Assembly (NCBI GenBank): GCA_019119355.1
Contig: DWXE01000001.1
Span: 1-64,000, forward strand
Direction of reading: 5' to 3'
Source: Candidatus Eisenbergiella merdigallinarum
Lineage (GTDB): Bacteria; Bacillota; Clostridia; Lachnospirales; Lachnospiraceae
Length of the DNA: 64,000 nucleotides
In this document: positions 1 through 64,000 of the stretch, piece by piece
Position numbering within the stretch: position 1 is the stretch's first letter
Layout: the number at the start of each line of letters is the position of its first letter
Translations under genes and position numbers: made by a program
Notes under the pieces: model-generated
Database searches by the model: none
The model's input: only the letters and a program-made list of their open reading frames with translations
Told to the model about the DNA's origin: nothing

Positions 1-192
1 AGGAAAGGGAAAGGAGGACCCCGGAATATGTGCGAAGTATTGGACAGAGTGGAAGAAAAGGGGCGTCAGGAAGAAAAGCGGAGAACGGCGGCGAGCCTGC
101 ATAGCATGGGAATGACGGAGGAATTTATCGCAAAAGCAGTAGGGGTCAGCGTTGATCTGGTGAAAAAATGGCTGGATCCCGCGACTGCATAA
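1..192 (+). CDS. C-terminal fragment of Rpn-type (PD-(D/E)XK) nuclease/putative transposase
   Basis: The open frame enters from the left edge and ends with TAA at 190-192, so only the last 63 residues are visible. The sequence has a charged helix (EEKGRQEEKRRTAASLHSMG) followed by a small helix-turn-helix-like tail (MTEEFIAKAVGVSVDLVKKW). From memory this is the usual end of Rpn family recombination-promoting nuclease/putative transposase proteins in Lachnospiraceae. The catalytic domain lies outside the window, so activity cannot be judged. The gene is separated from the glycan operon by about 480 bases and is probably unrelated to it. Confidence 0.6.
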   Translation, partial: RKGKGGPRNMCEVLDRVEEKGRQEEKRRTAASLHSMGMTEEFIAKAVGVSVDLVKKWLDPATA

Positions 193-567
193 CGGAGCAT
201 GGATTCTTCGCCGGCACTGTGAGACGCAGGATTTGTTTGGTGAATATTTATAGCAAGAGCGCAGGAGGGAATCTGTTGAGGGCATCGCAAAATCATCGAA
301 CGGGATGTGAGCGGTGCCCTCGCTCCGTATGGGGCAGCATGGGAAAGGTCTGGAATGGATGTAAATGATAAAAAATGAAATGAAAATGAACAATTTATTG
401 AATATATGGAAAATAATGAGAATTTAGAATGAATAAAATTGAATTCGATAAATTGAAAAAAGCTACAATAAAAGCTTTGAATTGTGAAAAATACACAAAA
501 AATGATGAGCAAAATTATATATATTAACAAAAGAGCAGGGGTGAGTATATGGAACAGAAAAAGAGAA

Positions 568-612
568 TTCAAAAAAATATCAAATATGTTCAAAAAATAT
601 TCAAAAAGATAT
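568..612 (+). repeat. Three TTCAAAAA(A/G)ATAT direct repeats (possible operator)
   Basis: Three near-identical direct repeats lie at 568-580, 589-600 and 600-612 (TTCAAAAAAATAT, TTCAAAAAATAT, TTCAAAAAGATAT). The third abuts the -35 box of the operon promoter. A related sequence is found upstream of the second glycan operon near 44083-44101. A regulator site or an AT-rich UP-like element are both possible. The role is inferred. Confidence 0.35.
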
Positions 613-643
613 TGCCAAATATGAATAAGAGTGATATTATAAT
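612..643 (+). promoter_or_regulatory. Predicted sigma-A promoter of the glycan ABC transporter operon
   Basis: TTGCCA at 612-617 is followed after 17 bases by TATTAT at 635-640. An overlapping perfect TATAAT sits at 638-643 but with a 20-base spacer. The site lies about 35 bases before the binding-protein start and is the only promoter-like sequence found ahead of the long operon. Confidence 0.5.
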
Positions 644-676
644 GACACAAAAACAAATATAGAGGAGGACAAGTAC

Positions 677-2053
677 ATGAAAAAGAAATTGTTGGCAAGC
701 CTTCTGGCTGCGGCAATGGCCGTTACGGCGCTGACCGGCTGTGGCAGCGATGGCGGCGCGACGACCGGGAGCACGGCATCCACCGGCAGCGCTGCGGCAG
801 AAGAGAGCGCTCCTGCCGAGGAAGCGGCTGGCGAAGAGGCTGCGGCGGAAGACAACGGCGAAGCGGTGGAGCTGGAGTTCTGGGCATGGTGGAGCAGCGA
901 TGCGAGAAAGCCTTATATCCAGCAGATGGTGGATGACTTCAACGCATCCCAGAGCAAATACCATGTGAATTATGTTGACATTCCGTTTGGTGATATCTTC
1001 ACGAAGAACATCGCCCAGATCGCGGCTGGAGATCCCTGCGATATCATGGCCAACAGCATGGAGGAAGTGAAGTTCCGCGCTCAGGAAGGCCAGGTTGAGC
1101 CCCTGGATGCGTATCTGACCGACGATGTGGTTGGCGGCTTCTATGAGCAGTATATGGAATCGTGTACCGGCGACGACGGTTCCGTTTACGCGCTGCCGTT
1201 CTCTGTGGATACCCGCGTGATCTACTACAACAAGGACCATTTTGAGGAAGCGGGCATCAACCCTGAAGACATCCAGACCTGGGACGACCTGTGGGAAGCT
1301 GCTCACAAGCTGGATGTACAGGATGGCGATGACTACACCAGAATCGGCTTCCTGCCTGTAGTCGGCAACGGCGGCGTGGATACCTGGCTGATCAATGCCA
1401 ACGGCGGCCCCTGCTGGTTTGATGAAGAGACCACCGAGCCTACGGTGAACTCCGACGTGAACAAGGAAGCGTTCGCATGGGTGAGAAGCTGGATCGACTA
1501 CTACGGCGATTCCACTTATAACGAGATTTCTGCAGCGTTCTCTTCCGGTATGGCGGATCCCTTCGCTTCCGGCGTGATGTCCATGGTGGTACATACTTCT
1601 GCCTATACGGCAGCGCTGGCTCAGACCGCACCTGATCTGAACTACGGCGTCATCCTTCTGCCTGAGTTCAAGGAAGGCAACGGACACACGGCCAACGGCG
1701 GCGGCTTCGTTCTGGAGATCCCCAAAGGCGCGAAGAATCCGGAAGGCGCTTATGAATTCATCAAATACGCCACCAGCTACGAAGTGCAGGATTTCCTTTG
1801 CACGGCGATGGGCGACTTCTCCGGAAGAAATGACTTTACGGATGAGTCCCAGTTCTTCCAGAAGCCCCTGGTAGGCGATATCGCGAAGGCGCTGGAGGAG
1901 ACCTCTACCATCATCGTTCCCAATAGCATCAAGGGATATCAGGATGTGATCAATCCTATCATCGATGAGGGTACGCTGGGTATTGCTCCTACGGATGATG
2001 TTCTGGACAGAGCGCAGCAGGCGTTTTCGGACTTCAAGGCTACTCACGAATAA
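677..2053 (+). CDS. Sugar ABC transporter extracellular solute-binding lipoprotein
   Basis: This 458-residue protein begins with a lipoprotein signal peptide (MKKKLLASLLAAAMAVTALTG, lipobox cysteine at residue 22). A low-complexity Ala/Glu/Gly linker follows, then a family 1 solute-binding domain with the typical opening LEFWAWWSSDARKPYIQQMV. It should be anchored to the outer face of the membrane and deliver oligosaccharides to the two permeases that follow. It is the first gene of the operon, with an excellent AGGAGG site. An energising ATPase is not encoded nearby, so a shared MsmK/UgpC-type ATPase elsewhere is likely, as is common in Clostridia. The ligand cannot be read from sequence; the neighbouring mannosidases suggest a mannose-containing glycan. 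Confidence 0.9.
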   Translation: MKKKLLASLLAAAMAVTALTGCGSDGGATTGSTASTGSAAAEESAPAEEAAGEEAAAEDNGEAVELEFWAWWSSDARKPYIQQMVDDFNASQSKYHVNYVDIPFGDIFTKNIAQIAAGDPCDIMANSMEEVKFRAQEGQVEPLDAYLTDDVVGGFYEQYMESCTGDDGSVYALPFSVDTRVIYYNKDHFEEAGINPEDIQTWDDLWEAAHKLDVQDGDDYTRIGFLPVVGNGGVDTWLINANGGPCWFDEETTEPTVNSDVNKEAFAWVRSWIDYYGDSTYNEISAAFSSGMADPFASGVMSMVVHTSAYTAALAQTAPDLNYGVILLPEFKEGNGHTANGGGFVLEIPKGAKNPEGAYEFIKYATSYEVQDFLCTAMGDFSGRNDFTDESQFFQKPLVGDIAKALEETSTIIVPNSIKGYQDVINPIIDEGTLGIAPTDDVLDRAQQAFSDFKATHE

Positions 2054-2092
2054 GGCAAAAGAGTTCGGCTCGAAACTGTAAATGAATGGAAG

Positions 2093-2125
2093 GAAAGGCT
2101 CTTTATATCAGGTAAAGGGCCTTTC
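2093..2125 (+). promoter_or_regulatory. Intergenic stem-loop between binding protein and permease genes
   Basis: GAAAGGCTCTTTA at 2093-2105 pairs with TAAAGGGCCTTTC at 2113-2125 across a 7-base loop, with one G-U pair. The following bases (TTTAT) are only weakly U-rich. Such hairpins after abundant binding-protein genes commonly protect the upstream mRNA or attenuate transcription, so the binding protein is made in excess over the permeases. That role is inferred here. Confidence 0.55.
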
Positions 2126-2151
2126 TTTATAAGAGAAAGAAGGGACAGGTT

Positions 2152-3066
2152 ATGTTTGGAAAGCTTCTGGACTTGCTGGGAGTGAAGACCAGAAAGGGGA
2201 GGGAAAATGCCTACGGCTATATTTTCATCCTGCCCTGGCTGATCGGATTCCTGGGTCTGACGGCCGGGCCGATGATCTTTTCACTGGTCACCAGCTTTGC
2301 GGATTACAATATGCTGAAGATCGATTTTATCGGCCTGGGCAATTATGAAAGGATGTTCTTTAAGGATCAGCTCTTTTTCAAAGCGCTGGGCAACACTCTG
2401 TTCTATGCTGTATTGAACATTCCTCTGGTGACGGCGGGCGGCGTCATCGTGGCGGTGATCTTAAACAAGTCCGTGTTCGGGCTGAGGACCTTCCGCACCA
2501 TCTACTATTTGCCCTCCATCATGGTGGGCGTTGGGACCTACTTCTTGTGGATGCTGATGCTGGATCCTTCTACGGGGATTATCAATGCCGCGCTGGATCT
2601 GATCGGCATCGACGGGCCGGCCTGGCTGTCGGACCCCAACTGGACAAAACCCGCCATCATCGTGATGCATCTCTGGGGGCTGGGAGGACAGATGCTTCTG
2701 TACCTGGCCAGGCTGCAGAGCATTCCGCAGGATTATTACGAGGCGGCCAGCCTGGACGGGGCCAGCGCATGGCAGAAATTCCGCAAGATCACGGTGCCCC
2801 TGCTTTCCCCCATCATTTTCTACAACCTGACCATCGGCATCATCGGCGCGTTTCAGGTCTTCCAGGAAGGCTACATCTTCTCCGGAGACGGTACCGGAAA
2901 GCCCGCGGGTTCCCTGCTGTTCTACAACCTGCACGTCTGGAACCAGGCGTTTAAGAACTTCGATACCGGATATGCCAACGCCCTTTGCTGGTTCCTGTTT
3001 GCGGTGGTTATGCTGCTGACGGTGATCAACAACAGGGTTTCCAAAAAGTGGGTTCACTACGATTGA
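2152..3066 (+). CDS. Carbohydrate ABC transporter permease (MalF-type)
   Basis: This is a 304-residue membrane protein with about six hydrophobic segments, of typical length for a family 1 sugar ABC permease. The EAA loop that contacts the ATPase is visible as YYEAASLDGASAWQKF (Glu197), followed by the usual ITVPLLSP. It follows the binding-protein gene after a hairpin and precedes the second permease by 18 bases, so the two should form the heterodimeric channel. Sugar specificity cannot be assigned from the sequence. Confidence 0.93.
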   Translation: MFGKLLDLLGVKTRKGRENAYGYIFILPWLIGFLGLTAGPMIFSLVTSFADYNMLKIDFIGLGNYERMFFKDQLFFKALGNTLFYAVLNIPLVTAGGVIVAVILNKSVFGLRTFRTIYYLPSIMVGVGTYFLWMLMLDPSTGIINAALDLIGIDGPAWLSDPNWTKPAIIVMHLWGLGGQMLLYLARLQSIPQDYYEAASLDGASAWQKFRKITVPLLSPIIFYNLTIGIIGAFQVFQEGYIFSGDGTGKPAGSLLFYNLHVWNQAFKNFDTGYANALCWFLFAVVMLLTVINNRVSKKWVHYD

Positions 3067-3084
3067 TCGAGGAGGACGAAGACA

Positions 3085-3921
3085 ATGACAAAATCACAGA
3101 AAGAAAGAATTTCCAACATCATCCTGTTCGTCGTCCTGACCCTGGGTGCGATCCTGATCCTTTTCCCTATCGCGTGGATGATCTGCACGGCGTTGAAATC
3201 CGCGCCGGAAATCGCCATGTACCCGCCCAAGTTGCTGCCGGAGAAGCCCATGTTTGAAAACTTCATCATCGCGTGGCAGAAGGCTCCCTTTACCAAATAT
3301 ACGATCAATACGCTGATTATCGTATTTTTCACCATCATCGGCAACGTATTCGTCAATTCCTTCGTATCCTATGGATTCGCGAAGGTGGATTTCGCCGGGA
3401 AGAACATTCTGTTCACCTGCATTCTGGCGACCATGATGATCCCCGGTTTCATCACCCTGGTGCCCACCTATGTCATTTTCTCCAAGCTGCACTGGGTGAA
3501 TACGTACCTGCCTCTGATCGTGCCGGCGTTTTTCGGCAACGCGTTCCATATTTTCATGATGAGGCAGTTCTATATGACCATTCCCATCGAGCTGACCGAG
3601 GCGGCCAGAATCGACGGGGCCGGACACTTTTATATCTGGGGCAAGCTGATGATGCCCCTGGTAAAACCCGTGATGGCCACCATCGCCCTGATCGCATTTA
3701 AGGGAGCGTGGTCCGATTTCCAGGGCCCCCTGCTCTACTTAAGCGACCGGAATATGTACACCCTGCAGCTGGGCCTTCAGGTCTTCAAGGGCCAGGGCTT
3801 TACGGAGTGGAATTATCTGATGGCGGTGTCCTTCCTGTCCATGATCCCGATCCTGATCCTGTTCTTCTGCTTCCAGAACTACTTCATCGAAGGCATGAAC
3901 GTGGGCGGAGCGGTGAAATAA
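3085..3921 (+). CDS. Carbohydrate ABC transporter permease (MalG-type)
   Basis: The 278-residue protein has six predicted membrane segments and the second-permease EAA loop (ELTEAARIDGAGHFYIWGKL, then PLVKPV). It ends with EGMNVGGAVK, a usual tail of MalG-like permeases. GAGGAGG lies just ahead of the ATG. It pairs with the preceding permease to import the ligand of the lipoprotein; no ATPase of this importer is present in the window. Confidence 0.93.
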   Translation: MTKSQKERISNIILFVVLTLGAILILFPIAWMICTALKSAPEIAMYPPKLLPEKPMFENFIIAWQKAPFTKYTINTLIIVFFTIIGNVFVNSFVSYGFAKVDFAGKNILFTCILATMMIPGFITLVPTYVIFSKLHWVNTYLPLIVPAFFGNAFHIFMMRQFYMTIPIELTEAARIDGAGHFYIWGKLMMPLVKPVMATIALIAFKGAWSDFQGPLLYLSDRNMYTLQLGLQVFKGQGFTEWNYLMAVSFLSMIPILILFFCFQNYFIEGMNVGGAVK

Positions 3922-3931
3922 GGAGGAGAAG

Positions 3932-4591
3932 ATGAAAAAAATCGGCATCATTCATACCACTTCGGCCACCATCGCCAGCTTAAACCAGCTGGTGAAGGAA
4001 AAGATCCCGGGAACGGAAGTCGTCAATTTTCTGGACGACTCCATCCTCGGGGATATGAGGAACGGACATGATGTGGAATTTGTCCGGGAACGCTGGATTT
4101 CCTACGCCCGCACGCTGGAAAAGCTGGGCGTGGACGCGGTGCTGTCGGCCTGTTCTACGGTGGGCGAATTCGCGGAGGAAGCGAATGAAATGCTGGAAAT
4201 CCCGGTCTACCGGATCGACGAGGCCATGTGCGAAAAGGCGGTAGATCAGGGAACCGTGATCAGCGTCTTCGCCACCCTGCAGTCCACGCTGACCCCGACG
4301 GTCAACCTGGTGGAACGCAAGGCGAAAGAGGCGGGAAAGACCGTGAAGATCAACACCGTTTTGGTGGAGGGCGCTTACAGCGCTCTGATGGACGGACAAA
4401 AACAGCTCCACGACGAAAAAATTGCACAGGCGGTGAACCGGTATCTGGACAGCTCGGATGTGATCGTCCTGGCGCAGGCTTCCATGGCTTCTGCGGTGCA
4501 GGCGGACGGAGAAGCGGCGAAAAAGGTGCTGACCAGCCCGGCGCTGGGAATCGATAAGCTGGCCGAAGATCTGGAAGCGGCGGCGGAGTGA
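3932..4591 (+). CDS. Asp/Glu/hydantoin racemase-like protein lacking the second catalytic Cys
   Basis: This is a 219-residue cytosolic protein. MKKIGIIHTTSATI and LSACSTVGEF (Cys74) match the fold and first active-site loop of the Asp/Glu/hydantoin racemase superfamily. The second half-site, where racemases have a second Cys in a CT-like motif, reads VIVLAQASMAS, with Ala in its place. One-cysteine members of this superfamily include decarboxylases and isomerases rather than two-base racemases, so amino-acid racemisation is unlikely. The gene starts 10 bases after the permease and precedes a sugar kinase, which suggests it acts on a sugar or sugar-acid intermediate. The exact reaction is unknown. 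Confidence 0.65.
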   Translation: MKKIGIIHTTSATIASLNQLVKEKIPGTEVVNFLDDSILGDMRNGHDVEFVRERWISYARTLEKLGVDAVLSACSTVGEFAEEANEMLEIPVYRIDEAMCEKAVDQGTVISVFATLQSTLTPTVNLVERKAKEAGKTVKINTVLVEGAYSALMDGQKQLHDEKIAQAVNRYLDSSDVIVLAQASMASAVQADGEAAKKVLTSPALGIDKLAEDLEAAAE

Positions 4592-4619
4592 AAACAAAGG
4601 CGCTTCGGATGGAGGAAAG

Positions 4620-6092
4620 ATGAGAGCGATCATCGGAATCGACGTGGGGACGACCCATATCAAGTCCCTGCTCTTCGATGAGCAGGGACGGGCAGTCCGT
4701 CAGGAAAAACAGAGCACGCCCCTTTCTCACGACGGGACGGGGAGCGTTTATCGCCCGGAACAGATCTGGGGAATCGTGGAATCACAGCTGGAAAGCCTGC
4801 TGAAAACCGATGCGCAGGTGATGGGCATCAGCATTACGGGGATGGCGGAAGCGGGATTGATCGTCAACCGGAAAACGGGACGGGAAGCGTCCGCGATCCT
4901 GCCCTGGTTCGATGGAAGGACCCGCGCGCTTTCGCGGGAACTGGACCCGGAGCGGGAAAAGGATCTGTTTCGCATCACCGGACTGCGCAACAGTTTTAAA
5001 TACGGCATTTACAAATTTTTATGGCTGCTGTCCGAAACGGGAGCGAACAAAGAGGAGGCGGTCTGGCTGTCCATGTGCGATTTCATCGCCTGGAAGCTGA
5101 CCGGACGTTTTGTGACGGAACCGGGATTTGCGGCCAGAACCTATGTTTACGACATTCGAAACGGCCGATGGGATGAAAACCGGATTCGGGAATACGGGCT
5201 GGAGCCGGAAAATTTTCCGGAAGTGATCCCTTCGGGATCCGTGGCGGGAGAATGGCGGTCTTCGGACGGAAGGCTGATTCCGGTAGCCATTGCGGGGCAC
5301 GACCATATCTGCGCGGCATTCGGCCTGCTCTACTGCGATAAGGACGGGATCTGCGACAGTGCGGGGACTTCGGAAACTTACGTGGGCAGGCTGAACGAAA
5401 ACGCTTCGTTTTCCATGGAGACGGGGATGCTCTACGGCCCCTTTGTGGACGGGGGATATTTCTTTATGGCGAATGTCCCTTCCTCGGGGCATTCCGTGGA
5501 GTGGTTCCGGACCCGCCTGCAGATGACGGAGCTCTCCTATGAGACCATGAACCGGGAGCTGGAAGCCCTTCCGAAAGGGCCCACGGGAATTCTGTATTAT
5601 CCCTATCTGACCGGAATGGGGAGCCCTTGGTACGAACCGTCCATGAGGGGAACGATTTTCGGAATCCGGGAGGAGACGGACGGCCTGACGATGCTGAAGG
5701 GGATTATGGAAGGGATTCAATATCAGTCCGCCTGGCTTCTGGATATTTTGAGAAAAGAGCACGGCGTTGAAGCGACGAAGGTTTTCTGCGCGGGCGGTTC
5801 GGTGAACAACCGGGCGCTCATGCAGTTGAAAGCGGATATTCTGGACAGGACGGTGGTCGCGCCTGCGATGCCGGAAGCGACGCTTCTGGGCGCCGTAGCC
5901 CTGTTTTTACAAAAAAACATCGACCCGGAGACGGCCGGACAGTTTGTCCGGGCGGCTTTCACGGAGAGAGAGGTTTATATACCCGATGAAGAAAGAAGCG
6001 GCAGCTATCGAAAGATCTGGAAAGAACGATATCTGCCGATGACTGACATATTGGCAAACTTTTATCATGATGGAGGGAATGAAAATGGCTAA
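4620..6092 (+). CDS. FGGY-family carbohydrate kinase
   Basis: The protein has 490 residues, the standard FGGY length. The N-terminal phosphate-1 motif is IIGIDVGTTHIKSLLFD, the catalytic Asp is in AGHDHICAAFG (about Asp228), and the C-terminal nucleotide-binding motif is VFCAGGSVNNRALMQLKAD. It should phosphorylate a free sugar or polyol with ATP in the cytosol. It sits between the racemase-like gene and a class II aldolase whose start overlaps its end by 8 bases. This suggests a linear kinase-then-aldolase route. Substrate class (xylulose, gluconate, tagatose or other) is not recognisable. Confidence 0.88.
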   Translation: MRAIIGIDVGTTHIKSLLFDEQGRAVRQEKQSTPLSHDGTGSVYRPEQIWGIVESQLESLLKTDAQVMGISITGMAEAGLIVNRKTGREASAILPWFDGRTRALSRELDPEREKDLFRITGLRNSFKYGIYKFLWLLSETGANKEEAVWLSMCDFIAWKLTGRFVTEPGFAARTYVYDIRNGRWDENRIREYGLEPENFPEVIPSGSVAGEWRSSDGRLIPVAIAGHDHICAAFGLLYCDKDGICDSAGTSETYVGRLNENASFSMETGMLYGPFVDGGYFFMANVPSSGHSVEWFRTRLQMTELSYETMNRELEALPKGPTGILYYPYLTGMGSPWYEPSMRGTIFGIREETDGLTMLKGIMEGIQYQSAWLLDILRKEHGVEATKVFCAGGSVNNRALMQLKADILDRTVVAPAMPEATLLGAVALFLQKNIDPETAGQFVRAAFTEREVYIPDEERSGSYRKIWKERYLPMTDILANFYHDGGNENG

Positions 6093-6975
6093 CGTACAGA
6101 ATCTGACGAAACTTCTGGAGGATGCGACGAAAAACCGCTATGCGGTGGGATCCTTTTCCGCGCGGTATACGAAACTGATCAGACCCATTATCAAAGCGGC
6201 GATCAATACGAATTCGCCGGCGATCGTGCAGCTGTCCGAGAAGGAAGTGATCCGCCACAAAGTGGGCGTGAAGGAATTTGCGGATGAGTTTTACCGCGTG
6301 GTGGAGGAACTGGATCCGAAGGTTCCCCTGGCGCTGCATCTGGATCATACGAAGACTCTGGACGTGATCCGGGAGGCCATGGACGCGGGCTTCACCTCCG
6401 TCATGATCGACGCTTCCGAGATGGACTATGCGGACAATGTGGCCGTGACGAAGGAAGTGGTGGCCATGGCGCACCCCAGGAACATCACGGTGGAAGCGGA
6501 ACTGGGAAAGATCGGCACCACGGATTTCGTGGAGACCGATCACGATGAAGAACTGTACACGGATCCCCAGGAAGCGAAATCCTTCTGCGAAGAGACGAAG
6601 GTGGACTGCCTGGCGGTTTCCGTGGGAACGGCCCACGGCGTTTATACGGTGAGACAGCCCAAAGTAGATTATGCCCGCCTGGAAGAGATCAACGGCCTGA
6701 CGGATACTCCCCTGGTGCTTCACGGAGGCTCCGGCGTTCCCAGCGAGATGGTGACGAAGGCGGCGCAGATGCCTTCCGGCGGCGTGAGCAAGGTCAATAT
6801 CGCCACGGATCTGGAGCTGGCCATGCTGGCGGTGGTGGGAAAAGAAGGCCATCTGACCGAAGCGGAGCTGAACTCCTACTCGGACGAGATGATCGAAAAA
6901 TCTCAGGAAGCGGTACAGCTTCTGGTGGAGGATAAGATTAAAAATTACCTGGGCAGCGAAAACAAGGCGTGGTAA
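6085..6975 (+). CDS. Class II fructose-bisphosphate/tagatose-bisphosphate-type aldolase
   Basis: The product is 296 residues. The start at 6085 (MANVQN) is chosen because GGAGGG ends seven bases upstream; it overlaps the kinase gene by 8 bases. Zinc-aldolase residues are visible: LHLDHTK (Asp87 catalytic, His88 zinc), the EAELGKIG loop, GTAHG (His184), LHGGSG (His213) and the phosphate-binding NIATD. The enzyme should split a phosphorylated ketose into dihydroxyacetone phosphate and an aldehyde. Its relation to GatY/FbaA is family-level only; the operon context (mono-phosphorylating kinase just upstream) suggests a ketose-1-phosphate or sugar-acid phosphate substrate. Confidence 0.85.
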   Translation: MANVQNLTKLLEDATKNRYAVGSFSARYTKLIRPIIKAAINTNSPAIVQLSEKEVIRHKVGVKEFADEFYRVVEELDPKVPLALHLDHTKTLDVIREAMDAGFTSVMIDASEMDYADNVAVTKEVVAMAHPRNITVEAELGKIGTTDFVETDHDEELYTDPQEAKSFCEETKVDCLAVSVGTAHGVYTVRQPKVDYARLEEINGLTDTPLVLHGGSGVPSEMVTKAAQMPSGGVSKVNIATDLELAMLAVVGKEGHLTEAELNSYSDEMIEKSQEAVQLLVEDKIKNYLGSENKAW

Positions 6976-7014
6976 ATTCGATTCGAAAAGACAGCAAAAG
7001 GAGCATCATCAAAC

Positions 7015-9438
7015 ATGAAGGACAAAAAACTCTACATGATCGGAAACGCGCATCTGGACCCGGTATGGCTGTGGAACTGGCAGGAGGGCTTTCAGGAGGC
7101 GAAGGCGACCTTCCGTTCCGCTCTGGACCGGATGAAGGAGGATGAGGATTTCGTCTTCTCCTGCAGCAGCGCAGCATTTTATCAGTGGATCGAGAAAAAT
7201 AACCCGGCCATGTTCGAAGAGATCCGGCAGCGGGTCGAAGAGGGCAGATGGGAAATCGTGGGCGGCTGGTGGGTGCAGCCGGACTGCAACATCCCTTCCG
7301 GGGAATCGTTCGTGCGCCAGGGGCTCTACGGGCAGCGGTATTTCCTGGAAAAATTCGGGAAGACGGCGGTGACGGGCTATAACGTGGACAGCTTCGGACA
7401 CAACGGCAGCCTGCCTCAGATTCTGAAAAAGAGCGGCATGGACAACTACATTTTCATGCGCCCCATGCCCAATGAGAAAGGGCTGCCGGGACGGATTTTC
7501 CGCTGGAAGTCCATGGACGGAAGCGAAGTGATGACCTATCGGATCCCCTACGAATACTGCACCTGGGGGAAGGATCTGGAAAAATATACGGACCGCTTAA
7601 AATGCGAGCTGGAGGACGGGGAGGACGCGCTGATGATGTTCTACGGCGTGGGCAACCACGGCGGCGGCCCCACGAAGGAAAATATCAAAAGCATCCACGA
7701 GCTCAACGCCAGAGAGGATATGCCCGTGATGGAAATGGAAACCACCACCCATTTCTTCGAGGAGATCCGCAAAAACGGCAGGGAGTATCCGGAGTTCACC
7801 GGGGACCTGCAGCACCACGCCAGCGGCTGCTACAGCGTCACCTCCCGGGTGAAGCGGGAAAACCGCCGGGCCGAGGACAAGCTCATCGAGGCCGAGGGAT
7901 GGAGCGCGGTTTCCAAAGCGGTGGAGGGACAGCCCTATCCGGACGATTTTAAGAAGGCATGGGAAGGCGTTTTGTTCAACCAGTTCCACGATATCCTGGC
8001 GGGCACCAGCATTCCGTCCGCCTATGACGACGCCTCCTGGCTGTACGGCCAGGCCATGGCCGTGGGCCAGGAGAACTTGAACTACGCCATCCAGGCTATC
8101 TCCTGGGACGTGGACATCGAAGAGGATGTGACCATGCGCCCCATCGTGGTGTTCAACTCCCACGCCTGGGAAGGAAAGATGGTCATCGATCTGGAGATCC
8201 GGGGTTTGAGCAACGACGACTTTAAGCTCACGGACAGCCAGGGCAACGTCATCCCCGCCCAGAGGATCCAGTCCGAAGCCACGGTGAACGGCCAGTCCAG
8301 GCTTTTGTTCGTGGCGAACCTGCCCGCCATGGGTTACGAGCTGTTTCGGCTGTACTTAAATGTAGAGGACGCGCCGAACTTCCCGAAGGTGAAGGTTACG
8401 GATTCCACCCTGGAGAACGGCCGTTTCGCCCTGAAGTTTTCCCAGCGCACCGGCTACATGGAAAGCCTTTACGACAAGAAGGCGGATCTGGAAGTGCTGC
8501 GCCGGGAGGGCGGCCGCCTTACGGTGATCGAGGACAAATACGACACCTGGGCCCACAACATTTACAAATTCGACCGGCAGCTGGGCGATATGAAGGCGAT
8601 TTACCGCAAAGTGGTGGAGGAAGGCCCCGTGCGCTCCACGCTGCGGGTGAAATATCAGTACAACAGCTCCTTCGTGATCCAGGATTTCAGGCTCTATCAC
8701 GAACTGGATTACGTGGAAGTGAAGGTGTTCGTGGACTGGAGGGAACACGGCACGCAGCTGAAGATCAAGTATCCGGTGAACCTGAACTTCCGCAGGCCCA
8801 CCTACGAGATCCCCTACGGCTACATCGAAAAGAGCGCCAACGGGGAGGAGGAGCCCGGCCAGTCCTGGTTCGATTTCACGGGCGAACACTTCAAAAAGCC
8901 CGTGATGTACGGTCTGGCTATCGCCAACGACGCCAAATACAGCTATAATATGGATGTGGACGAGATGAATCTGACGGTGCTCAAAAACTCCGTCTTCGCC
9001 CACCACGATCCCAAAGTGCTGGAAGAAGGGATGGAATATCGGTACGTGGACGACGGGATTCAGGAGTTCACCTATGCGCTGATCCCCCACGAAGGGTCCT
9101 GGAAGGATGCGAACGTGGTGGAGCGCGCCAGGGAGATCAACGTCCGTCCGCAGACCGTGATCGAAACCTTCCACAAAGGGAAGCTTCCCGGGCGCATGTC
9201 CTTTTTGTCCCTGGACTGCGACCACGCGGTGATTTCCGCCGTGAAGGAGAGCGAGGAAGGCGACGGCGTCATCGTCCGCGCTTACGAGACGAAAAAGCAG
9301 GCGGGCAAGGCCGTGCTGAAAGCCGGCTTCCTGGATCGGGAAGCATCGCTTTCCTTTGCGCCCTGCGAGATCAAAACCGTGAAAATCCCCTATGACCGCA
9401 GCCTCCCGGTGACGGAAGTGAACATGCTGGAGCTGTAG
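7015..9438 (+). CDS. GH38 alpha-mannosidase (MngB-like size)
   Basis: The protein has 807 residues and no signal peptide, so it is probably cytosolic. Zinc ligands are in GNAHLDPVWLWNW (His13, Asp15). The nucleophile is Asp125 in YNVDSFGHNG, and the mannosidase motif NQFHDILAGTSI is at about 322-333. The middle and C-terminal parts carry the beta-sandwich domains of the family. It hydrolyses terminal alpha-mannosides, probably from imported oligosaccharides. The length fits bacterial GH38 enzymes of the mannosylglycerate hydrolase group, but the acceptor is not predictable. It is closely related in layout to the GH38 at 46890, with identical active-site numbering. Confidence 0.9.
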   Translation: MKDKKLYMIGNAHLDPVWLWNWQEGFQEAKATFRSALDRMKEDEDFVFSCSSAAFYQWIEKNNPAMFEEIRQRVEEGRWEIVGGWWVQPDCNIPSGESFVRQGLYGQRYFLEKFGKTAVTGYNVDSFGHNGSLPQILKKSGMDNYIFMRPMPNEKGLPGRIFRWKSMDGSEVMTYRIPYEYCTWGKDLEKYTDRLKCELEDGEDALMMFYGVGNHGGGPTKENIKSIHELNAREDMPVMEMETTTHFFEEIRKNGREYPEFTGDLQHHASGCYSVTSRVKRENRRAEDKLIEAEGWSAVSKAVEGQPYPDDFKKAWEGVLFNQFHDILAGTSIPSAYDDASWLYGQAMAVGQENLNYAIQAISWDVDIEEDVTMRPIVVFNSHAWEGKMVIDLEIRGLSNDDFKLTDSQGNVIPAQRIQSEATVNGQSRLLFVANLPAMGYELFRLYLNVEDAPNFPKVKVTDSTLENGRFALKFSQRTGYMESLYDKKADLEVLRREGGRLTVIEDKYDTWAHNIYKFDRQLGDMKAIYRKVVEEGPVRSTLRVKYQYNSSFVIQDFRLYHELDYVEVKVFVDWREHGTQLKIKYPVNLNFRRPTYEIPYGYIEKSANGEEEPGQSWFDFTGEHFKKPVMYGLAIANDAKYSYNMDVDEMNLTVLKNSVFAHHDPKVLEEGMEYRYVDDGIQEFTYALIPHEGSWKDANVVERAREINVRPQTVIETFHKGKLPGRMSFLSLDCDHAVISAVKESEEGDGVIVRAYETKKQAGKAVLKAGFLDREASLSFAPCEIKTVKIPYDRSLPVTEVNMLEL

Positions 9439-9460
9439 GGGAGAGAAGGAGGAACGAAAC

Positions 9461-10750
9461 ATGCCCGGAACAATCGTGATTGCGGACGACGTGACAGGAG
9501 CCAACGACATCGGCGTCATGTATGCCAAAGCGGGTCTGGACGCCTATGTTTACAGCTTTGAGGAGGGGAAAATCCCCTCCTGTCCTCCCTGCGACGTTCT
9601 GGTGATGGATACGGATTCCAGGTTCGACACTTATGAAAGGGCTTATCAGAAGGTTTTTTCGGCTCTGAAAGCGCTTCCCGCAGAAGGGGTGCAGCAGTAT
9701 ATCGATAAGCAGTGCTCCGTGTTCCGGGGGAACATCGGGGCGGAGTTCGACGCCATGCTGGACGCCCTTTCTGAAGAGTTTGCCCCGGTGGTGCTGGGAT
9801 TTCCGGACAACGGCAGGACGACGCTGCACAGCGTCCATTACGTGTACGGGACGAAGCTGGAGGATTCCCAGTTCCGCCGCGATCCGGTTCATCCCATGAC
9901 GAAGTCCGATCTGGTGGAAATCCTGCAGGCGCAGACGAAGCGGAAGGTGGGCGCCATCTGGTATGAGGTCTATGACCGGGGGGAAGAAGCACTTCGCCGG
10001 GCTCTGGAAGAGGCGAAGAAGGACTTCTCATACGTGATCATGGACGTTCGGGACAACCGGGATCTGGAGCTTTTGGCCCGCGTCCTGAAAGACCAGCGCG
10101 TCCTGTGCGGCAGCTCCGCCCTTTCCGCCCCGCTGGCCCGGCTGGAAGCGGCGCAGAAGGGGAAGGAAAAACCGGCGAAACAGGAAACGGTGCAGGATAA
10201 GGTGTTCTGCATGGCCGGGAGCCTGACCCCCCAGACCATCGGACAGACCGCTTACATGAAGGAAAAAGGCTATCCGGTCTTCACTCTGGACACCCGCAGG
10301 ATTTTCGACGAAGGCCAGAGGAGGGCGGAAGCGGACAGGCTGTACGAAGCGGTGGCCTGCGCGTATGAGAGCGGGGACTTCGCCATGATCCATTCCATGA
10401 ATGCCCCGGGGGAAGTGGAGGAAACCAAGCGGATCGCCGCCTCTTTAGGGATCGACAACACGGAGGTATCCTCCCTGGTTTCTTCGGTCCTGTCGGAAAT
10501 CTCGGAGAGGGTCATCCGGCGGTTTTCCATTCGGCGGATCATCGTCTGCGGCGGGGACACTTCGGCTTCCCTGTGCGCCCGGCTGGGCGTCACCGGCATG
10601 AAAGTGCTGGAGGAGATCGAGGCCGGGCTTCCCGCCTGCGAGAGCGTCAAAGAGCCCCATTACCGCATGGTGCTCAAATCCGGAAGCTTCGGCAGCCCGG
10701 AATTTGTGGAGAAGGCCTGGCACACCCTTCTTCTGGAAAACAGAACGTAA
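9461..10750 (+). CDS. Four-carbon acid sugar kinase family protein (DUF1537, OtnK/DtnK-like)
   Basis: The 429-residue protein begins with IVIADDVTGANDIGVMYAKA, the hallmark substrate-domain opening of the four-carbon acid sugar kinases. It also has FCMAGSLTPQTIGQ in the middle and the C-terminal ATP-binding IVCGGDTSASLC. Characterised members phosphorylate D-threonate, D-erythronate or 3-oxo-tetronates, usually next to a class II aldolase/decarboxylase or PdxA2. Here both an FBP-type and a FucA-type class II aldolase are in the same operon, but no matching dehydrogenase is seen. A sugar acid released from the glycan is a plausible substrate; this is inference. Confidence 0.85.
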   Translation: MPGTIVIADDVTGANDIGVMYAKAGLDAYVYSFEEGKIPSCPPCDVLVMDTDSRFDTYERAYQKVFSALKALPAEGVQQYIDKQCSVFRGNIGAEFDAMLDALSEEFAPVVLGFPDNGRTTLHSVHYVYGTKLEDSQFRRDPVHPMTKSDLVEILQAQTKRKVGAIWYEVYDRGEEALRRALEEAKKDFSYVIMDVRDNRDLELLARVLKDQRVLCGSSALSAPLARLEAAQKGKEKPAKQETVQDKVFCMAGSLTPQTIGQTAYMKEKGYPVFTLDTRRIFDEGQRRAEADRLYEAVACAYESGDFAMIHSMNAPGEVEETKRIAASLGIDNTEVSSLVSSVLSEISERVIRRFSIRRIIVCGGDTSASLCARLGVTGMKVLEEIEAGLPACESVKEPHYRMVLKSGSFGSPEFVEKAWHTLLLENRT

Positions 10751-10761
10751 AGGAGACTGAC

Positions 10762-11400
10762 ATGTCGCAAGCGATGCAACTGGAACGACTTTTACAACGA
10801 TATCCCGCGCTGGACGCCTGCCGGGAAGAAATCCAAAAGGCGTATGAAATTCTGAAGGAAACCTACGAAAGGAAAGGGATGCTTCTGGTGTGCGGAAACG
10901 GCGGCAGCGGCGCGGACAGCGAGCACATCGTGGGCGAGCTGATGAAGGAATTCGCCATAAAGCGTCCTCTGCCGGAGGAGATGAAACAAAAGCTCAGGGA
11001 GGTTTCGCCGGAATACGGGGAGCTGCTGGGCAGGCATCTTCAGGGGAGCCTCCCGGCAATTCCGCTGACGGGGAACATCGCCCTTTCCACGGCATTCGCC
11101 AACGATGCGGTGCCGGAGCTGGTTTTCGCCCAGCAGGTGTACGGATACGGGGACGAAAACAGCGCCCTTTTGGGAATCAGCACGTCCGGCAACTCCAAAA
11201 ACGTGATTTACGCCATCGAAACCGCCAGGGCGAAGGGGATGGCTGTCATCGGCCTCACCGGGGAAGGCGGCGGAAAGATGAAGGAGCTGTGCGACGTGTG
11301 CATCTGCGTGCCGGCCGCATCCACGCCGGACATTCAGGAACTGCATCTGCCGGTTTATCACGCGCTGTGCAGGATGATTGAGGAGGCGTTTTTCGGATGA
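10762..11400 (+). CDS. SIS-domain phosphosugar isomerase (GmhA-like)
   Basis: The product is 212 residues, starting at the ATG ten bases after AAAGGAG. The SIS fold is evident from LLVCGNGGSGADSEHIVGEL and ALLGISTSGNSKNV, both diagnostic of the sedoheptulose-7-phosphate isomerase (GmhA) group. The C-terminus TPDIQELHLPVYHALC also fits. It overlaps the ROK kinase gene by ATGA. A GmhA-type isomerase in a glycan-degrading operon is unusual, because GmhA normally serves heptose synthesis. It may interconvert an aldose and ketose phosphate in this pathway. Confidence 0.8.
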   Translation: MSQAMQLERLLQRYPALDACREEIQKAYEILKETYERKGMLLVCGNGGSGADSEHIVGELMKEFAIKRPLPEEMKQKLREVSPEYGELLGRHLQGSLPAIPLTGNIALSTAFANDAVPELVFAQQVYGYGDENSALLGISTSGNSKNVIYAIETARAKGMAVIGLTGEGGGKMKELCDVCICVPAASTPDIQELHLPVYHALCRMIEEAFFG

Positions 11401-12377
11401 GATATCTGGCTGGAATCGACATCGGCGGGACGAAATGCGCCGTCACCGTGGGAAAGGAAACGGGGACGGGAATTGAAATTCTGTATAAGGAGAAATTCCC
11501 CACGCCGGACGCGCCGGAGGAAGCGGTGGAAAAGCTGGTGAGCGTTCTTCGGGAGATGCTCCGGGAGCATCCGGAAGTGAACCTCTCCGCCGTGGGCGTC
11601 AGCTGCGGCAGCCCCCTGGATTCGGAAAAAGGGCTGATTCTGTGCCCGCCCAACCTGCCCAACTGGGATCGCATCGACGTGGTTACCCCGTTTATGGAGG
11701 CCTTCGGCGTGCCGGCGGCGGTGCAGAACGACGCCAACGCCTGCGCCCTGGCGGAATGGCTCTGGGGCGCTGGAAAGGGCGCCAGGAACATGGTGTTTCT
11801 CACCTTCGGAACGGGGCTGGGAGCCGGGCTGATCCTGGACGGGAAGCTCTACACCGGCACCAACGACATGGCCGGGGAGGCCGGGCATGTGCGCCTGGCT
11901 GAAGACGGGCCGGAGGGTTATGGAAAGCGTGGATCCTTCGAGGGGTTCTGCAGCGGCGGCGGCATCGCCCGGGCCGCGGTTCCCAGAGTGAAGGAATGGC
12001 TGGCCGCAGGACGGACCACAGCCATTTTGGACCGGGGACAGGCTCCGGAGGAGGTGACCACCCAGGACGTGGGGCTGGCCGCCCAGAACGGGGATGAGCT
12101 GGCGCTGTCCATCCTGCGCGATACGGGGCGGATGCTGGGGCGCGGCCTGGCCATGCTGATGGACCTTTTAAATCCCCAGAGGATCGTCATCGGCAGCATT
12201 TTCCTGCGCCAGGAGGAGATCCTGCGCGGTCCCATGGAAGAAATCATTCAACGGGAGGCCCTTTCCTATACGAGAGAGGTCTGCGAAGTGGTTCCTGCCG
12301 GGCTGGGAGAACAGCTGGGCGATTACGCAGCCCTGTCCGTGGCCGGCAATCTGTTGCAGAAAGGAATGGAACGATGA
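11397..12377 (+). CDS. ROK-family sugar kinase
   Basis: The protein has 326 residues. The ATP motif AGIDIGGTKCAVTVG and the catalytic Asp112 in QNDANACALAEWLWG are clear, as are TFGTGLGAGLILDG and GEAGHVRL. The usual ROK zinc motif (CxCGxxGCxE) is replaced by EGYGKRGSFEGFCSG, which keeps only the Glu. Zinc binding in the standard way is therefore not expected. It overlaps both neighbours by four bases, so its translation is probably coupled. A glucokinase, mannokinase or N-acetylhexosamine kinase role is possible; a mannokinase would fit the surrounding mannosidases. Confidence 0.85.
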   Translation: MRYLAGIDIGGTKCAVTVGKETGTGIEILYKEKFPTPDAPEEAVEKLVSVLREMLREHPEVNLSAVGVSCGSPLDSEKGLILCPPNLPNWDRIDVVTPFMEAFGVPAAVQNDANACALAEWLWGAGKGARNMVFLTFGTGLGAGLILDGKLYTGTNDMAGEAGHVRLAEDGPEGYGKRGSFEGFCSGGGIARAAVPRVKEWLAAGRTTAILDRGQAPEEVTTQDVGLAAQNGDELALSILRDTGRMLGRGLAMLMDLLNPQRIVIGSIFLRQEEILRGPMEEIIQREALSYTREVCEVVPAGLGEQLGDYAALSVAGNLLQKGMER

Positions 12378-15300
12378 AGGTGAAAGATCCGCACTTCGTG
12401 CTGGAGAAAATTCAAAAATACATCGACGAGGACATCCGCCCTTCCCGGATCCGGGAAGCGGTGGACATCGAACCCTGGAAATATTATGAAACCGACATGG
12501 ACGACAGGATCGACGACGCCTGGAAACCGGATTACGACGACAGCGGGTGGCAGGATTTCCGCCTTTGGGATACCTGGGGCGGCTACGATAAGGTAGCGTG
12601 GTTCCGCACCCGCGTGGGGGTGCCGGAGAGCTTTCAGGGCGGTCAGGTGGCGCTGAAATTCCTGGTGGGCCCCAGGGACGGCGGGGATTCCACCGCGGAG
12701 ACGCTGCTGTATGTGGACGGCAAACCGGTGCAGGGCATCGATATCTGGCACGAGGAAGCGCTGCTGGAGCCGGAACTGTGCCAAAAGAGCGAACTTCAGA
12801 TCGCCCTGAAATCCTGGAGCGGGGTGCTGGTCCCGCCGAAGTTTCGGACCTTTAAGCTGGCGCAGCTTTTGCTCGTGGACATGGCCGTGGACAAATTCTG
12901 CTTCGTCATCGATACGGTGCGCCGCTGCGCGCTTTTGCTGGACGAGGACGATCTGCGCCGGATCCGGCTGACCCAGCTGTTAAACGAGACGTTTCGGCGG
13001 GTGGATTTTTTAAATTACAGGGAAGAATCCTATTACGCCTCCATCCGGTCGGCGCTGGAGTACGTCCAGGGACAGCTGGACGAGCTGGCGAAGGTGGAGG
13101 AGATCAAGCCGGCAGTCTACGGGGTGGGGCATTCCCACATCGACATGGCCTGGCTGTGGCGGCTGTGCGCCACCCGGGAAAAGGCTTCCCGCACCTTCTC
13201 CACGGTGCTCAATCTGATGAAGCAGTATCCGGAATACCGGTATATGCATTCCTCCCCGCAGCTGTATCAGTTCCTGAAAGAGGATTATCCGGAACTCTAC
13301 GAAGAGGTGAAGGAGCGGATCGCAGAGGGGCGCTGGGAAATCACCGGCGGCATGTGGGTGGAGCCGGATACCAACATCCCTTCCGGCGAATCCCTGGTGC
13401 GCCAGTTCGTTTATGGAAAGCGGTTCATCCGGGAGGAATTCGGGAAAGAGACGTATCTGGTGTGGCTGCCGGACGTGTTCGGCTATTCCGCGGCCTTCCC
13501 CCAGATTATGAAAAAGTGCGGCATGAAGTATTTTATGACCACGAAGATCTCCTGGAATCAGTACAACCATTTCCCTTACGATACGTTTTTGTGGAAGGGG
13601 ATCGACGGCTCCGAAATCTTCACCCACTTCATCACGACCCCGGAGGACGGTTCCTGGTTTTATACCTACAACGGGCACATGGATCCCGAAGAGGTGACGG
13701 GCGTCTGGAAAAATTACAAGGATAAGGACAAAAACCACGAGCTGCTCATCGCCTTCGGCTGGGGCGACGGCGGCGGGGGCCCCACCCGGGAGATGCTGGA
13801 ACAGAGCCGGGTGATGAAAAATATCCCCGGCATCCCGAAGGTGGAGATCACCTCGGCGGAAGGGTATTTCGAAAAGATTTACGAACATACGGACCATGAA
13901 AAGCTGGGAAAATGGGACGGGGAGCTGTATTTCGAACTCCACCGCGGCACCTACACCTCCCAGGCGGCCAACAAGCGCTACAACAGGAAGACGGAAATCC
14001 TTCTGCACGACATCGAGGCCATGTCCGTGCTGGCGGGGCTTTCCACGGGTTACGCGTGGCCGAAGAAGGAGCTGGATGAAATCTGGGAGCGGGTGCTGTT
14101 AAACCAGTTCCACGATATTCTGCCCGGGTCTTCCATCCGGCAGGTGTATGAGGACACCGCGAAGGACTACGAAGCCATCGCCCAAAAGGGCGGCGGGCTG
14201 CTGGATGCGGCCGTTTCGGTCCTCCGGAGGACGGTGGAGGTGAAGGACGATTCCGCAATCCTCTACAACATGACCGGCTATCGGCGCTCGGACTACGTGC
14301 GCATCCCTTACGGGGAGAGGATCCATAAGGACACCGTGCTTTTGGGAGAAGAGGGGCCGCTGGCCGTTTCGCCCGGAGCGGACGGGCTCTACGTCCATGT
14401 GGACGGGATCCCGGCCTACGGATACAAAACCCTGAAAATCGGCGGGGCGGACGAGGCTGTGACCGCTCAGGGAGAGGCCATGCGCGCGACGCAGGACGGC
14501 GTCGAAACCCCGTATTACCGGATGACCTTCAACGGAAACGGGGAGATCGAAAGCCTGTATGACCGGGAAAACCGCAGGCAGATCGACTGCGGCAGGCCCA
14601 TGAACGTTTTCGCCGCTTTCGAGGACAAGCCCCAGCGCTTCGACGCCTGGGATGTGGACGTGTACTATAAGGAAAAACCCTACGCGCCCTTCGCGTTAAA
14701 GAGCAGGGAAGTGATCCGGGAAGGGCAGAGGCTCATCGTCCGCCAGACCTGGAGCTTCAACCGTTCCTCGCTCAGCCAGGATATGATCCTCTACGAAAGG
14801 AGCCGCAGGATCGATTTCGAAACTACGGTGGACTGGAAGGAAGAGCAGGTATTCTTAAAAGCCTGCTTCCCGGTGGACATACACGCCGTGGAAGCCACAT
14901 ATGAAATCCAGTTCGGCAACATCAAACGGCCCACCCATACCAATACGGAATGGGATTTCGCCCGGTTCGAGGTATCCGGACACCGGTGGGCGGACCTGTC
15001 CGAAGGGGATTACGGCGTGGCGATTTTAAACGACTGCAAATACGGCTACGACATCCACGAAAACGTGCTGGGGCTGTCTTTGATCAAATCCGCCGTGCGG
15101 CCGGATGAGACGGCGGACCGGAAGGTGCACCACTTTACCTATTCCCTCTACCCTCACGCGGGGGACGTGGAGCATTCGGATGTGCAGCAGGAGGCCGTGA
15201 ACTTAAATCAGCCCGTTCTCGTCGATGTGGCTGAGGGCGCAGGGCAGGGCGCAGCCTTTTTGCAGGACGGCCTGGTGCGCACGGACTGCGGCCATATCCT

Positions 15301-15529
15301 CATCGATACGGTGAAGCGGGCGGAGGACGGAGACGGCATCGTGGTCCGGCTGTACGAGTTCCGCAACCGCAAAGGGCGCGCGAACCTGACCTTCGGCCGT
15401 CCGGTGAAAAAAGTGACGGAGACGAATCTGTGCGAAGAGGGAGGAGAGGAAGTTTCGGTGAAAGACGGCGGAATTTCCTTCGACATCGGCTGTTATGAAA
15501 TCAAAACGTTTCGCGTGTGGTTTTCGTAA
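12374..15529 (+). CDS. Large GH38 alpha-mannosidase with N-terminal domain
   Basis: The protein has 1051 residues with an N-terminal beta-sandwich extension of about 245 residues before the catalytic domain, as in the cytosolic Man2C1/Ams1 type. The zinc motif is VGHSHIDMAWLWRL (His255, Asp257), the nucleophile is Asp367 in WLPDVFGYSAAFP, and NQFHDILPGSSI follows later. No signal peptide is present. It overlaps the ROK kinase gene by ATGA. Members of this group trim free oligomannosides in the cytosol, which agrees with the import model for this operon. Linkage preference is not readable. Confidence 0.93.
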   Translation: MKVKDPHFVLEKIQKYIDEDIRPSRIREAVDIEPWKYYETDMDDRIDDAWKPDYDDSGWQDFRLWDTWGGYDKVAWFRTRVGVPESFQGGQVALKFLVGPRDGGDSTAETLLYVDGKPVQGIDIWHEEALLEPELCQKSELQIALKSWSGVLVPPKFRTFKLAQLLLVDMAVDKFCFVIDTVRRCALLLDEDDLRRIRLTQLLNETFRRVDFLNYREESYYASIRSALEYVQGQLDELAKVEEIKPAVYGVGHSHIDMAWLWRLCATREKASRTFSTVLNLMKQYPEYRYMHSSPQLYQFLKEDYPELYEEVKERIAEGRWEITGGMWVEPDTNIPSGESLVRQFVYGKRFIREEFGKETYLVWLPDVFGYSAAFPQIMKKCGMKYFMTTKISWNQYNHFPYDTFLWKGIDGSEIFTHFITTPEDGSWFYTYNGHMDPEEVTGVWKNYKDKDKNHELLIAFGWGDGGGGPTREMLEQSRVMKNIPGIPKVEITSAEGYFEKIYEHTDHEKLGKWDGELYFELHRGTYTSQAANKRYNRKTEILLHDIEAMSVLAGLSTGYAWPKKELDEIWERVLLNQFHDILPGSSIRQVYEDTAKDYEAIAQKGGGLLDAAVSVLRRTVEVKDDSAILYNMTGYRRSDYVRIPYGERIHKDTVLLGEEGPLAVSPGADGLYVHVDGIPAYGYKTLKIGGADEAVTAQGEAMRATQDGVETPYYRMTFNGNGEIESLYDRENRRQIDCGRPMNVFAAFEDKPQRFDAWDVDVYYKEKPYAPFALKSREVIREGQRLIVRQTWSFNRSSLSQDMILYERSRRIDFETTVDWKEEQVFLKACFPVDIHAVEATYEIQFGNIKRPTHTNTEWDFARFEVSGHRWADLSEGDYGVAILNDCKYGYDIHENVLGLSLIKSAVRPDETADRKVHHFTYSLYPHAGDVEHSDVQQEAVNLNQPVLVDVAEGAGQGAAFLQDGLVRTDCGHILIDTVKRAEDGDGIVVRLYEFRNRKGRANLTFGRPVKKVTETNLCEEGGEEVSVKDGGISFDIGCYEIKTFRVWFS

Positions 15530-15557
15530 AATCGATCAGTGACCGCGGGCCGGGGAT

Positions 15558-15582
15558 CCGGGACAGGGGTTGTCCTGTCCGG
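15558..15582 (+). promoter_or_regulatory. Intergenic hairpin between GH38 and GH2 genes
   Basis: CCGGGACAGG (15558-15567) pairs with CCTGTCCGG (15574-15582) with one bulged base and a 6-base loop. No U-tract follows, so it is more likely an mRNA-processing or stability element than a full terminator. Confidence 0.35.
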
Positions 15583-15652
15583 CTTTCCGGCCTGTTTCCG
15601 GTTTGCGGCGATAGAGAGCGGCATGATCAAAAAAAACGGGGAGAAAAAAATT

Positions 15653-18316
15653 ATGGATATTTCGCTGTCAGGGCTTTCCTGGGAACTGAAAGGATACTGG
15701 CCCTATGTGCCCATCAAGGAAAAGAGCATGGAGACCGGGCAGACGCTGCAGGGGGTGACCGACTGGATCCCGGCGAAGGTGCCCGGAGGGGTTCACTGCG
15801 ATCTCTGGCGGGCGGGCCTCATCGAGGACCCGTATTTCGGACAAAACAGTTTGAAGTGCGAGTGGGTGGAAAACCGCTGGTGGATGTACCGCACGGCCTT
15901 TCCGGGAACGCTGGACGGAACGGATCTGACAAAAGAAAGGGCTATCCTGATCTTTCAGGGGCTGGACTACGAGGCGGAGGTGTTTTTCAACGACGAAAGC
16001 TGCGGTTCCCATACGGGGATGTACACCCCCTTTGAAGTGGATCTTACGGGAAAAATCCGGGACGAAAACCGGCTGGTGGTGCTCTTAAAGGGCGTGCCGC
16101 AGGAGATGGGCCAGATCGGGTTCACCTCCCGGACGTTCACCCAGAAGAGCCGGTTCAATTATAAATGGGACTTCTCCACCAGGCTGGTGAACATCGGCAT
16201 CTGGCAGGACGTGAAGCTGCACTTAAGAAAAGAAGCCGAACTTTCGGAACTTCACATCGATACGGATTTTGCGGACGGAAAGGGAAAGATTTTCGTTTCC
16301 GCCCTGGCGGAGGATTTCCGCAAAGAAAGCGGCCGCGGGGAAAGAAAACAGGATCTGGCTGTGAAGCTGACCGTGGAAGGGCCGTATCTGTGCGAGAGCG
16401 AAGATGTGGCCGCCTTAAAGGGCATGGCGCGGGACGGGCAAAAGGCGCGCGCTGCGGCCGGTGGGGAAAAGCCTTCCGTCCGCGTCAGCCTTACGGTCCC
16501 GGTGAAAGACGGGCGGATCGACGAAACGCTGGAACTGAACGCCCCGGCCCTCTGGAATCCAAACGGATGCGGCCTGCCCTGGCTGTACGGCGTCCGCATG
16601 GAACTGACGGAAGGGACGGCCGCGGGCGGGCGGGTCCTGGACTCCATGGAGAAAAAGACGGGAATCCGTTCCCTCGCCATGGCGCAAAACGAAGGCGCTC
16701 CCGAAGGAGCCCTTCCCTATACCTTCGTGGTCAACGGCAGGAAAATCTACATCAAGGGCGTCAATATGACCCCGCTGGATCACCTGTACGGAACCGTCAC
16801 GAAGGAACAGTATTCCCATCTGGTGACCGCCATGGTCAACGCCGGGGTGAACCTGGTGCGGGTCTGGGGCGGCGGCCTCATCGAGAAGGAGGAATTTTAC
16901 GATCTGTGCGATGAGAACGGCATTCTGATCTGGCAGGAATTCATTCAGTCCAGCTCCGGCATCGACAACCTTCCGTCCCGGCGGCCGGAATTTCTGCGCC
17001 TCCTGGAGGAAACCTCCGTATGGGCGGTGAAGGAAAAGCGCAACCACGTCAGCCTGGCCGTTTACAGCGGTGGAAACGAGCTGATGGACGCGCCGGACAG
17101 GCCCTGCGGCCTGGAAAACGAAACCATCGCCATGCTGCTTGAGATCGTCAGGCGTTACGACGGCAGGCGGCCGTTTCTGCCCACCTCCGCTTCCGGCCCC
17201 AGGGAATATATTACCCGGGAAAAGGGCGTCAGCCACGACGTCCACGGCAACTGGCGCTACGAGGGAAACCCGGGGCACTATGAGCTCTACGGGCAGTCGG
17301 ACAACCTGTTCCACAGCGAATTCGGCATGGACGCGGTATCCTGCGTCAAGAGCTTAAGGAAGTTTCTGCCGGAGCGCTCCCTTAGGCCCACGCCCATGAC
17401 CGGGGATCTGACCTGGCAGCACCACGGGGAATGGTGGGGCACCTATTACCGGGACTGCGGGATCTTCGGCCCCATCGAAAAGACGCCCGAAAACCTGGAG
17501 CTGTTCGCGCGATGCAGCCAGTATATGCAGTCAGAGGGACTTCGCTTCATTCTGGAAGCGGACCGGAAACGGGCCTTTCACAACAGCGGGGTCATCATCT
17601 GGCAGCTCAACGAGCCCTGGCCCAACGCCTCCTGCACCAATCTCATCGACTGGTATCAGGAGCCCAAAACCGCGTACTATCAGACGAAGCGGGCCTATGA
17701 GCCGCGCCACGTTTCCCTGGATTACCGGAGCCTGACCCTGTCGGGGAAGACTTCCATGGACGTTTATGTGGAAAACGACGAAGCGGCCTTTTCGGGACGA
17801 ATCCGGGCGCTGGTCAGAACCCTTTCCGGAGAGACGCTGCAGGAGGAGACGCTCTTTTTGCAGGTTCCGGAAAACGGCAGCGTTTGCGCGGGAAGGGTGA
17901 CCGTCGAACCGCGGGAAGGCGAAGAGCTGATTTTCATCACCCTGTTGCTGGAAGCGGACGGGGAGACGGTTTCGGAGAATACCTATCTGTTCGGGACGAA
18001 GGAGCAGGAGGTGCTTTCGCCCCTTCGTAAAACGCCGGGGCGGGTGGAACTGGTCCGGTATTCGGCCGGGGAGCTTGCGGGCGGAAGGATGGCCCTTTCG
18101 GCGACGGTGAGAAACGCCGGGACGCGGGCGGTGCTGGACGCCGGCGCGGAGCTGGCGGGGGAAGGATACGCCCTGCTGGGAGGGGACAACGACCGCGTTC
18201 TCTTTCCGGGAGAGGAGAGGACGTTTCATTTCCTGGCGATCCCCAAACGCTGCGGCGGGTTTTCGCAGGCGCAGAATTCCGGCGGAGCGCCCGCGCTGAA
18301 GCTTCACTGGCTGTAA
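15653..18316 (+). CDS. GH2 beta-mannosidase
   Basis: The start at 15653 (MDISLSGLSWEL) gives 887 residues and follows GGGGAG by nine bases; an in-frame ATG at 15623 is an alternative. The fold is jelly-roll, Ig-like, then TIM barrel. The diagnostic barrel stretch is RVWGGGLIEKEEFYDLCDENG and WQEFIQSSSGI, typical of beta-mannosidases. The acid/base is Glu476 (SGGNELMD) and the nucleophile is Glu556 (HSEFGMDA). No signal peptide is seen. It should release beta-linked mannose, for example from the Man-beta-1,4-GlcNAc core or from beta-mannan oligomers. A second enzyme of the same family is at 53173. Confidence 0.92.
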   Translation: MDISLSGLSWELKGYWPYVPIKEKSMETGQTLQGVTDWIPAKVPGGVHCDLWRAGLIEDPYFGQNSLKCEWVENRWWMYRTAFPGTLDGTDLTKERAILIFQGLDYEAEVFFNDESCGSHTGMYTPFEVDLTGKIRDENRLVVLLKGVPQEMGQIGFTSRTFTQKSRFNYKWDFSTRLVNIGIWQDVKLHLRKEAELSELHIDTDFADGKGKIFVSALAEDFRKESGRGERKQDLAVKLTVEGPYLCESEDVAALKGMARDGQKARAAAGGEKPSVRVSLTVPVKDGRIDETLELNAPALWNPNGCGLPWLYGVRMELTEGTAAGGRVLDSMEKKTGIRSLAMAQNEGAPEGALPYTFVVNGRKIYIKGVNMTPLDHLYGTVTKEQYSHLVTAMVNAGVNLVRVWGGGLIEKEEFYDLCDENGILIWQEFIQSSSGIDNLPSRRPEFLRLLEETSVWAVKEKRNHVSLAVYSGGNELMDAPDRPCGLENETIAMLLEIVRRYDGRRPFLPTSASGPREYITREKGVSHDVHGNWRYEGNPGHYELYGQSDNLFHSEFGMDAVSCVKSLRKFLPERSLRPTPMTGDLTWQHHGEWWGTYYRDCGIFGPIEKTPENLELFARCSQYMQSEGLRFILEADRKRAFHNSGVIIWQLNEPWPNASCTNLIDWYQEPKTAYYQTKRAYEPRHVSLDYRSLTLSGKTSMDVYVENDEAAFSGRIRALVRTLSGETLQEETLFLQVPENGSVCAGRVTVEPREGEELIFITLLLEADGETVSENTYLFGTKEQEVLSPLRKTPGRVELVRYSAGELAGGRMALSATVRNAGTRAVLDAGAELAGEGYALLGGDNDRVLFPGEERTFHFLAIPKRCGGFSQAQNSGGAPALKLHWL

Positions 18317-18335
18317 CCCGGAAAGGAGAAGAAAT

Positions 18336-20648
18336 ATGGCGACCATAGCGGATCGAAGCGATTTTTCTCTGGAGCTGGAATTCACCCGGATTTACCGGGA
18401 AAACGCGGGAGTCCATCCGGCGTTAAGGGAGGCAAGGTGCCTGGCCTGGCAGCTGCCCCGGATCGTTTTGGACATCGAAGAGGACGATCTGGTGCCCGGC
18501 GGCTGCCATTACGGGGCCGTGGGATTTTCCAGCCAGATCGGCGGATTTTTGTACTATTCCCACGAAGAGAAGATCGACGAGGAGATCGAAAGGAACCAAA
18601 ACCGGCCCGACTACTGCCGAAAGCTTCGGGAAATGAAGGAGTTCTGGAAAAAGGAGGACTGCAAAACCAGGCTGCGGCAGCGCTACAGCGAAAGCCAGCT
18701 GCTGGCCCTTCCCACGGACGACTGGGAGGGGGAAAAGGCCGTCGCCTATCCCCTGTACCGGATCGCCGGCGGGATCCTGGACTTCAAAAAGCTGCTGACC
18801 CTGGGGCTGCCCGGGCTGTACGCCCTGATCGAAGAGAAGAAACAGAGCGCGGTTTCCGGCGGCGGGGCGGATCTGGTCTACGCCGGGATGCTGCTGTGCC
18901 TGGATACGCTCAGGGAAGTGATCGGCCTGTACCGGAAGCGGGCCGGGGAACGGGCAAAGGAGATTTCGGGCCGGGAGCGGACGCTGGAAAACGAAGCGGC
19001 CTTCCGGAGGATGAAGGCGGTGGAAGGGGCCATGGATTCCATCCTGACAAAACGGCCGGCCCATCTGCTGGAGGCGGTGGAGCTGTTCTGGATGTATGTG
19101 CTGGTGTCGGAGGTGCGAAACTACGGCAGGATCGACGACTATCTGGGGACGTTTTACGCCGACGACATCGACAGCGGCTATCTGACCGGGGAGCAGGCCG
19201 ACGGCATCGTGCGAAAGCTCTGGGAGCGGATGGCGAAACGGCGCACCATCACCGATGGCAGGGTGTTCGTGGGCGGCCGGGGCAGACAGGACGAAGCGAA
19301 GGCGGACCGGTTCGCGAAAGTCTGCATTCAGGCCACCAGGGAGCTGAAGAACCCGGATCCCCAGCTATCGCTGCGGTTCTATAAAGGGATGGATCCGGAA
19401 CTTCTGGATCTGGCCTACGACGCCATCGGGGAAGGCTGCACCTATCCGGTTTTGTATAACGACGACTGCATCGTCCGGGACGTGTGTCACGCCTTCGGGC
19501 TGCCGGAGGAGACGGCGGTTTCCTACGTGCCCTACGGCTGCGGGGAATACGTCATCGACCACCAGAGCTTCGGAACCCCCAGCGGCGTGATCAACCTGAT
19601 GAAGGGTCTGGAGCTGTTTCTGGACGCCGTAACGGAGAGCAAAAACCCGGATGCGGAATATCTGCAGGGCGAAGCCGGGAAGGAACGGATGGAGCGGCTG
19701 AAGGAGGCCGCGGGCCTGTCCCGGACGGCAAAGGATTACAGAAGCTTCGACGATTTTTACGGGGACTATCGGAAATGGATCGCCTTCCACATCGAAGCGC
19801 TGGCGCAGCAGGAGAAGATGGAGTACGATTTCGCCGGAGAGGTGTGCGGCCTTTCCTGGCTGTCCATGCTCTACGACGACTGCATCGACCGGGGCAGGGG
19901 GCTGTTTTCCGGCGGGATCCGCTATCTGGGAGGCACCATGGAGAGCTACGGCAACGTCAACGCGGCCGACAGCCTCACCGCCATCAAAAAGCTGGTGTTC
20001 GAAGAGGGAAAAACGGATCTGAACGCCCTGACGGCGGCGCTGAAGGCCGATTTTGGCGGCGATCCCCTCTTGTGGAAACAGGCGAAACGCTGCCCCAAAT
20101 TCGGGAACGACGAAGAGGAGCCCGACGGGATGCTGCGGTCCTTGCACCGGTTCGTCTGCAACACAGCGGCCGCTCAGGCGAAAAAGGTGGGGCTGGACAC
20201 GTATCTGACCGTGGTGATCAACAACAGCGCCAACACCACCCTGGGCCTTTTGACCGGGGCCGGGGCGGACGGCAGAAGGGCCTATACGGCCATGGCCAAC
20301 GCCAACAGCCCCCAGGCCGGAGCGGATACCAAAGGCGTGACGGCCGTCCTCAACTCCATGCTGAAGGCGGATACCGACATTCACGCGGGAGCGGTACAAA
20401 ACGTGAAGTTTTCCAAAGATACGTTTCAGAACCATCGGGATGCGGCCAGAGGGGCCATGGAGTCCTATTTCGACCGCGGGGGAGCCCAGCTCATGGTCAC
20501 GGTGGTGGGGCGGCAGGATCTGGAAAACGCCATGGAACGGCCGCAGGACTATACCGGCCTTCTGGTGCGGGTGGGCGGATTTTCCGCCCGGTTCGTGGAG
20601 CTTTCGCCGGAAGTGCAAAAGGATATCTTAAGCCGCACCTGTTACTAG
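18336..20648 (+). CDS. Glycyl radical enzyme of uncertain reaction (PFL-like/dehydratase family)
   Basis: This 770-residue protein has the architecture of a glycyl radical enzyme. The radical loop near the C-terminus is VRVGGFSARF, with the predicted radical at Gly748, 22 residues from the end. The thiyl cysteine is Cys402 in VPYGCGEYV, followed by Glu404. Known eliminating members (glycerol, diol and hydroxyproline dehydratases, choline lyase) have Gly-Cys-Val-Glu here, whereas pyruvate formate-lyase has Cys-Cys. The Cys-x-Glu layout therefore favours a dehydratase/lyase over a formate-lyase, with a Val-to-Gly change. The activase gene follows after 11 bases. Its position among mannosidases and sugar kinases suggests a sugar-derived or polyol substrate. 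The exact reaction is unknown, and the protein needs anaerobic conditions. Confidence 0.88.
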   Translation: MATIADRSDFSLELEFTRIYRENAGVHPALREARCLAWQLPRIVLDIEEDDLVPGGCHYGAVGFSSQIGGFLYYSHEEKIDEEIERNQNRPDYCRKLREMKEFWKKEDCKTRLRQRYSESQLLALPTDDWEGEKAVAYPLYRIAGGILDFKKLLTLGLPGLYALIEEKKQSAVSGGGADLVYAGMLLCLDTLREVIGLYRKRAGERAKEISGRERTLENEAAFRRMKAVEGAMDSILTKRPAHLLEAVELFWMYVLVSEVRNYGRIDDYLGTFYADDIDSGYLTGEQADGIVRKLWERMAKRRTITDGRVFVGGRGRQDEAKADRFAKVCIQATRELKNPDPQLSLRFYKGMDPELLDLAYDAIGEGCTYPVLYNDDCIVRDVCHAFGLPEETAVSYVPYGCGEYVIDHQSFGTPSGVINLMKGLELFLDAVTESKNPDAEYLQGEAGKERMERLKEAAGLSRTAKDYRSFDDFYGDYRKWIAFHIEALAQQEKMEYDFAGEVCGLSWLSMLYDDCIDRGRGLFSGGIRYLGGTMESYGNVNAADSLTAIKKLVFEEGKTDLNALTAALKADFGGDPLLWKQAKRCPKFGNDEEEPDGMLRSLHRFVCNTAAAQAKKVGLDTYLTVVINNSANTTLGLLTGAGADGRRAYTAMANANSPQAGADTKGVTAVLNSMLKADTDIHAGAVQNVKFSKDTFQNHRDAARGAMESYFDRGGAQLMVTVVGRQDLENAMERPQDYTGLLVRVGGFSARFVELSPEVQKDILSRTCY

Positions 20649-20659
20649 AGGAGACGAAG

Positions 20660-21598
20660 ATGGCGGAAACGGGAAACATTTTTTCCATCCAGCGGTTCTC
20701 GATCCACGACGGACCGGGAATCCGCACCAGCATCTTCTTTCAGGGCTGTCCGCTGCGCTGCGCGTGGTGCCACAACCCGGAGAGCTGGCAGGCTGCCGGG
20801 CCGGTGCTGCAGTTTCTGAAGGCGGAGTGCATCGGCTGTATGGCGTGCGGGAAGGTCTGTCCAAACGGCGTCCACCGCTTTGAAAACGGCGTCCATGTGA
20901 TGGATAAAAGCCGCTGTACGGGCTGTATGGCCTGCGCGGACGCCTGTCCCGCGGACGCCTTAAGGGCGCTGGGCCGGCGGATGAGCGCGGAGCAGGTGCT
21001 GGAAGAAGCGCTGCGGGACGCGCCCTATTACAAAGAGGAAGGGGGCGTGACTTTGTCCGGCGGGGAGCCCCTTTTGCAGGCGAAGTTCGCGGCGAAGGTG
21101 CTGGAAGGCTGCAAAAAAGCCGGGATTTCCACCTGCGTGGAGACGGCGGGGTTCGTGCCCTGGGAAGCCTTTGAACGGGTGCGGGAGCTGACGGACCTGT
21201 TTTTATTCGATTATAAGCTGGACAGCCAGGAGCAGATGGACCGCTGCACCGGCGGAAACCGGGAGACGATCCTGGACAATCTCAAAAAGCTGGCGGCGTC
21301 CGGAGCGGCCATCGTCCTGCGCTGCCCCATCGTCCCCGGCATCAACGACGCGGACGGCCACTTTTCGGCCATCGCCGCCCTGGCGGAGGAATGCGGCATT
21401 TCGGAGGTGGAGCTGATGCCCTATCACAGCTGGGGAGAACCCAAGTGGGAGCAGGTGGGCAGGCCCTACGGCCTGTCCGGATTAAAGACCGTCTCCGAAG
21501 AGGAGGCCGCCGCATACCGCGCCCGTCTGAACCGGGCGATGGAACTGGAACAAAAAAGACGGAAACAGAGGAAAACAGAAGAGGAATGGAAACCATGA
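20660..21598 (+). CDS. Glycyl radical enzyme activating protein (radical SAM)
   Basis: The protein is 312 residues, starting at the ATG six bases after GAGGAGA. The radical SAM motif CPLRCAWC (Cys30, Cys34, Cys37) follows the activase signature IHDGPGIRTSIFFQGC. It carries two inserted ferredoxin-type 4Fe-4S motifs (Cys57/60/63/67 and Cys86/89/92/96), as in activases of dehydratase-type glycyl radical enzymes rather than the short PFL activase. GGVTLSGGEPLLQ is the conserved SAM-binding segment. It should use SAM to generate the radical on Gly748 of the preceding enzyme. The stop overlaps the next gene by ATGA. Confidence 0.92.
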   Translation: MAETGNIFSIQRFSIHDGPGIRTSIFFQGCPLRCAWCHNPESWQAAGPVLQFLKAECIGCMACGKVCPNGVHRFENGVHVMDKSRCTGCMACADACPADALRALGRRMSAEQVLEEALRDAPYYKEEGGVTLSGGEPLLQAKFAAKVLEGCKKAGISTCVETAGFVPWEAFERVRELTDLFLFDYKLDSQEQMDRCTGGNRETILDNLKKLAASGAAIVLRCPIVPGINDADGHFSAIAALAEECGISEVELMPYHSWGEPKWEQVGRPYGLSGLKTVSEEEAAAYRARLNRAMELEQKRRKQRKTEEEWKP

Positions 21599-23655
21599 GA
21601 CTGGAAGGAAACAGCGCGAAAATCATTCTGAACAGACAAAAGAGCGGGAAGCAGGAGCTGGAGGCAGTCCGCGGGGAAAAAGGAGCGTTTGAGGCGCAGG
21701 CGGAGGGCGTATCCGCCGGGCTTTGGCTGGAAGAGACAAATGGCTGCGTCCTGGGACGGGTGAAGGTATCCTTAAAAAACGAGTCCTGCCGGGAAAACGA
21801 CAACCTGGCCCTGACGAATCCGGTGACGGTGTGTATGGAAACGGCCCGGCAGCCCCTTCGCATGACGGCCCTGTATCTGCACCGGGACTGGTGGACCCGC
21901 CCCGCCTTCGTGACGAAGTGGGAGGAGCTGCCGGAGAGAACCCAGTGCGTTTACCTGGAATACGAGGACGGTTACGGCTGCCTGATGATGCTGGCCGGAA
22001 CGGAATTTAAGGCCAACGCCGTGGGGCTGGAAGCGGGAAAGCTGTGCATCGTTCTCAACGCTTACCGGGGCGGGCAGTCCTGCGCGGACGAGCCGGTCTT
22101 CGTCTGGGCCATGGGCGGCAGCGTCTATGAGGCGGTCCACGCCTGCGCCCTGGCGGCGGCCGGGGAAACCGGAGCGGTTTTAAAGGAGAACAAGGAGTAC
22201 CCGCCCATGTTCGACTATCTGGGCTGGTGCAGCTGGGACGCCTTCTATACCGATATCTGCGAGGAAAAGGTGCGGGCGAAGGCGGCGGAGCTGAAGGAAA
22301 AGGACGTTCCCATCCGCTGGATGCTCCTGGACGACGGCTGGCAGTCCGTGCGGGATCAGAGGATGTACGATCTGATGCCGGACCGGGAGAAGTTCCCGGA
22401 AGGGTTTGCGAACATGATCCGGGAGATCAAAGACGGCAGCAGCGTGGATTACGTGGGGGTCTGGCACGCCCTGGGCGGCTACTGGGGCGGCATCGAACCC
22501 GGCAGCCGGGCGCATATGCAGGAGGCGGACTGCCTGTATGAGACGGTTTCCGGCAAGGTGCTCCCTTACCCGGACGCGAAGAAGGGCTACGGCTTTTACC
22601 GGGACTGGTATGAAAAACTGCGGCGGGAAGGGATCGATTTCGTCAAGGTGGACGGGCAGAGCGCCGTCAAAAACTACTATGAAAACGAGATTTCCGTATG
22701 CCGGGCGGCCCGGGAGACTCATAAGGCGCTGGAAGGAGCCGCGGGGGCCTATATGGGGGGACGGCTGATCAACTGCATGGGCATGGCCATGGAGAACGTG
22801 CTGGGACGCCAGGGCTCCGCCGTAAGCCGCAACAGCGACGATTTCCTCCCCAACGAGCCGGAAGGATTTGCGGAGCACCTGCTGCAAAACGCCTATAACG
22901 CGGTGTACCACGACGAATTTTACTACTGCGACTGGGATATGTTCTGGACTTATCATCCGGACGCGAAAAAACACGCCCTGCTGCGGGCGGTGAGCGGCGG
23001 CCCTGTGTATTTCAGCGACCGGATCGGGGACACCGACCGGGCGGCCGTTCTGCCGCTGATCGCGAAGGACGGCAGGCTTTTGCGGATGGACCGGGCTGCG
23101 AAGCCTTCCCCGGACAGCCTGTTTGCGGATCCCACAAAGGACGGCCTCATCAAGATGACCAATACGGCGACCTGCGGTCTGGACGGCCTTTCGGGCGGCG
23201 CGGTGGCGGTCTACAACCTGAGCAAAAAGGCGGGTTCCGGGACGGTTTCCGCCGGGGACGTCTACGATCTGCCCGCAGGCGAATATTATTGCTATGACTG
23301 GAACGCGGGCAAAGGACGGCTGCTTCGGGAAGGGGAAAGCCTTCCGGTGAGCCTGGAAGCGGACGGCTTCGCCCTGTATCTGCTGATTCCCGTACAGGAC
23401 GGGCGGGCGCTTGTGGGCCTGACGGAAAAATACGTCTCCTTCCTGGGAATCCGGCATGCCGCCGGGACAAAAAAGGGATTCTGGGCGGCCGCAAAGGAAG
23501 AGGGAACCTTCGCCTTCTACAGCCAGAGGGGCGTGAAGCGCTGCCTGGTGAACGGAAAGGATGTGACCGGTTCGCTGCAGGAAGCGGACGGGCTGTATCG
23601 GATCAGCTGTCCGGAAGAAGGCGAATCCATGATTCTGGTGGAAGAGGAGGAATGA
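21595..23655 (+). CDS. GH36-type alpha-galactosidase / raffinose-synthase-like (Sip1) glycosidase
   Basis: The start at 21595 gives 686 residues with an ATGA overlap to the activase gene. The (beta/alpha)8 barrel shows LGWCSWDAFYTDI and LDDGWQS. The nucleophile is Asp353 in FVKVDGQ, and RNSDDF (Asp415/416) holds the acid/base. These are features of the raffinose synthase/Sip1 branch of GH36. Bacterial and archaeal members of this branch are alpha-galactosidases rather than plant-type transferases. No signal peptide is seen, so it should remove alpha-galactose (or a related sugar) from imported oligosaccharides. Specificity is family inference only. Confidence 0.82.
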   Translation: MRLEGNSAKIILNRQKSGKQELEAVRGEKGAFEAQAEGVSAGLWLEETNGCVLGRVKVSLKNESCRENDNLALTNPVTVCMETARQPLRMTALYLHRDWWTRPAFVTKWEELPERTQCVYLEYEDGYGCLMMLAGTEFKANAVGLEAGKLCIVLNAYRGGQSCADEPVFVWAMGGSVYEAVHACALAAAGETGAVLKENKEYPPMFDYLGWCSWDAFYTDICEEKVRAKAAELKEKDVPIRWMLLDDGWQSVRDQRMYDLMPDREKFPEGFANMIREIKDGSSVDYVGVWHALGGYWGGIEPGSRAHMQEADCLYETVSGKVLPYPDAKKGYGFYRDWYEKLRREGIDFVKVDGQSAVKNYYENEISVCRAARETHKALEGAAGAYMGGRLINCMGMAMENVLGRQGSAVSRNSDDFLPNEPEGFAEHLLQNAYNAVYHDEFYYCDWDMFWTYHPDAKKHALLRAVSGGPVYFSDRIGDTDRAAVLPLIAKDGRLLRMDRAAKPSPDSLFADPTKDGLIKMTNTATCGLDGLSGGAVAVYNLSKKAGSGTVSAGDVYDLPAGEYYCYDWNAGKGRLLREGESLPVSLEADGFALYLLIPVQDGRALVGLTEKYVSFLGIRHAAGTKKGFWAAAKEEGTFAFYSQRGVKRCLVNGKDVTGSLQEADGLYRISCPEEGESMILVEEEE

Positions 23656-23661
23656 GACGCC

Positions 23662-24255
23662 ATGTACGAAGAGCAGAAAAGGGAACTGGTTCGGATCTGC
23701 CATCTCCTATATGAAAAAAATCTGGTGACTGCGGCGGACGGAAACGTCAGCGTCCGGGTTTCTGAGGAGCACATCCTGCTCACCCCTTCCGGAAAGAGCA
23801 AGGGTTTCGTGGAGGAAGGGGATATCCTGGTGCTGGATCTGGAGGGCCATCTGGCGGAAGGGGCCGGCAAGCCCAGCCGGGAATACCCCATGCACAGGGC
23901 GGTGTACGAAGAACGGCCGGAGGCTGGAGCCGTGGTCCACACCCATCCGGTCTTTGCCACGGCCTTTGCCATGGCGGGGAAAACGGTTCCGGACCGCTAT
24001 CTGATCGAGACGAAAGTGGCCCTAAAGGGGATCGCCCTGGCCGGTTACGCCGCTCCGGGCAGCGATGCGCTGGCGGAGCAGGTGCGGAAAGTGGCGGCGG
24101 GCAACGATGCGATTTTGCTGCAAAATCACGGGGCGCTCACCGTGGGACACGACCTGATGGACGCTTTTTTAAAGATGGAAGTGCTGGAATGCGTGGCGAA
24201 GACCATCATCATGTCCCGCCTGGTGGGGGACCCGGTGGCCATCCCGGAAGAGTAG
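23662..24255 (+). CDS. Class II aldolase/adducin family protein (FucA-like)
   Basis: The 197-residue protein has the features of zinc class II aldolases of the L-fuculose-1-phosphate/ribulose-4-epimerase family. They are AADGNVSVRV, the phosphate-binding LTPSGKSKG, catalytic Glu74 in PSREYPMHR, and zinc ligands His93 and His95 in VVHTHP and His156 in LQNHGALTVG. It could cleave fuculose- or rhamnulose-1-phosphate. Alternatively it could be an OtnC-type 3-oxo-tetronate-4-phosphate decarboxylase, which would fit the four-carbon-acid kinase at 9461. It lies between two GH36 genes, seven bases after the first. Confidence 0.83.
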   Translation: MYEEQKRELVRICHLLYEKNLVTAADGNVSVRVSEEHILLTPSGKSKGFVEEGDILVLDLEGHLAEGAGKPSREYPMHRAVYEERPEAGAVVHTHPVFATAFAMAGKTVPDRYLIETKVALKGIALAGYAAPGSDALAEQVRKVAAGNDAILLQNHGALTVGHDLMDAFLKMEVLECVAKTIIMSRLVGDPVAIPEE

Positions 24256-24281
24256 AGGAGAAAATTTGAGGAGGAAACGTT

Positions 24282-26393
24282 ATGAGCCAGCGGCTTCACG
24301 TCGAAGAGAGCGGCGTTTTTCTGGAATTTGAAGTGACGGACAAAGGGGAGACGCTTTTGCTGCACTGCCAGCGAACCCCTTTTTCGGAAGCGTCCGTGGA
24401 AGAAGGGCAGAAGGAATGGTACCGGCTGGTGGAAATCCAGGCGGCCGGAGAGGATCAGGACGATCATCACGGGGCCAAATATACGGGTACCCTGCCGGGC
24501 AGGCGGCTGGTTTTCCAGGGCCTGGAGGAGGAAAGAAACGAAAGGGGGCGCCGCGTCACGGTGTCCCAGAAGGACGAAGTCACCGGGCTTTTGGTGAGGA
24601 GCGTCCTGCAGTTCGTCGGTGCCACCGGAGTGTTCGAGAGCTGGACGGAGGCGGAAAACCGGGGGGTGGAGGCCGTTGGGCTCACCTACGTTTCCTCCTT
24701 TTGCCTGAACGGCCTGACGAAGGATTCCGGTCTGCCCTGGGACAGGGCCGCGCGGCTGTACGTGCCCTCCAACAGCTGGTACGGGGAGTTTCAGTGGAAT
24801 TGCCATACCCTTCCGCAGCTGGGCATGAAAAAGGCCTTCGACTATTCCACAAAACGCGTTTCGTTTTCTTCCACGGGAACCTGGACTTCCAAGGAGTTCC
24901 TTCCCATGGGCTATGTGGAGGACGCGAAGGCGGGGCAGGGCTGGTATTTTTCCATCGTCCACAACGGCTCCTGGCACTGGGAGGTGGGGGACAGCAGAAA
25001 TCAGATTTACCTGCAGCTCTCCGGGCCGGCTGAGGCGGAAAATCACTGGTTTCGCAGCCTAAAGCCCGGGGAGATCTTTACGACCGTTCCGGCGGCCGTG
25101 GCGCCCGCGGCGAATTTCGAGGAAGCGGTGGAAAGAATGACAGCTTACCGGCGGGCGGTGCGGCGCAGAAACGAAGACGACGAAAAGCTGCCCGTGATCT
25201 TCAACGACTTCATGAACTGCCTGGGAGGGGATCCCACGGCGGAAAAGGAATATCCCCTCATCGATGCGGCGGCCGCCATCGGCTGCGAATATTACACCAT
25301 CGACGCGGGCTGGTACGCCAACGGCTCCTGGTGGTCCCGGGTGGGCGAGTGGGAGCCCGCCGAAAAGCGGTGGCCGGGCGGCATCGGCAGGGTGCTTTCC
25401 TACATCCGGCAAAAGGGCATGGTGCCCGGCCTGTGGCTGGAGCTGGAGGTGATGGGGATTCACTGTCCCATCGCGCAGGAATTGCCGGACGACTGGTTTT
25501 TCATGCGCCACGGGAAGCGTGTCATCGACCACGGCCGCTATCAGCTGGATTACCGCAACCCTCAGGTGAGGGAGTTCGCGGACGGGGTGATCCGCCGTCT
25601 GGTGGAGGAATACGGGGCCGGCTACATCAAGATGGACTATAACATCGACGCGGGAACCGGCACGGAGACCGGAGCGGACAGCGCCGGGGACGGGCTGCTT
25701 TCGCACAACCGGGCCTATCTGGAGTGGCTGGATCACGTCTTTGAAACCTGGCCGGATCTGATCATCGAAAACTGCGGCAGCGGCGGGATGCGCATCACCG
25801 ACGCCCTGCTCTCGAGGCACAGCATTCAGTCCAGCAGCGACCAGACGGACTATCTGGCCTATGCGGCCATCGCGGCCGCGGCCCCCGCGGCGGTGACGCC
25901 GGAGCAAAACGCGGTCTGGTCCTATCCCCTACGGGATGCGGACGCCGAGCAGACGGCCTTCAACATGGTCAACGCCATGCTCATGCGCATCCATCAGAGC
26001 GGCCATCTGGCCAGGCTGTCGGAGGAAAACATCTCCCTGATCCGGGAGGGGATCGCATACTACAAGGAGATCCGCCGCCTGATCAAAGCCTCCGTCCCGT
26101 TCTGGCCCCTGGGGATGCCCGCCTTCGGACAGGGCCGTTTCGCCCTGGGGATGATGAACGGCGAATGCGCTCACCTGGCGCTGTGGAGGACCGAAGATCC
26201 CGGGGAGGCCGTGACGGTGCCCTTAAAGGGATTCGAGGAGCGGTTCGGGCGCAGGATCCGGTATGTGGAAACGGTATATCCCAAAGAATTGCCCTGCGCC
26301 TGGGAGTGGGATGAGCGGAGCCGGAACCTGACCGTCCGGCAGCCGGAAAAGAGCGCCCGGTTGTTTCGGATCGTCTGCGAGCCGCAGCGTTGA
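24282..26393 (+). CDS. GH36 alpha-galactosidase (melibiase clan)
   Basis: The protein has 703 residues, the usual length for clan-D alpha-galactosidases. An N-terminal beta-supersandwich precedes the barrel, where FNDFMNCLGG, YTIDAGWY and GLWLELEVMG are visible. The nucleophile is Asp452 in YIKMDYN, ENCGSGGMR follows, and the acid/base is Asp520 in SSSDQTDY. No signal peptide is found. It should hydrolyse terminal alpha-galactosides in the cytosol and is only distantly related to the GH36 enzyme two genes upstream. Alpha-N-acetylgalactosaminidase activity cannot be excluded. Confidence 0.88.
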   Translation: MSQRLHVEESGVFLEFEVTDKGETLLLHCQRTPFSEASVEEGQKEWYRLVEIQAAGEDQDDHHGAKYTGTLPGRRLVFQGLEEERNERGRRVTVSQKDEVTGLLVRSVLQFVGATGVFESWTEAENRGVEAVGLTYVSSFCLNGLTKDSGLPWDRAARLYVPSNSWYGEFQWNCHTLPQLGMKKAFDYSTKRVSFSSTGTWTSKEFLPMGYVEDAKAGQGWYFSIVHNGSWHWEVGDSRNQIYLQLSGPAEAENHWFRSLKPGEIFTTVPAAVAPAANFEEAVERMTAYRRAVRRRNEDDEKLPVIFNDFMNCLGGDPTAEKEYPLIDAAAAIGCEYYTIDAGWYANGSWWSRVGEWEPAEKRWPGGIGRVLSYIRQKGMVPGLWLELEVMGIHCPIAQELPDDWFFMRHGKRVIDHGRYQLDYRNPQVREFADGVIRRLVEEYGAGYIKMDYNIDAGTGTETGADSAGDGLLSHNRAYLEWLDHVFETWPDLIIENCGSGGMRITDALLSRHSIQSSSDQTDYLAYAAIAAAAPAAVTPEQNAVWSYPLRDADAEQTAFNMVNAMLMRIHQSGHLARLSEENISLIREGIAYYKEIRRLIKASVPFWPLGMPAFGQGRFALGMMNGECAHLALWRTEDPGEAVTVPLKGFEERFGRRIRYVETVYPKELPCAWEWDERSRNLTVRQPEKSARLFRIVCEPQR

Positions 26394-26419
26394 CGCGAGA
26401 GCGTTGGAACGGAGGAAAA

Positions 26420-27895
26420 ATGCCGAACGTGGTTTTGATCACAACCGACCAGCAGCGCTTCGACAGCCTGGGCTGCAACGGGAGTTCCTGGATTCATACC
26501 CCGGCGCTGGACGCCCTGGCGGCCGGCGGGGCCCTGTTCCGGCGGGCGTACTGTTCCAATCCGGTGTGTACGCCCTCCCGGGTTTCCATCATGACCGGCC
26601 AGCTGCCCTCCCGCCACGGTTCCTATAACATCGGCACCGCGGCGGCGGACTGCAGCCGCTTTCTGAGCACTGTTCTGACGGAACGCGGATACCGGACCCA
26701 TCAGCTGGGAAAGGCGCATTTTTATCCCTGGGATGTGGCGTCGCCGGAAACCGCGGTGCCGGACGGGACGGCCCCCTTTCGGGATTTCGCCGGCTTTGAG
26801 ACGGCGGAGCTGACCACGGGCCATACCGACTGGGGCGTTTCCGGCCACTATGAGGCCTGGCTGGCGGAACGCGGCGTCAAAAAGGGACATGGTATGCCGC
26901 AGCTTCAGGTCTGCCGGCTGACGGAAGGGGACGCCTATCAGGCCGGGGACTGGGGAATGCCGGTCTCTTTGCACAGCGGAGCCTGGATCGTGGATCGGAC
27001 GGAGGATTTTTTGAAAAACAGGGATCCTGCCCGCCCTTTTTATCTCAACATCGGCTTTCAGGATCCCCATCACCCCCTGTCCGTGCCGGGGGAGTGGCCC
27101 AAAATCCCGCCGGAAAAAATTCCCCTCCCCAAAGGGGCGGCGGACGAACGGATCGGCCCTCAGAAGGCCCTGCGGGAAGGGACGGTGGAAGAGGACTGGG
27201 GCGGGCCGTTCGGCATGGCGGGAAATCAGGATACGGTCTGGAAGGACGTATCCGCGGAAGCGGTGCGGACGGCCCGCAGCTATTATTATTCCATGGTGGA
27301 ACTGTTCGACAGCCAGCTGGGGCGGCTCGTGGGCCTGCTGAAGGAGTACGGCGTTTTCGACGACACCCTGCTGATCGTCACCAGCGATCACGGGGACATG
27401 CTGTTCGATCACGGGCTTGGCCAAAAGGGGCCCGTGGCCTACGAGGAAGTGCTGAAAGTCCCTCTTCTGATGAGCTGGCCGGGCAAAATCCGGCCCCAGA
27501 CCGTACAGGAGCCGGTTTCTCTGACGGATCTGTACCCCACGATCCTGGACGCGCTGCACATCCCCTGCCCAGGGCCCTGCGACGGGCTGTCTCTGATGCC
27601 GCTTCTCGCCGGAGGCGAATCCGGAAAGGGGCTGTGCCGGCGTGGGGTGATGGCGGAATTCAAGGAGGAAAGGGACGCCGTCCGTTACCGGTGCTTCATC
27701 GCGAAGGACTGGAAGCTGGTGGAATATCAGGGAGCCGGTTTCGGCGAGCTGTATCACCTGAAAGAAGATCCGGGGGAGGAGAGAAACCTCTGGTTCGATC
27801 CGGCGTATCTGCCGGTAAAATATGAACTGCTGCGGCAGATGCTGGAGGAAGCGGATCGACACGCGTTTCTTTCGGACAGGCCGTGCAGATGTTAG
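26420..27895 (+). CDS. Sulfatase (formylglycine-dependent, Cys type)
   Basis: The start at 26420 follows GGAGGAAAAA and gives 491 residues. The N-terminus PNVVLITTDQQRFDSLGC carries metal-binding Asp residues. NPVCTPSR is the CxPxR sulfatase signature, with Cys50 to be converted to formylglycine. HTDWGVSGHYE and SDHGDMLFDHG complete the alkaline-phosphatase-fold metal site. It lacks a signal peptide, so it would desulfate sugars already in the cytosol. In anaerobes Cys-type sulfatases are matured by the radical SAM enzyme anSME, which is not in this window. The presence of a sulfatase implies that some imported glycans are sulfated, as in mucin or sulfated N-glycans. Confidence 0.9.
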   Translation: MPNVVLITTDQQRFDSLGCNGSSWIHTPALDALAAGGALFRRAYCSNPVCTPSRVSIMTGQLPSRHGSYNIGTAAADCSRFLSTVLTERGYRTHQLGKAHFYPWDVASPETAVPDGTAPFRDFAGFETAELTTGHTDWGVSGHYEAWLAERGVKKGHGMPQLQVCRLTEGDAYQAGDWGMPVSLHSGAWIVDRTEDFLKNRDPARPFYLNIGFQDPHHPLSVPGEWPKIPPEKIPLPKGAADERIGPQKALREGTVEEDWGGPFGMAGNQDTVWKDVSAEAVRTARSYYYSMVELFDSQLGRLVGLLKEYGVFDDTLLIVTSDHGDMLFDHGLGQKGPVAYEEVLKVPLLMSWPGKIRPQTVQEPVSLTDLYPTILDALHIPCPGPCDGLSLMPLLAGGESGKGLCRRGVMAEFKEERDAVRYRCFIAKDWKLVEYQGAGFGELYHLKEDPGEERNLWFDPAYLPVKYELLRQMLEEADRHAFLSDRPCRC

Positions 27896-27898
27896 TCC

Positions 27899-27929
27899 GG
27901 CTATATGCGCAGGAGCGTCGCAGATAGCC
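27899..27929 (+). promoter_or_regulatory. Weak intergenic hairpin before the GH13 gene
   Basis: GGCTAT (27899-27904) can pair with ATAGCC (27924-27929), enclosing a 19-base loop. It is short and has no U-tract. An mRNA-processing role is conceivable, but chance pairing is also possible. Confidence 0.2.
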
Positions 27930-27952
27930 CTTGAGACGGAATGGAGATCGCT

Positions 27953-29383
27953 ATGAAAAATAAAATCATGTTGATTACATATGCCGACAGCTTCGGCAAA
28001 AATCTGAAGGAATTGAAAAAAGTGCTGGACGAACACTTTTCCAGGGAAATCGGATCGATCCACATCCTACCCTTTTTCCCCAGTTCCGGGGACCGGGGAT
28101 TCGCCCCGCTGACGTATGAAAAGGTGGATCCGGCATTCGGCGACTGGGAGGACGTCCGGGCGCTGGCGGAAGACCATGAGCTCATGTTCGACTTCATGAT
28201 CAACCATCTGTCCCGGCAGTCGGAACAGTTTCAGGATTTCATCCGGCGACATGACGAATCCCCCTATAAGGATATGTTCATCCGGTTTCAGGATTTCTGG
28301 CCCGGCGGCGCGCCCACGCAGGAACAGGTGGATCTGCTCAACAAGCGCAAAAACTGCGCGCCCTGCGAACGGATCGTTTTCGCGGACGGAACGCAGGAGG
28401 ACATCTGGTGTACCTTCAGCGAAGAGCAGATGGACCTGAACATGGAAAGCCCCGTCACCTGGGAATTCGTGGAGCGTTCCCTGCGCTGGCTGATGGATCA
28501 CGGCGCTTCCATGGTGCGTCTGGACGCCTTCGCCTTCGCCACGAAAAAGCTGGGAACCTCCTGCTTCTTCGTGGAGCCGGAAATGTGGCAGTGCATGAAG
28601 AGGGTGGCGGATGTGCTGGCGGAGCGCGACGTGCCCATGCTGCCGGAAATCCACGACCATTATAAAATTCAGCTCAAAATCGCCGAAAAAGGCTATCCGG
28701 TTTACGATTTCGCCCTGCCGGTGCTGGTGCTGCACACCCTCTATACCGGAAACTGCAGGCGGCTGAAAGACTGGTTTTCCATCTGCCCGAAGGATCAGTA
28801 CACCACCCTGGACACCCACGACGGCATCGGCACGGTGGACGTGGAGGATCTGCTGACGGAAGAGGAGCTGCAAAACGTCATCGACCGGACCGAAGGCTAC
28901 GGGGCCAACTTCAAGATGGACTATTCCGCAAAGGCCAAGGATAAGCCCGTGGTTTATCAGATCAACTGCACCTACTACTCAGCCCTGGGCGAAGACGACG
29001 ACGCCTACCTGTTGGCCCGGGCCATCCAGTTCTTCGCGCCCGGCGTGCCCCAGGTGTATTATATGGGCCTGCTGGCCGGAGAAAACGATTACGAGCTGAT
29101 GCGGCGGACGGATTTCCCCAGAAACATCAGCCGACACAATTACACCGTGGAGGAGATCGAAGAGGCGGCGAAAAAGCCGGTTGTGCAAAAGCTCTGCAGG
29201 CTGATGCGCATCCGCAACGAATATCCCGCTTTCGACGGAGAGGCGCAGGTATCCGATCTGCCCGACGACGTGCTGGAGATCGTGCGCGAGAGCAACGGCT
29301 GCAGGGCGGTGCTCCATGCGGATCTGAAGACGAAGGCGTTCCGGATCGTATGCGCGGACAGCGCCTTCGACTATGAATCCTGA
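27953..29383 (+). CDS. GH13_18-type sucrose/glucoside phosphorylase-like enzyme
   Basis: From the ATG at 27953 (GGAG seven bases upstream) the protein has 476 residues. The start at 27941 is an alternative with a poorer site. HILPFFPSSGDRGFAP is typical of the sucrose phosphorylase subfamily. The catalytic triad is Asp191 (VRLDAFAFA), Glu232 (LPEIHDHY) and Asp290 (LDTHDGIGT); YDFALPVLVLHTL also matches this group. The enzyme would phosphorolyse an alpha-glucoside (sucrose, sucrose phosphate, glucosylglycerol or glucosylglycerate) to glucose-1-phosphate. The length fits sucrose or glucosylglycerol phosphorylases better than the longer glucosylglycerate enzymes. The actual acceptor is not established. 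Confidence 0.8.
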   Translation: MKNKIMLITYADSFGKNLKELKKVLDEHFSREIGSIHILPFFPSSGDRGFAPLTYEKVDPAFGDWEDVRALAEDHELMFDFMINHLSRQSEQFQDFIRRHDESPYKDMFIRFQDFWPGGAPTQEQVDLLNKRKNCAPCERIVFADGTQEDIWCTFSEEQMDLNMESPVTWEFVERSLRWLMDHGASMVRLDAFAFATKKLGTSCFFVEPEMWQCMKRVADVLAERDVPMLPEIHDHYKIQLKIAEKGYPVYDFALPVLVLHTLYTGNCRRLKDWFSICPKDQYTTLDTHDGIGTVDVEDLLTEEELQNVIDRTEGYGANFKMDYSAKAKDKPVVYQINCTYYSALGEDDDAYLLARAIQFFAPGVPQVYYMGLLAGENDYELMRRTDFPRNISRHNYTVEEIEEAAKKPVVQKLCRLMRIRNEYPAFDGEAQVSDLPDDVLEIVRESNGCRAVLHADLKTKAFRIVCADSAFDYES

Positions 29384-29398
29384 TCGAAAGGACATTGT

Positions 29399-30190
29399 AT
29401 GAACAGGGAATATATCCTCGAAGGGGGAGGGCTGGAGCAGCTGGCCCTGGCCTGGCGGCTGCGCCGGGCGGGGGCGGATGTGCTCCTTCTGGTGCCGGAG
29501 ACGTTTCTGGGCCGGGAAATCTGCGCTCCGGGGCGCTATCTTCTGGAAGGGGAGGATCTTGCGCAGGAAGGGGACTGCGATTCCGAAAACTGCGGGGAAT
29601 GCGGGTTTATGGAGCGAAAGCTGTGGGAGGAATGGATGGTTCCGGAGGTCTGGGACCGCCCCGGCCAGCTCCACCCGGACCGGCTGAAGCGCCGTCTGGA
29701 AGACTGGTGCGAAGAAAACGGCATCCGGTATTATTATCAGATAAAGGTCCTGTCCTCCCGCCGGGAAAAGGCGGGGCGGCTGAGGGTGGAGTGCTGCGCC
29801 AAATGCGGCCGGCCGTTCTTTTTCGGGGATGTTTTCGTGCCCGCAGGTCCGGATGAGGAAGAGCGCAATACGGTGGCCCTGTGCATGAGCCGGAAGACCA
29901 GGGAGGGCGTGCAGGCCGAAATCGTCTACGTACCGCAGCCGGAAGGCGGGAACTGCTTTTGCCACAGATCCCGGACCGCCATGGATGCCTTTGAAATGCG
30001 CAGGCAGGAAGATCCTTCCCTGCTGCCGGGGCGCTTTCCTCTGGACGGCTTCGACCGGTCTTTTCCGGTGCGGGGGTATGTGCAAAAAGGGCTGGCGGCC
30101 TTCGAAGAGCAAAAGGACGCAGAATGGCGGGACGCAAAGGAGCAGGAGAGCCCTGTCAGCTGGAGGAGCAAAACCGGGCCGCCGGGGTGA
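29399..30190 (+). CDS. N-terminal part of a split FAD-dependent oxidoreductase (probable frameshift)
   Basis: This 263-residue frame starts with YILEGGGLEQLALAWRLRRA, a degenerate Rossmann/FAD-binding opening, and includes Cys-rich patches (CDSENCGEC and CCAKCG). It continues sensibly to about FEEQKDAEWRDAKEQESP, then turns into WRSKTGPPG and stops. The next frame, overlapping by 67 bases, continues with LEEQNRAAGVTV, the usual sequence that follows in PF12831-type FAD oxidoreductases. A one-base loss near 30150-30170 would explain the split. Read as one gene, 29399-31782 would encode about 794 residues. It is either a pseudogene or a sequence error. Confidence 0.6.
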   Translation: MNREYILEGGGLEQLALAWRLRRAGADVLLLVPETFLGREICAPGRYLLEGEDLAQEGDCDSENCGECGFMERKLWEEWMVPEVWDRPGQLHPDRLKRRLEDWCEENGIRYYYQIKVLSSRREKAGRLRVECCAKCGRPFFFGDVFVPAGPDEEERNTVALCMSRKTREGVQAEIVYVPQPEGGNCFCHRSRTAMDAFEMRRQEDPSLLPGRFPLDGFDRSFPVRGYVQKGLAAFEEQKDAEWRDAKEQESPVSWRSKTGPPG

Positions 30191-31782
30191 CGGTTTATAA
30201 AAACGCCATGGTATACGGGGTGAAAACCGGAGCGGACGGCGGCGTCTGCGGCGTGCTGGCGCGGACAAAACGGGGGCTCCTGCGGGCAGAAGCCCCCTGC
30301 GTCATCGACGCTACGGGGGACGGGGATCTGGCAGTCATGGCCGGGGCGGAGTACGCCTACGGCTCGGATCGGGACTACGTGACTTACTGGGCTTCCCTGG
30401 CGCAGTACCGGACGCCGGATTCCTACCGGAATAATTTTTCCTCCACCGTGGTGCTGGACGACCTGCAGAGCTTTACGGACTTCATCCGCCTGGGACGGCG
30501 TCGGGGCGAGGACACCCATGACCACGGCGTCTACGTGGCCATGCGGGAATCCCGGCACATCCGCGGGAAAAAGACCGTGGACCTGAAGGATGTAGCGGGC
30601 TTTCGCAGCTGGGAGGACGGGATCTATACCTGTTATTCCAACTACGATCCCAAGGGAAAGCTCTCCGCGGACATGGTGTACGCGGGGGTGCTGCCGCCCC
30701 AGAACTGCGTCCAGATTCCGCTGGGGGCCTGTCTGCCGGTGAACGAAAAAGGCGAAAGGATCTTCGGCCTCATCGTGGCCGGAAAGGCCGTTTCCTGCAC
30801 CAGAGGGGCCTTCCCGGGGATCCGGATGCAGGCGGATCTGATGCATCAGGGGGCCGTGCTGGGCCTGCTGGCCGCAAAGGCGGCGAAGGCCGGACTGCGG
30901 GTGGACGATCTGTCCCCCCGGGATTACAGGGAATGGATCCGGAAAGCCACCGGGGATCCCCTGGAACTGCCGGAGCAGAAGGCGGATTTAAAAGAGGCGG
31001 CGAAGGACGTCCTCCATCTGAGAACCCACTGGATCGATATGGCCTTCGACGGGGTGGAAACCGAAGAGAGCGGCAGCCTGGCCCTGATGTGCGCGCCGTC
31101 CGAAGAAGCCCTGCCCGTTTTGACGGAGAGCTACCGGGCGCTCTGGGGACGGGAAGATGCGGAAGCGAAGGAAACGCGGGCGGCCCTGGCCGCATATCTG
31201 CTCTGGCACGGCAGCGATCTGGGGACGGAGGCGCTGCTGGATGCCATGGAAAGGGAGCTGTCCGCCTGCGAAGGACTTCCGAAGCGGCAGGGCCCCACCA
31301 CCTGCGCCCAGCTTTTGCCGGATCACGGGGTGATGGCGGAATTCACCTACCGGCTCAACGTCCTGGCCTGGTCGAAAAAGAGGGAAATCCTGCCGCTGTT
31401 CGGGGAAGTGCTGGAACGGATCCTGCGGGAGGACCGGGATTACCGGGACATCCGGAAGGGGATTTATCATTACGTGGAGGCTTTCGCCTATGCGGCGGAG
31501 CGCACCGGTTTCGCGGAATTTTCGCCATGGCTTTCGCAGCTGGAAAAGCTGCCCGAGCTCGAGACCGCCTGGAAGCGCCCGCTGGACAGCGATATCCTGA
31601 CGGAGCGGCTTTTGATCCTGCGGCTGATCCTTCGCAGAGCCCTTGCGCGGATCGCGCCGCGGGAGGGAATGCCCCTGCTGGAGGAAGCCGTATTCTGCCG
31701 GAACCGGACCATCGCGCTGTCGGCCCGAAAGGAGCTGGAACGGATCCGGCGGGGCGGGACGGCGTTCGAAAAGGAGTGGTGA
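30124..31782 (+). CDS. C-terminal part of a split FAD-dependent oxidoreductase
   Basis: The 552-residue frame contains LEEQNRAAGVTVYKN and PCVIDATGDGDLAVMAGAEY, the second conserved block of FAD-dependent oxidoreductases found in many glycan loci. It also has RESRHIRGKKTV and a C-terminal helical repeat-like region. The FAD ADP-binding Rossmann motif lies in the preceding frame, so this product alone should not bind FAD normally. Its codon use matches its neighbours, pointing to recent damage rather than old decay. The ATG at 30124 is the first in this frame but lacks a good ribosome binding site, which supports the frameshift view. The substrate is unknown. Confidence 0.6.
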   Translation: MAGRKGAGEPCQLEEQNRAAGVTVYKNAMVYGVKTGADGGVCGVLARTKRGLLRAEAPCVIDATGDGDLAVMAGAEYAYGSDRDYVTYWASLAQYRTPDSYRNNFSSTVVLDDLQSFTDFIRLGRRRGEDTHDHGVYVAMRESRHIRGKKTVDLKDVAGFRSWEDGIYTCYSNYDPKGKLSADMVYAGVLPPQNCVQIPLGACLPVNEKGERIFGLIVAGKAVSCTRGAFPGIRMQADLMHQGAVLGLLAAKAAKAGLRVDDLSPRDYREWIRKATGDPLELPEQKADLKEAAKDVLHLRTHWIDMAFDGVETEESGSLALMCAPSEEALPVLTESYRALWGREDAEAKETRAALAAYLLWHGSDLGTEALLDAMERELSACEGLPKRQGPTTCAQLLPDHGVMAEFTYRLNVLAWSKKREILPLFGEVLERILREDRDYRDIRKGIYHYVEAFAYAAERTGFAEFSPWLSQLEKLPELETAWKRPLDSDILTERLLILRLILRRALARIAPREGMPLLEEAVFCRNRTIALSARKELERIRRGGTAFEKEW

Positions 31783-31789
31783 GAAGAGG

Positions 31790-33529
31790 ATGGGGGAGAA
31801 AAAAGAGAAGGTATTTCTGAGGACCATGCGCTTTATCGCGCCATATCGGCGTCTGTTTTGCGCCCGGATCGCCCTGACCGTTTTAAACGCCGCCATGGGA
31901 CTGGTGGCCAGCTACGGCAGTTCCCTGGTGATCCGGGCCGCGCAGGAGGGAAGCGCGGCCTGGCTGTGGAGAGGGACGGCCGTGCTGGCTTTCAGCCTGA
32001 CGGTGGAGGCCGTCTCCGTGATCTCCGGGGCCTTTCTGATGTCCCGGGTCAGCTTCGGCAGCCTTAAGGATATTCGAAACCGGATCGTATCCGGGATGAT
32101 GAAAGCCCCGGTTTCGCTCTTTACATCGGGCCATACCGGGGACATTTCCTCCCGGATGACCAACGACGTATCCGTCCTGCAGCAGTTTATCAGCGGCAAG
32201 CTTACGGTTTATCTGTACTATCCGGTCAGGTTTCTGGCGGCGATCTGCTTTATGGTCCCCATTTCCATAAAGCTGACTGCGGCCTGCTGCGCGGCCATCC
32301 CGTTTTCCGTTTATTTTTCCCGCTTCCTGCTGGCGGGGATTGAAAGGCGGGCGGCAAGCCTGCAGCAGGGGCTGGGAGAAGTCAACGTGGAAATTCAGGA
32401 GGCCATGGCGGGAGCGCTGGTGACGAAGGCGTTCGGCGGACAGGAGCAGCGGGAAAAGCGGTTTCTGGAGAAAAACCGGAAGGCCTTTGAAGACAGCCAA
32501 AAACTCACGGGTCTGCACGCCTGGATGGGCGCCATAGGAGAAGTGACCCGGGCGATTCCGGCGGTGACCTGTATCCTATACGGAGCCAGACTCTGCTTTG
32601 TCGGGGAAGTGGAATTTTACCAGTTTTCCTTCTTCCTGTTCGCATTGAGCTTTCTGGTGGAACCGGTGGCGAAGATTCCGGACATGCTGGAAGCCTGGAA
32701 AAAGACGAGAGGGGCGGCGGCCCGCATTCTGGAGCTGCTGGATGAGCCGCGCGAGCCGGAAGGGGAGGAAACGGAGGAAATCGGGGGAGCGCTCCCCGTT
32801 TCCGTGCGGGATCTTTTCTTCGCCTATGAGGATGGGACTGAGGTCCTGAAGGGGATTTCCATGGAAGGGGAGAAAAACGGGATGACGGCCATCGTGGGGG
32901 AGAGCGGCTGCGGAAAAACGACCCTTTTGTGGCTGCTGGCCGGATTTTTCGGGGAGTATAAAGGCAGTGTCAAACTGTTCGGACAGGAGCTGAAAGAATG
33001 GAAGCTGTCTTCTCTGCGCAGCCGCATCGGTTTCGTCTTCCAGGATCCCTTCCTCTTTCCGGGAACCGTTCTGGAAAACATCGCTGCGGGCAGGCCGGAA
33101 GCCACACGGGAAGAGGTGGAGGAGGCGGCCAGAAGGGCCAACGCCCATGAGTTTATCCTGTCTCTGGAAAACGGCTATGAAACCCGGGTGGGGGAGCGGG
33201 GAAGCAGGCTTTCTGGGGGACAGCGGCAGCGGATCACCATCGCCCGGGCCTTTTTAAAGGATGCGCCCCTTTTGCTCATGGACGAACCCACCTCGGCGCT
33301 GGATGTCTCTGCCGAACAGCAGGTGCAGCAGGCGCTGGAGCGACTGATGGACGGGAAGACCGTCTTCGTAGTGGCGCACCGGATGAGCACCATCCTGTGC
33401 GCGGATCAGATCCTGGTTCTGAAGGACGGCAAAATCCTGGACCGGGGAAGGCACCAGGAGCTGCTGGAACGCTGTAACTGGTATCGTCGGCTATATGAGA
33501 AGGAGCTTGCAGGAAGGGGGAGCGAATGA
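31790..33529 (+). CDS. ABC transporter, fused permease/ATPase (half-exporter 1)
   Basis: The start at 31790, after AGAAGAGG, gives 579 residues. The first 300 residues form a six-helix exporter-type membrane domain. The nucleotide-binding domain has Walker A GESGCGKTT, Q-loop FVFQDPFLFP, signature LSGGQRQR, Walker B LLLMDEPTSALD and H-loop VAHRMST, all intact. It overlaps the next half-transporter by ATGA, so the two probably form a heterodimeric exporter. It lies immediately behind the glycan operon; the cargo (peptide, lipid or glycan-related compound) is not predictable. Confidence 0.9.
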   Translation: MGEKKEKVFLRTMRFIAPYRRLFCARIALTVLNAAMGLVASYGSSLVIRAAQEGSAAWLWRGTAVLAFSLTVEAVSVISGAFLMSRVSFGSLKDIRNRIVSGMMKAPVSLFTSGHTGDISSRMTNDVSVLQQFISGKLTVYLYYPVRFLAAICFMVPISIKLTAACCAAIPFSVYFSRFLLAGIERRAASLQQGLGEVNVEIQEAMAGALVTKAFGGQEQREKRFLEKNRKAFEDSQKLTGLHAWMGAIGEVTRAIPAVTCILYGARLCFVGEVEFYQFSFFLFALSFLVEPVAKIPDMLEAWKKTRGAAARILELLDEPREPEGEETEEIGGALPVSVRDLFFAYEDGTEVLKGISMEGEKNGMTAIVGESGCGKTTLLWLLAGFFGEYKGSVKLFGQELKEWKLSSLRSRIGFVFQDPFLFPGTVLENIAAGRPEATREEVEEAARRANAHEFILSLENGYETRVGERGSRLSGGQRQRITIARAFLKDAPLLLMDEPTSALDVSAEQQVQQALERLMDGKTVFVVAHRMSTILCADQILVLKDGKILDRGRHQELLERCNWYRRLYEKELAGRGSE

Positions 33530-35250
33530 GGGGAAGGGTGAGAAAAAGCGGGCTGCCGGAGCTGTTCGCCTTTCTGGAGTATGACAGGGGCCGTTATCTG
33601 GCATTTGTTCTGGGAGACGGCATTTTGGATTCTCTGGGGCGTGTCCTTCAGACTTTTTCTACAGGACAGGTGGTCTCTTTGCTGGAAAGCCGCAGGGAAG
33701 GGGCAATCTTCATGGTGGCGGCTCTTCTGCTGGTTTCCGCGGCCATGTCCGTGACCAGCCGTTTTTGTCTGAAGGGAGCGGAAAACTGCGTAAACAGGAT
33801 GAACGAAAGGATTCGGGAACGGGTATTCCGGAAAATTCCGGGGCTGAGCGCGGCGTGGTTCGATACGTCGAATTCCGGAGAACTGATCAGCAGGGTTACC
33901 AATGATATGGGAAGCTTTACACCGCTGTTTTCCGATAATATTCCGGGCATTTTTTTCTTCGTCGCCTATGGAGTGATATCCATTTTGGCGGCTATGGGGG
34001 TGAACTGGCAGCTATGTGTCATTTTCGTGATCTGCAGTCTGGGCTTTAAAGGGATTAACGATCTGGTGGTGGCCAGGATCAGGGACATCAGCGCGGATGC
34101 CTACGAAAAAAACGCCGGTCTGGTGGAGAGACTCCTGTTGATTCTTACCGGGGTTCCGGTGATCAGGCTGTTCGGGATGCAGGAGAAAATGGAAAGGGAC
34201 TACCGTCGGGAAAATGAAGAATACACCCATCTGTCCGTCCGGCTGGAAAGCTGGAAGGGATTTCAGAACGCGGCCAACGCTCTGATGACGAGTACGGTAG
34301 CGGATCTGGCCGTTATCCTGGGGGCCTGGCTGGTATTGTATCACAGGGTTTCTCTGGCGGAGCTGGTGGTGCTCAGCCAGCTATCCGGCTCGGTAACCAT
34401 GATGTTTCGATGGACCGGGCAGATTTTTGGGGAAGCGGCGGCTGCCGGCGTGGCGGGCAACCGGATCCGGGAGCTTCTGGAAGAAGAGGAGGAGCCGGAG
34501 GGCTTTTCGGACGATCAAGAGGAGCCGGAGGCGGACGGCACGGAAGGACAACGGAAAAACGCCTGCCCGGAAAAGGTGCCAAAAGAGGCGGTCCGGTTTG
34601 AACATGTGAGTTTTTCCTACGGGGAAAAACCGGTCCTCGCCGACGTGAGCTTTTCGGTGGTGCAGGGTGAGACTCTGGCTCTGACCGGGGAGAGCGGCGG
34701 GGGAAAGAGCACGGTGCTCAAACTGCTCCTGGGTTTTTACGATGTACAAAAGGGCCGGATTTATCTGAACGGGAGCCCTTTAAGCGCCTATACGCGCCGG
34801 GAAGCCAGGAAGCTGTTTTCCTATGTCTCTCAGGACAGCTTTCTGTTTTCGGACAGCGTATTTGAAAACATCCGTTGCGGCAGGCCGGAAGCGGGGATAG
34901 AAGAGGTGAAACGGGCGGCGAAGCTGGCGTATGCAGACGGCTTTATCGAAGAGCTGCCGGAAGGATACGACACTTCGGTGGGGGAACGTGCGGTGCGTCT
35001 GTCCGGAGGGCAGAGACAGAGGATCGCCATCGCCCGGGCCCTGCTGAAGGACGCCCCCATCCTGTTGTTGGACGAGGCCACCTCCGCCCTGGACGCGCAG
35101 TCCCAGCTCGAGGTACAGATGGCGCTGGAGCGGCTGATGGAAGGAAGGACCGTCATTATGATCGCCCATCGGCTGTCCACCATTCGGGGAGCGGATGAAG
35201 TGCTGGTGATAGAGGGCGGCAAGGTGCGGGAGAGAATCCGGAAAGAATAG
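33526..35250 (+). CDS. ABC transporter, fused permease/ATPase (half-exporter 2)
   Basis: This protein has 574 residues with an N-terminal exporter membrane domain and a C-terminal ATPase. Walker A is GESGGGKST, the signature LSGGQRQR, Walker B LLLDEATSALD and the H-loop IAHRLST. An acidic linker (EEEEEPEGFSDDQEEPEADG) separates the domains. The protein stops soon after the H-loop (VIEGGKVRERIRKE), without the usual HxELL tail, so it is slightly short at the C-terminus. Coupled translation with the preceding gene supports a heterodimer. Confidence 0.9.
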   Translation: MRGRVRKSGLPELFAFLEYDRGRYLAFVLGDGILDSLGRVLQTFSTGQVVSLLESRREGAIFMVAALLLVSAAMSVTSRFCLKGAENCVNRMNERIRERVFRKIPGLSAAWFDTSNSGELISRVTNDMGSFTPLFSDNIPGIFFFVAYGVISILAAMGVNWQLCVIFVICSLGFKGINDLVVARIRDISADAYEKNAGLVERLLLILTGVPVIRLFGMQEKMERDYRRENEEYTHLSVRLESWKGFQNAANALMTSTVADLAVILGAWLVLYHRVSLAELVVLSQLSGSVTMMFRWTGQIFGEAAAAGVAGNRIRELLEEEEEPEGFSDDQEEPEADGTEGQRKNACPEKVPKEAVRFEHVSFSYGEKPVLADVSFSVVQGETLALTGESGGGKSTVLKLLLGFYDVQKGRIYLNGSPLSAYTRREARKLFSYVSQDSFLFSDSVFENIRCGRPEAGIEEVKRAAKLAYADGFIEELPEGYDTSVGERAVRLSGGQRQRIAIARALLKDAPILLLDEATSALDAQSQLEVQMALERLMEGRTVIMIAHRLSTIRGADEVLVIEGGKVRERIRKE

Positions 35251-35309
35251 GATCGAAGCGTTCGGGGAATCCTTCTCCCTGAAAAGAAAGGGAAAGGAGC
35301 GAAAGGCCA

Positions 35310-35744
35310 ATGATCGAATCCGATACGATCAAACTGCTGCGGGAGTGCGACGCGGGCGTGAAGATGGGAGTCGCTTCCATCGACGGGGTCCTGGACTACG
35401 TGCACGACGGCGATCTGAAAAAGCGGCTTTCGGACTGCAGGGACGAACACGACAGGCTGAAAGACGAGATGCAGGCCCTTCTGGAGCGCTGCCATGACGA
35501 CGGAAAAGAGCCGAACCCCATGGCCAGGAGCATGTCCTGGCTCAAGACCAACGCGAAGCTGGTCATGGATGAATCGGACGAAACCATCGCCGACCTGATG
35601 ACGGACGGCTGCAATATGGGGGTCAAGTCCCTGAGCAGATATCTCAACCAGTACAAAGCCGCCGACGGAAAATCGAAGGATTTTGCAAAGCGGCTGATTC
35701 AGCTGGAAGAAAAACTCGCCGCCGACATCCGGGACTATTTATGA
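35310..35744 (+). CDS. Conserved small helical protein (ferritin-like/DUF2383-type four-helix bundle)
   Basis: The 144-residue protein is almost entirely alpha-helical by composition and heptad pattern, with segments such as KLLRECDAGVKMGVASID, MSWLKTNAKLVMDESDETIA and GCNMGVKSLSRYLNQYK. From memory such proteins are widespread in Clostridia and resemble four-helix ferritin-like domains, but a complete di-iron motif is not obvious. No signal peptide or membrane segment is seen. It stands alone between the ABC exporter pair and a strong hairpin. Function is unknown; a stress-related role is only a guess. Confidence 0.6.
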   Translation: MIESDTIKLLRECDAGVKMGVASIDGVLDYVHDGDLKKRLSDCRDEHDRLKDEMQALLERCHDDGKEPNPMARSMSWLKTNAKLVMDESDETIADLMTDGCNMGVKSLSRYLNQYKAADGKSKDFAKRLIQLEEKLAADIRDYL

Positions 35745-35752
35745 CGAAAAAG

Positions 35753-35799
35753 CGGACGGCGCATCCGGATCCCTGCGGGGAAGGCGGATGCGCCGTCCG
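35753..35799. terminator. Perfect 15-bp inverted repeat, terminator-like
   Basis: CGGACGGCGCATCCG at 35753-35767 pairs perfectly with CGGATGCGCCGTCCG at 35785-35799 around a 17-base loop. On the plus strand no T-run follows. On the minus strand the stem is followed by CTTTTTCG, the form of an intrinsic terminator. It starts nine bases after the stop of the small helical protein and probably ends transcription there or blocks antisense reads. Confidence 0.55.
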
Positions 35800-35996
35800 G
35801 CCGTTGCAGGATAAAATCCCGACAGGCGCGTCCGGGCATGGGTCGCGCAAATTTTTCCGTGCGCGCTCAGTTGAGCAGGTAAATGGAAAGGTTCAAAACT
35901 GCCGTTTTTCTCCACACAAAACACACATTTTCTCCAGATTCCTTTCATGAACTCCTGATACCATTCCGTTATCACAACAGAAAGGAATCAAACGAT

Positions 35997-36857
35997 ATGG
36001 AGATCAACATCGAAAACGTCAGCATGACATATCCTGACGGGAAACAGGCGCTCAAATCGCTTTCCCTGAATCTGCGCTCCCCGGGCATGATCGGCCTTCT
36101 GGGGCCGAACGGCGCGGGAAAGTCCACCCTGATGAAGCTGCTGGTCGCGGCCCTCCTTCCGACTTCCGGAGCCATCCGTGTGGACGGAGTGCCTCTGGAA
36201 AAAGCGGAGCGGGAACTGAAGGCGCAGCTGGGATACCTGCCCCAGGACTTCGGCCTGTTCGACGAACTCACCGTGACGGAATTTCTGGACTATATGGCCG
36301 CCTTAAAAGGGTTGAAAAATCCGAAGGCGCACATCTGGGAAATCATCCGCACGGTGAACCTGGCGGAAAAGGCAAAGGCGAAAATCCGCACCCTGTCGGG
36401 CGGACAGCGTCAGCGGGTGGGCATCGCCCAGGCGCTTCTGGGAACCCCGTCCCTTTTGATCTTTGACGAACCTACCGTAGGGCTGGATCCGGAGGAACGC
36501 ATCCATTTCCGAAATCTGTTTTCCAGGGCGGCGCAAAACAGCCTTGTGCTCCTGTCCACCCATATCATCGAGGACGTGCAGTCGGTGTGCGATCATCTGG
36601 TGGTCATCGACGGAGGGGCGATTTTATTCGCAGGAACGCCGGAACAGCTGATCGGGATCGCGGCGGGACATGTGGGCACTTTCTGGGAAAAGGAGGCGGC
36701 CCGGGAACAGGGGCTTATGATCACGGCGCGGATCAATACCGGTCAGGGCGTCCGATGCCGCGGCGTGGCCGACCGCCTTCCGGCCTGCGTCAAACCGGAG
36801 GAACCCACGCTGGAAGACGCATATCTCTATCTGACTTCCGGGGAGGTGACAGGATGA
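35997..36857 (+). CDS. ABC transporter ATP-binding protein
   Basis: The start at 35997 (MEINIENVSMTYPDG), ten bases after AAAGGA, gives 286 residues. Walker A is LLGPNGAGKST, the Q-loop is YLPQDFGLFDELT, the signature is LSGGQRQRVGIAQALL, Walker B is LLIFDEPTVGLDP and the H-loop is LLSTHIIED. It is a CcmA/NatA-type subunit that would drive the membrane protein encoded directly behind it, with an ATGA overlap. The extended C-terminus (about residues 225-286) is typical of bacitracin- or sodium-extruding-type ABC-2 systems. The substrate is unknown. Confidence 0.9.
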   Translation: MEINIENVSMTYPDGKQALKSLSLNLRSPGMIGLLGPNGAGKSTLMKLLVAALLPTSGAIRVDGVPLEKAERELKAQLGYLPQDFGLFDELTVTEFLDYMAALKGLKNPKAHIWEIIRTVNLAEKAKAKIRTLSGGQRQRVGIAQALLGTPSLLIFDEPTVGLDPEERIHFRNLFSRAAQNSLVLLSTHIIEDVQSVCDHLVVIDGGAILFAGTPEQLIGIAAGHVGTFWEKEAAREQGLMITARINTGQGVRCRGVADRLPACVKPEEPTLEDAYLYLTSGEVTG

Positions 36858-39043
36858 CCGCCGCGCGACTGTTTTTGCCGGAGCTGGGACGTCTCCTGAA
36901 AAACCGCCTGACCTGGCTGATCGCCTTGCTGACGATCCTGTCCCCGGCAGCGGGCCTCACGCTCTACCGCCCGGCTGAGGCAGACACCATGATGTCCATG
37001 TATCTGGCCAACCCGTCCCTGGCGGGCGGCGCGGCGGGAGCGATCCTGTTCGGCCTTCTGACGGTGTACGAACTGGACCGGGCCGGCCGCAGCCGGGCGG
37101 ATGTCCTGCTGGATGCGGCGGTCTCGCCCCTGACCATGGCGCTGGTGCGCCTGCTTTCCATGATCGCTGCCGCCGTCTGGACCCTGGCAGCGGCCATGCT
37201 GGTCTGGTTCCCCGTCAGCAAAAAGCTGATCGGCTCCGTCCTGGGCGCGACGGATTTTGTCCTGGCGTATGCGCTGTTTATGGGCCTGGCCATGGCGTTG
37301 GGCATCCTGGCCGCTTCATCCGCATTTTTGCTCACCCGGCGGGCGGATCTGGCTTCGGTGCTGCTGATCGTTTTTGCGGGGCTGAGCCTCACCGTCTGGG
37401 CCGACGACTGGCAGCTGTGCTGGCTCAATCCCTGTGTGTGGGCGCTGTCCGACGATTTTTCCAACTTCCGGATCTTCCGTTCCGTAGCCTATATGCGCCT
37501 CACCTGGCTCCTGGCGCTGTCCGGCGTCTGGACGCTCTCCTGGCTCTGCGTCCGGCAGTACAAAAAAGGGCTTTTCGGCTCGTTTTCCCGCAACGCCCGC
37601 CGGATCCTTCGCCCCGCCGTGGCCCTTTGCCTTCTGGGCTGCTGCGCTCTGTCCTGGGCGGCGCAGCCCATGGTGGATCACAGCGATCCGGACGAAACGA
37701 AGATGTCCTTTTCGGAAATCCCCTATCTGGACAAGGTGGCATATGTCCGGCGCCTGGCGCGGGTATTTCCGGATACGGACGCGGGAACGCTGCGGGGAAC
37801 GGCCACTTACTGGCTCCAAAACGCCTCGGGAGAGGAGCAGACCGTGGCTTTCGGAATCAATCCGGGCTATGAGGTCCGTTCCGTCACCGCAAACGGGACA
37901 AAAGCGCCCTTTCGGGTGGGAACCCGTCAGGAATTCAACGAGGCCCTGCTGGAGGTGGAGATTCCGGAAGCGGATGAAGTGGAGCTGACCGTGGAATACG
38001 GCGGATTTCCCCGGGAAAACGGGAATCTTGCCATCATGCAGGGTTCCATGGAAATCAGCGACGAGTACATTTGCCTGGAAAACGCCAATCTGTCCCCGAG
38101 ACTGATGAACGTGCCGCCAGGGGAGGAAGGTTATCCCGCTACCATCGAAATTACCCTGCCGGACACCATGACGGTGATCCCCTTTGGAACCGGTCAGGCC
38201 GACGCGGTGGATCGGGGAGAAGGCGGGACGCTGACCTGGCGCTATGAGAGCAACGGGACGGGCGGCATCCTCTATGCGGGGGATTATATCCGCCAAGATA
38301 TCCGGGCGGGCGGAATCGATCTGGAATTCTATTACGGCAGAAAACACCGGGATATTATGGAAGCTTCGGGCGCGGCGGACGCGGTGAAATCCGTTGTGGA
38401 TTACTGCACCGGGCATTACGGAGCCCTGTCCTTTCTGGCCGGAAATTCCCTCAAGCTCATCCAGAGCCGGGTTTCCGGAGGCGGATACGCCACGAACGGA
38501 GCCAGCCTGCTGGACGAACAGGATTTCACGGCCGCGAACTTAAGCGACACGGAAAAAGGGGCCGTACCGGGAGAGGTGATGATCCATGAGCTGGTCCATC
38601 AGTGGTGGGGGCTGGGCAATATGTTCGACGTGTCGGACGGGACGGACGACTGGTCCGCCGAGGGCCTGACGGTCTATACCACCTGGCGCATTGTGAAGGA
38701 GCTTTACGGAGAAGCGTATGCCCGGGAAAACTATGTAGAACGGTGGCAGGAGGCGGTGGACGACTATTATCTGAATTTCTATGTCCGAAATCCCCAATAT
38801 CTGGAAATGCTCCCGGAGAAGGAGCGGGCGAAGATCGACAACAGCCTGACCTGGGTGAGGAGATACTGCGAAATGCCGCTGAAAATCCTGAAAGCCCAGG
38901 AGCTGGTGGGCGGGGAAGAATCCATGGACCGTATCCTGCGGGGGCTGTTCAACCGGGAGCTGGATCCTGCCAGCCCCTGGCTGACAAAACAGGACTTTTT
39001 GGACGCCTGCGGGCTGACGGAGGAGGAGATTAACCTTGGCTAA
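36854..39043 (+). CDS. ABC-2 permease fused to an M1-type metallopeptidase domain
   Basis: The protein has 729 residues. Residues 1-280 hold about seven hydrophobic segments of ABC-2 permease type, beginning with FLPELGRLLKNRLTWLIALL. The remainder is extracytoplasmic-looking and carries the gluzincin motif HELVHQWWG (His578, Glu579, His582) followed by a downstream Glu603 in WSAEGLTVY. This is an M1 aminopeptidase-like active site. Fusions of this kind are known in Clostridia and Bacteroidetes as 'permease/M1 family aminopeptidase', with no well-established substrate. It overlaps the ATPase gene by ATGA and the next membrane protein by eight bases. Confidence 0.85.
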   Translation: MTAARLFLPELGRLLKNRLTWLIALLTILSPAAGLTLYRPAEADTMMSMYLANPSLAGGAAGAILFGLLTVYELDRAGRSRADVLLDAAVSPLTMALVRLLSMIAAAVWTLAAAMLVWFPVSKKLIGSVLGATDFVLAYALFMGLAMALGILAASSAFLLTRRADLASVLLIVFAGLSLTVWADDWQLCWLNPCVWALSDDFSNFRIFRSVAYMRLTWLLALSGVWTLSWLCVRQYKKGLFGSFSRNARRILRPAVALCLLGCCALSWAAQPMVDHSDPDETKMSFSEIPYLDKVAYVRRLARVFPDTDAGTLRGTATYWLQNASGEEQTVAFGINPGYEVRSVTANGTKAPFRVGTRQEFNEALLEVEIPEADEVELTVEYGGFPRENGNLAIMQGSMEISDEYICLENANLSPRLMNVPPGEEGYPATIEITLPDTMTVIPFGTGQADAVDRGEGGTLTWRYESNGTGGILYAGDYIRQDIRAGGIDLEFYYGRKHRDIMEASGAADAVKSVVDYCTGHYGALSFLAGNSLKLIQSRVSGGGYATNGASLLDEQDFTAANLSDTEKGAVPGEVMIHELVHQWWGLGNMFDVSDGTDDWSAEGLTVYTTWRIVKELYGEAYARENYVERWQEAVDDYYLNFYVRNPQYLEMLPEKERAKIDNSLTWVRRYCEMPLKILKAQELVGGEESMDRILRGLFNRELDPASPWLTKQDFLDACGLTEEEINLG

Positions 39044-39767
39044 ACTGTTTCGTTACGAGTGCAAAAGATTGTTGTGGAACAAATTTTTCTTTGGGATCCT
39101 GGCGGCGCTTCTTTTGTATGGGCATCAGGTGCTGAGTGGCGCGACCGTCCTGGGCGTAGCCCACACCGCGCCGTTTTCGCCCTGGAGCTTCGGCGACTAT
39201 CTGAGCCGCATCCTGCCGCTGCTCTGGATGGGAACCCTGTTCTTTTTGACCTTTTTTACCTCTTCGAAAGCGCGGCGCGCGGCGGTTTTGACGGACGCTG
39301 CTCCCATGGCGCCCGGCCGGTACGCGGCGGCCCGATGCGGCGCCGCCCTGGCGGGGACCGGGATCCTGGCTCTGGCCGGACTGCTGGAAGCCGCCATATT
39401 TTACGGAACGTATTTCGGATGGTTCGGATGGGAAAGCCTGCTGCTTCCGGCAGCGGTCACCCTGATTCCCGCCCTGCTGTTCGCCCTGGGGAGCGGCTGG
39501 CTGCTGGGGCGAATCCGGAGCTGGCTGCTGTACGTCTGGATGCCGCTTCCGGTCCTCTGCATGCTCCTGCCCCTGCCGGAAGCACTGGGGCTGTGGAATG
39601 GAAGCTTCTTTTCGGAATATCCCCTGACCCTGGGGATGCTGGATCCGGCTTTTGAGCTGCCGCCCTTTGCGGCAGCGGCCCAGTGCCTCCTGTTGGCCGG
39701 GGGCGTCGTCCTGTTAGCGCTGGGGGGAAGGAGATCCGGCGGTTTTGCCGGGGGCTGCCCGGAATAA
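39036..39767 (+). CDS. ABC-2-type membrane protein, second permease
   Basis: The 243-residue protein starts with TTG, eight bases after GGAGGAG and inside the end of the preceding gene. It has about six hydrophobic segments, beginning with YECKRLLWNKFFFGILAALL, and no other domain. It probably forms the membrane complex with the permease/peptidase fusion. Its last 54 bases overlap the end of the histidine kinase gene on the other strand. Confidence 0.72.
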   Translation: MAKLFRYECKRLLWNKFFFGILAALLLYGHQVLSGATVLGVAHTAPFSPWSFGDYLSRILPLLWMGTLFFLTFFTSSKARRAAVLTDAAPMAPGRYAAARCGAALAGTGILALAGLLEAAIFYGTYFGWFGWESLLLPAAVTLIPALLFALGSGWLLGRIRSWLLYVWMPLPVLCMLLPLPEALGLWNGSFFSEYPLTLGMLDPAFELPPFAAAAQCLLLAGGVVLLALGGRRSGGFAGGCPE

Positions 39768-41216
39768 AACGGTGGCCCTTACTCCCTCGGCGGTATTTTC
39801 GATGGCGCAGGAGGCGCGATGGCGCTCCAGGATGGTCTGCACCAGATACAGCCCCAGGCCGCTGCCGCCGGTGCTCCGGTTCCGGGAGTTTTCCTCCCGG
39901 TAAAAGGCTTCGAAGAGATGGGGGATGGCGTCTTCCCGGATGCGGGCTCCGCCGTTTTCCACAAAAAAGGCGGGCGACCCGTCCCGGATGCCGCACCAGA
40001 CGCGGATGCGGGCGCCTTCCGGGGAATAAAAGACCGCGTTGGAGAGCAGATTTTCCACCGCTTTTCCCAGGAGGGAAGGATCTCCGGTCACGAAAACGTC
40101 CGGATCCAGGGAGGAGACCAGCGTTTGACCGCGCAGGTCCAGCAGTTCCGCGTCCAGGTCCAGCTGCTGCCGAATCAGGGAGGAGAGATCCACGCGCTGC
40201 TGCCGGATCGGCACGGAACCGGATTCCATGCGGGAAATGGTCAGCATTTCCCGGATCAGGTTTTCCATCCGGCCGGCGACCTGGAGGGAGCGGAGCAGAT
40301 ACCTGTCCCGGTTTTGATAAACGTCTATGCCTTCCAGCATTCCGGCCAGCTGCCCTTTCAGGATGGTGAGCGGGGTCTTCAGTTCATGGGACGCGGCGGA
40401 GAAAAAAGCCGTCCGGCGGCGGTCGGCTTCCCGTTCCCGCTCCACCTCTCCCTGCAGGCGGAGATTGGCGCTCTCCAGCTCCTTTAAGGCGGAGGACAGC
40501 CGGCGCGACATCCGGTCCAGGCTGTTCCCCAGCTTTCCGATTTCATCCGGGCGCTGCAGACCGCATTCCCAGACGAAATCCAGCCCGGCCATCTTTTCCG
40601 CGATGGCGCTGAGGCGGAGGATGGGGCGGGTGATGGACCGGGAGTAAATCAGCGCGCACAGCAGGGACAGGAGCAGCAGCACAAAAAACAGCCAGGGAGC
40701 CATCCGGATCATGGCCTGCACCGCCAGATTTTGCGCCTGCATGCGGGGAATGACGGAGAGGGTACAGGTTTCGTCCCGATCGGCAAACTGGACGTCTGTG
40801 CTGATGGTGGTCCGTTGGGACATGGCGACGTTGACGAAGGCGTCCGTTTCCTTTTCATCAGTTTCATAAGCGGACCAGGTAACGGATGCCGCGCCTTCTT
40901 CGGAGGGCTGTTCGACGGTGAGGCGGGAAGAGGTGGTCGCCAGCGATCCGTCGGGAAAGGTCAGCACCACGTCCGCGCCGCAGGAGCGGATGAATTCATC
41001 CAGCAGGGGGCCGCAGTCCCTGAAATCCGTTTGGCTCAGGGTTTCTGCCAGGGCATTCGTCCGGCGGACCAGATCGTCGCTGACTGCGGCGGACCAGGTG
41101 ATGGGAGTCACCCAGGCGATGAGGCCGAAGGTGATGGAAAGGGCCCCGAAGAGGAGGAGGGCGGTGGTGAAAAAGATGCGGGCCGTCAGGCTTTCACGGA
41201 TTTTCTTTCGCAGCAC
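39714..41216 (-). CDS. Sensor histidine kinase (HAMP, HisKA, HATPase_c)
   Basis: The 500-residue protein starts with GTG after a GGGGGTGGG site and overlaps the response regulator gene by 23 bases. A first membrane helix (about 14-37) and a second (about 172-192) bracket an extracytoplasmic sensor domain. A HAMP region follows, then the H-box SAASHELKTPLTIL with His277, the N-box NLLSNAVFYSPEG and the G-box GGSGLGLYLVQ. It phosphorylates the adjacent OmpR-type regulator. Its convergence with the ABC/M1 genes suggests that the pair may control them in response to a cell-envelope signal, which is inference. Confidence 0.9.
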   Translation of the reverse strand: MLRKKIRESLTARIFFTTALLLFGALSITFGLIAWVTPITWSAAVSDDLVRRTNALAETLSQTDFRDCGPLLDEFIRSCGADVVLTFPDGSLATTSSRLTVEQPSEEGAASVTWSAYETDEKETDAFVNVAMSQRTTISTDVQFADRDETCTLSVIPRMQAQNLAVQAMIRMAPWLFFVLLLLSLLCALIYSRSITRPILRLSAIAEKMAGLDFVWECGLQRPDEIGKLGNSLDRMSRRLSSALKELESANLRLQGEVEREREADRRRTAFFSAASHELKTPLTILKGQLAGMLEGIDVYQNRDRYLLRSLQVAGRMENLIREMLTISRMESGSVPIRQQRVDLSSLIRQQLDLDAELLDLRGQTLVSSLDPDVFVTGDPSLLGKAVENLLSNAVFYSPEGARIRVWCGIRDGSPAFFVENGGARIREDAIPHLFEAFYREENSRNRSTGGSGLGLYLVQTILERHRASCAIENTAEGVRATVLFRAAPGKTAGSPSPQR

Positions 41217-41859
41217 GATATCCCACCCCCCTTACCGTTTCGATATAATCCCGATTCAATTTGTGCCGGAGGTTCTTGATGTGGCTGTCCACCACGCGCT
41301 CATCCCCGTAAAAATCGTATCCCCACAGTTTCACCAAAAGCATCTCCCTGGTGAAAACGCGCCCGGGGGAGGCCAGAAACGTATGCAGCAGTTCGAATTC
41401 CCTGGCGGTCAGATCCAGAGAGCGGCCCTCCAGCAGAACTTCTCTGGTATCCGCATCCAGCGTCAGATCCCGGTAATGCAGAGCGCTTTTTGCCGGTTCT
41501 GAGCTCCTTAGCAGGATCACGCGGATCTTTTCCAGCAGGACGGGCATGGAGAAGGGTTTGGTCACATAGTCGTCGATGTCCATGCCGTACCCTTTCAGCT
41601 GTTGTTCCTCTTCTTCCAGGGCCGTGAGCATCAGGATGGGGACCCGGGACTGTTTCCGGATCAGCTCGCATACGCCGAAGCCGTCGATTTTGGGAAGCAT
41701 GATGTCGAGCAGGACGAGATCGAAGGAACCCTGCTGAAACATGGAAACGGCTTCCACTCCGTCCCCGGCCGCCGCGGGCATATATCCGGTGTCCTTTAAC
41801 CAGGCGCAGAGCAGTTCCTGAATATCCGGTTCATCTTCCACGATTAAAATTTTTTTCAT
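41194..41859 (-). CDS. OmpR/PhoB-family response regulator
   Basis: The start at 41859 (MKKILIVEDEPD) follows a GGTGA site and gives 221 residues. The receiver domain shows the acidic pair (Glu8, Asp9 region), phosphoacceptor Asp52 in LVLLDIMLPKIDG and the conserved MLTA and TKPF segments. The C-terminal winged helix carries LTAREFELLHTFLASPG and VVDSHIKNLRHKL. It is the first gene of the two-gene signalling operon, so it is transcribed ahead of its kinase. Confidence 0.92.
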   Translation of the reverse strand: MKKILIVEDEPDIQELLCAWLKDTGYMPAAAGDGVEAVSMFQQGSFDLVLLDIMLPKIDGFGVCELIRKQSRVPILMLTALEEEEQQLKGYGMDIDDYVTKPFSMPVLLEKIRVILLRSSEPAKSALHYRDLTLDADTREVLLEGRSLDLTAREFELLHTFLASPGRVFTREMLLVKLWGYDFYGDERVVDSHIKNLRHKLNRDYIETVRGVGYRAAKENP

Positions 41860-41876
41860 AAGCAATCACCGTCTGC

Positions 41877-41885
41877 AGTATAGCA
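41877..41885 (-). promoter_or_regulatory. Extended -10 of the two-component operon
   Basis: On the minus strand TGCTATACT occurs 18 bases before the regulator start, an extended -10 (TGN-TATACT). No good -35 is seen at the expected distance. Confidence 0.3.
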
Positions 41886-41948
41886 CGGATCTATGAATTT
41901 CCTGTGGAGAAATCCGAAAAAGCGGAAGTTTTGGCAGGGTTTCAAAGC

Positions 41949-41977
41949 TTGCCGCCGGCCGCAGGAAAACGTATAAT
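41949..41977 (+). promoter_or_regulatory. Promoter of the small lipoprotein gene
   Basis: TTGCCG at 41949-41954 and a perfect TATAAT at 41972-41977 are 17 bases apart. They lie 30 bases before the lipoprotein start. Confidence 0.55.
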
Positions 41978-42007
41978 GGAAAAAAGAGAGAAAGGGACCG
42001 GGGACGA

Positions 42008-42361
42008 ATGAGAAGAAAGCTGTTGATTTGCGCCGCAACCGTTGCGTTGGGAGCGGCCTGCGCGGGATGCGGATGCGGTTCCGCCTTATATACGCTGGCT
42101 GAGCTGGCAAAGAGCGCTGTTTCGGACGAGCCCTACGTCAGCTACGAGGAAAAGATTTACCTCGAAACGGTGGAGGCGTTTCTGGAAGCTTCCGAAGCCG
42201 GAGACAAAAAGGCCATCCGGAAACTGTTTTCCAAAAACGCGCGAAAGAGCGATGAAGATCTGGACAGACAGATCGATCTGTGGCTGGAAGAATACCCCGG
42301 AAATGTAAACCCAAGAATTGATACAAGAAAATGCGGTTGTCAGATTGAGAAAGTGGCTTGA
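42008..42361 (+). CDS. Truncated DUF5104-like lipoprotein
   Basis: The 117-residue product opens with MRRKLLICAATVALGAACAG and a lipoprotein-type cysteine at 21. EAFLEASEAGDKKAIRKLFS and LDRQIDLWLEEYPG follow, which recall the DUF5104 lipoproteins of Lachnospiraceae. Members normally continue for another 60-100 residues. Here the sequence leaves the family after EEYPG and ends as NVNPRIDTRKCGCQIEKVA. The change coincides with a drop in GC content near 42300, so the 3' part has probably been replaced by the neighbouring mobile-DNA debris. The promoter and signal peptide are intact, so it may still be expressed. Confidence 0.5.
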   Translation: MRRKLLICAATVALGAACAGCGCGSALYTLAELAKSAVSDEPYVSYEEKIYLETVEAFLEASEAGDKKAIRKLFSKNARKSDEDLDRQIDLWLEEYPGNVNPRIDTRKCGCQIEKVA

Positions 42362-42481
42362 AATCAAGGGATTTCAGAAAACAAAGGCTTTACGCTGACT
42401 CTTTCTTTATGCTCACGGTGGGCGGAAGCTGTGGCAACACCGAAAGTGGAAACGACAACAGCAGAAAACCACCTGACAACT

Positions 42482-42595
42482 GATATGATACCCTCAAGTA
42501 GGACACTAAAATATAAAAAACCTACTTGGGGGTATTTTATGTCCAGAAAAAGTAAGATTGATGCACTGGAGAAAGTAAAAATTGTAGTGCAGTAT
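42482..42595 (+). mobile_element. Left-end fragment of an IS3-family insertion sequence
   Basis: The end-like CCCTCAAGTAGGACA (42491-42505) is followed by an inverted repeat (CAAGTAGG at 42495-42502 with CCTACTTG at 42521-42528). An OrfA start at 42539 encodes MSRKSKIDALEKVKIVVQYQ, the usual beginning of an IS3-family helix-turn-helix transposase subunit. The homology stops near 42595, where the sequence joins a truncated regulator gene. Only about 110 bases remain and the element is dead. Confidence 0.6.
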
Positions 42596-42758
42596 CAAAA
42601 ACTCGTGATAACAGTTTTAAGGTATCTGTATTTGGCTGCGTTTCGCCTGTTTCCCAACGACTAACCGCTTGGCGGGTAACTTGCACACGCTCTGCCATTT
42701 GTTCTTGTGTAAGATTGTTTTTCTCGCGTAAATTTTTAAGAATATCTTGTATTTCCAT
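42537..42758 (-). pseudogene. XRE-family regulator truncated at an IS3 junction
   Basis: The start at 42758 follows GGAGGG by five bases. The first 55 residues are a normal Cro/CI-type helix-turn-helix (LREKNNLTQEQMAERVQVTR, then QAVSRWETGE and DTLKLLSRVFD). After that the frame runs into the IS3 fragment and ends as TALQFLLSPVHQSYFFWT. The dimerisation or membrane domain usual in this family is missing. The DNA-binding part could still be made as a 73-residue stub. Confidence 0.6.
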
Positions 42759-42888
42759 GCCCGTCCCTCCTAAAGGATGTTTTTTACTCATTATAGCCTT
42801 AAAACATGGTTTTAACAAGCAACTCGCTGTTGCTACGGAATAATGGGCTGCTGTCTATCAAATTCTTGTGTTACTTTATGGCACATGA

Positions 42889-43052
42889 GCATTGTATTAC
42901 GGCATGGCGCACCTCTCCCTTAGCATGGACGAGGTGTGGCTCATGCCGTTTGGCCTGCGTATGGATTTTGGGAGTGCTACAGGCAGTTTTTGGGGCTTGC
43001 AAAGCCAACGCAGGAACTGACCATTGACGATGTGATCCCATACGGAATTTAA
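42889..43052 (+). pseudogene. Frameshifted prophage-like gene fragment
   Basis: One frame reads ALYYGMAHLSLSMDEVWLMP then FGLRMDF. Adding one base near 42968 continues it as WECYRQFLGLAKPTQELTID and DVIPYGI to the TAA at 43050-43052. This resembles the C-terminal end of a small phage tail-region protein that I recall from Clostridia prophages. No start is visible and a frame is lost, so it is a remnant. Confidence 0.4.
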
Positions 43053-43068
43053 AGTTTTTGTGAATGTA

Positions 43069-43097
43069 TTGCTTTTGTCAGCACGTCAGTGTATAAT
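43069..43097 (+). promoter_or_regulatory. Promoter of the toxin-antitoxin operon
   Basis: TTGCTT (43069-43074) and TATAAT (43092-43097) are separated by 17 bases, 45 bases before the antitoxin start. AAAGGAG precedes the start codon. Confidence 0.6.
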
Positions 43098-43141
43098 ATG
43101 GATGAAGTTGGAAACACTGAATCCGGAAAGGAGTTTTCGAT

Positions 43142-43444
43142 ATGGCAAAATCAGCAAACCTTTATGCACGAATTGAGCCGGATGTAAAAGAACAGGCGGA
43201 AACCATTTTAAACGCCCTGGGCATTCCTGCATCCAATGCCATCACCATGTTCTATAAACAGATCATTCTCCACAATGGTCTGCCTTTTGATGTGAAGCTG
43301 CCGGAGCATCCTCTGGATATCAGCCGCATGACGGCCGAGCAGCTAAACGCAGAACTGGAGAAAGGATATGCGGCTATCCAGGCGGGACGCACGCGCCCGG
43401 CTTCGGAAGTCTTTGCCGACATCCGTAAGGAATACGGCGTATGA
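43142..43444 (+). CDS. RelB/DinJ-family antitoxin
   Basis: The 100-residue protein has the ribbon-helix-helix N-terminus of the RelB/DinJ family (NLYARIEPDVKEQAETILNALG, written here in part as LYARIEPDVKEQAE). The typical AITMFYKQIILHNGLPFDVK also follows. The C-terminal part should wrap the toxin. It overlaps the toxin gene by ATGA, and the pair has its own promoter and terminator. It probably represses that promoter together with the toxin. Confidence 0.9.
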   Translation: MAKSANLYARIEPDVKEQAETILNALGIPASNAITMFYKQIILHNGLPFDVKLPEHPLDISRMTAEQLNAELEKGYAAIQAGRTRPASEVFADIRKEYGV

Positions 43445-43764
43445 ACTATGAAGTGCGACTGACAACCGAAGCAGAGAATGACCTTCGCGGTATTTTCGAG
43501 TATATTGCCTTCGAACTTCAATCACCGCAAAATGCCGCAGGTCAGCTTGACCGGATTGAGCAGAGCATTATGGCTCTGGATCAGATGCCGGAGCGGTTTC
43601 GTGTGTACGAAAAAGAGCCGTGGCACAGCCGCAATCTCCGTATTATGCCGGTGGATAACTATCTTGTGTTCTACATACCGAACCATGAGGAGCATACTGT
43701 CAAGGTTATGCGTGTGATGTATGGTGGACGGGATATTGCCAAGCAGCTAAACCGGCTTTTGTAA
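43441..43764 (+). CDS. RelE/ParE-family toxin
   Basis: The 107-residue protein has the RelE/ParE fold sequence pattern: YEVRLTTEAENDLRGIFEYI, MPERFRVY, LRIMPVDNYLVFYIPN and VKVMRVMYGGRDI. The last segments are close to ParE-like type II toxins. Either an mRNA interferase or a gyrase-directed activity is possible within this superfamily. It is encoded directly behind its antitoxin. Confidence 0.88.
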   Translation: MNYEVRLTTEAENDLRGIFEYIAFELQSPQNAAGQLDRIEQSIMALDQMPERFRVYEKEPWHSRNLRIMPVDNYLVFYIPNHEEHTVKVMRVMYGGRDIAKQLNRLL

Positions 43765-43779
43765 CCCTATAACTTTGTG

Positions 43780-43833
43780 AAGAGTCGAGAAATCGGCTCT
43801 TTTCTTTTGCCTGGAGAAATCCGGGCTTTTTTT
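43780..43833 (+). terminator. Tandem intrinsic terminators behind the toxin gene
   Basis: The first stem is AAGAGTCGA (43780-43788) with TCGGCTCTT (43793-43801), a GAAA loop and a following TTCTTTT. The second is GCCTGGA (43809-43815) with TCCGGGC (43820-43826), again a GAAA loop, then seven Ts (43827-43833). Both are well formed for plus-strand termination. Confidence 0.8.
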
Positions 43834-43861
43834 ATGCGCTCATGCAGGAAGGGGGTGTGGC

Positions 43862-44060
43862 CCATAGCAGATATGAAAAACAACATGGAAAAGTTGAATG
43901 GATGGCTGCATCGAAGGATACGAATGTGTATCTGGAAACAATGGAAGCCGCCCGGAACACGGAAGCGGGGTGCTGCAAAGCGCTTTAACAAAACAAAGGC
44001 TGATAGGATGGGGATTCTATGATTTATCCACAGCCTGTCACTCCCTCCTGCTTGAGTTAA
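43862..44060 (+). pseudogene. Remnant of a group II intron reverse transcriptase/maturase C-terminus
   Basis: One frame encodes IADMKNNMEKLNGWLHRRIR followed by MCIWKQWKPPGTRKR, the maturase X-domain end of bacterial group II intron proteins. A second frame encodes VLQSALTKQRLIGWGFYDLS followed by TACHSLLLE, which resembles their final residues. The middle (about 30 residues) is missing and the frame is shifted between the two parts. No intact reverse transcriptase or intron RNA domain was recognised. Stretch 43834-44225 has no other gene. Confidence 0.5.
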
Positions 44061-44082
44061 ATTCACAAATTCATCAAAAAAA

Positions 44083-44134
44083 TTCAAAAACTATCCAAAT
44101 AGAAATTGAAATGGTGGTCATACAATGGTAAAAT
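44083..44134 (+). promoter_or_regulatory. Promoter and shared AT-rich element of the second glycan operon
   Basis: TTGAAA (44106-44111) and TAAAAT (44129-44134) are 17 bases apart. Just upstream, TTCAAAAACTATCCAAATA (44083-44101) resembles 600-621 before the first glycan operon, sharing TTCAAAAA, TAT and CCAAATA in order with a three-base gap. A common regulator of both operons is a reasonable inference, although both sites are AT-rich. Confidence 0.45.
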
Positions 44135-44225
44135 ACTGAAAAGATCGATTCAAATGCGACGGCCGGAGGAGCTGCGCCGAAACGGGGCAGCTCCTCCGGC
44201 GAAAACGCTTCGACAGGAGGAGAAG

Positions 44226-46064
44226 ATGGGACTTCATTTTGCGAACGGGTACGACGGATTGAAGGAGCTGTCCGCCCGCGTGGAGAAACGGCAGGGGGAC
44301 GGCGGGCTGAAGGTGGTCTGGAAGGACGGCGCGGGCAGCGTCGAATGCGGCCGGGACTGCGAATATTACAGGGGCCTGGGATGGATCCGCCAGTGGATGC
44401 AGGAAGGGAAGACGGAAGGATACCGGGAGGAAAACAGGGGCTTTAAACATCTGACCTACATGGTGGACTGTTCCCGCAACGCGGTGCCCTCCGTCCCGTT
44501 TTTGAAGGAACTGCTGGTTTCCATGTCCCTGATGGGATACGACCGGCTGATGCTGTATACCGAGGACACCTATGAGATCGAAGGCAGGCCCTTTTTCGGA
44601 TGGATGCGGGGGCGCTATACGAAGGAGGAGCTGCGGGAGCTGGACGATTACGCCCTGTCTCTGGGGATCGAGCTGGTGCCCTGCATTCAGACCCTGGCCC
44701 ATTTAAACGCCATTTTCCGCTGGAAAGCGTTCTCGGGCGTCCACGACACGGCGGACATCCTGAGCACCGGGGAGGAAGAGACCTACGCCCTCATCGAGGA
44801 CATGGTGCGCACCTGGGCGGAAACGGTCCGGTCCCGGGTGATCAACATCGGCATGGACGAAGCGGAGATGATCGGGCGGGGCGCTTATTTAAACCGCTAC
44901 GGCTATCAGGACCGGCTCTCCATCATGGAGAAGCATTTGAAGCGGGTGCTTTCCATCTGCGAAAAATACGGTTTCACCTGCATGATGTGGAGCGATATGT
45001 TTTTCAAGCTCCTCTCCGGGGAAGGGTATCACAGCGAAAACGTGAAGATTTCCGAAGAGGTGCGCAGCCGGATTCCCCGGAACGTGGAGCTGATCTACTG
45101 GGACTACTACAGCAGGGATGAAAATACATACCGCCGGATGCTCGCCAACCATCAGAAGCTTTCCGACCGGGTGGGGTTCGCGGGCGGCGCCTGGAAATGG
45201 AACGGCTACGCGCCGCTTCTGCATCACAGCGTGCAGGTTTCCCGCATCGCCCTGGCGGTCTGCAGGGAATTTTCCGTCGGCAACGTGATGGTCACGGGCT
45301 GGGGCGACGACGGAGGGGAGGCCGCTCAGGCGGCAGTGCTGCCCGTACTGAGCCTGTACGCGGAGGGCTGCTATGCGGACCGGACGGACGACGCCTGGCT
45401 TTCGGAACGGATGAAGGCCTGCACCGGGGAGAGCTACGAAGATTTTCTCCTGCTGGATCTGCCGAACCTGACGCCGGACAATCCCTGTCCGGGAAGGGTC
45501 AGCGTTGGGCCGGCAAAATACCTGCTGTATCAGGACGCCCTTCTGGGGATTTACGACCGGCATGTGGACGAAGAGACGTTTCCGGCCCATTTCGCCGCAG
45601 CGGCGTCGCAGCTGCAGCAGGCGGCCCTGCGGTCCGGGCGATACGGATATTTGTTTGACACACTGTCCGCTCTCTGCAGCGCCCTGGAGGTCAAGTGCGA
45701 CCTGGGCGTGCGGCTGGTCCGGGCCTATGAAGCGGGGGACAAAGATGCCCTCAAAGAGCTGGCGGACCGGGCGGGCGAGGCCGCGGGGAGGACGGAAGAC
45801 TTCCGTCAGGCCGTGCGGGCCCAGTGGTTTGCGGAAAACCGTCCCTTCGGCTGGGAGGTGCTGGACGTCCGCCTGGGCGGGGTGAAAGCCCGGCTGGAAT
45901 CCGCGAAATGGCGGGTGACGGATTATCTGGAAGGAAGGGCTGCGCGCCTGGAGGAACTGGAAGAGCCCAGGCTTTTGCTGGACGAACGGGACAATCCGGG
46001 CCACAGGACGCTGCCCTTGAGCGACAATAACTGGAAACATATCGCCACGGCCTGCGTGATGTGA
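44226..46064 (+). CDS. GH20-type beta-N-acetylhexosaminidase-like protein
   Basis: The start at 44226 follows ACAGGAGGAGA and gives 612 residues without a signal peptide. The barrel shows LTYMVDCSRNAVPSVPFL, MGYDRLMLYTED, LGIELVPCIQTLAHL and the catalytic Asp211-Glu212 pair in INIGMDEAEMIG. These are GH20 features, where Asp assists the substrate acetamido group and Glu is the acid. It should remove beta-linked GlcNAc or GalNAc from small glycans in the cytosol. It is the first gene of an operon with alpha- and beta-mannosidases and NagA, which fits chitobiose-core or complex N-glycan degradation. The C-terminal 200 residues are helical and unassigned. Confidence 0.8.
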   Translation: MGLHFANGYDGLKELSARVEKRQGDGGLKVVWKDGAGSVECGRDCEYYRGLGWIRQWMQEGKTEGYREENRGFKHLTYMVDCSRNAVPSVPFLKELLVSMSLMGYDRLMLYTEDTYEIEGRPFFGWMRGRYTKEELRELDDYALSLGIELVPCIQTLAHLNAIFRWKAFSGVHDTADILSTGEEETYALIEDMVRTWAETVRSRVINIGMDEAEMIGRGAYLNRYGYQDRLSIMEKHLKRVLSICEKYGFTCMMWSDMFFKLLSGEGYHSENVKISEEVRSRIPRNVELIYWDYYSRDENTYRRMLANHQKLSDRVGFAGGAWKWNGYAPLLHHSVQVSRIALAVCREFSVGNVMVTGWGDDGGEAAQAAVLPVLSLYAEGCYADRTDDAWLSERMKACTGESYEDFLLLDLPNLTPDNPCPGRVSVGPAKYLLYQDALLGIYDRHVDEETFPAHFAAAASQLQQAALRSGRYGYLFDTLSALCSALEVKCDLGVRLVRAYEAGDKDALKELADRAGEAAGRTEDFRQAVRAQWFAENRPFGWEVLDVRLGGVKARLESAKWRVTDYLEGRAARLEELEEPRLLLDERDNPGHRTLPLSDNNWKHIATACVM

Positions 46065-46113
46065 CGATTGGGAGCGGCGGTTCGGCTTTCCGGCCGGATC
46101 GCAGCAGCAGAGC

Positions 46114-46131
46114 GCATCCCCATGCGGATGC
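46114..46131 (+). promoter_or_regulatory. Short intergenic hairpin behind the GH20 gene
   Basis: GCATCC (46114-46119) pairs with GGATGC (46126-46131) over a six-base loop, 25 bases before the next start. It has no U-tract. It may tune relative expression within the operon. Confidence 0.25.
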
Positions 46132-46155
46132 AGGACGAGAGAGGAGAAAAAAGGG

Positions 46156-46881
46156 ATGAAACTGATGGAGCATGTATACCAGGTGGCGGGAGTTTCCCTT
46201 TCCCACTTTTATGACGCCACGTCCTATCTGATCGAGGGAGAGGACGGCCTGTATCTCATCGACTGCGGTACGCCGGACGGATATGAACAGATCCTTTCCA
46301 ATATCCGGTCGCTGGGCTTTCGCCCGGAGGATATCCGGATCATTTACGGCACCCACGGGCACTACGACCACGTGGGCACCGCCGCGCTGTTTCAGAAGGA
46401 TTTCGGCTGCCGCCTGTATCTGCACGCGGCGGATAAAGAGCAGGTGGAGGAAGGGGACGGCGTCCGGACTACGGCGGAACTTCTGTACGGACGCGAATTT
46501 CCGCCCTGCAGGGTGGACGGCCTTCTGGAGGACGGACAGAAGATCGATTTCGGAAACGGCGTTTCCATGGAAGTGCTTCACACCCCGGGCCATACGGCGG
46601 GCAGCGTCTGCTTCGCCATGGACGTAAAAGGCTTTTCCTTCCTCGTGGCGGGGGACACGCTTCACGGCGGGTATTCGGATAAAATCGGCTCCGACGAAGG
46701 GGTTTGGAAAGCGAGCCTGGATAAGCTGACGGCGCGCCATTTCGACGGATATACCTTCGGCCACATGGGGGCTACGGTCATCTGCGACGCCGACGCGCGC
46801 ATCGCGGAGCTCAAAAAACAGTTCGCAACCTATTACAATCCCTGGTTCAAGGCCATGAAGGATACGTTCCGCTACGCATAG
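46156..46881 (+). CDS. MBL-fold metallo-hydrolase
   Basis: The 241-residue protein has the metallo-beta-lactamase zinc motif GTHGHYDHVGT (His67, His69, Asp71, His72). HTPGHTAGSVCF supplies the third His, and VAGDTLHGG the bridging Asp. It is a cytosolic single-domain hydrolase of the glyoxalase II-like group. Its job in a glycan operon is not clear. A lactonase or thioester hydrolase acting on a sugar-derived intermediate is possible. It lies between the GH20 gene and a GH38 gene with an 8-base gap downstream. Confidence 0.85.
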   Translation: MKLMEHVYQVAGVSLSHFYDATSYLIEGEDGLYLIDCGTPDGYEQILSNIRSLGFRPEDIRIIYGTHGHYDHVGTAALFQKDFGCRLYLHAADKEQVEEGDGVRTTAELLYGREFPPCRVDGLLEDGQKIDFGNGVSMEVLHTPGHTAGSVCFAMDVKGFSFLVAGDTLHGGYSDKIGSDEGVWKASLDKLTARHFDGYTFGHMGATVICDADARIAELKKQFATYYNPWFKAMKDTFRYA

Positions 46882-46889
46882 GAGGGTTT

Positions 46890-49328
46890 ATGACACAGAG
46901 AACTTTGTATATGATCGGCAATTCGCACATCGACCCCGTCTGGTTCTGGGACTGGGACGAGGGGCTGCAGGAGGTGAAGGCCACCTTCGCGTCGGCTCTG
47001 GACCGGCTGCGGGAGTACCCGGAAGCGAAGTTCACCTCCACTTCCTCCGCTTTCTTCGAATGGATCGAAGCGGTGGCGCCGGAGATGTTCGAAGAGATCC
47101 GGCAGCGGGTGAAGGAAGGACGCTGGGAGCTCACCGGCGGCTGGTTTCTGGAGCCGGACTGCATCCTTCCCTGCGGCGAAGCCTTCGTGCGCCAGGGACT
47201 TTACGGGCAGCGCTATTTTCGGGAAAAGTTCGGCGTCACCTGCCGCACCGGCTCCAATGTGGACAGCTTCGGCCATAATCCCATGCTGCCGCAGATCTTA
47301 AAAAAGAGCGGGATGGACGAATACGTGTTCATGCGGCCCAGGCTGGATACCCCCCTCTTCGTCTGGGAGAGCGCGGACGGCAGCCGGGTCAACGCCATCA
47401 GCCTGCCCAGCGAATACACCACCTGGTTTTACGGGCCCACGAAGACGGCGGTGGAAATGGCGGATCAGGCGGCCGAAAAGGCCGGGCTTTCCTCCATGGC
47501 CTGCTGCTACGGGGTGGGAAACCACGGCGGCGGCCCCACCGTGGAGAACATCCGGGCCATCCTGCGCCTTCGTGAGGAGAAGCCGGAACTTTCCATGCCC
47601 TTCGGCTCGTTCCGGGAGTTTTTCGACAGCCTGACGGAGGAAGAAAAGGGCGGGCTGCCCGTGCGCCGGGAATTTTTCGACGGGGTCAATACCGGCTGCT
47701 ACAGCATGGACAGCAGGCTCAAGAGGGCAAACCGCCGGACGGAAGGGAGGCTTCTGGCGGCGGACTGCATGGCGTCCATGGCGTCTCTGTTTTCCGGAAA
47801 GCCGGTGAAAGCAGCCAGAAAGGACGCCATGAAGCGGCTCTGGAAAACGCTGCTGTTCAACCAGTTCCACGACACGCTGGGCGGCACCACCATCAAGCCC
47901 GCCAGGGACGAAGCCATCGCGCAGATGTCCGGAGCGGGAGCGGAGGCGAAAAAGCTGTGGGTCGCCTGCATGCAGGAGATCATGGGCGGACTGGACACCC
48001 GGGGAGAAGGCTTCCCTCTGTTCGTGTTCAATCCTGCCGGCGCGGATTACGACGGCCCGGTGGCGGCGGAGCTGGACTGGTTTTGTCAGGACGGGCTGAT
48101 TTTGCGGGATCCGCAGGGAAAGGAGATCCCGTATCAGCGGGTGCATACCATGGCGAAGGTGCGCAACTACAACCTCGGCGGCAGGAGGGGAATCGTTTTC
48201 GACGCCCATGTCCCCGCGCTGGGGTTTGCGGTATACCGGACGCTGATCGGGGAGTCCGGCCTGTGCAGCGACTCCAGGGACAGCGGCGGCGCGAAGCTGA
48301 AGGCGGCGGTGATGGAAAACGAATCCCTGCGGGCTGCCTTCGATGAGACGGGGGCGCTGTGCAGCCTGTACGATAAGAAAAACGGCTATGAAGCCCTGTC
48401 CGGCCCGGTGACCTTCCCCCTCTGGGCGGACGAACGGGACTGCTGGGGCGGAGACCAGGGAAGGCCCTTCGAACCGCGGAATGAGAAGCTTGAGCCCGAA
48501 TCCCTGGAGCTTGTGGAACAGGGGAGCCTGCGCCAGGTGGTGCGGGCTGTTTACCGGCTGGGCGGCAGCGTCCTGCGCCAGGATTTCATCCTCTATCACA
48601 ATACGGACTACGTGGAAGTGCTCAACCGGCTGTTCTGGGACCGGGAGTGGCAGATGCTCAAGATGGAGCTGCCCCTTTCGGCGAAGGCGGAATCCGTATT
48701 CCGGGAAGCTGCCTTCGAGAGCGCCTGCACGCCCATAGCGGAGGGCCAGGAATACAGCATGCACCGGTTTGTGGACATAACCGGGGCGGACGGGGCGGGG
48801 CTGTGCGCCGCCAACGACGGCAAATACGCCTTCAGCGTGGAAGGAAACCGGCTCTGTTTCCCCATCGCCCGCAGCGCCATCTACGCCCAGGGCAACGGGG
48901 TGAACTGGTACAATCCCATCGAGGGATACGATTATACGGATCTGGGAAAACAGGAGTTCACCTTCCTGCTGTCGCCTCACGGCGCGGCTTTGGAGAACTC
49001 TGACCGCTACCGGCTGGCGCGGCTGGCGCAAAAGCCGCTGCTGATCACGACGGATTGCCGCCATCCCGGAGCGCGGTCTCTGACGGTATGGCGCGGCGTC
49101 CGGATCGAAGAGGACAACGTGGAGGCGGGCTGCATCAAGGCCGCGGAGGACGGGGACGGGCTGATCTTGCGCCTGTTCGAAACGCAGGGGAAAAAGACGG
49201 ACGGCGTCCTTTGGGTCAACGGAAAAGCCTACGACTATGAAATCGGCGCCCATGAGATCTTAAGCCTTTTGATTTCGCCCGGCCGGGAGAGGGCGGTCCG
49301 GGTGAACCTGCTGGAGGAGGACTGCTGA
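46890..49328 (+). CDS. GH38 alpha-mannosidase
   Basis: The protein has 812 residues and no signal peptide. The zinc motif is GNSHIDPVWFWDW (His13, Asp15), the nucleophile is Asp125 in NVDSFGHNPMLP, and NQFHDTLGGTTI follows near residue 330. Active-site numbering and overall layout match the GH38 at 7015, indicating an old duplication between the two operons. It should remove terminal alpha-mannose. The stop overlaps the next GH38 start (TGATG), so the two mannosidases are translationally coupled and probably differ in linkage or chain position. Confidence 0.9.
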   Translation: MTQRTLYMIGNSHIDPVWFWDWDEGLQEVKATFASALDRLREYPEAKFTSTSSAFFEWIEAVAPEMFEEIRQRVKEGRWELTGGWFLEPDCILPCGEAFVRQGLYGQRYFREKFGVTCRTGSNVDSFGHNPMLPQILKKSGMDEYVFMRPRLDTPLFVWESADGSRVNAISLPSEYTTWFYGPTKTAVEMADQAAEKAGLSSMACCYGVGNHGGGPTVENIRAILRLREEKPELSMPFGSFREFFDSLTEEEKGGLPVRREFFDGVNTGCYSMDSRLKRANRRTEGRLLAADCMASMASLFSGKPVKAARKDAMKRLWKTLLFNQFHDTLGGTTIKPARDEAIAQMSGAGAEAKKLWVACMQEIMGGLDTRGEGFPLFVFNPAGADYDGPVAAELDWFCQDGLILRDPQGKEIPYQRVHTMAKVRNYNLGGRRGIVFDAHVPALGFAVYRTLIGESGLCSDSRDSGGAKLKAAVMENESLRAAFDETGALCSLYDKKNGYEALSGPVTFPLWADERDCWGGDQGRPFEPRNEKLEPESLELVEQGSLRQVVRAVYRLGGSVLRQDFILYHNTDYVEVLNRLFWDREWQMLKMELPLSAKAESVFREAAFESACTPIAEGQEYSMHRFVDITGADGAGLCAANDGKYAFSVEGNRLCFPIARSAIYAQGNGVNWYNPIEGYDYTDLGKQEFTFLLSPHGAALENSDRYRLARLAQKPLLITTDCRHPGARSLTVWRGVRIEEDNVEAGCIKAAEDGDGLILRLFETQGKKTDGVLWVNGKAYDYEIGAHEILSLLISPGRERAVRVNLLEEDC

Positions 49329-51829
49329 TGAAACGGGCTGTCCGCGGGAAAAAAACACGGGAGAAAAAAGATATGGACGGGAAAAAATACGACATGATCG
49401 GTTATACCCACATCGATCCGGTGTGGCTGTGGAACCGGGCGGAGGGAATGCAGGAGGTAAAATCCTCCTTCGCCTCCGCCCTGGACCGGATGGAGGAATT
49501 CGGGGACTTTAAGTTCAGCCAGACGAGCATCGCCTTTCTGGCCTGGCTGAAGGAAAACTGTCCCTGGCTGTTCGAAAAAATCCGGGATCGGGTGAAGGAA
49601 GGGCGCTGGGAGATCCAGGGCGGCATGTGGGTGGAGCCGGACTGCGACCTGCCCTCCGGGGAAGCGCTGATCCGGCACCATCTGTACGGGAAGAGCTTCG
49701 TGAAGCGGGAGTTCGGGAAAGAGGTGACGGTGTCCTTCAATCCCGACAGCTTCGGCCACGGCGCCAATCTGCCCGCCATTTTAAACGGCTGCGGCATTCA
49801 TTCCTACATCGCTTCCAGGCCGGACAAAAAGACGGTGCCCCTGCCCGCCATGTTCGTCTGGAAATCCCCGGACGGCAGCCGGGTTGCTGCGGAGCGCACC
49901 GGAGGGGAATATATGGCCTGGACAAGGCCTGCCCTGGAGTTCAACTTAAAGGAGAGCGAAGAGGGGCTTGACGAAATCGGCTACGACCGGATGGCGGTTT
50001 TCTACGGGGTGGGAAACCACGGCGGCGGCCCCACCATCGAGAACATCCGCACCATCTATGAAATGCGGGGGGAATATCCGGCCGGAACACTGGATTTTTC
50101 CACCATGGAAGAGTTTTTCAAAAAAGTGGAGCCCGATAAGCTGCCCGAAGTCACGGGGGAGCTGGGGCGGATTTACTACGGCTGCTACAGCTCCGACCGG
50201 GAGATCAAGCAGAAGAACCGGAGAGCGGAGTGGACGCTGCATAAGGCGGAGGCCATGTCCGCCATGGCCTCCCGCATGGGGGTCAAAAGCTGGGAAACCC
50301 CGGTTCAAAAGCTGGAATACGCCTGGAAGGAAACGCTGTTCAATCAGTTTCACGATGTGCTGGCGGGAACCAGCATCGAGCCCGCCCGGGCTCAGGCCTG
50401 CCGGGAGTTCGACGCAGCGATTTCCATGGCGGAGCGCGTGATCTTCGACGGGGTGCAGGCCGTCGCCAACGGGCTGGATACCAGGGGAGACGGATTCCCT
50501 CTGGTGCTCATCAACCCTTCCGGACAGCCCTTCGAAGGGGTCTTTGCGGCGGACGTTTACGTGCCCAGGGCGCAGAAAAAGCCGCTGCGGATGCGGGATC
50601 CCAAAGGGGCGGAGATCTTTTGCTGCGAAACGCAATACCGGAACTTTTCTCCGGACAGCAGGAAGGGCATCCTCTTTTTTGCGAAAATCCCGGCCTGGGG
50701 TTACAGCGTGTACCGCGTCATCGGGGAAGGCCCCAACGAAATGGAGCAGCCGCCCTGCATCGCGGCGACGGAGCGGATGCTGGACAACGGCGTAGTCAGG
50801 GTGGAGCTGGACGAAGTCACGGGATGCCCTTCCAGCCTGATCAAAAACGGGAAGGAGCTGCTGGAAGGGCCCTGCAGCGTCCGGGTCTTTTACGACGACC
50901 GGGGCGCCTGGGGGGAGGACGTCTGGGAGGAAAAGTCCCTGGGCCGGTTTGAAGCGGCGAAAATCCGCGTGATGGAGGCAAACCCTCTGCGGGCCATCGT
51001 CCGCGCCCTTATGACCTTCGAGCGGTCCGAACTGCGCATCGACTATATCCTGGAGCGGGGAAGCGACGTGCTGAAAATGGATGTGCGCCTGCACAACATG
51101 GAAAAGCACCGCCAGATCTGCCTGTGCGTTCCGGTAAAGGCCCAGAACCCGGATGTGAGGACGGAAACGGCGTTCCTTTCGGAACACAAGATTTCCTGCG
51201 CCGATCCCAACCGGGAACACTATCAGCACCGCTTCGCGGACGTGAGCGATTCGGACGGCAGCGGCGTGGCCCTGCTCAACGACGGCGTTTACGCCTGCCA
51301 GCAGACGGGATCGGAATACCGGCTGATCCTTTCCCGCAGCAGCGTCCACGCCAGAGGGGGAAAAGGCCCCCTTTCGGAGGACCTGGAGCATCCGTTCATG
51401 GATCAGGGCGTCTGGGATTACCGGATCCGGATGATCGGGCACGACGGGGCCATTTCCAACGGGCGCCTGTTTGCGGAGGCGGATCTTTTGCATATGCCGC
51501 CGGAATATCTGGGGGACAGCAACCATCCAGGAGAAAGGTGGCAGCGCGCGGGAGCACTGCTGGAGACGGAAACGAAAAACGCGCAGGTTTCCTGCGTCAA
51601 GCAGGGGCTGGAGCATCCGGACGAGCTGGTGATCCGCGCCTTCGAAACGGAAGGAAACGGCGGAAGCGTAAAGATCTGCTGCGGGGACGAAAGCTGGCAG
51701 AGCGAACTGGGGCCTTATCAGATCAAGACGGTGAAGCTGACGGCGGACGGCTTTGTGGAGTGCGATCTGCTGGAGCGCCCGACGGGCGAAAAGGAACGGG
51801 AAGATGGAAGCGGAAAAACCAGTCTTTAG
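49328..51829 (+). CDS. GH38 alpha-mannosidase (second of tandem pair)
   Basis: The ATG at 49328 has an excellent GGAGGAGG site and gives 833 residues. An ATG at 49373 would remove a basic 15-residue leader (MKRAVRGKKTREKKD) not present in the paralogues. The zinc motif is GYTHIDPVWLWN (His28, Asp30), the nucleophile is Asp140 in NPDSFGHGANLP, and NQFHDVLAGTSI is present. It is a cytosolic exo-alpha-mannosidase and the fourth GH38 in this window. The end overlaps the MATE gene by 26 bases. Confidence 0.88.
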   Translation: MKRAVRGKKTREKKDMDGKKYDMIGYTHIDPVWLWNRAEGMQEVKSSFASALDRMEEFGDFKFSQTSIAFLAWLKENCPWLFEKIRDRVKEGRWEIQGGMWVEPDCDLPSGEALIRHHLYGKSFVKREFGKEVTVSFNPDSFGHGANLPAILNGCGIHSYIASRPDKKTVPLPAMFVWKSPDGSRVAAERTGGEYMAWTRPALEFNLKESEEGLDEIGYDRMAVFYGVGNHGGGPTIENIRTIYEMRGEYPAGTLDFSTMEEFFKKVEPDKLPEVTGELGRIYYGCYSSDREIKQKNRRAEWTLHKAEAMSAMASRMGVKSWETPVQKLEYAWKETLFNQFHDVLAGTSIEPARAQACREFDAAISMAERVIFDGVQAVANGLDTRGDGFPLVLINPSGQPFEGVFAADVYVPRAQKKPLRMRDPKGAEIFCCETQYRNFSPDSRKGILFFAKIPAWGYSVYRVIGEGPNEMEQPPCIAATERMLDNGVVRVELDEVTGCPSSLIKNGKELLEGPCSVRVFYDDRGAWGEDVWEEKSLGRFEAAKIRVMEANPLRAIVRALMTFERSELRIDYILERGSDVLKMDVRLHNMEKHRQICLCVPVKAQNPDVRTETAFLSEHKISCADPNREHYQHRFADVSDSDGSGVALLNDGVYACQQTGSEYRLILSRSSVHARGGKGPLSEDLEHPFMDQGVWDYRIRMIGHDGAISNGRLFAEADLLHMPPEYLGDSNHPGERWQRAGALLETETKNAQVSCVKQGLEHPDELVIRAFETEGNGGSVKICCGDESWQSELGPYQIKTVKLTADGFVECDLLERPTGEKEREDGSGKTSL

Positions 51830-53153
51830 CAACCGGGCGCTGCGCGCCCTGATCATCCCGCTGGTGCTGGAACAGATTCTGGGGCTGACGGTGGGCATGG
51901 CGGACTCCATCATGGTTTCCAGCGCGGGGGAGGCGGCGGTATCCGGCGTCTCCCTGGTGGACTCCATCAACGTCCTGCTCACCAATCTGTTCAGCTCCCT
52001 GGCCACGGGAGGGGCGGTGGTGGCCGCCCACCGGCTGGGGGAAAAGAAAGGGGAAGCCGCCAGACGCACGGCGGATCAGCTGCTTTTGTGCGTCTCGGGA
52101 ATCGCGCTGATCATCGCCCTGTTTTCCCTGGCCTTTAACCGGCTGATCCTGGGGCTGATCTTCGGAAACGTGGAAGCGGACGTGATGAAAAACGCGGTGA
52201 TCTATTTTTATCTCACCGCCCTGTCCTTCCCCTTTCTGGGGATCTATAACGCCAGCGCGGCGCTGTGCCGGGCCATGGGGAATTCCAGGGTCACCATGGT
52301 GATTTCGATTTTGATGAACGCGGTGAACATCACCGGCAACGCCTTTTTCATTCTGGCCCTTCGCTGGGGCGTGTTCGGCGTGGCCCTTTCCACCCTCCTG
52401 TCCAGGATTTTGGGCGCGGCCATCATGTTCTGCATTCTGAGAGACGAAAAGCGCCCGATTCATTACAGCGGAAGGATCGCGCTGCGTCCGGATTTTAAAA
52501 TCGTAAAGAATATCCTGCGGGTGGGCGTGCCCACCGGGCTGGACAACTGCATTTTCCAGGTGGGGAAAATCCTGGTGCAGAGCCTGATCGCCAGCCTGGG
52601 GACCACGGCCATCGCGGCCAACGCCATTGTGGGGACGGTAGCCGGAATCGCGGTGATTCCCGCCTCCGCCATGGGCATCGCCATGATCACCGTGGTGGGG
52701 CAGGCGCTGGGCGCGGGCAGCGAAGAGCAGGCGAAATACTATGTGAAAAAGATGATGGGCTACGCCTATCTGTTTATGGCCATCCTGAATCTGGGCCTCA
52801 TCGCGTTCGCCGGCCCCATCGCCGGCCTGTACCGGGTGACGGAGGAAACCAGAAGGCTGGCGGCGGGGATCATCGTGTTCCATTCGGTCTGCGCTACGGT
52901 TCTGTGGCCCACGGGATTTTCCCTGCCAAACGCCATGCGGGCCGCCATGGACGCCACCTTCACCATGGCGGTTTCCATCCTGTCCATGTGGACCTTCCGC
53001 ATCGGCTGCAGCTATCTGTTCGTCAGCGGACTTCACATGGGGCTTTTGGGGATCTGGGCCGCCATGGGCGTGGACTGGATCTTCAGGTCCGCCTGTTTTC
53101 TGTGGCGGATGAGCGGGGGCAGATGGCTGAAGAACGCGCGGCAGGCGGAGTAG
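51804..53153 (+). CDS. MATE-family efflux transporter
   Basis: The start at 51804 (MEAEKPVFSNRALRALI) lies within the end of the preceding GH38 gene and gives 449 residues. About twelve hydrophobic segments and MATE-typical stretches (QILGLTVGMADSIMVSSAGE and VGVPTGLDN) are seen. Such transporters exchange sodium or protons for drugs, metabolites or lipid-linked compounds. Its placement between mannosidases suggests export of a by-product or a host compound attached to the glycan. The cargo is unknown. Confidence 0.88.
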   Translation: MEAEKPVFSNRALRALIIPLVLEQILGLTVGMADSIMVSSAGEAAVSGVSLVDSINVLLTNLFSSLATGGAVVAAHRLGEKKGEAARRTADQLLLCVSGIALIIALFSLAFNRLILGLIFGNVEADVMKNAVIYFYLTALSFPFLGIYNASAALCRAMGNSRVTMVISILMNAVNITGNAFFILALRWGVFGVALSTLLSRILGAAIMFCILRDEKRPIHYSGRIALRPDFKIVKNILRVGVPTGLDNCIFQVGKILVQSLIASLGTTAIAANAIVGTVAGIAVIPASAMGIAMITVVGQALGAGSEEQAKYYVKKMMGYAYLFMAILNLGLIAFAGPIAGLYRVTEETRRLAAGIIVFHSVCATVLWPTGFSLPNAMRAAMDATFTMAVSILSMWTFRIGCSYLFVSGLHMGLLGIWAAMGVDWIFRSACFLWRMSGGRWLKNARQAE

Positions 53154-53172
53154 ACGAAAAGGAGAGAATCGC

Positions 53173-55695
53173 ATGAAAAAAATCAGCCTCAACGGCAGCG
53201 ACTGGGTCTGCAAGGAATACGTGGGAGAGGACTGGGTCTGGAGAAACGGGGAGAAGCGGGGGACGAAGGACGTGCGCTGGTGGAAGGCGGCGAAAGTGCC
53301 CGGCAGCGTGACGGACGATCTGTACGCGGACGGCGTGATCCCGGATCCCTGGTTTGAAAAAAACAGCCTCCTCATCGAGTGGATCCCGGAGCGCACCTGG
53401 ATCTACCGGAAGGAATTTCAGATTTCGAAGGAAGACGCCGGAAAGCGCTTTTTCCTCCATTTCGAAGGGGTGGATTACGACGCGCATTTTTATCTGAACG
53501 ACGCGCTTCTGGGAGAGCATCACAGTATGTATACCCCGGCGGTCTTCGACGTGACGGATCTGGTGGAGCCGGGGGAAACGAACCTTCTGGCCGTGGTGCT
53601 GGATAAAGCGCCGGACGAGCAGTGCCAGGTGAGCAAAACCCGCTACGTGAAAACTCACAAGAGCCGGATGACCTACTGGTGGGATTTCTGTCCCCGGATG
53701 ATCCATCTGGGGATCTGGGACGACGTCTGGATGGAGGTGACGGAATCGGTGCGGCTCTTTGCGCCGGACGTGGAGGTGAGCCTGACGGACGGATTTTCCC
53801 GGGCCCGGGTGTCCGGCAGCGTGGCGGCGGAAGGGGCCGGTTCGGTGAGCGTCCGGCTGCTGTCCGGCGAAACGCCGTCGGCCCGTCAGGACGTCCCGGT
53901 ATCGGGAGGAAAGGCGGATTTTTGCCTGACCCTGGAAAACCCGCGGCTGTGGTGGCCCAACGGATACGGGGAGCAGCCCCTGTACACGCTGGAAATCGAG
54001 GCCCGGGGAGAAAACGGGGATACGGATCTGCGGCGGGTGCGCATCGGCATCCGGGAGCTGAAGTTCGTGAAAAACGAGACGGAGGATGAGACGGCCCGGC
54101 CCTATACGGCCTGCGTCAACGGCAGAAGGATCTATTTAAAGGGATATAACTGGGTGCCCATGGATGCGATGTACGGGCCGAAACGCCCGGAAAAGCTGGT
54201 CCGCCTTCTGACCCTGGCCAGGGAAGCTCATGTGAACTGCCTGCGGGTCTGGGGCGGCGGCCTCATCGAGCGGGAGGAGTTCTACGACTTCTGCGACGAA
54301 AACGGCATCCTGGTCTGGCAGGAGTTCATCCAGTCCAGCTCCGGCATCGAAAACGAGCCGTCACGGGATCCGGAATTTCTGGAGCTGTTGCGGCGCGAAG
54401 CCGAAATCATCATCCCGCGCAAAAAGCATCACCCTTCCCTGGCCCTCTGGGGCGGGGGCAACGAACTCTCCGGCCCGGAAGATGCCATGATTTCCATGGA
54501 AGAGCCGGCGGTGTGGGTGCTGGCTGAGCAGGTGCGCCGACTGGATCCTTCCCGGCATTTTCTGGAATCTTCCCCCACCGGGCGGATATTCAACAACACG
54601 CTGGAAAACATCGAAAAGGATCCGGACGGGCTTCACGATGTGCACGGCCCCTGGGAGCATCAGGGGCTGACGGAGCAGTATGCGCTGTACAACGCGGGAA
54701 CCTCCCTTTTATCCAGCGAATTCGGGGTGGAGGGCATGACGAACCTGTCCGCCCTGCGCAGGAACATGAAGGAGGAGCATCTCTGGCCCCCGTCCAGGGA
54801 CAACGAATTCTATTTCCACAGGGGATCCTGGTGGAACAATTTTCCGCTGATGCAGCAGTGCTTCGGCGGGCAGCTGGGCGATATCGAAACCGCGGTGAAG
54901 GCCAGTCAGTTTCTGCAGTATGAGGGCTTAAAGTACGCGGTGGAAGCCAACCGGCGCAGGGCCCTGCGCTGCAGCGGCACCTTCCCCTGGCAGTTCAACG
55001 AGCCCTATCCCAACAACACCTGCACCTGCAGCGTGGACTACTACGCGGCGCCGAAACCCGCCTATTACGGTGTCCGGGCCGCTTATGCTCCGGAAAGCCT
55101 GACCGCCCGCTTCGATTCCCAGACCCTTTCCGGGCGGGAGAGCTTTGCGGCTTCCCTGTTCTGGCAGTCGTCCTCGGCGGAGCGGGTGCCGGAGCGGATC
55201 ACAGCCCGGGTGGTGGCCCAGGACGGGACGGTCTGCGCGCGGGAGGAGATTCTGACGGCAGGCCTTTTGGCGGAAGCGGAAAAGGCGGCCTGCGCGGGAA
55301 CCGTTTCCTGTGCGGCCGAAAAGATCGGAACGGAAATCTTTTATCTGGCGCTGGAAGCCGTGGACGAAAGGGGAGCGGTGCTGGCGCAGAACCGCTACTG
55401 CTTTACGAAAACGGATCTGTCCGGGCTTTTGCGCCTGCCGCCTGCCCGGATCGAAACCGGGATGACAGAAACCCCAAACGGGTGTATTCTGGAAGTGAAA
55501 AATGCCGGAAGTTCGACAGCGGCGGGATTGTGGCTGGAGGACGGGGAAGCTCTGGACGGGGAAGAGAAGGGCTATCTGTATTTTGGCGAAAACTATTTTT
55601 ACCTGTTCCCCGGCGAGAGCAAAACCGTGCGGATCGTCAGCACGAAAGGGAAGAAAGCTGCCGTGCGCGTCAGCGGCTTCAACGTGGAGGAGTGA
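53173..55695 (+). CDS. GH2 beta-mannosidase
   Basis: This 840-residue protein has the same fold as the GH2 enzyme at 15653. Landmarks are RVWGGGLIEREEFYDFCDEN, WQEFIQSSSGIENEPS, acid/base Glu431 in LWGGGNELSG and nucleophile Glu516 in LSSEFGVEG. There is no signal peptide; AAAAGGAGAG precedes the ATG. It should cleave beta-mannosides such as the Man-beta-GlcNAc unit of the N-glycan core. The gene sits between alpha-mannosidases and NagA, which matches the order of bond removal in that core. Confidence 0.92.
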   Translation: MKKISLNGSDWVCKEYVGEDWVWRNGEKRGTKDVRWWKAAKVPGSVTDDLYADGVIPDPWFEKNSLLIEWIPERTWIYRKEFQISKEDAGKRFFLHFEGVDYDAHFYLNDALLGEHHSMYTPAVFDVTDLVEPGETNLLAVVLDKAPDEQCQVSKTRYVKTHKSRMTYWWDFCPRMIHLGIWDDVWMEVTESVRLFAPDVEVSLTDGFSRARVSGSVAAEGAGSVSVRLLSGETPSARQDVPVSGGKADFCLTLENPRLWWPNGYGEQPLYTLEIEARGENGDTDLRRVRIGIRELKFVKNETEDETARPYTACVNGRRIYLKGYNWVPMDAMYGPKRPEKLVRLLTLAREAHVNCLRVWGGGLIEREEFYDFCDENGILVWQEFIQSSSGIENEPSRDPEFLELLRREAEIIIPRKKHHPSLALWGGGNELSGPEDAMISMEEPAVWVLAEQVRRLDPSRHFLESSPTGRIFNNTLENIEKDPDGLHDVHGPWEHQGLTEQYALYNAGTSLLSSEFGVEGMTNLSALRRNMKEEHLWPPSRDNEFYFHRGSWWNNFPLMQQCFGGQLGDIETAVKASQFLQYEGLKYAVEANRRRALRCSGTFPWQFNEPYPNNTCTCSVDYYAAPKPAYYGVRAAYAPESLTARFDSQTLSGRESFAASLFWQSSSAERVPERITARVVAQDGTVCAREEILTAGLLAEAEKAACAGTVSCAAEKIGTEIFYLALEAVDERGAVLAQNRYCFTKTDLSGLLRLPPARIETGMTETPNGCILEVKNAGSSTAAGLWLEDGEALDGEEKGYLYFGENYFYLFPGESKTVRIVSTKGKKAAVRVSGFNVEE

Positions 55696-55699
55696 GAAG

Positions 55700-56827
55700 A
55701 TGCTTTTTTATAACGGGATCGCGTTCTGCGACGGAACATTTCAGCAAATCGACGTGCGCACGGGAGGGGATCGCATCGCGGAGACAGGCCCTTCCCTGAA
55801 ACGGGCTGACGGGGAGGAAGCGGTGGATCTGCAGGGGATGTGGCTGCTGCCCGGCTTTTTCGACGTGCACACTCACGGCAGGGACGGGGCGGATTTTTCG
55901 GACGCGCCCGCAGAAGAACTGGTGCGCATCCGGGATTCCTACGCCCGCTGCGGCGTGACCTCCCTGCTGGCCACCACCATGACCATGGAAGAAAATTACA
56001 GCCGGGCCATGCTGAAACGGATCCGGACGGCCATCGAGGAGAAGTCCGACGGAGCCCGGATCTGGGGCATCAATCTGGAAGGGCCCTTCCTGGGCCCGGA
56101 CAAAAAGGGCTGCCACGATCCGCAGTACCTGCGCAAACCGGACATCGCCTGGTTCGAGGAGCTGGACGGCTGCGCGGGCGGCCATATCCGGCTGGTGGAT
56201 CTGGATCCGACGCTGGACGGAGCCATGGACTTTATTCGGGCCTTCGCCGGGAAGAAAAAGCTGTCCATCGCCCATACGGGCGCGGATTATGAAACCGCCT
56301 GCCTGGCGGTGGACGCGGGGGCGGACCATGTGACCCATCTCTACAACGCCATGAACGGCCTGAATCACAGAAAGCCCGGCGTGGTGGGAATGGTGCAGGA
56401 CAGGGAAGTCTGGGCGGAGCTGATCTGCGACGGCGTCCACGTCCATCCGGCGGTGGTGCGCATGACCTTCGCCGCCGACGCGGGAAAGCTGTGCATCGTT
56501 TCGGATTCCCTCAGCGCCGCCGGGCTGGGGGACGGGATCTACAGCCTGGGAGGGCTGGAGGTTCACGTGACCGGCAGGCGCGCTGCGCTGGCCGACGGCA
56601 CCCTGGCCTGCTCCGTCAGCGACGTGTTCGAGGAATGCCGCAACGTCATCTCCTTCGGCGTGGCGCCGGAGGCGGCCATTTCGGCGGCTTCCAGAAACCC
56701 GGCCAAAGCCATGGGGCTGGAGGGAGAAATCGGGGATATCCGGCCGGGCCTTCTGGCGGATCTGCTGGTGGTGACGCCGGACTTCGCGCTGAAGCGCGTT
56801 TATGTGGGAGGAAAAGAGATCAGATGA
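55700..56827 (+). CDS. nagA: N-acetylglucosamine-6-phosphate deacetylase
   Basis: The start at 55700, four bases after the GH2 stop, gives 375 residues. Amidohydrolase landmarks correspond closely to characterised NagA: FDVHTHG (His57, His59), NLEGPF (Glu127), IAHTGA (His192), VTHLYNAMNGL (His213), CDGVHVHP and the catalytic Asp269 in VSDSLSAAG. It converts GlcNAc-6-phosphate into glucosamine-6-phosphate and acetate. Its presence next to a hexosaminidase means that released GlcNAc is catabolised. NagB is not in the window. It overlaps the following kinase by ATGA. Confidence 0.9.
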   Translation: MLFYNGIAFCDGTFQQIDVRTGGDRIAETGPSLKRADGEEAVDLQGMWLLPGFFDVHTHGRDGADFSDAPAEELVRIRDSYARCGVTSLLATTMTMEENYSRAMLKRIRTAIEEKSDGARIWGINLEGPFLGPDKKGCHDPQYLRKPDIAWFEELDGCAGGHIRLVDLDPTLDGAMDFIRAFAGKKKLSIAHTGADYETACLAVDAGADHVTHLYNAMNGLNHRKPGVVGMVQDREVWAELICDGVHVHPAVVRMTFAADAGKLCIVSDSLSAAGLGDGIYSLGGLEVHVTGRRAALADGTLACSVSDVFEECRNVISFGVAPEAAISAASRNPAKAMGLEGEIGDIRPGLLADLLVVTPDFALKRVYVGGKEIR

Positions 56828-58158
56828 AATCCGTGGGAATCGATATCGGGACCACGTCCATCTGCCTGGTGGTCTATGACGGGGAGAAGGGTACGGTGGA
56901 AGGCAGCCGAAGCGCTCAAAACGCCTTTCTGCCGGGGACGTTCTGCCAGGATCCGGACCGGATTGCGGATGCGGTGATGGGGATGCTCCGGGAGCTGGAG
57001 CGCGAGTGCGGGCCGGTCTGCGCGGTGGGAATTTCCGCCCAGATGCACGGCATCCTCTACACCGATGCCGCGGGGCGGGCGGTGTCGCCCTTTTATACCT
57101 GGAAGGACGGGAGCGGGAACCTGCCCTTCGAGGACGCCACCTGGGCGGAAGTCCTGTCCCGGCGGACGGGACAGCGAATCCATCCGGGCTACGGGAGCGC
57201 CACCCATTTCTATCTGGGGCAGACGGGGCAGATCCCGAAAGAAGCGGTCTTTTTGTGCAACATCGGGGACTATGTGGCCATGCGCCTGTGCGACAGGGCC
57301 GTCCCCTGTCAGGACGTGTCCATGGCGGCCAGCCTGGGCGGCCTTTTGCAGGACAAGAGCGGCTATGATCTCAAAGCCCTTTCCGAAGCGGGCGTGCGCA
57401 CGGAATTTTATCCGTCCGTATGCGGGGACTTCGCCCCGCTGGGGACCTGGAAGGGGGCGAAGGTCTATCCCGCCGTGGGGGACAACCAGGCCAGCTTTTT
57501 CGCGGCGGCCGGGCGGGAGGAAGCGGCCGTCAGCGTCAACGTGGGGACGGGTTCCCAGGTATCGCTGTTTTCATCCGGACTGGCGGAGACGGCCTGCGGG
57601 GAGGTCCGGCCCTTTCCGGGCGGCGGCAGCCTGTATGTGCAGGCGTCCTTAAACGGCGGGAAGGTGTACGAAAAGCTGGCTTCCTTCTGGGAGGAAGCGG
57701 TGTTTTCCTTCACGGGGCAAAGGATCGACGCCTACGGGGGAATGCAGCGTCTGGGAGAGGAGCGGCAGGAGACCGGCCTTTTGGCGGATCCCCTTTTATA
57801 CGGCAGCAGGGCCCGGGAAGGGGTGCAGGGCAGCATTTCGGGGATCACCGAACAGGACTTCCATCCGGGCGACCTGATCCGCGCCTGGGTGGCCGGCATG
57901 GCCCGGGAGCTGCACCAGCTCTATCTGGAATTTCCGGAATCGCTGCGGCAGGGCAGGAAATGGATCGTCGGTAGCGGAAACGGGATCCGCAAAAATCCCC
58001 TGCTCAGGCAGGAAATCGAAAAGGCCTTCGGACTGCCCCTTCGACTGAAGGAGATTCAGGAAGAGGCGGCTGCCGGGGCGGCCATGCTGGCGCACACTTT
58101 CTTTCGATATTCGTTGGGGGACATCCCTTCGATCCGGCGGAATACTTTCGTAAAATAG
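56824..58158 (+). CDS. FGGY-family kinase, sedoheptulokinase-like
   Basis: The protein has 444 residues, shorter than the usual 480-510 of FGGY kinases. The N-terminus is VGIDIGTTSICLVVYD. GISAQMHGILYTD and SPFYTWKDGSGNLP are like the sedoheptulokinase branch. The catalytic Asp220 is in AVGDNQASFF, and IVGSGNGIRKNPLL binds nucleotide. It may phosphorylate a ketose released by the pathway. The last 103 bases overlap, in antisense, the end of the AraC-family regulator gene, and both C-terminal tails still contain family-conserved residues. Confidence 0.83.
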   Translation: MKSVGIDIGTTSICLVVYDGEKGTVEGSRSAQNAFLPGTFCQDPDRIADAVMGMLRELERECGPVCAVGISAQMHGILYTDAAGRAVSPFYTWKDGSGNLPFEDATWAEVLSRRTGQRIHPGYGSATHFYLGQTGQIPKEAVFLCNIGDYVAMRLCDRAVPCQDVSMAASLGGLLQDKSGYDLKALSEAGVRTEFYPSVCGDFAPLGTWKGAKVYPAVGDNQASFFAAAGREEAAVSVNVGTGSQVSLFSSGLAETACGEVRPFPGGGSLYVQASLNGGKVYEKLASFWEEAVFSFTGQRIDAYGGMQRLGEERQETGLLADPLLYGSRAREGVQGSISGITEQDFHPGDLIRAWVAGMARELHQLYLEFPESLRQGRKWIVGSGNGIRKNPLLRQEIEKAFGLPLRLKEIQEEAAAGAAMLAHTFFRYSLGDIPSIRRNTFVK

Positions 58159-59339
58159 CTCTGATCGTCGTAGCCCACCATCTGGGAGATGTCCGTCAGG
58201 CGCAGGTCCCCGGAGCGGATCAGCTCTTTGGCCTTCGTGATGCGCACGTTGTTCAGGTACCGGTTGAAGCTGGTGCCGGTTTCCCGGGAGAAGATCCGGC
58301 TTAAGTAGTCCGGCGACAGAAACAGGGCCCGGGCGACGGATTCCAGCGTCAGGTGATCCGCGTATCCGGTGCCGATGTACTGGATGCACCGGTGGATGAT
58401 GTTGGCGTGCCTGGCGTCCGAATAGGAGGAAACGCTGTCCAGAAGATCGGTCAGGGCGTCGTAGAGCCAGGCGCTGAGCTCGTGGAAGTTTTTGCGGGAG
58501 GAGAGCTCCTTTTGACAGCGCTGGAGCCAGAACAGCGTCTGCTGTTCATCCGCTCCCCTTTCCGTGAGGGTGCGGGACAAAAGGACGATGAGCTCCTGCG
58601 CTTTCTGGTTCATCCAGTCCGGATTCCCGCCGCCCGCCGCGAAGAGGGCGGCCAGATATTCCTGCAGCTTTGACAGGGCGGCCCCGCGGTCGCCCCGGGA
58701 GAGGGCTTCCAGGAGAGCCCTTTCCAGTTCGAAGGGATAGCGGGGGGAGGACGTATTTTTCAGCTGGGAGATGTAGCCGCTGATCTGCCCCTGCAGCAGA
58801 TCCGAACGCTCGATGGCCAGAAGCCGGTTTTCCGCGGAAACGTTATTTAAAAATCCCACGGCCATGAAGAGCAGGATGGACAGCTCCTGGACCTTCTGCG
58901 GCATGATCCGGGGGACGTTTTCCAGCAGGCCCACCACCCGGTCTCTGGTCTTTTCGTCCAGATGCAGATTTTCCTTCAGCTCGCAGTCGATGAAATCCTG
59001 CAGCTCCACCATGAGAAAGGGCCCCACGGTGATTTTGGCCATGCTGCCGGTATCCCCGATGATGGGGGAGACGAAGCAGGTCAGCCCCAGAGGGCAGAAG
59101 TAGATGTATTTTCCGCCGAAGCGTTCTGCTTCCATCATGCCGTAGTTGTGGGCCCGGATGCAGTTCTCGTCCGGAAGGCCCGCCGCGCGGCACAGGCCGC
59201 AGGAATGGCAGCCGTAGCCGTGCTCGAACAAAAGGCTGCCTTCCGTGTCCGAGACGGTGCAGCCCAGCCCGGTGGAGGCGCAGAAGGCCCGGGAACATTC
59301 GTCCGCCAGCCGATAGTCGAATTTTTCCTGCTGTTTCAT
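58056..59339 (-). CDS. PocR-domain AraC-family transcriptional regulator
   Basis: From the ATG at 59339 the protein has 427 residues. An N-terminal PocR-like sensory domain is Cys-rich (CHSCGLCRAAGLPDENC and FCPLGLTCFVSPI). Residues 330-415 form an AraC DNA-binding domain with LTLESVARALFLSPDYLSRI and MVGYDDQSYFTKVFRR. PocR domains bind small metabolites such as diols or methylated compounds. The gene is divergent from the corrinoid operon, so it probably activates that operon, and it may also be self-regulated through the palindrome in its promoter. It ends inside the FGGY kinase gene. Confidence 0.85.
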   Translation of the reverse strand: MKQQEKFDYRLADECSRAFCASTGLGCTVSDTEGSLLFEHGYGCHSCGLCRAAGLPDENCIRAHNYGMMEAERFGGKYIYFCPLGLTCFVSPIIGDTGSMAKITVGPFLMVELQDFIDCELKENLHLDEKTRDRVVGLLENVPRIMPQKVQELSILLFMAVGFLNNVSAENRLLAIERSDLLQGQISGYISQLKNTSSPRYPFELERALLEALSRGDRGAALSKLQEYLAALFAAGGGNPDWMNQKAQELIVLLSRTLTERGADEQQTLFWLQRCQKELSSRKNFHELSAWLYDALTDLLDSVSSYSDARHANIIHRCIQYIGTGYADHLTLESVARALFLSPDYLSRIFSRETGTSFNRYLNNVRITKAKELIRSGDLRLTDISQMVGYDDQSYFTKVFRRIEGMSPNEYRKKVCASMAAPAAASS

Positions 59340-59376
59340 CTGATCACGACCTTTCCTGTAGTGGGGTGTTGATTTC

Positions 59377-59404
59377 ATTATAGAAAAACGTTTTGGTATG
59401 TCAA
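59377..59404 (-). promoter_or_regulatory. Consensus promoter of the AraC-family regulator with palindromic spacer
   Basis: On the minus strand TTGACA (59404-59399) and TATAAT (59382-59377) are both perfect, 16 bases apart. The spacer contains the palindrome AAAACGTTTT at 59385-59394, a possible operator that would make the gene tightly controlled. Confidence 0.7.
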
Positions 59405-59464
59405 GAAAAAAGGTCGGAAAATTACCAAAAAGTCCGGGATTCTACAAGCAATCGGGAGAGCGGT

Positions 59465-59473
59465 TGCTATAAT
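59465..59473 (+). promoter_or_regulatory. Extended -10 promoter of the corrinoid operon
   Basis: TGCTATAAT at 59465-59473 is an extended -10 box 40 bases before the corrinoid protein start. The -35 position (CAAGCA at 59445-59450) is poor, as expected for an activator-dependent promoter. GGAGGAAC precedes the start codon. No cobalamin riboswitch fits the 174-base intergenic space. Confidence 0.5.
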
Positions 59474-59513
59474 AAAGACAACGAATAAACCGTCGCGAAA
59501 ATGGAGGAACGAC

Positions 59514-60155
59514 ATGAACATTCTGGAAGAAATTTCTGCGAATCTGCAGAAGGGAAAAGCGAAAATTGTAAAGGAGCTGGTGGCCCAGGCCATCGGGGAA
59601 AACATTCCTGCCAAACAGATCCTGGAGGAAGGGCTGCTCTCCGGCATGGATGTGATCGGGGAAAAATTTAAGAACAACGAGGTCTTCGTGCCGGAAGTGC
59701 TGGTGGCGGCCAGGGCCATGAATATGGGAGCGTCCCTGTTAAAGCCCCTGCTGGCGGACGGGGAAAACACCTCCGCGGGCAAGGTGTGCATCGGCACGGT
59801 GAAGGGCGATCTGCACGACATCGGCAAAAACCTGGTGAAGATGATGATGGAAGGCAAGGGCCTGGAGGTCATCGACCTGGGGACGGACGTGGCGCCCGAA
59901 ACCTATGTGGAAACCGCGATTAAGGAGAACTGCCAGATCATTTGCTGCTCCGCCCTTCTGACCACCACCATGCCCGTCATGGGAGAAGTGGTGAAGGAAG
60001 CCGAAAAGGCCGGCATCCGCGATAAGGTCAAGATCATGGTGGGCGGCGCGCCGGTGACGGAAGCGTTCTGCCAGCAGATCGGCGCAGACAGGTACACGTC
60101 GGATGCGGCCAGCGCTGCGGATGCGGCGGTGGAATTCTGCCGCGCAGCGGGCTGA
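59514..60155 (+). CDS. Corrinoid (B12-binding) methyltransferase protein
   Basis: The 213-residue protein has an N-terminal helical cap domain (QAIGENIPAKQILEEGLLSG) and a C-terminal cobalamin-binding domain. The lower-ligand motif GDLHDIGKNLVKMM has His101, and CSALLTTTM and VGGAPVTEAF follow. It matches MtbC/MttC/MtaC-type corrinoid proteins that carry a methyl group between two methyltransferases. The UroD-family proteins and the activator encoded next to it complete such a system. The methyl donor is not known. Confidence 0.92.
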   Translation: MNILEEISANLQKGKAKIVKELVAQAIGENIPAKQILEEGLLSGMDVIGEKFKNNEVFVPEVLVAARAMNMGASLLKPLLADGENTSAGKVCIGTVKGDLHDIGKNLVKMMMEGKGLEVIDLGTDVAPETYVETAIKENCQIICCSALLTTTMPVMGEVVKEAEKAGIRDKVKIMVGGAPVTEAFCQQIGADRYTSDAASAADAAVEFCRAAG

Positions 60156-60195
60156 GCGGAGGGAAAGGAAAAGGAGACAGGCGGGGCGAAGCGGA

Positions 60196-60762
60196 ATGAA
60201 AGAAGAGGAAAAGATCGCCCGGCTGCGGGAAAGGGCCCTTGAGCTGGGCGCGCACCGCGCGGAGGTGATGGAAGCGTCCCGGGTATCTCTGGACGCTTCC
60301 TTCCGGGAGCTGTGCAAGGCCAATTCCTGCGGCAACTACGGGAAAAATTACATGTGTCCGCCGGACATCGGCGACATCCACAGCCTGATGGACGAAATCC
60401 GGACCTATGACGCGGTTTTGGTCTATCAGACCGTAGGGCAGCTGGAGGACAGCTACGATTTCGAAGGGATGATGGAAGCCGGCCGGCTCCACAACGGGCT
60501 GGCGCAGAAGCTGCGGGAGGAGACGCAGGGGTTTCCGAAGGAGAGGATCCTGCATCTGGCCGCCGGCGGCTGCCGGGTGTGCGAAACGTGCGGAAAACGG
60601 ACCGGAGAACCCTGCCGGTTCCCCGGCAAAGCCATCGGCTCCCTGGAAGCTTACGGGATCAACGTGTCCCTTCTGGCGAAGGAAAGCGGAATGAAGTATA
60701 TCAACGGAGCGGATACGGTCACCTATTTCGGGGCCATCTTTTTCCGGAACAGACAGGAATAA
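60196..60762 (+). CDS. DUF2284 metal-binding protein
   Basis: The start at 60196 gives 188 residues. Two cysteine clusters are visible, NSCGNYGKNYMCPP and GGCRVCETCGKRTGEPCRFP, as in the DUF2284 family of predicted metal-binding proteins. Such genes are common beside corrinoid methyltransferase operons, where a role in metal or cofactor handling is suspected but not proven. The gene lies between the corrinoid protein and a methyltransferase. Confidence 0.82.
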   Translation: MKEEEKIARLRERALELGAHRAEVMEASRVSLDASFRELCKANSCGNYGKNYMCPPDIGDIHSLMDEIRTYDAVLVYQTVGQLEDSYDFEGMMEAGRLHNGLAQKLREETQGFPKERILHLAAGGCRVCETCGKRTGEPCRFPGKAIGSLEAYGINVSLLAKESGMKYINGADTVTYFGAIFFRNRQE

Positions 60763-60782
60763 AGGAAGCAGGAGATCAGGAC

Positions 60783-61793
60783 ATGAAACAGAATATGAAA
60801 GAATGGCTGCAGCAGCTAAAGGACGCGCCGGCGAAAAAGCCGATGCCGATCCTGTCTTTCCCCGCCATTTCGCTTTTGGGCGTCAGCGTGCGGGAGATGA
60901 TTTCGGACAGCGCTCTGCAGGCGGAAGGGATGAAACGGATCGCGGACCGGGTGGACAGCGCCGCCGCGGTGAGCCTGATGGATCTGTCCGTGGAGGCGGA
61001 GTGCTTCGGCTCGCAGATCGTGGTGAGCGAAGACGAGGTGCCCACGGTAAAAGGGAGCATCGTTTCTTCCCAGGAAGAGGTGGACGCGCTGAAGGTGCCC
61101 GCCGTGGGGACGGCGCGCACGGGGATTTACATCGAGGCGGTGCGCCGGGCGAAGGAGGAGATTACGGACCGCCCCGTTTTCGCCGGGATGATCGGCCCCT
61201 ATTCCCTGGCCGGACGGCTTGCGGACGTGACGGAGATCATGCTGTACTGCTACGACGAACCGGAGATGGTGGAGAGCCTTCTGGAAAAGGTGACGGAGTT
61301 CCTCATCGCCTACGGTAAGGCTTATAAGGAGGCCGGGGCGGACGGGATTCTGATGGCGGAGCCCCTGGCGGGGCTGCTTTCCCCTTCGCTGGTGGAGGAA
61401 TTTTCTTCCCCTTACGTGAAGCGGATCGTGGACGCGCTGCAGGACGAGAATTTCCTGGTGATCTATCACAACTGCGGAAATACCACCGTTCAGTCCATCG
61501 ATTCCATCCTGAGCACAGGGTCCGCGGCCTATCATTTCGGCAACGCCATCGATATGGCGGAAATGATGCGGCATATCCCCGCGGACACGGTGGCCATGGG
61601 CAACGTGGATCCGGCAGGACAGTTTCGGAACGGCACGCCGGAGAGCATCCGGCAGGAGACCCTTTCCATTCTGAAAGCGTGCAGCGGGTATCCGAATTTC
61701 GTGATCTCTTCCGGCTGCGATATTCCGCCCCTGTCGAAGTGGGAAAATATCGACGCGTTCTTCGCGGCGGCAAAGGAATTTTATGAAGGCTGA
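60783..61793 (+). CDS. Uroporphyrinogen decarboxylase-family methyltransferase (MtaA/MtbA-like)
   Basis: From the ATG at 60783 the protein has 336 residues, the usual length for UroD-fold cobalamin methyltransferases. The zinc ligands of the methyltransferase branch are present: His229 and Cys231 in IYHNCGNT and Cys312 in ISSGCDIPP. True uroporphyrinogen decarboxylases lack these. It should move a methyl group to or from the corrinoid protein, with a thiol, folate or methylated substrate as partner. It overlaps the activator gene by eleven bases. Confidence 0.87.
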   Translation: MKQNMKEWLQQLKDAPAKKPMPILSFPAISLLGVSVREMISDSALQAEGMKRIADRVDSAAAVSLMDLSVEAECFGSQIVVSEDEVPTVKGSIVSSQEEVDALKVPAVGTARTGIYIEAVRRAKEEITDRPVFAGMIGPYSLAGRLADVTEIMLYCYDEPEMVESLLEKVTEFLIAYGKAYKEAGADGILMAEPLAGLLSPSLVEEFSSPYVKRIVDALQDENFLVIYHNCGNTTVQSIDSILSTGSAAYHFGNAIDMAEMMRHIPADTVAMGNVDPAGQFRNGTPESIRQETLSILKACSGYPNFVISSGCDIPPLSKWENIDAFFAAAKEFYEG

Positions 61794-63291
61794 ATTCTGG
61801 ATCGAACTGGACGGGGAACCCGTCCGTGCCGCGGCGGGAACGCCGCTGGGGAAAATACTGGAGGAACGCGGGGGGATTTCCATGCCCTGCGGCGGCATGG
61901 GACGTTGCGGGAAGTGCAGGGTGATCCTGGAAGGGCAGGCGAGCCCTCCGGAGGAAGAGGAACGGCGGCTTCTGGGAGAGGAAGCGCTGAAGCAGGGCGT
62001 GCGGCTGGCCTGCCGCGTCCGCCTGGAAGGGCCGTGCCGCATCCGCCTTCTGCGGGAGGAAGCCCCGGAAGTCCTGCTGGAAGCGGAAGTCCGACCCCGG
62101 AAGGGAGAGACTTTTTCCCCGCTCTTTCAGACGCTGGGGGCGGCGGTGGACATCGGGACCACTACGCTGGCCGCGTCCCTGTACGATAATGCCGGGCGGA
62201 TCGCTCAGGCGGGCCGGGCCAATCCCCAGGCCCGCTTTGGTGCGGACGTGATTTCCAGGATCGAAAAGAGCCTGTCCGGCGAAGGGCGCGCCCTGGCCAA
62301 TGCGGTGGCGGAAGGGATCGAAGGGCTGCTGGTAGAGCTGGCGGATTCGGCGGGATGTGCGGCGGATTCCATCGATACGGTGGTGATCGCGGGCAATACG
62401 GCCATGCTCTATCTGCTGGCTCAGAGGGATCCCTCTTCTCTGTCCCGGGCGCCCTTTGCGGCGGACTGGCTGGCAGGGGAGTGGAAGGAAGCCGGGGAGC
62501 TGGGCTTTCGGCTTCTGAAGGCCAGGATCTATCTGGCTCCCTGCATCTCCGCTTTCGTGGGCGCGGATATCACCGCCGCTCTGCTGGCTGCGGATATGGG
62601 ACAGGGCGGCGGAATCCGGATGCTGGCGGATATCGGAACCAACGGAGAGGTGGCGCTGCGAAAGGACGGCCGCCTGTTCTGCTGTTCCACGGCGGCGGGG
62701 CCCGCCTTTGAGGGGGCCGGGCTGAGCATGGGAATGCAGGGCCGGCCGGGGGCCATTTCCCACGTGAAAGCGGACGGCGACGGCTTTTCGGTGCAGGTGA
62801 TCGGAAACGTCCCGGCGGCGGGCATCTGCGGCAGCGGGGTGATCGACGCGGTCAGCGCCTTAAAGGAGAGCGGGCGGATGGACGAGACCGGCTATCTGGA
62901 GGACGGAGAAGTCTGGCTCACGGAACGGGTGAAGCTGACCCAGGAGGACATCCGCAAGGTGCAGCTGGCCAAGAGCGCCATCTGTGCGGGGATGAAGGCC
63001 ATGCTGGACTGGTCCGGCACGAAGCCGGAGGAGCTTTGCGAACTGCTGGTGGCCGGGGGATTCGGAAGCAGCGTCGATCTGGAGCGGGCGGCGGACATCG
63101 GCCTGATCCTGCCCCTTTCGCCCTCCTCCGTCCGGGTCTGCGGAAACGCCGCCCTGGCCGGCGCGGCCATGCTGCTTACCGGGGAAAGAACGATCCGGGA
63201 AGCGAAGGAGCTGGCACAGAGGGCGGAGACGGTGAACCTGGCCGCGAATCCGGTCTTTCAGGAAGCCTATATCGAAGGCATGTATTTTTAA
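61783..63291 (+). CDS. Corrinoid activation protein (RACo/RamA-like, 2Fe-2S ferredoxin plus ASKHA ATPase)
   Basis: The 502-residue protein starts at 61783 with AAAGGA close ahead. A plant-type 2Fe-2S domain has Cys36, Cys42, Cys45 and Cys77 (MPCGGMGRCGKC and RLACRV). The rest is the DUF4445/ASKHA ATPase, with VDIGTTTLAASLYD, LADIGTNGEVAL and VAGGFGSSVDLERA. Such proteins use ATP to reduce accidentally oxidised Co(II) corrinoids to Co(I). It therefore repairs the corrinoid protein encoded at 59514. Confidence 0.9.
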   Translation: MKAEFWIELDGEPVRAAAGTPLGKILEERGGISMPCGGMGRCGKCRVILEGQASPPEEEERRLLGEEALKQGVRLACRVRLEGPCRIRLLREEAPEVLLEAEVRPRKGETFSPLFQTLGAAVDIGTTTLAASLYDNAGRIAQAGRANPQARFGADVISRIEKSLSGEGRALANAVAEGIEGLLVELADSAGCAADSIDTVVIAGNTAMLYLLAQRDPSSLSRAPFAADWLAGEWKEAGELGFRLLKARIYLAPCISAFVGADITAALLAADMGQGGGIRMLADIGTNGEVALRKDGRLFCCSTAAGPAFEGAGLSMGMQGRPGAISHVKADGDGFSVQVIGNVPAAGICGSGVIDAVSALKESGRMDETGYLEDGEVWLTERVKLTQEDIRKVQLAKSAICAGMKAMLDWSGTKPEELCELLVAGGFGSSVDLERAADIGLILPLSPSSVRVCGNAALAGAAMLLTGERTIREAKELAQRAETVNLAANPVFQEAYIEGMYF

Positions 63292-63329
63292 AATATGGAG
63301 AGGAAAAGAAGAAAAAGGAGCGAAAACCC

Positions 63330-64000
63330 ATGACCCACAGAGAACGAATGATCAAAACCCTGAAATGCGAGCCCATCGGAGGGCAGGTGCCCACCTTCGA
63401 GCTGGTGTTTTTCCTGACCATGGAAGCGTTCGGAAAAGTGCACCCCTCCCATCGTTTCTACGAGCAGTGGAATCAGATGAGCGATATCGAAAGAAAGCTG
63501 CACATGGACGAGATGGCGCAGCTGTACGTGGACACCGCGAAACGCTACGGCCACAGCGCGATTTTCGTGCATCCCAATCCGGGCGACATCGACAACACCC
63601 AGTGGCTTCTGGAGCTGATCCGGGAAAAGAGCGGGGACGAATATTATATCATGATGCACGGCGATCCCACCTGGTCCATCCCGGACGGGGACAGCATGAT
63701 GGATTTTTCCATGCGCATGTACGAGGAACCCGAAAAGCTCAACGAGGAGTCCCAGAGGCGTCTGGAGCGCTCCCTGGACTTCGCCAGAAAGCTGGACGAG
63801 AGGGGACATCTTCTGGACGGCTTCACCCTCTGCTCTGATTACTGCTTCAACGTCAACCCGTTTTTCAGCCCCGACGCTTTCGATGAGCTGATCGTTCCCT
63901 ACCTGAAGGAAGTGATCGCGGAATACCGGAAAATGGGATATTACACCATCAAGCATACGGACGGAAACATCATGCCGATTTTGAAGCAGATGGCGGACTG
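63330..64000 (+). CDS. Second UroD-family methyltransferase (5' part, runs off the window)
   Basis: The gene starts at 63330 after AAAAAGGAG and is cut by the window end after about 223 residues. THRERMIKTLKCEPIGGQVP and FTLCSDYCFNVNPFFSPDAF are typical of UroD-like methyltransferases such as O-demethylase MtvB-type proteins. The visible KHTDGNIMPIL has His in the position of a zinc ligand but Asp-Gly where the first enzyme has Asn-Cys. It may therefore be the substrate-specific methyltransferase I, with the gene at 60783 as methyltransferase II. The last domain is missing, so this stays tentative. Confidence 0.8.
   Translation, partial: MTHRERMIKTLKCEPIGGQVPTFELVFFLTMEAFGKVHPSHRFYEQWNQMSDIERKLHMDEMAQLYVDTAKRYGHSAIFVHPNPGDIDNTQWLLELIREKSGDEYYIMMHGDPTWSIPDGDSMMDFSMRMYEEPEKLNEESQRRLERSLDFARKLDERGHLLDGFTLCSDYCFNVNPFFSPDAFDELIVPYLKEVIAEYRKMGYYTIKHTDGNIMPILKQMAD

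Follow-up and report, generated by a model that had tools for sequence, protein, structure and literature searches.

The window, that is, the whole 64,000-nucleotide stretch of DNA analysed here, carries an intact open reading frame of 770 aa without internal stop (18336..20648, + strand), which ORF analysis, Pfam, motifs and an AlphaFold model assign to the glycyl radical enzymes (GREs). An AAGGAG-like site lies 5' of this ORF, and a gene for a GRE-activating radical SAM enzyme of 312 aa follows it (20660..21598, + strand; TIGR02494, motifs). From the coordinates, the intergenic gaps flanking the GRE gene are 19 bases on the 5' side and 11 bases on the 3' side. Both genes belong to a tight operon that also encodes three mannosidases (two GH38, one GH2) along with sugar kinases and aldolases, all on the + strand. 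On the 5' side, domain searches revealed an ABC sugar importer composed of a binding protein and two permeases (677..3921), an FGGY-family sugar kinase (4620..6092), a class II fructose-bisphosphate-type aldolase (6067..6975) and a GH38 alpha-mannosidase of 807 aa (7015..9438). Between these and the GRE lie a DUF1537-type, 3-oxo-tetronate kinase-like kinase (9461..10750; NF043035, 241 bits, cut-off 350), a SIS-domain sugar-phosphate isomerase-like (GmhA-like) ORF of uncertain start (10573..11400; gmhA, 147 bits, cut-off 209), a ROK-family sugar kinase recognised by profile searches (11397..12377), a GH38 alpha-mannosidase of 1051 aa matched by four GH38 domain models (12374..15529) and a beta-mannosidase-like GH2 protein (15623..18316, start at 15623 or 15653; Glyco_hydro_2_N2, Mannosidase_ig). 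The 3' side holds a raffinose-synthase/GH36-like glycosidase (21586..23655, start at 21586 or 21595; domain search), a class II (FucA/AraD-type) aldolase-like protein (23662..24255) and a Melibiase/beta-L-arabinopyranosidase-like glycosidase (24282..26393), both from profile searches, and a sulfatase (26390..27895; domain search). No BMC shell domain was found in the genome (assembly 89.97% complete), which ruled out a microcompartment association. The preliminary description had placed the GRE among mannosidases, sugar kinases and aldolases and outside a microcompartment, and the domain searches agree; this sugar operon differs from the microcompartment or diol locus of the glycerol/1,2-propanediol dehydratases.

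The protein has the marks of the GRE superfamily. Motif inspection located the thiyl residue, Cys402, mid-protein within YGCGEYV and the radical residue, Gly748, within RVGGFSARF, in agreement with the C-terminal superfamily motif RVxG[FWY] given in PMC11528403. The Pfam models PFL-like and Gly_radical matched above cut-off, at 263 and 71 bits respectively. The GRE fold was modelled with confidence (AlphaFold pLDDT 94.6), and the top Foldseek matches were the diol/glycerol dehydratases 5i2g and 1r8w (TM 0.83-0.85). The cognate activase encoded next to the GRE contains the radical SAM motif CPLRCAWC and two CX2CX2CX3C clusters (ferredoxin-type [4Fe-4S] motifs), and scored 322.8 bits with TIGR02494 against a cut-off of 174; HMM neighbourhood counts found an activase at 90 of the 100 sampled loci of the clade described below. 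These results bear out what had been proposed for Cys402, an intact radical loop and a two-ferredoxin activase, and with Cys, Gly and activase intact the GRE is predicted to carry a glycyl radical.

Profile scores, structures and trees indicate that the window GRE is an uncharacterised enzyme in a clade separate from the reference families tested. Scores with full-length NCBIfam equivalogs lay between 59 and 206 bits, where the cut-offs are near 1000. Identity to the nearest solved structures was about 23%, and diol/glycerol dehydratase, HypD and CutC structures came to 21-24%. CutC choline TMA-lyase (TIGR04394, 174 bits vs cut-off 1050) and HypD trans-4-hydroxy-L-proline dehydratase (NF043068, 180.7 bits vs cut-off 1100) were rejected, as was pyruvate formate-lyase, since the CysCys pair is missing (Gly401-Cys402) and TIGR01255 reached 59 bits vs 994. 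High-identity clustering with a characterised family was sought in profiles, structures and trees and was not found, so this check did not refute the earlier reading of novelty. The B12-independent glycerol/1,2-propanediol dehydratases (1r8w, 5i2g) resemble the clade GRE in fold, Cys/Gly loops and CXE glutamate, but are only about 23% identical, and their beta1 His, Asp447 and Phe333 segment are missing from it. In the window protein, Gly145 takes the place of His164 of glycerol dehydratase, Pro415 that of Asp447, and Phe333 falls in a deletion; in all 100 clade rows none of the three is kept; we take His164 and Asp447 to have roles in the glycerol dehydratase active site. Closer proteins are Parabacteroides distasonis WP_009018229 and Persicobacter WP_338399121, at 35-41% identity and with the clade signature (GCTE or GCGE, VRV[S/G]GFS), which NCBI names generically as 'pyruvate formate lyase family protein'. 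A literature search, which covered part of the recent GRE work and text passages of PMC11528403, returned no paper on the clade.

The clade sample comprised 100 rows, 97 of them distinct (three identical pairs), including the best 80 of 425 relatives, and spanned ten phyla. From the 23 matches of another search, G196 and G217 were left out of the full-length set and G282 (L047) was treated as a reference; five other GREs from the same loci were removed before residues were counted. A phylum-wide search at the very strict limit of 1e-150 matched only the window's own gene across 299 genomes, which tells little beyond patchiness. The Cys motif read GCGE in 93 rows and GCTE in seven, which ruled out a chance motif and, through the 93 rows that share the Gly after Cys402, a feature private to the window gene. 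The unusual Gly-Cys-Gly-Glu highlighted in the preliminary description is thus real, but its weight was overrated: the motif is still CXE, kept in 100/100 rows as C[G/T]E, and the middle letter varies among eliminases, being Val or Ile in characterised GREs and Ala or Ser in the uncharacterised L144 and L002. The CXE motif marks GRE eliminases (PMC7077986 and PMC8473560). Since its glutamate is kept, the clade GRE, including that of the window, should be an eliminase with a predicted 1,2-elimination, and Glu404 would be the putative base.

New chemistry cannot be read from GCGE alone; two deletions and changed putative pocket residues are a stronger sign. Arg309, Pro415, Glu536, Asn629 and Asn630 were present in 100/100 clade rows and in none of the 12 and 13 references aligned at those columns in two alignments. 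Arg142 was likewise present in 100/100 rows, but as a clade mark it is alignment-dependent, being found in 0/12 references in one alignment, whereas three HypD and PflB share it in the other. The first deletion leaves 8 residues in 100/100 members vs 14-15 in 13/13 references; the second leaves 13 residues in 96/100 members vs 26-27 in 11/13 references and takes out the glycerol dehydratase Phe333 position in 100/100 rows. The reference L047 has the second deletion too. These differences suggest that the putative pocket region was rebuilt relative to the references, and the two deletions would make room for a larger, polar substrate. In the model, Arg142 lies just C-terminal to the strand matching beta1 (residues 137-139). 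IslA, a CXE enzyme about 20-22% identical to the window GRE and acting on a two-carbon sulfonate, uses a beta1 arginine for its sulfonate, which would fall near Arg142 when positioned by way of HypD in the alignment; in HypD itself, Arg156 may balance a substrate carboxylate (PMC7077986 and PMC8473560). By this analogy with the arginines of IslA and HypD, an anionic group on the substrate is plausible. Members of the clade lie at large distances from one another, so the clade may use more than one substrate.

Neighbouring genes were counted over 41 kb in the window and over 3-22 kb at the other loci, 64 of the 99 non-window loci offering at least 16 kb. Mannose-type genes lay near 30/100 clade GREs and kinases or PTS near 34/100; within the window's order the figures were 8/20 vs 0/20 and 11/20 vs 2/20 for clade and control GRE loci, respectively, although the HMMs used for counting derive from genes next to the members themselves and are biased toward members over controls. 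Within the DNA scanned, 70/100 clade loci had no mannose-type gene, and 55/100 had neither a mannose-type gene nor a kinase or PTS. The recurring partners related to mannose or mannose-6-phosphate (Man6P) were GH38, GH2, GH130, ROK (near 20/100 GREs), ManA, a NanE-like epimerase, lyxose/mannose isomerase and PTS. Both GH38 and a beta-mannosidase-like GH2 also neighbour the GRE at L048, L049 and L068, the GH38-GH2-GRE-ROK set appears again in a distant Robinsoniella, and a ROK-NanE-GRE-activase arrangement occurs in Parabacteroides as well as within the window's order. At the Enterobacteriaceae loci L109, L111 and L120, unrelated genes surround the clade GRE, its activase, a GntR regulator and a fructose-type PTS, and GntR regulator and fructose-type PTS are both present at L099 and L108. 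A distant blastn search with the L111 gene for a Citrobacter-type clade gene in E. coli gave no match. A PhyH dioxygenase gene stands beside the GRE or within about 5 kb at L054, L086, L094, L104 and Persicobacter L158; a weak match at L050 (37 bits, 8.5 kb away) was excluded from this count. A phosphorylated substrate everywhere is argued against by the ten GH42 loci, as none has a ROK, PfkB or fructose-type PTS match.

Our leading explanation, held tentatively, is that the clade GRE may be a C-O lyase acting on a six-carbon polyhydroxylated manno-type compound from mannoside breakdown under anoxia. The substrate would most likely be a sugar, anhydro-sugar or sugar alcohol, as a phosphate in many hosts. 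Given the intact motifs and what is known of the family, the activase would generate the radical on Gly748, from which it would pass to Cys402. The Cys402 thiyl radical may then abstract a hydrogen at a substrate carbinol carbon, whose hydroxyl would lose its proton to Glu404, and the oxygen substituent on the neighbouring carbon, be it a hydroxyl, a ring ether or a glycosyl oxygen, would depart, possibly helped by Arg/Asn instead of the dehydratase histidine. Return of the hydrogen atom would give an aldehyde or ketone with the next carbon one oxygen poorer, and kinases, isomerases, aldolases or a dehydrogenase from adjacent genes may take this product on. The preliminary description had suggested an uncharacterised GRE acting on a sugar, sugar acid or polyol made by this operon. 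The separate clade and the sugar neighbours, recurrent at clade loci and rare near controls, favour that suggestion; the substrate, and its origin in the window operon itself, we only infer.

The closest competitor, though rather unlikely, is a convergent variant of YbiW/PflD that would open the ring of another 1,5- or 2,5-anhydrohexitol or its phosphate by C-O cleavage to give a 1-deoxyketose. YbiW and PflD themselves (8id7, 8id0, 8yjo) are CXE GREs that open 1,5-anhydroglucitol-6-phosphate and 1,5-anhydromannitol-6-phosphate (PMC12441222). Their PTS and dioxygenase neighbours resemble some clade loci: the enterobacterial GntR-PTS-activase-GRE loci are somewhat like frw-pflD, and PhyH could be an aerobic partner comparable to the DUF1479 gene ybiU near ybiW, DUF1479 presumably being a dioxygenase related to PhyH. 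However, YbiW and PflD are 21-23% identical to the window GRE, fall outside the clade in trees and keep a beta1 His, a long beta2 loop and a pre-beta3 segment, all missing from the clade; moreover, a Pfam scan of 28 window proteins turned up no transaldolase-type (FsaA/FsaB-like) gene, and among the 100 loci the four with PhyH lack both mannose-type and kinase/PTS genes. Less likely again is a dehydratase converting a sugar alcohol (phosphate) to a 2-deoxyaldose (phosphate), which deoxyribose-phosphate aldolase would split into acetaldehyde and triose phosphate. DeoC lies near 8/100 members vs 0/20 control loci, directly 5' of the GRE in Chloroflexi L091, both proteins tested (L091, L097) exceeded the deoC cut-off, and a housekeeping DeoC could account for the bare enterobacterial operon; yet no DeoC match was obtained in window positions 1-41000 or at the nearest relatives L048 and L049, and the mannose epimerases and isomerases would be left unexplained.

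Slightly further down in probability comes a ribonucleotide-reductase-like removal of a ring hydroxyl from mannose or Man6P that would open a non-Embden-Meyerhof route. Many of the recurring partners produce or consume these two compounds, but they may just serve general mannoside use, a central metabolite would be drained, the PhyH partner finds no explanation, and the majority of loci without a mannose-type gene also speaks against it. We regard it as very improbable that the GRE is one of the known enzymes (diol dehydratase, choline lyase, hydroxyproline dehydratase, pyruvate formate-lyase) whose motif has drifted: the fold, CXE and top Foldseek matches shared with dehydratases would fit, but the low structural identities and equivalog scores, the loss of His164, Asp447 and Phe333 throughout the clade, the missing CysCys and the lack of BMC domains do not. 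Mannosylglycerate was also considered as the source, the GRE then acting on glycerate or on the intact glycoside, as the L111 PTS is nearest MngA (388 bits vs cut-off 763) and the L042 GH38 nearest MngB (596 bits vs cut-off 1138), and so was amino-sugar C-N cleavage, with NagA and NanE near the GRE at L097; neither accounts for all loci.

To our knowledge, few GREs act on sugars. It is unlikely, in our estimation, that the clade consists of sugar-specific GREs removing oxygen from mannose-type hexoses or their phosphates in a ribonucleotide-reductase-like manner, with PhyH as an aerobic stand-in in some marine and soil bacteria; if true, such enzymes would open an anaerobic sugar route outside glycolysis. 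The clade occurs in gut Lachnospiraceae and Parabacteroides, with its own putative pocket and recurring mannose-type partners. It points to an anaerobic carbohydrate step that is probably undescribed, and it yields a short list of candidate substrates.

The gene for the glycyl radical enzyme (GRE; 18336-20648, forward strand) was an uninterrupted ORF of 770 codons, its ATG preceded by an AAGGAG-like site. The product carried PFL-like and Gly_radical domains, both above the Pfam cut-off, with Cys402 in YGCGEYV and Gly748 in RVGGFSARF. The next gene encoded the activase (20660-21598), with CPLRCAWC and two ferredoxin-type clusters; by coordinates, 19 bases lay on the 5' side of the GRE gene and 11 on the 3' side. 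Around it were genes for two GH38 mannosidases and a mannosidase-domain GH2 protein, FGGY, DUF1537-type and ROK kinases, an ABC importer, two class II aldolases, GH36-like and melibiase-like proteins and a sulfatase. The ORF, motif and Pfam data thus bore out the preliminary description of a GRE with these Cys and Gly motifs, a two-cluster activase and mannosidase, kinase and aldolase surroundings. No BMC shell domain was found across the genome. A 3-oxo-tetronate kinase-like gene (9461-10750) and a class II aldolase-like gene (23662-24255) hint that this operon also includes a route for a sugar acid of four carbons; in the E. tayi stretch examined, no counterpart of either gene was evident. 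The same genome encodes a further unusual GRE (L002, contig C14) with GCSE and RVGGFTDYF.

In NCBIfam the top match, to the broad PFL2-3 subfamily, scored 270 bits where the cut-off is 678. Models of full-length equivalogs (sulfopropanediol dehydratase, PRK09983, HypD, CutC, HPAD, indoleacetate decarboxylase and PFL) gave 59-206 bits versus cut-offs of 994-1150. In a phmmer search of the PDB, diol dehydratase 5i2a came top (185 bits). An AlphaFold2 model (mean pLDDT 94.6, input alignment of 70 sequences) was used in Foldseek, where the top solved structures were propanediol and glycerol dehydratases (about 23% identity, TM 0.82-0.85). Identity with a known GRE enzyme was rejected, since the equivalog scores fell far under their cut-offs and the solved structures were only about 23% identical.

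Within the window's order, relatives occurred in 20 of 392 genomes including its own (E 1e-60 or better), and a scan of GTDB species genomes found 425, the best 80 of which entered the clade analysis. Among these 80 the closest were from Eisenbergiella tayi and Lachnospiraceae CE91-St56 (72-75% identity), after which identity fell to 36-43% in Bacillota, Bacteroidota, Ignavibacteriota, Acidobacteriota, Verrucomicrobiota, Planctomycetota, Spirochaetota, Chloroflexota, Actinomycetota and Pseudomonadota, many of them MAGs. The 100 clade rows (97 distinct) formed one fully supported FastTree group on a long branch versus 12 reference GREs (YbiW, PflD, PflB, three CutC, one CutC-like, three HypD and two others). 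A mixture-model tree of 40 rows (27 clade members and 13 references, glycerol dehydratase added) agreed, with a long-branch warning attached. Both relatives whose annotation was inspected were labelled only 'pyruvate formate lyase family protein', and literature searches, which cover few subscription journals, found no published description of the clade.

Arg309, Pro415, Glu536, Asn629 and Asn630 occurred in 100/100 clade rows and in no reference in either alignment. Arg142 was equally constant and absent from all 12 references in the first alignment; in the second, three HypD and PflB also placed Arg there. Arg317 was invariant in the clade, yet present in three references. At the beta1 site 97 of 100 rows had Gly, versus His in YbiW, PflD and HypD and Asp in CutC; this column is uncertain because the second alignment moves HypD by one position, and despite the shift His was found in 0/100 members. 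The loop preceding GRID had 8 residues in every member versus 14-15 in 13/13 references, and the pre-beta3 stretch 13 residues in 96 members versus 26-27 in 11/13 references (the exceptions having 33 and 12). The position of glycerol dehydratase Phe333 was deleted in all 100 rows. We read the deletions and changed residues as a roomier, more polar pocket, which the named side chains would line, judging by their strand positions in the model. Judged by alignment, the deletions and new residues are larger changes than the Gly of GCGE.

Of the 100 rows, 93 had GCGE as their Cys motif and the other 7 had GCTE. Among the GREs examined here, those outside the clade that kept CXE had Val, Ile, Ala or Ser at X, never Gly or Thr, and several others lacked CXE (they had GCVD, GCND or GCNW, or a motif of this type was not found). 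According to PMC7077986, CXE marks GRE eliminases, with the Glu as proposed base, and according to PMC8473560, IslA has Cys-Ile-Glu. On this basis, the window GRE fits the eliminase definition because CXE is retained, and the Gly is a smaller change than first thought; the motif stands as originally described, and the weight put on its Gly was too great. Close to the clade GRE at L090:12903 and L100:5255 was a second, distinct GRE with GCNW replacing CXE. Elsewhere, a GCND GRE (L041:6330-8657) with a dehydrogenase, an FGGY-like kinase (assigned by eye) and DeoC downstream looks like a separate polyol-to-deoxysugar system.

Mannose-type genes (GH38 12, mannosidase-type GH2 9, NanE-like 9, ManA 7, lyxose/mannose isomerase 7, GH130 3) lay near 30 of 100 clade GREs, and kinase/PTS genes (ROK 20, PfkB 11, fructose-type PTS 8) near 34, with 41 kb scanned for the window and 3-22 kb for other loci; identities were verified on examples, and GH130 and PfkB assigned by eye. 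Neither theme appeared in 55 loci, and kinase/PTS matches in 0/10 GH42-bearing loci. Within the order, mannose-type genes lay near the GRE in 8/20 clade loci versus 0/20 other GRE loci, and kinases/PTS 11/20 versus 2/20, a comparison that favours members because the counting HMMs were derived from their neighbours. The tree required at least 6 changes in the GH38 label and 15 in the joint mannose label, so the link is not a single inherited block. The window's GH38-GH2-GRE-activase-ROK set recurred in E. tayi and, on another branch, Robinsoniella peoriensis; ROK-NanE-GRE-activase occurred both in other loci from this order and in Parabacteroides distasonis, and Enterobacteriaceae had GntR, PTS, GRE and activase amid unrelated genes. 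The P. distasonis record (L159, NZ_OY725812.1), labelled a plasmid, carries dnaG, ftsH, lon and nusB and is probably chromosomal. In a roe deer Bacteroidales MAG, the clade GRE ORF (L075:9818-12193) had a Tat-like, lipobox-like N-terminus (RRDFLK ... LASC), as if the enzyme could be exported; an assembly or start-site oddity is also conceivable.

A PhyH-type dioxygenase of one subfamily, spanning Bacteroidota, Planctomycetota and Verrucomicrobiota, adjoined the GRE or lay within about 5 kb in Persicobacter (L158), Phycisphaera (L094), a Sphingobacteriia MAG (L054) and two Verrucomicrobiota (L086, L104), and was absent from 20/20 control GRE loci. This suggests two routes, one O2-using and one O2-sensitive, to one substrate. 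The pairing was compared with that in E. coli, where ybiU, a DUF1479 gene whose product we take to have a related dioxygenase fold, lies two genes from ybiW. Of the 100 loci, four had PhyH and none of these carried a mannose-type or kinase/PTS gene, so the pairing and the mannose theme never meet in one locus.

Several reactions were weighed. Ring opening of an anhydrohexitol, as by the E. coli lyases PflD and YbiW, whose chains scored about 167-171 bits in phmmer, is unlikely; their substrate complexes stood at Foldseek ranks 39 and 35 (21 and 22% identity), and their beta1 His is missing from the clade. A sugar-alcohol dehydratase supplying DeoC seems less likely again, and deoxygenation of mannose or Man6P, with mannose-type genes at under a third of loci, slightly less likely than that. 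A known dehydratase that has drifted is highly improbable given the equivalog scores.

The window GRE is, on sequence grounds, an uncharacterised member of a GRE eliminase clade. Activation at Gly748 and the thiyl steps would follow GRE family knowledge, radical 1,2-elimination at a C-O bond would follow from the CXE motif, and the pocket and neighbours point to the substrate class. Our leading reading, held tentatively at somewhat under an even chance, is that it may act as a radical C-O 1,2-eliminase whose substrate would be a manno-type polyhydroxy compound, in many cases phosphorylated.
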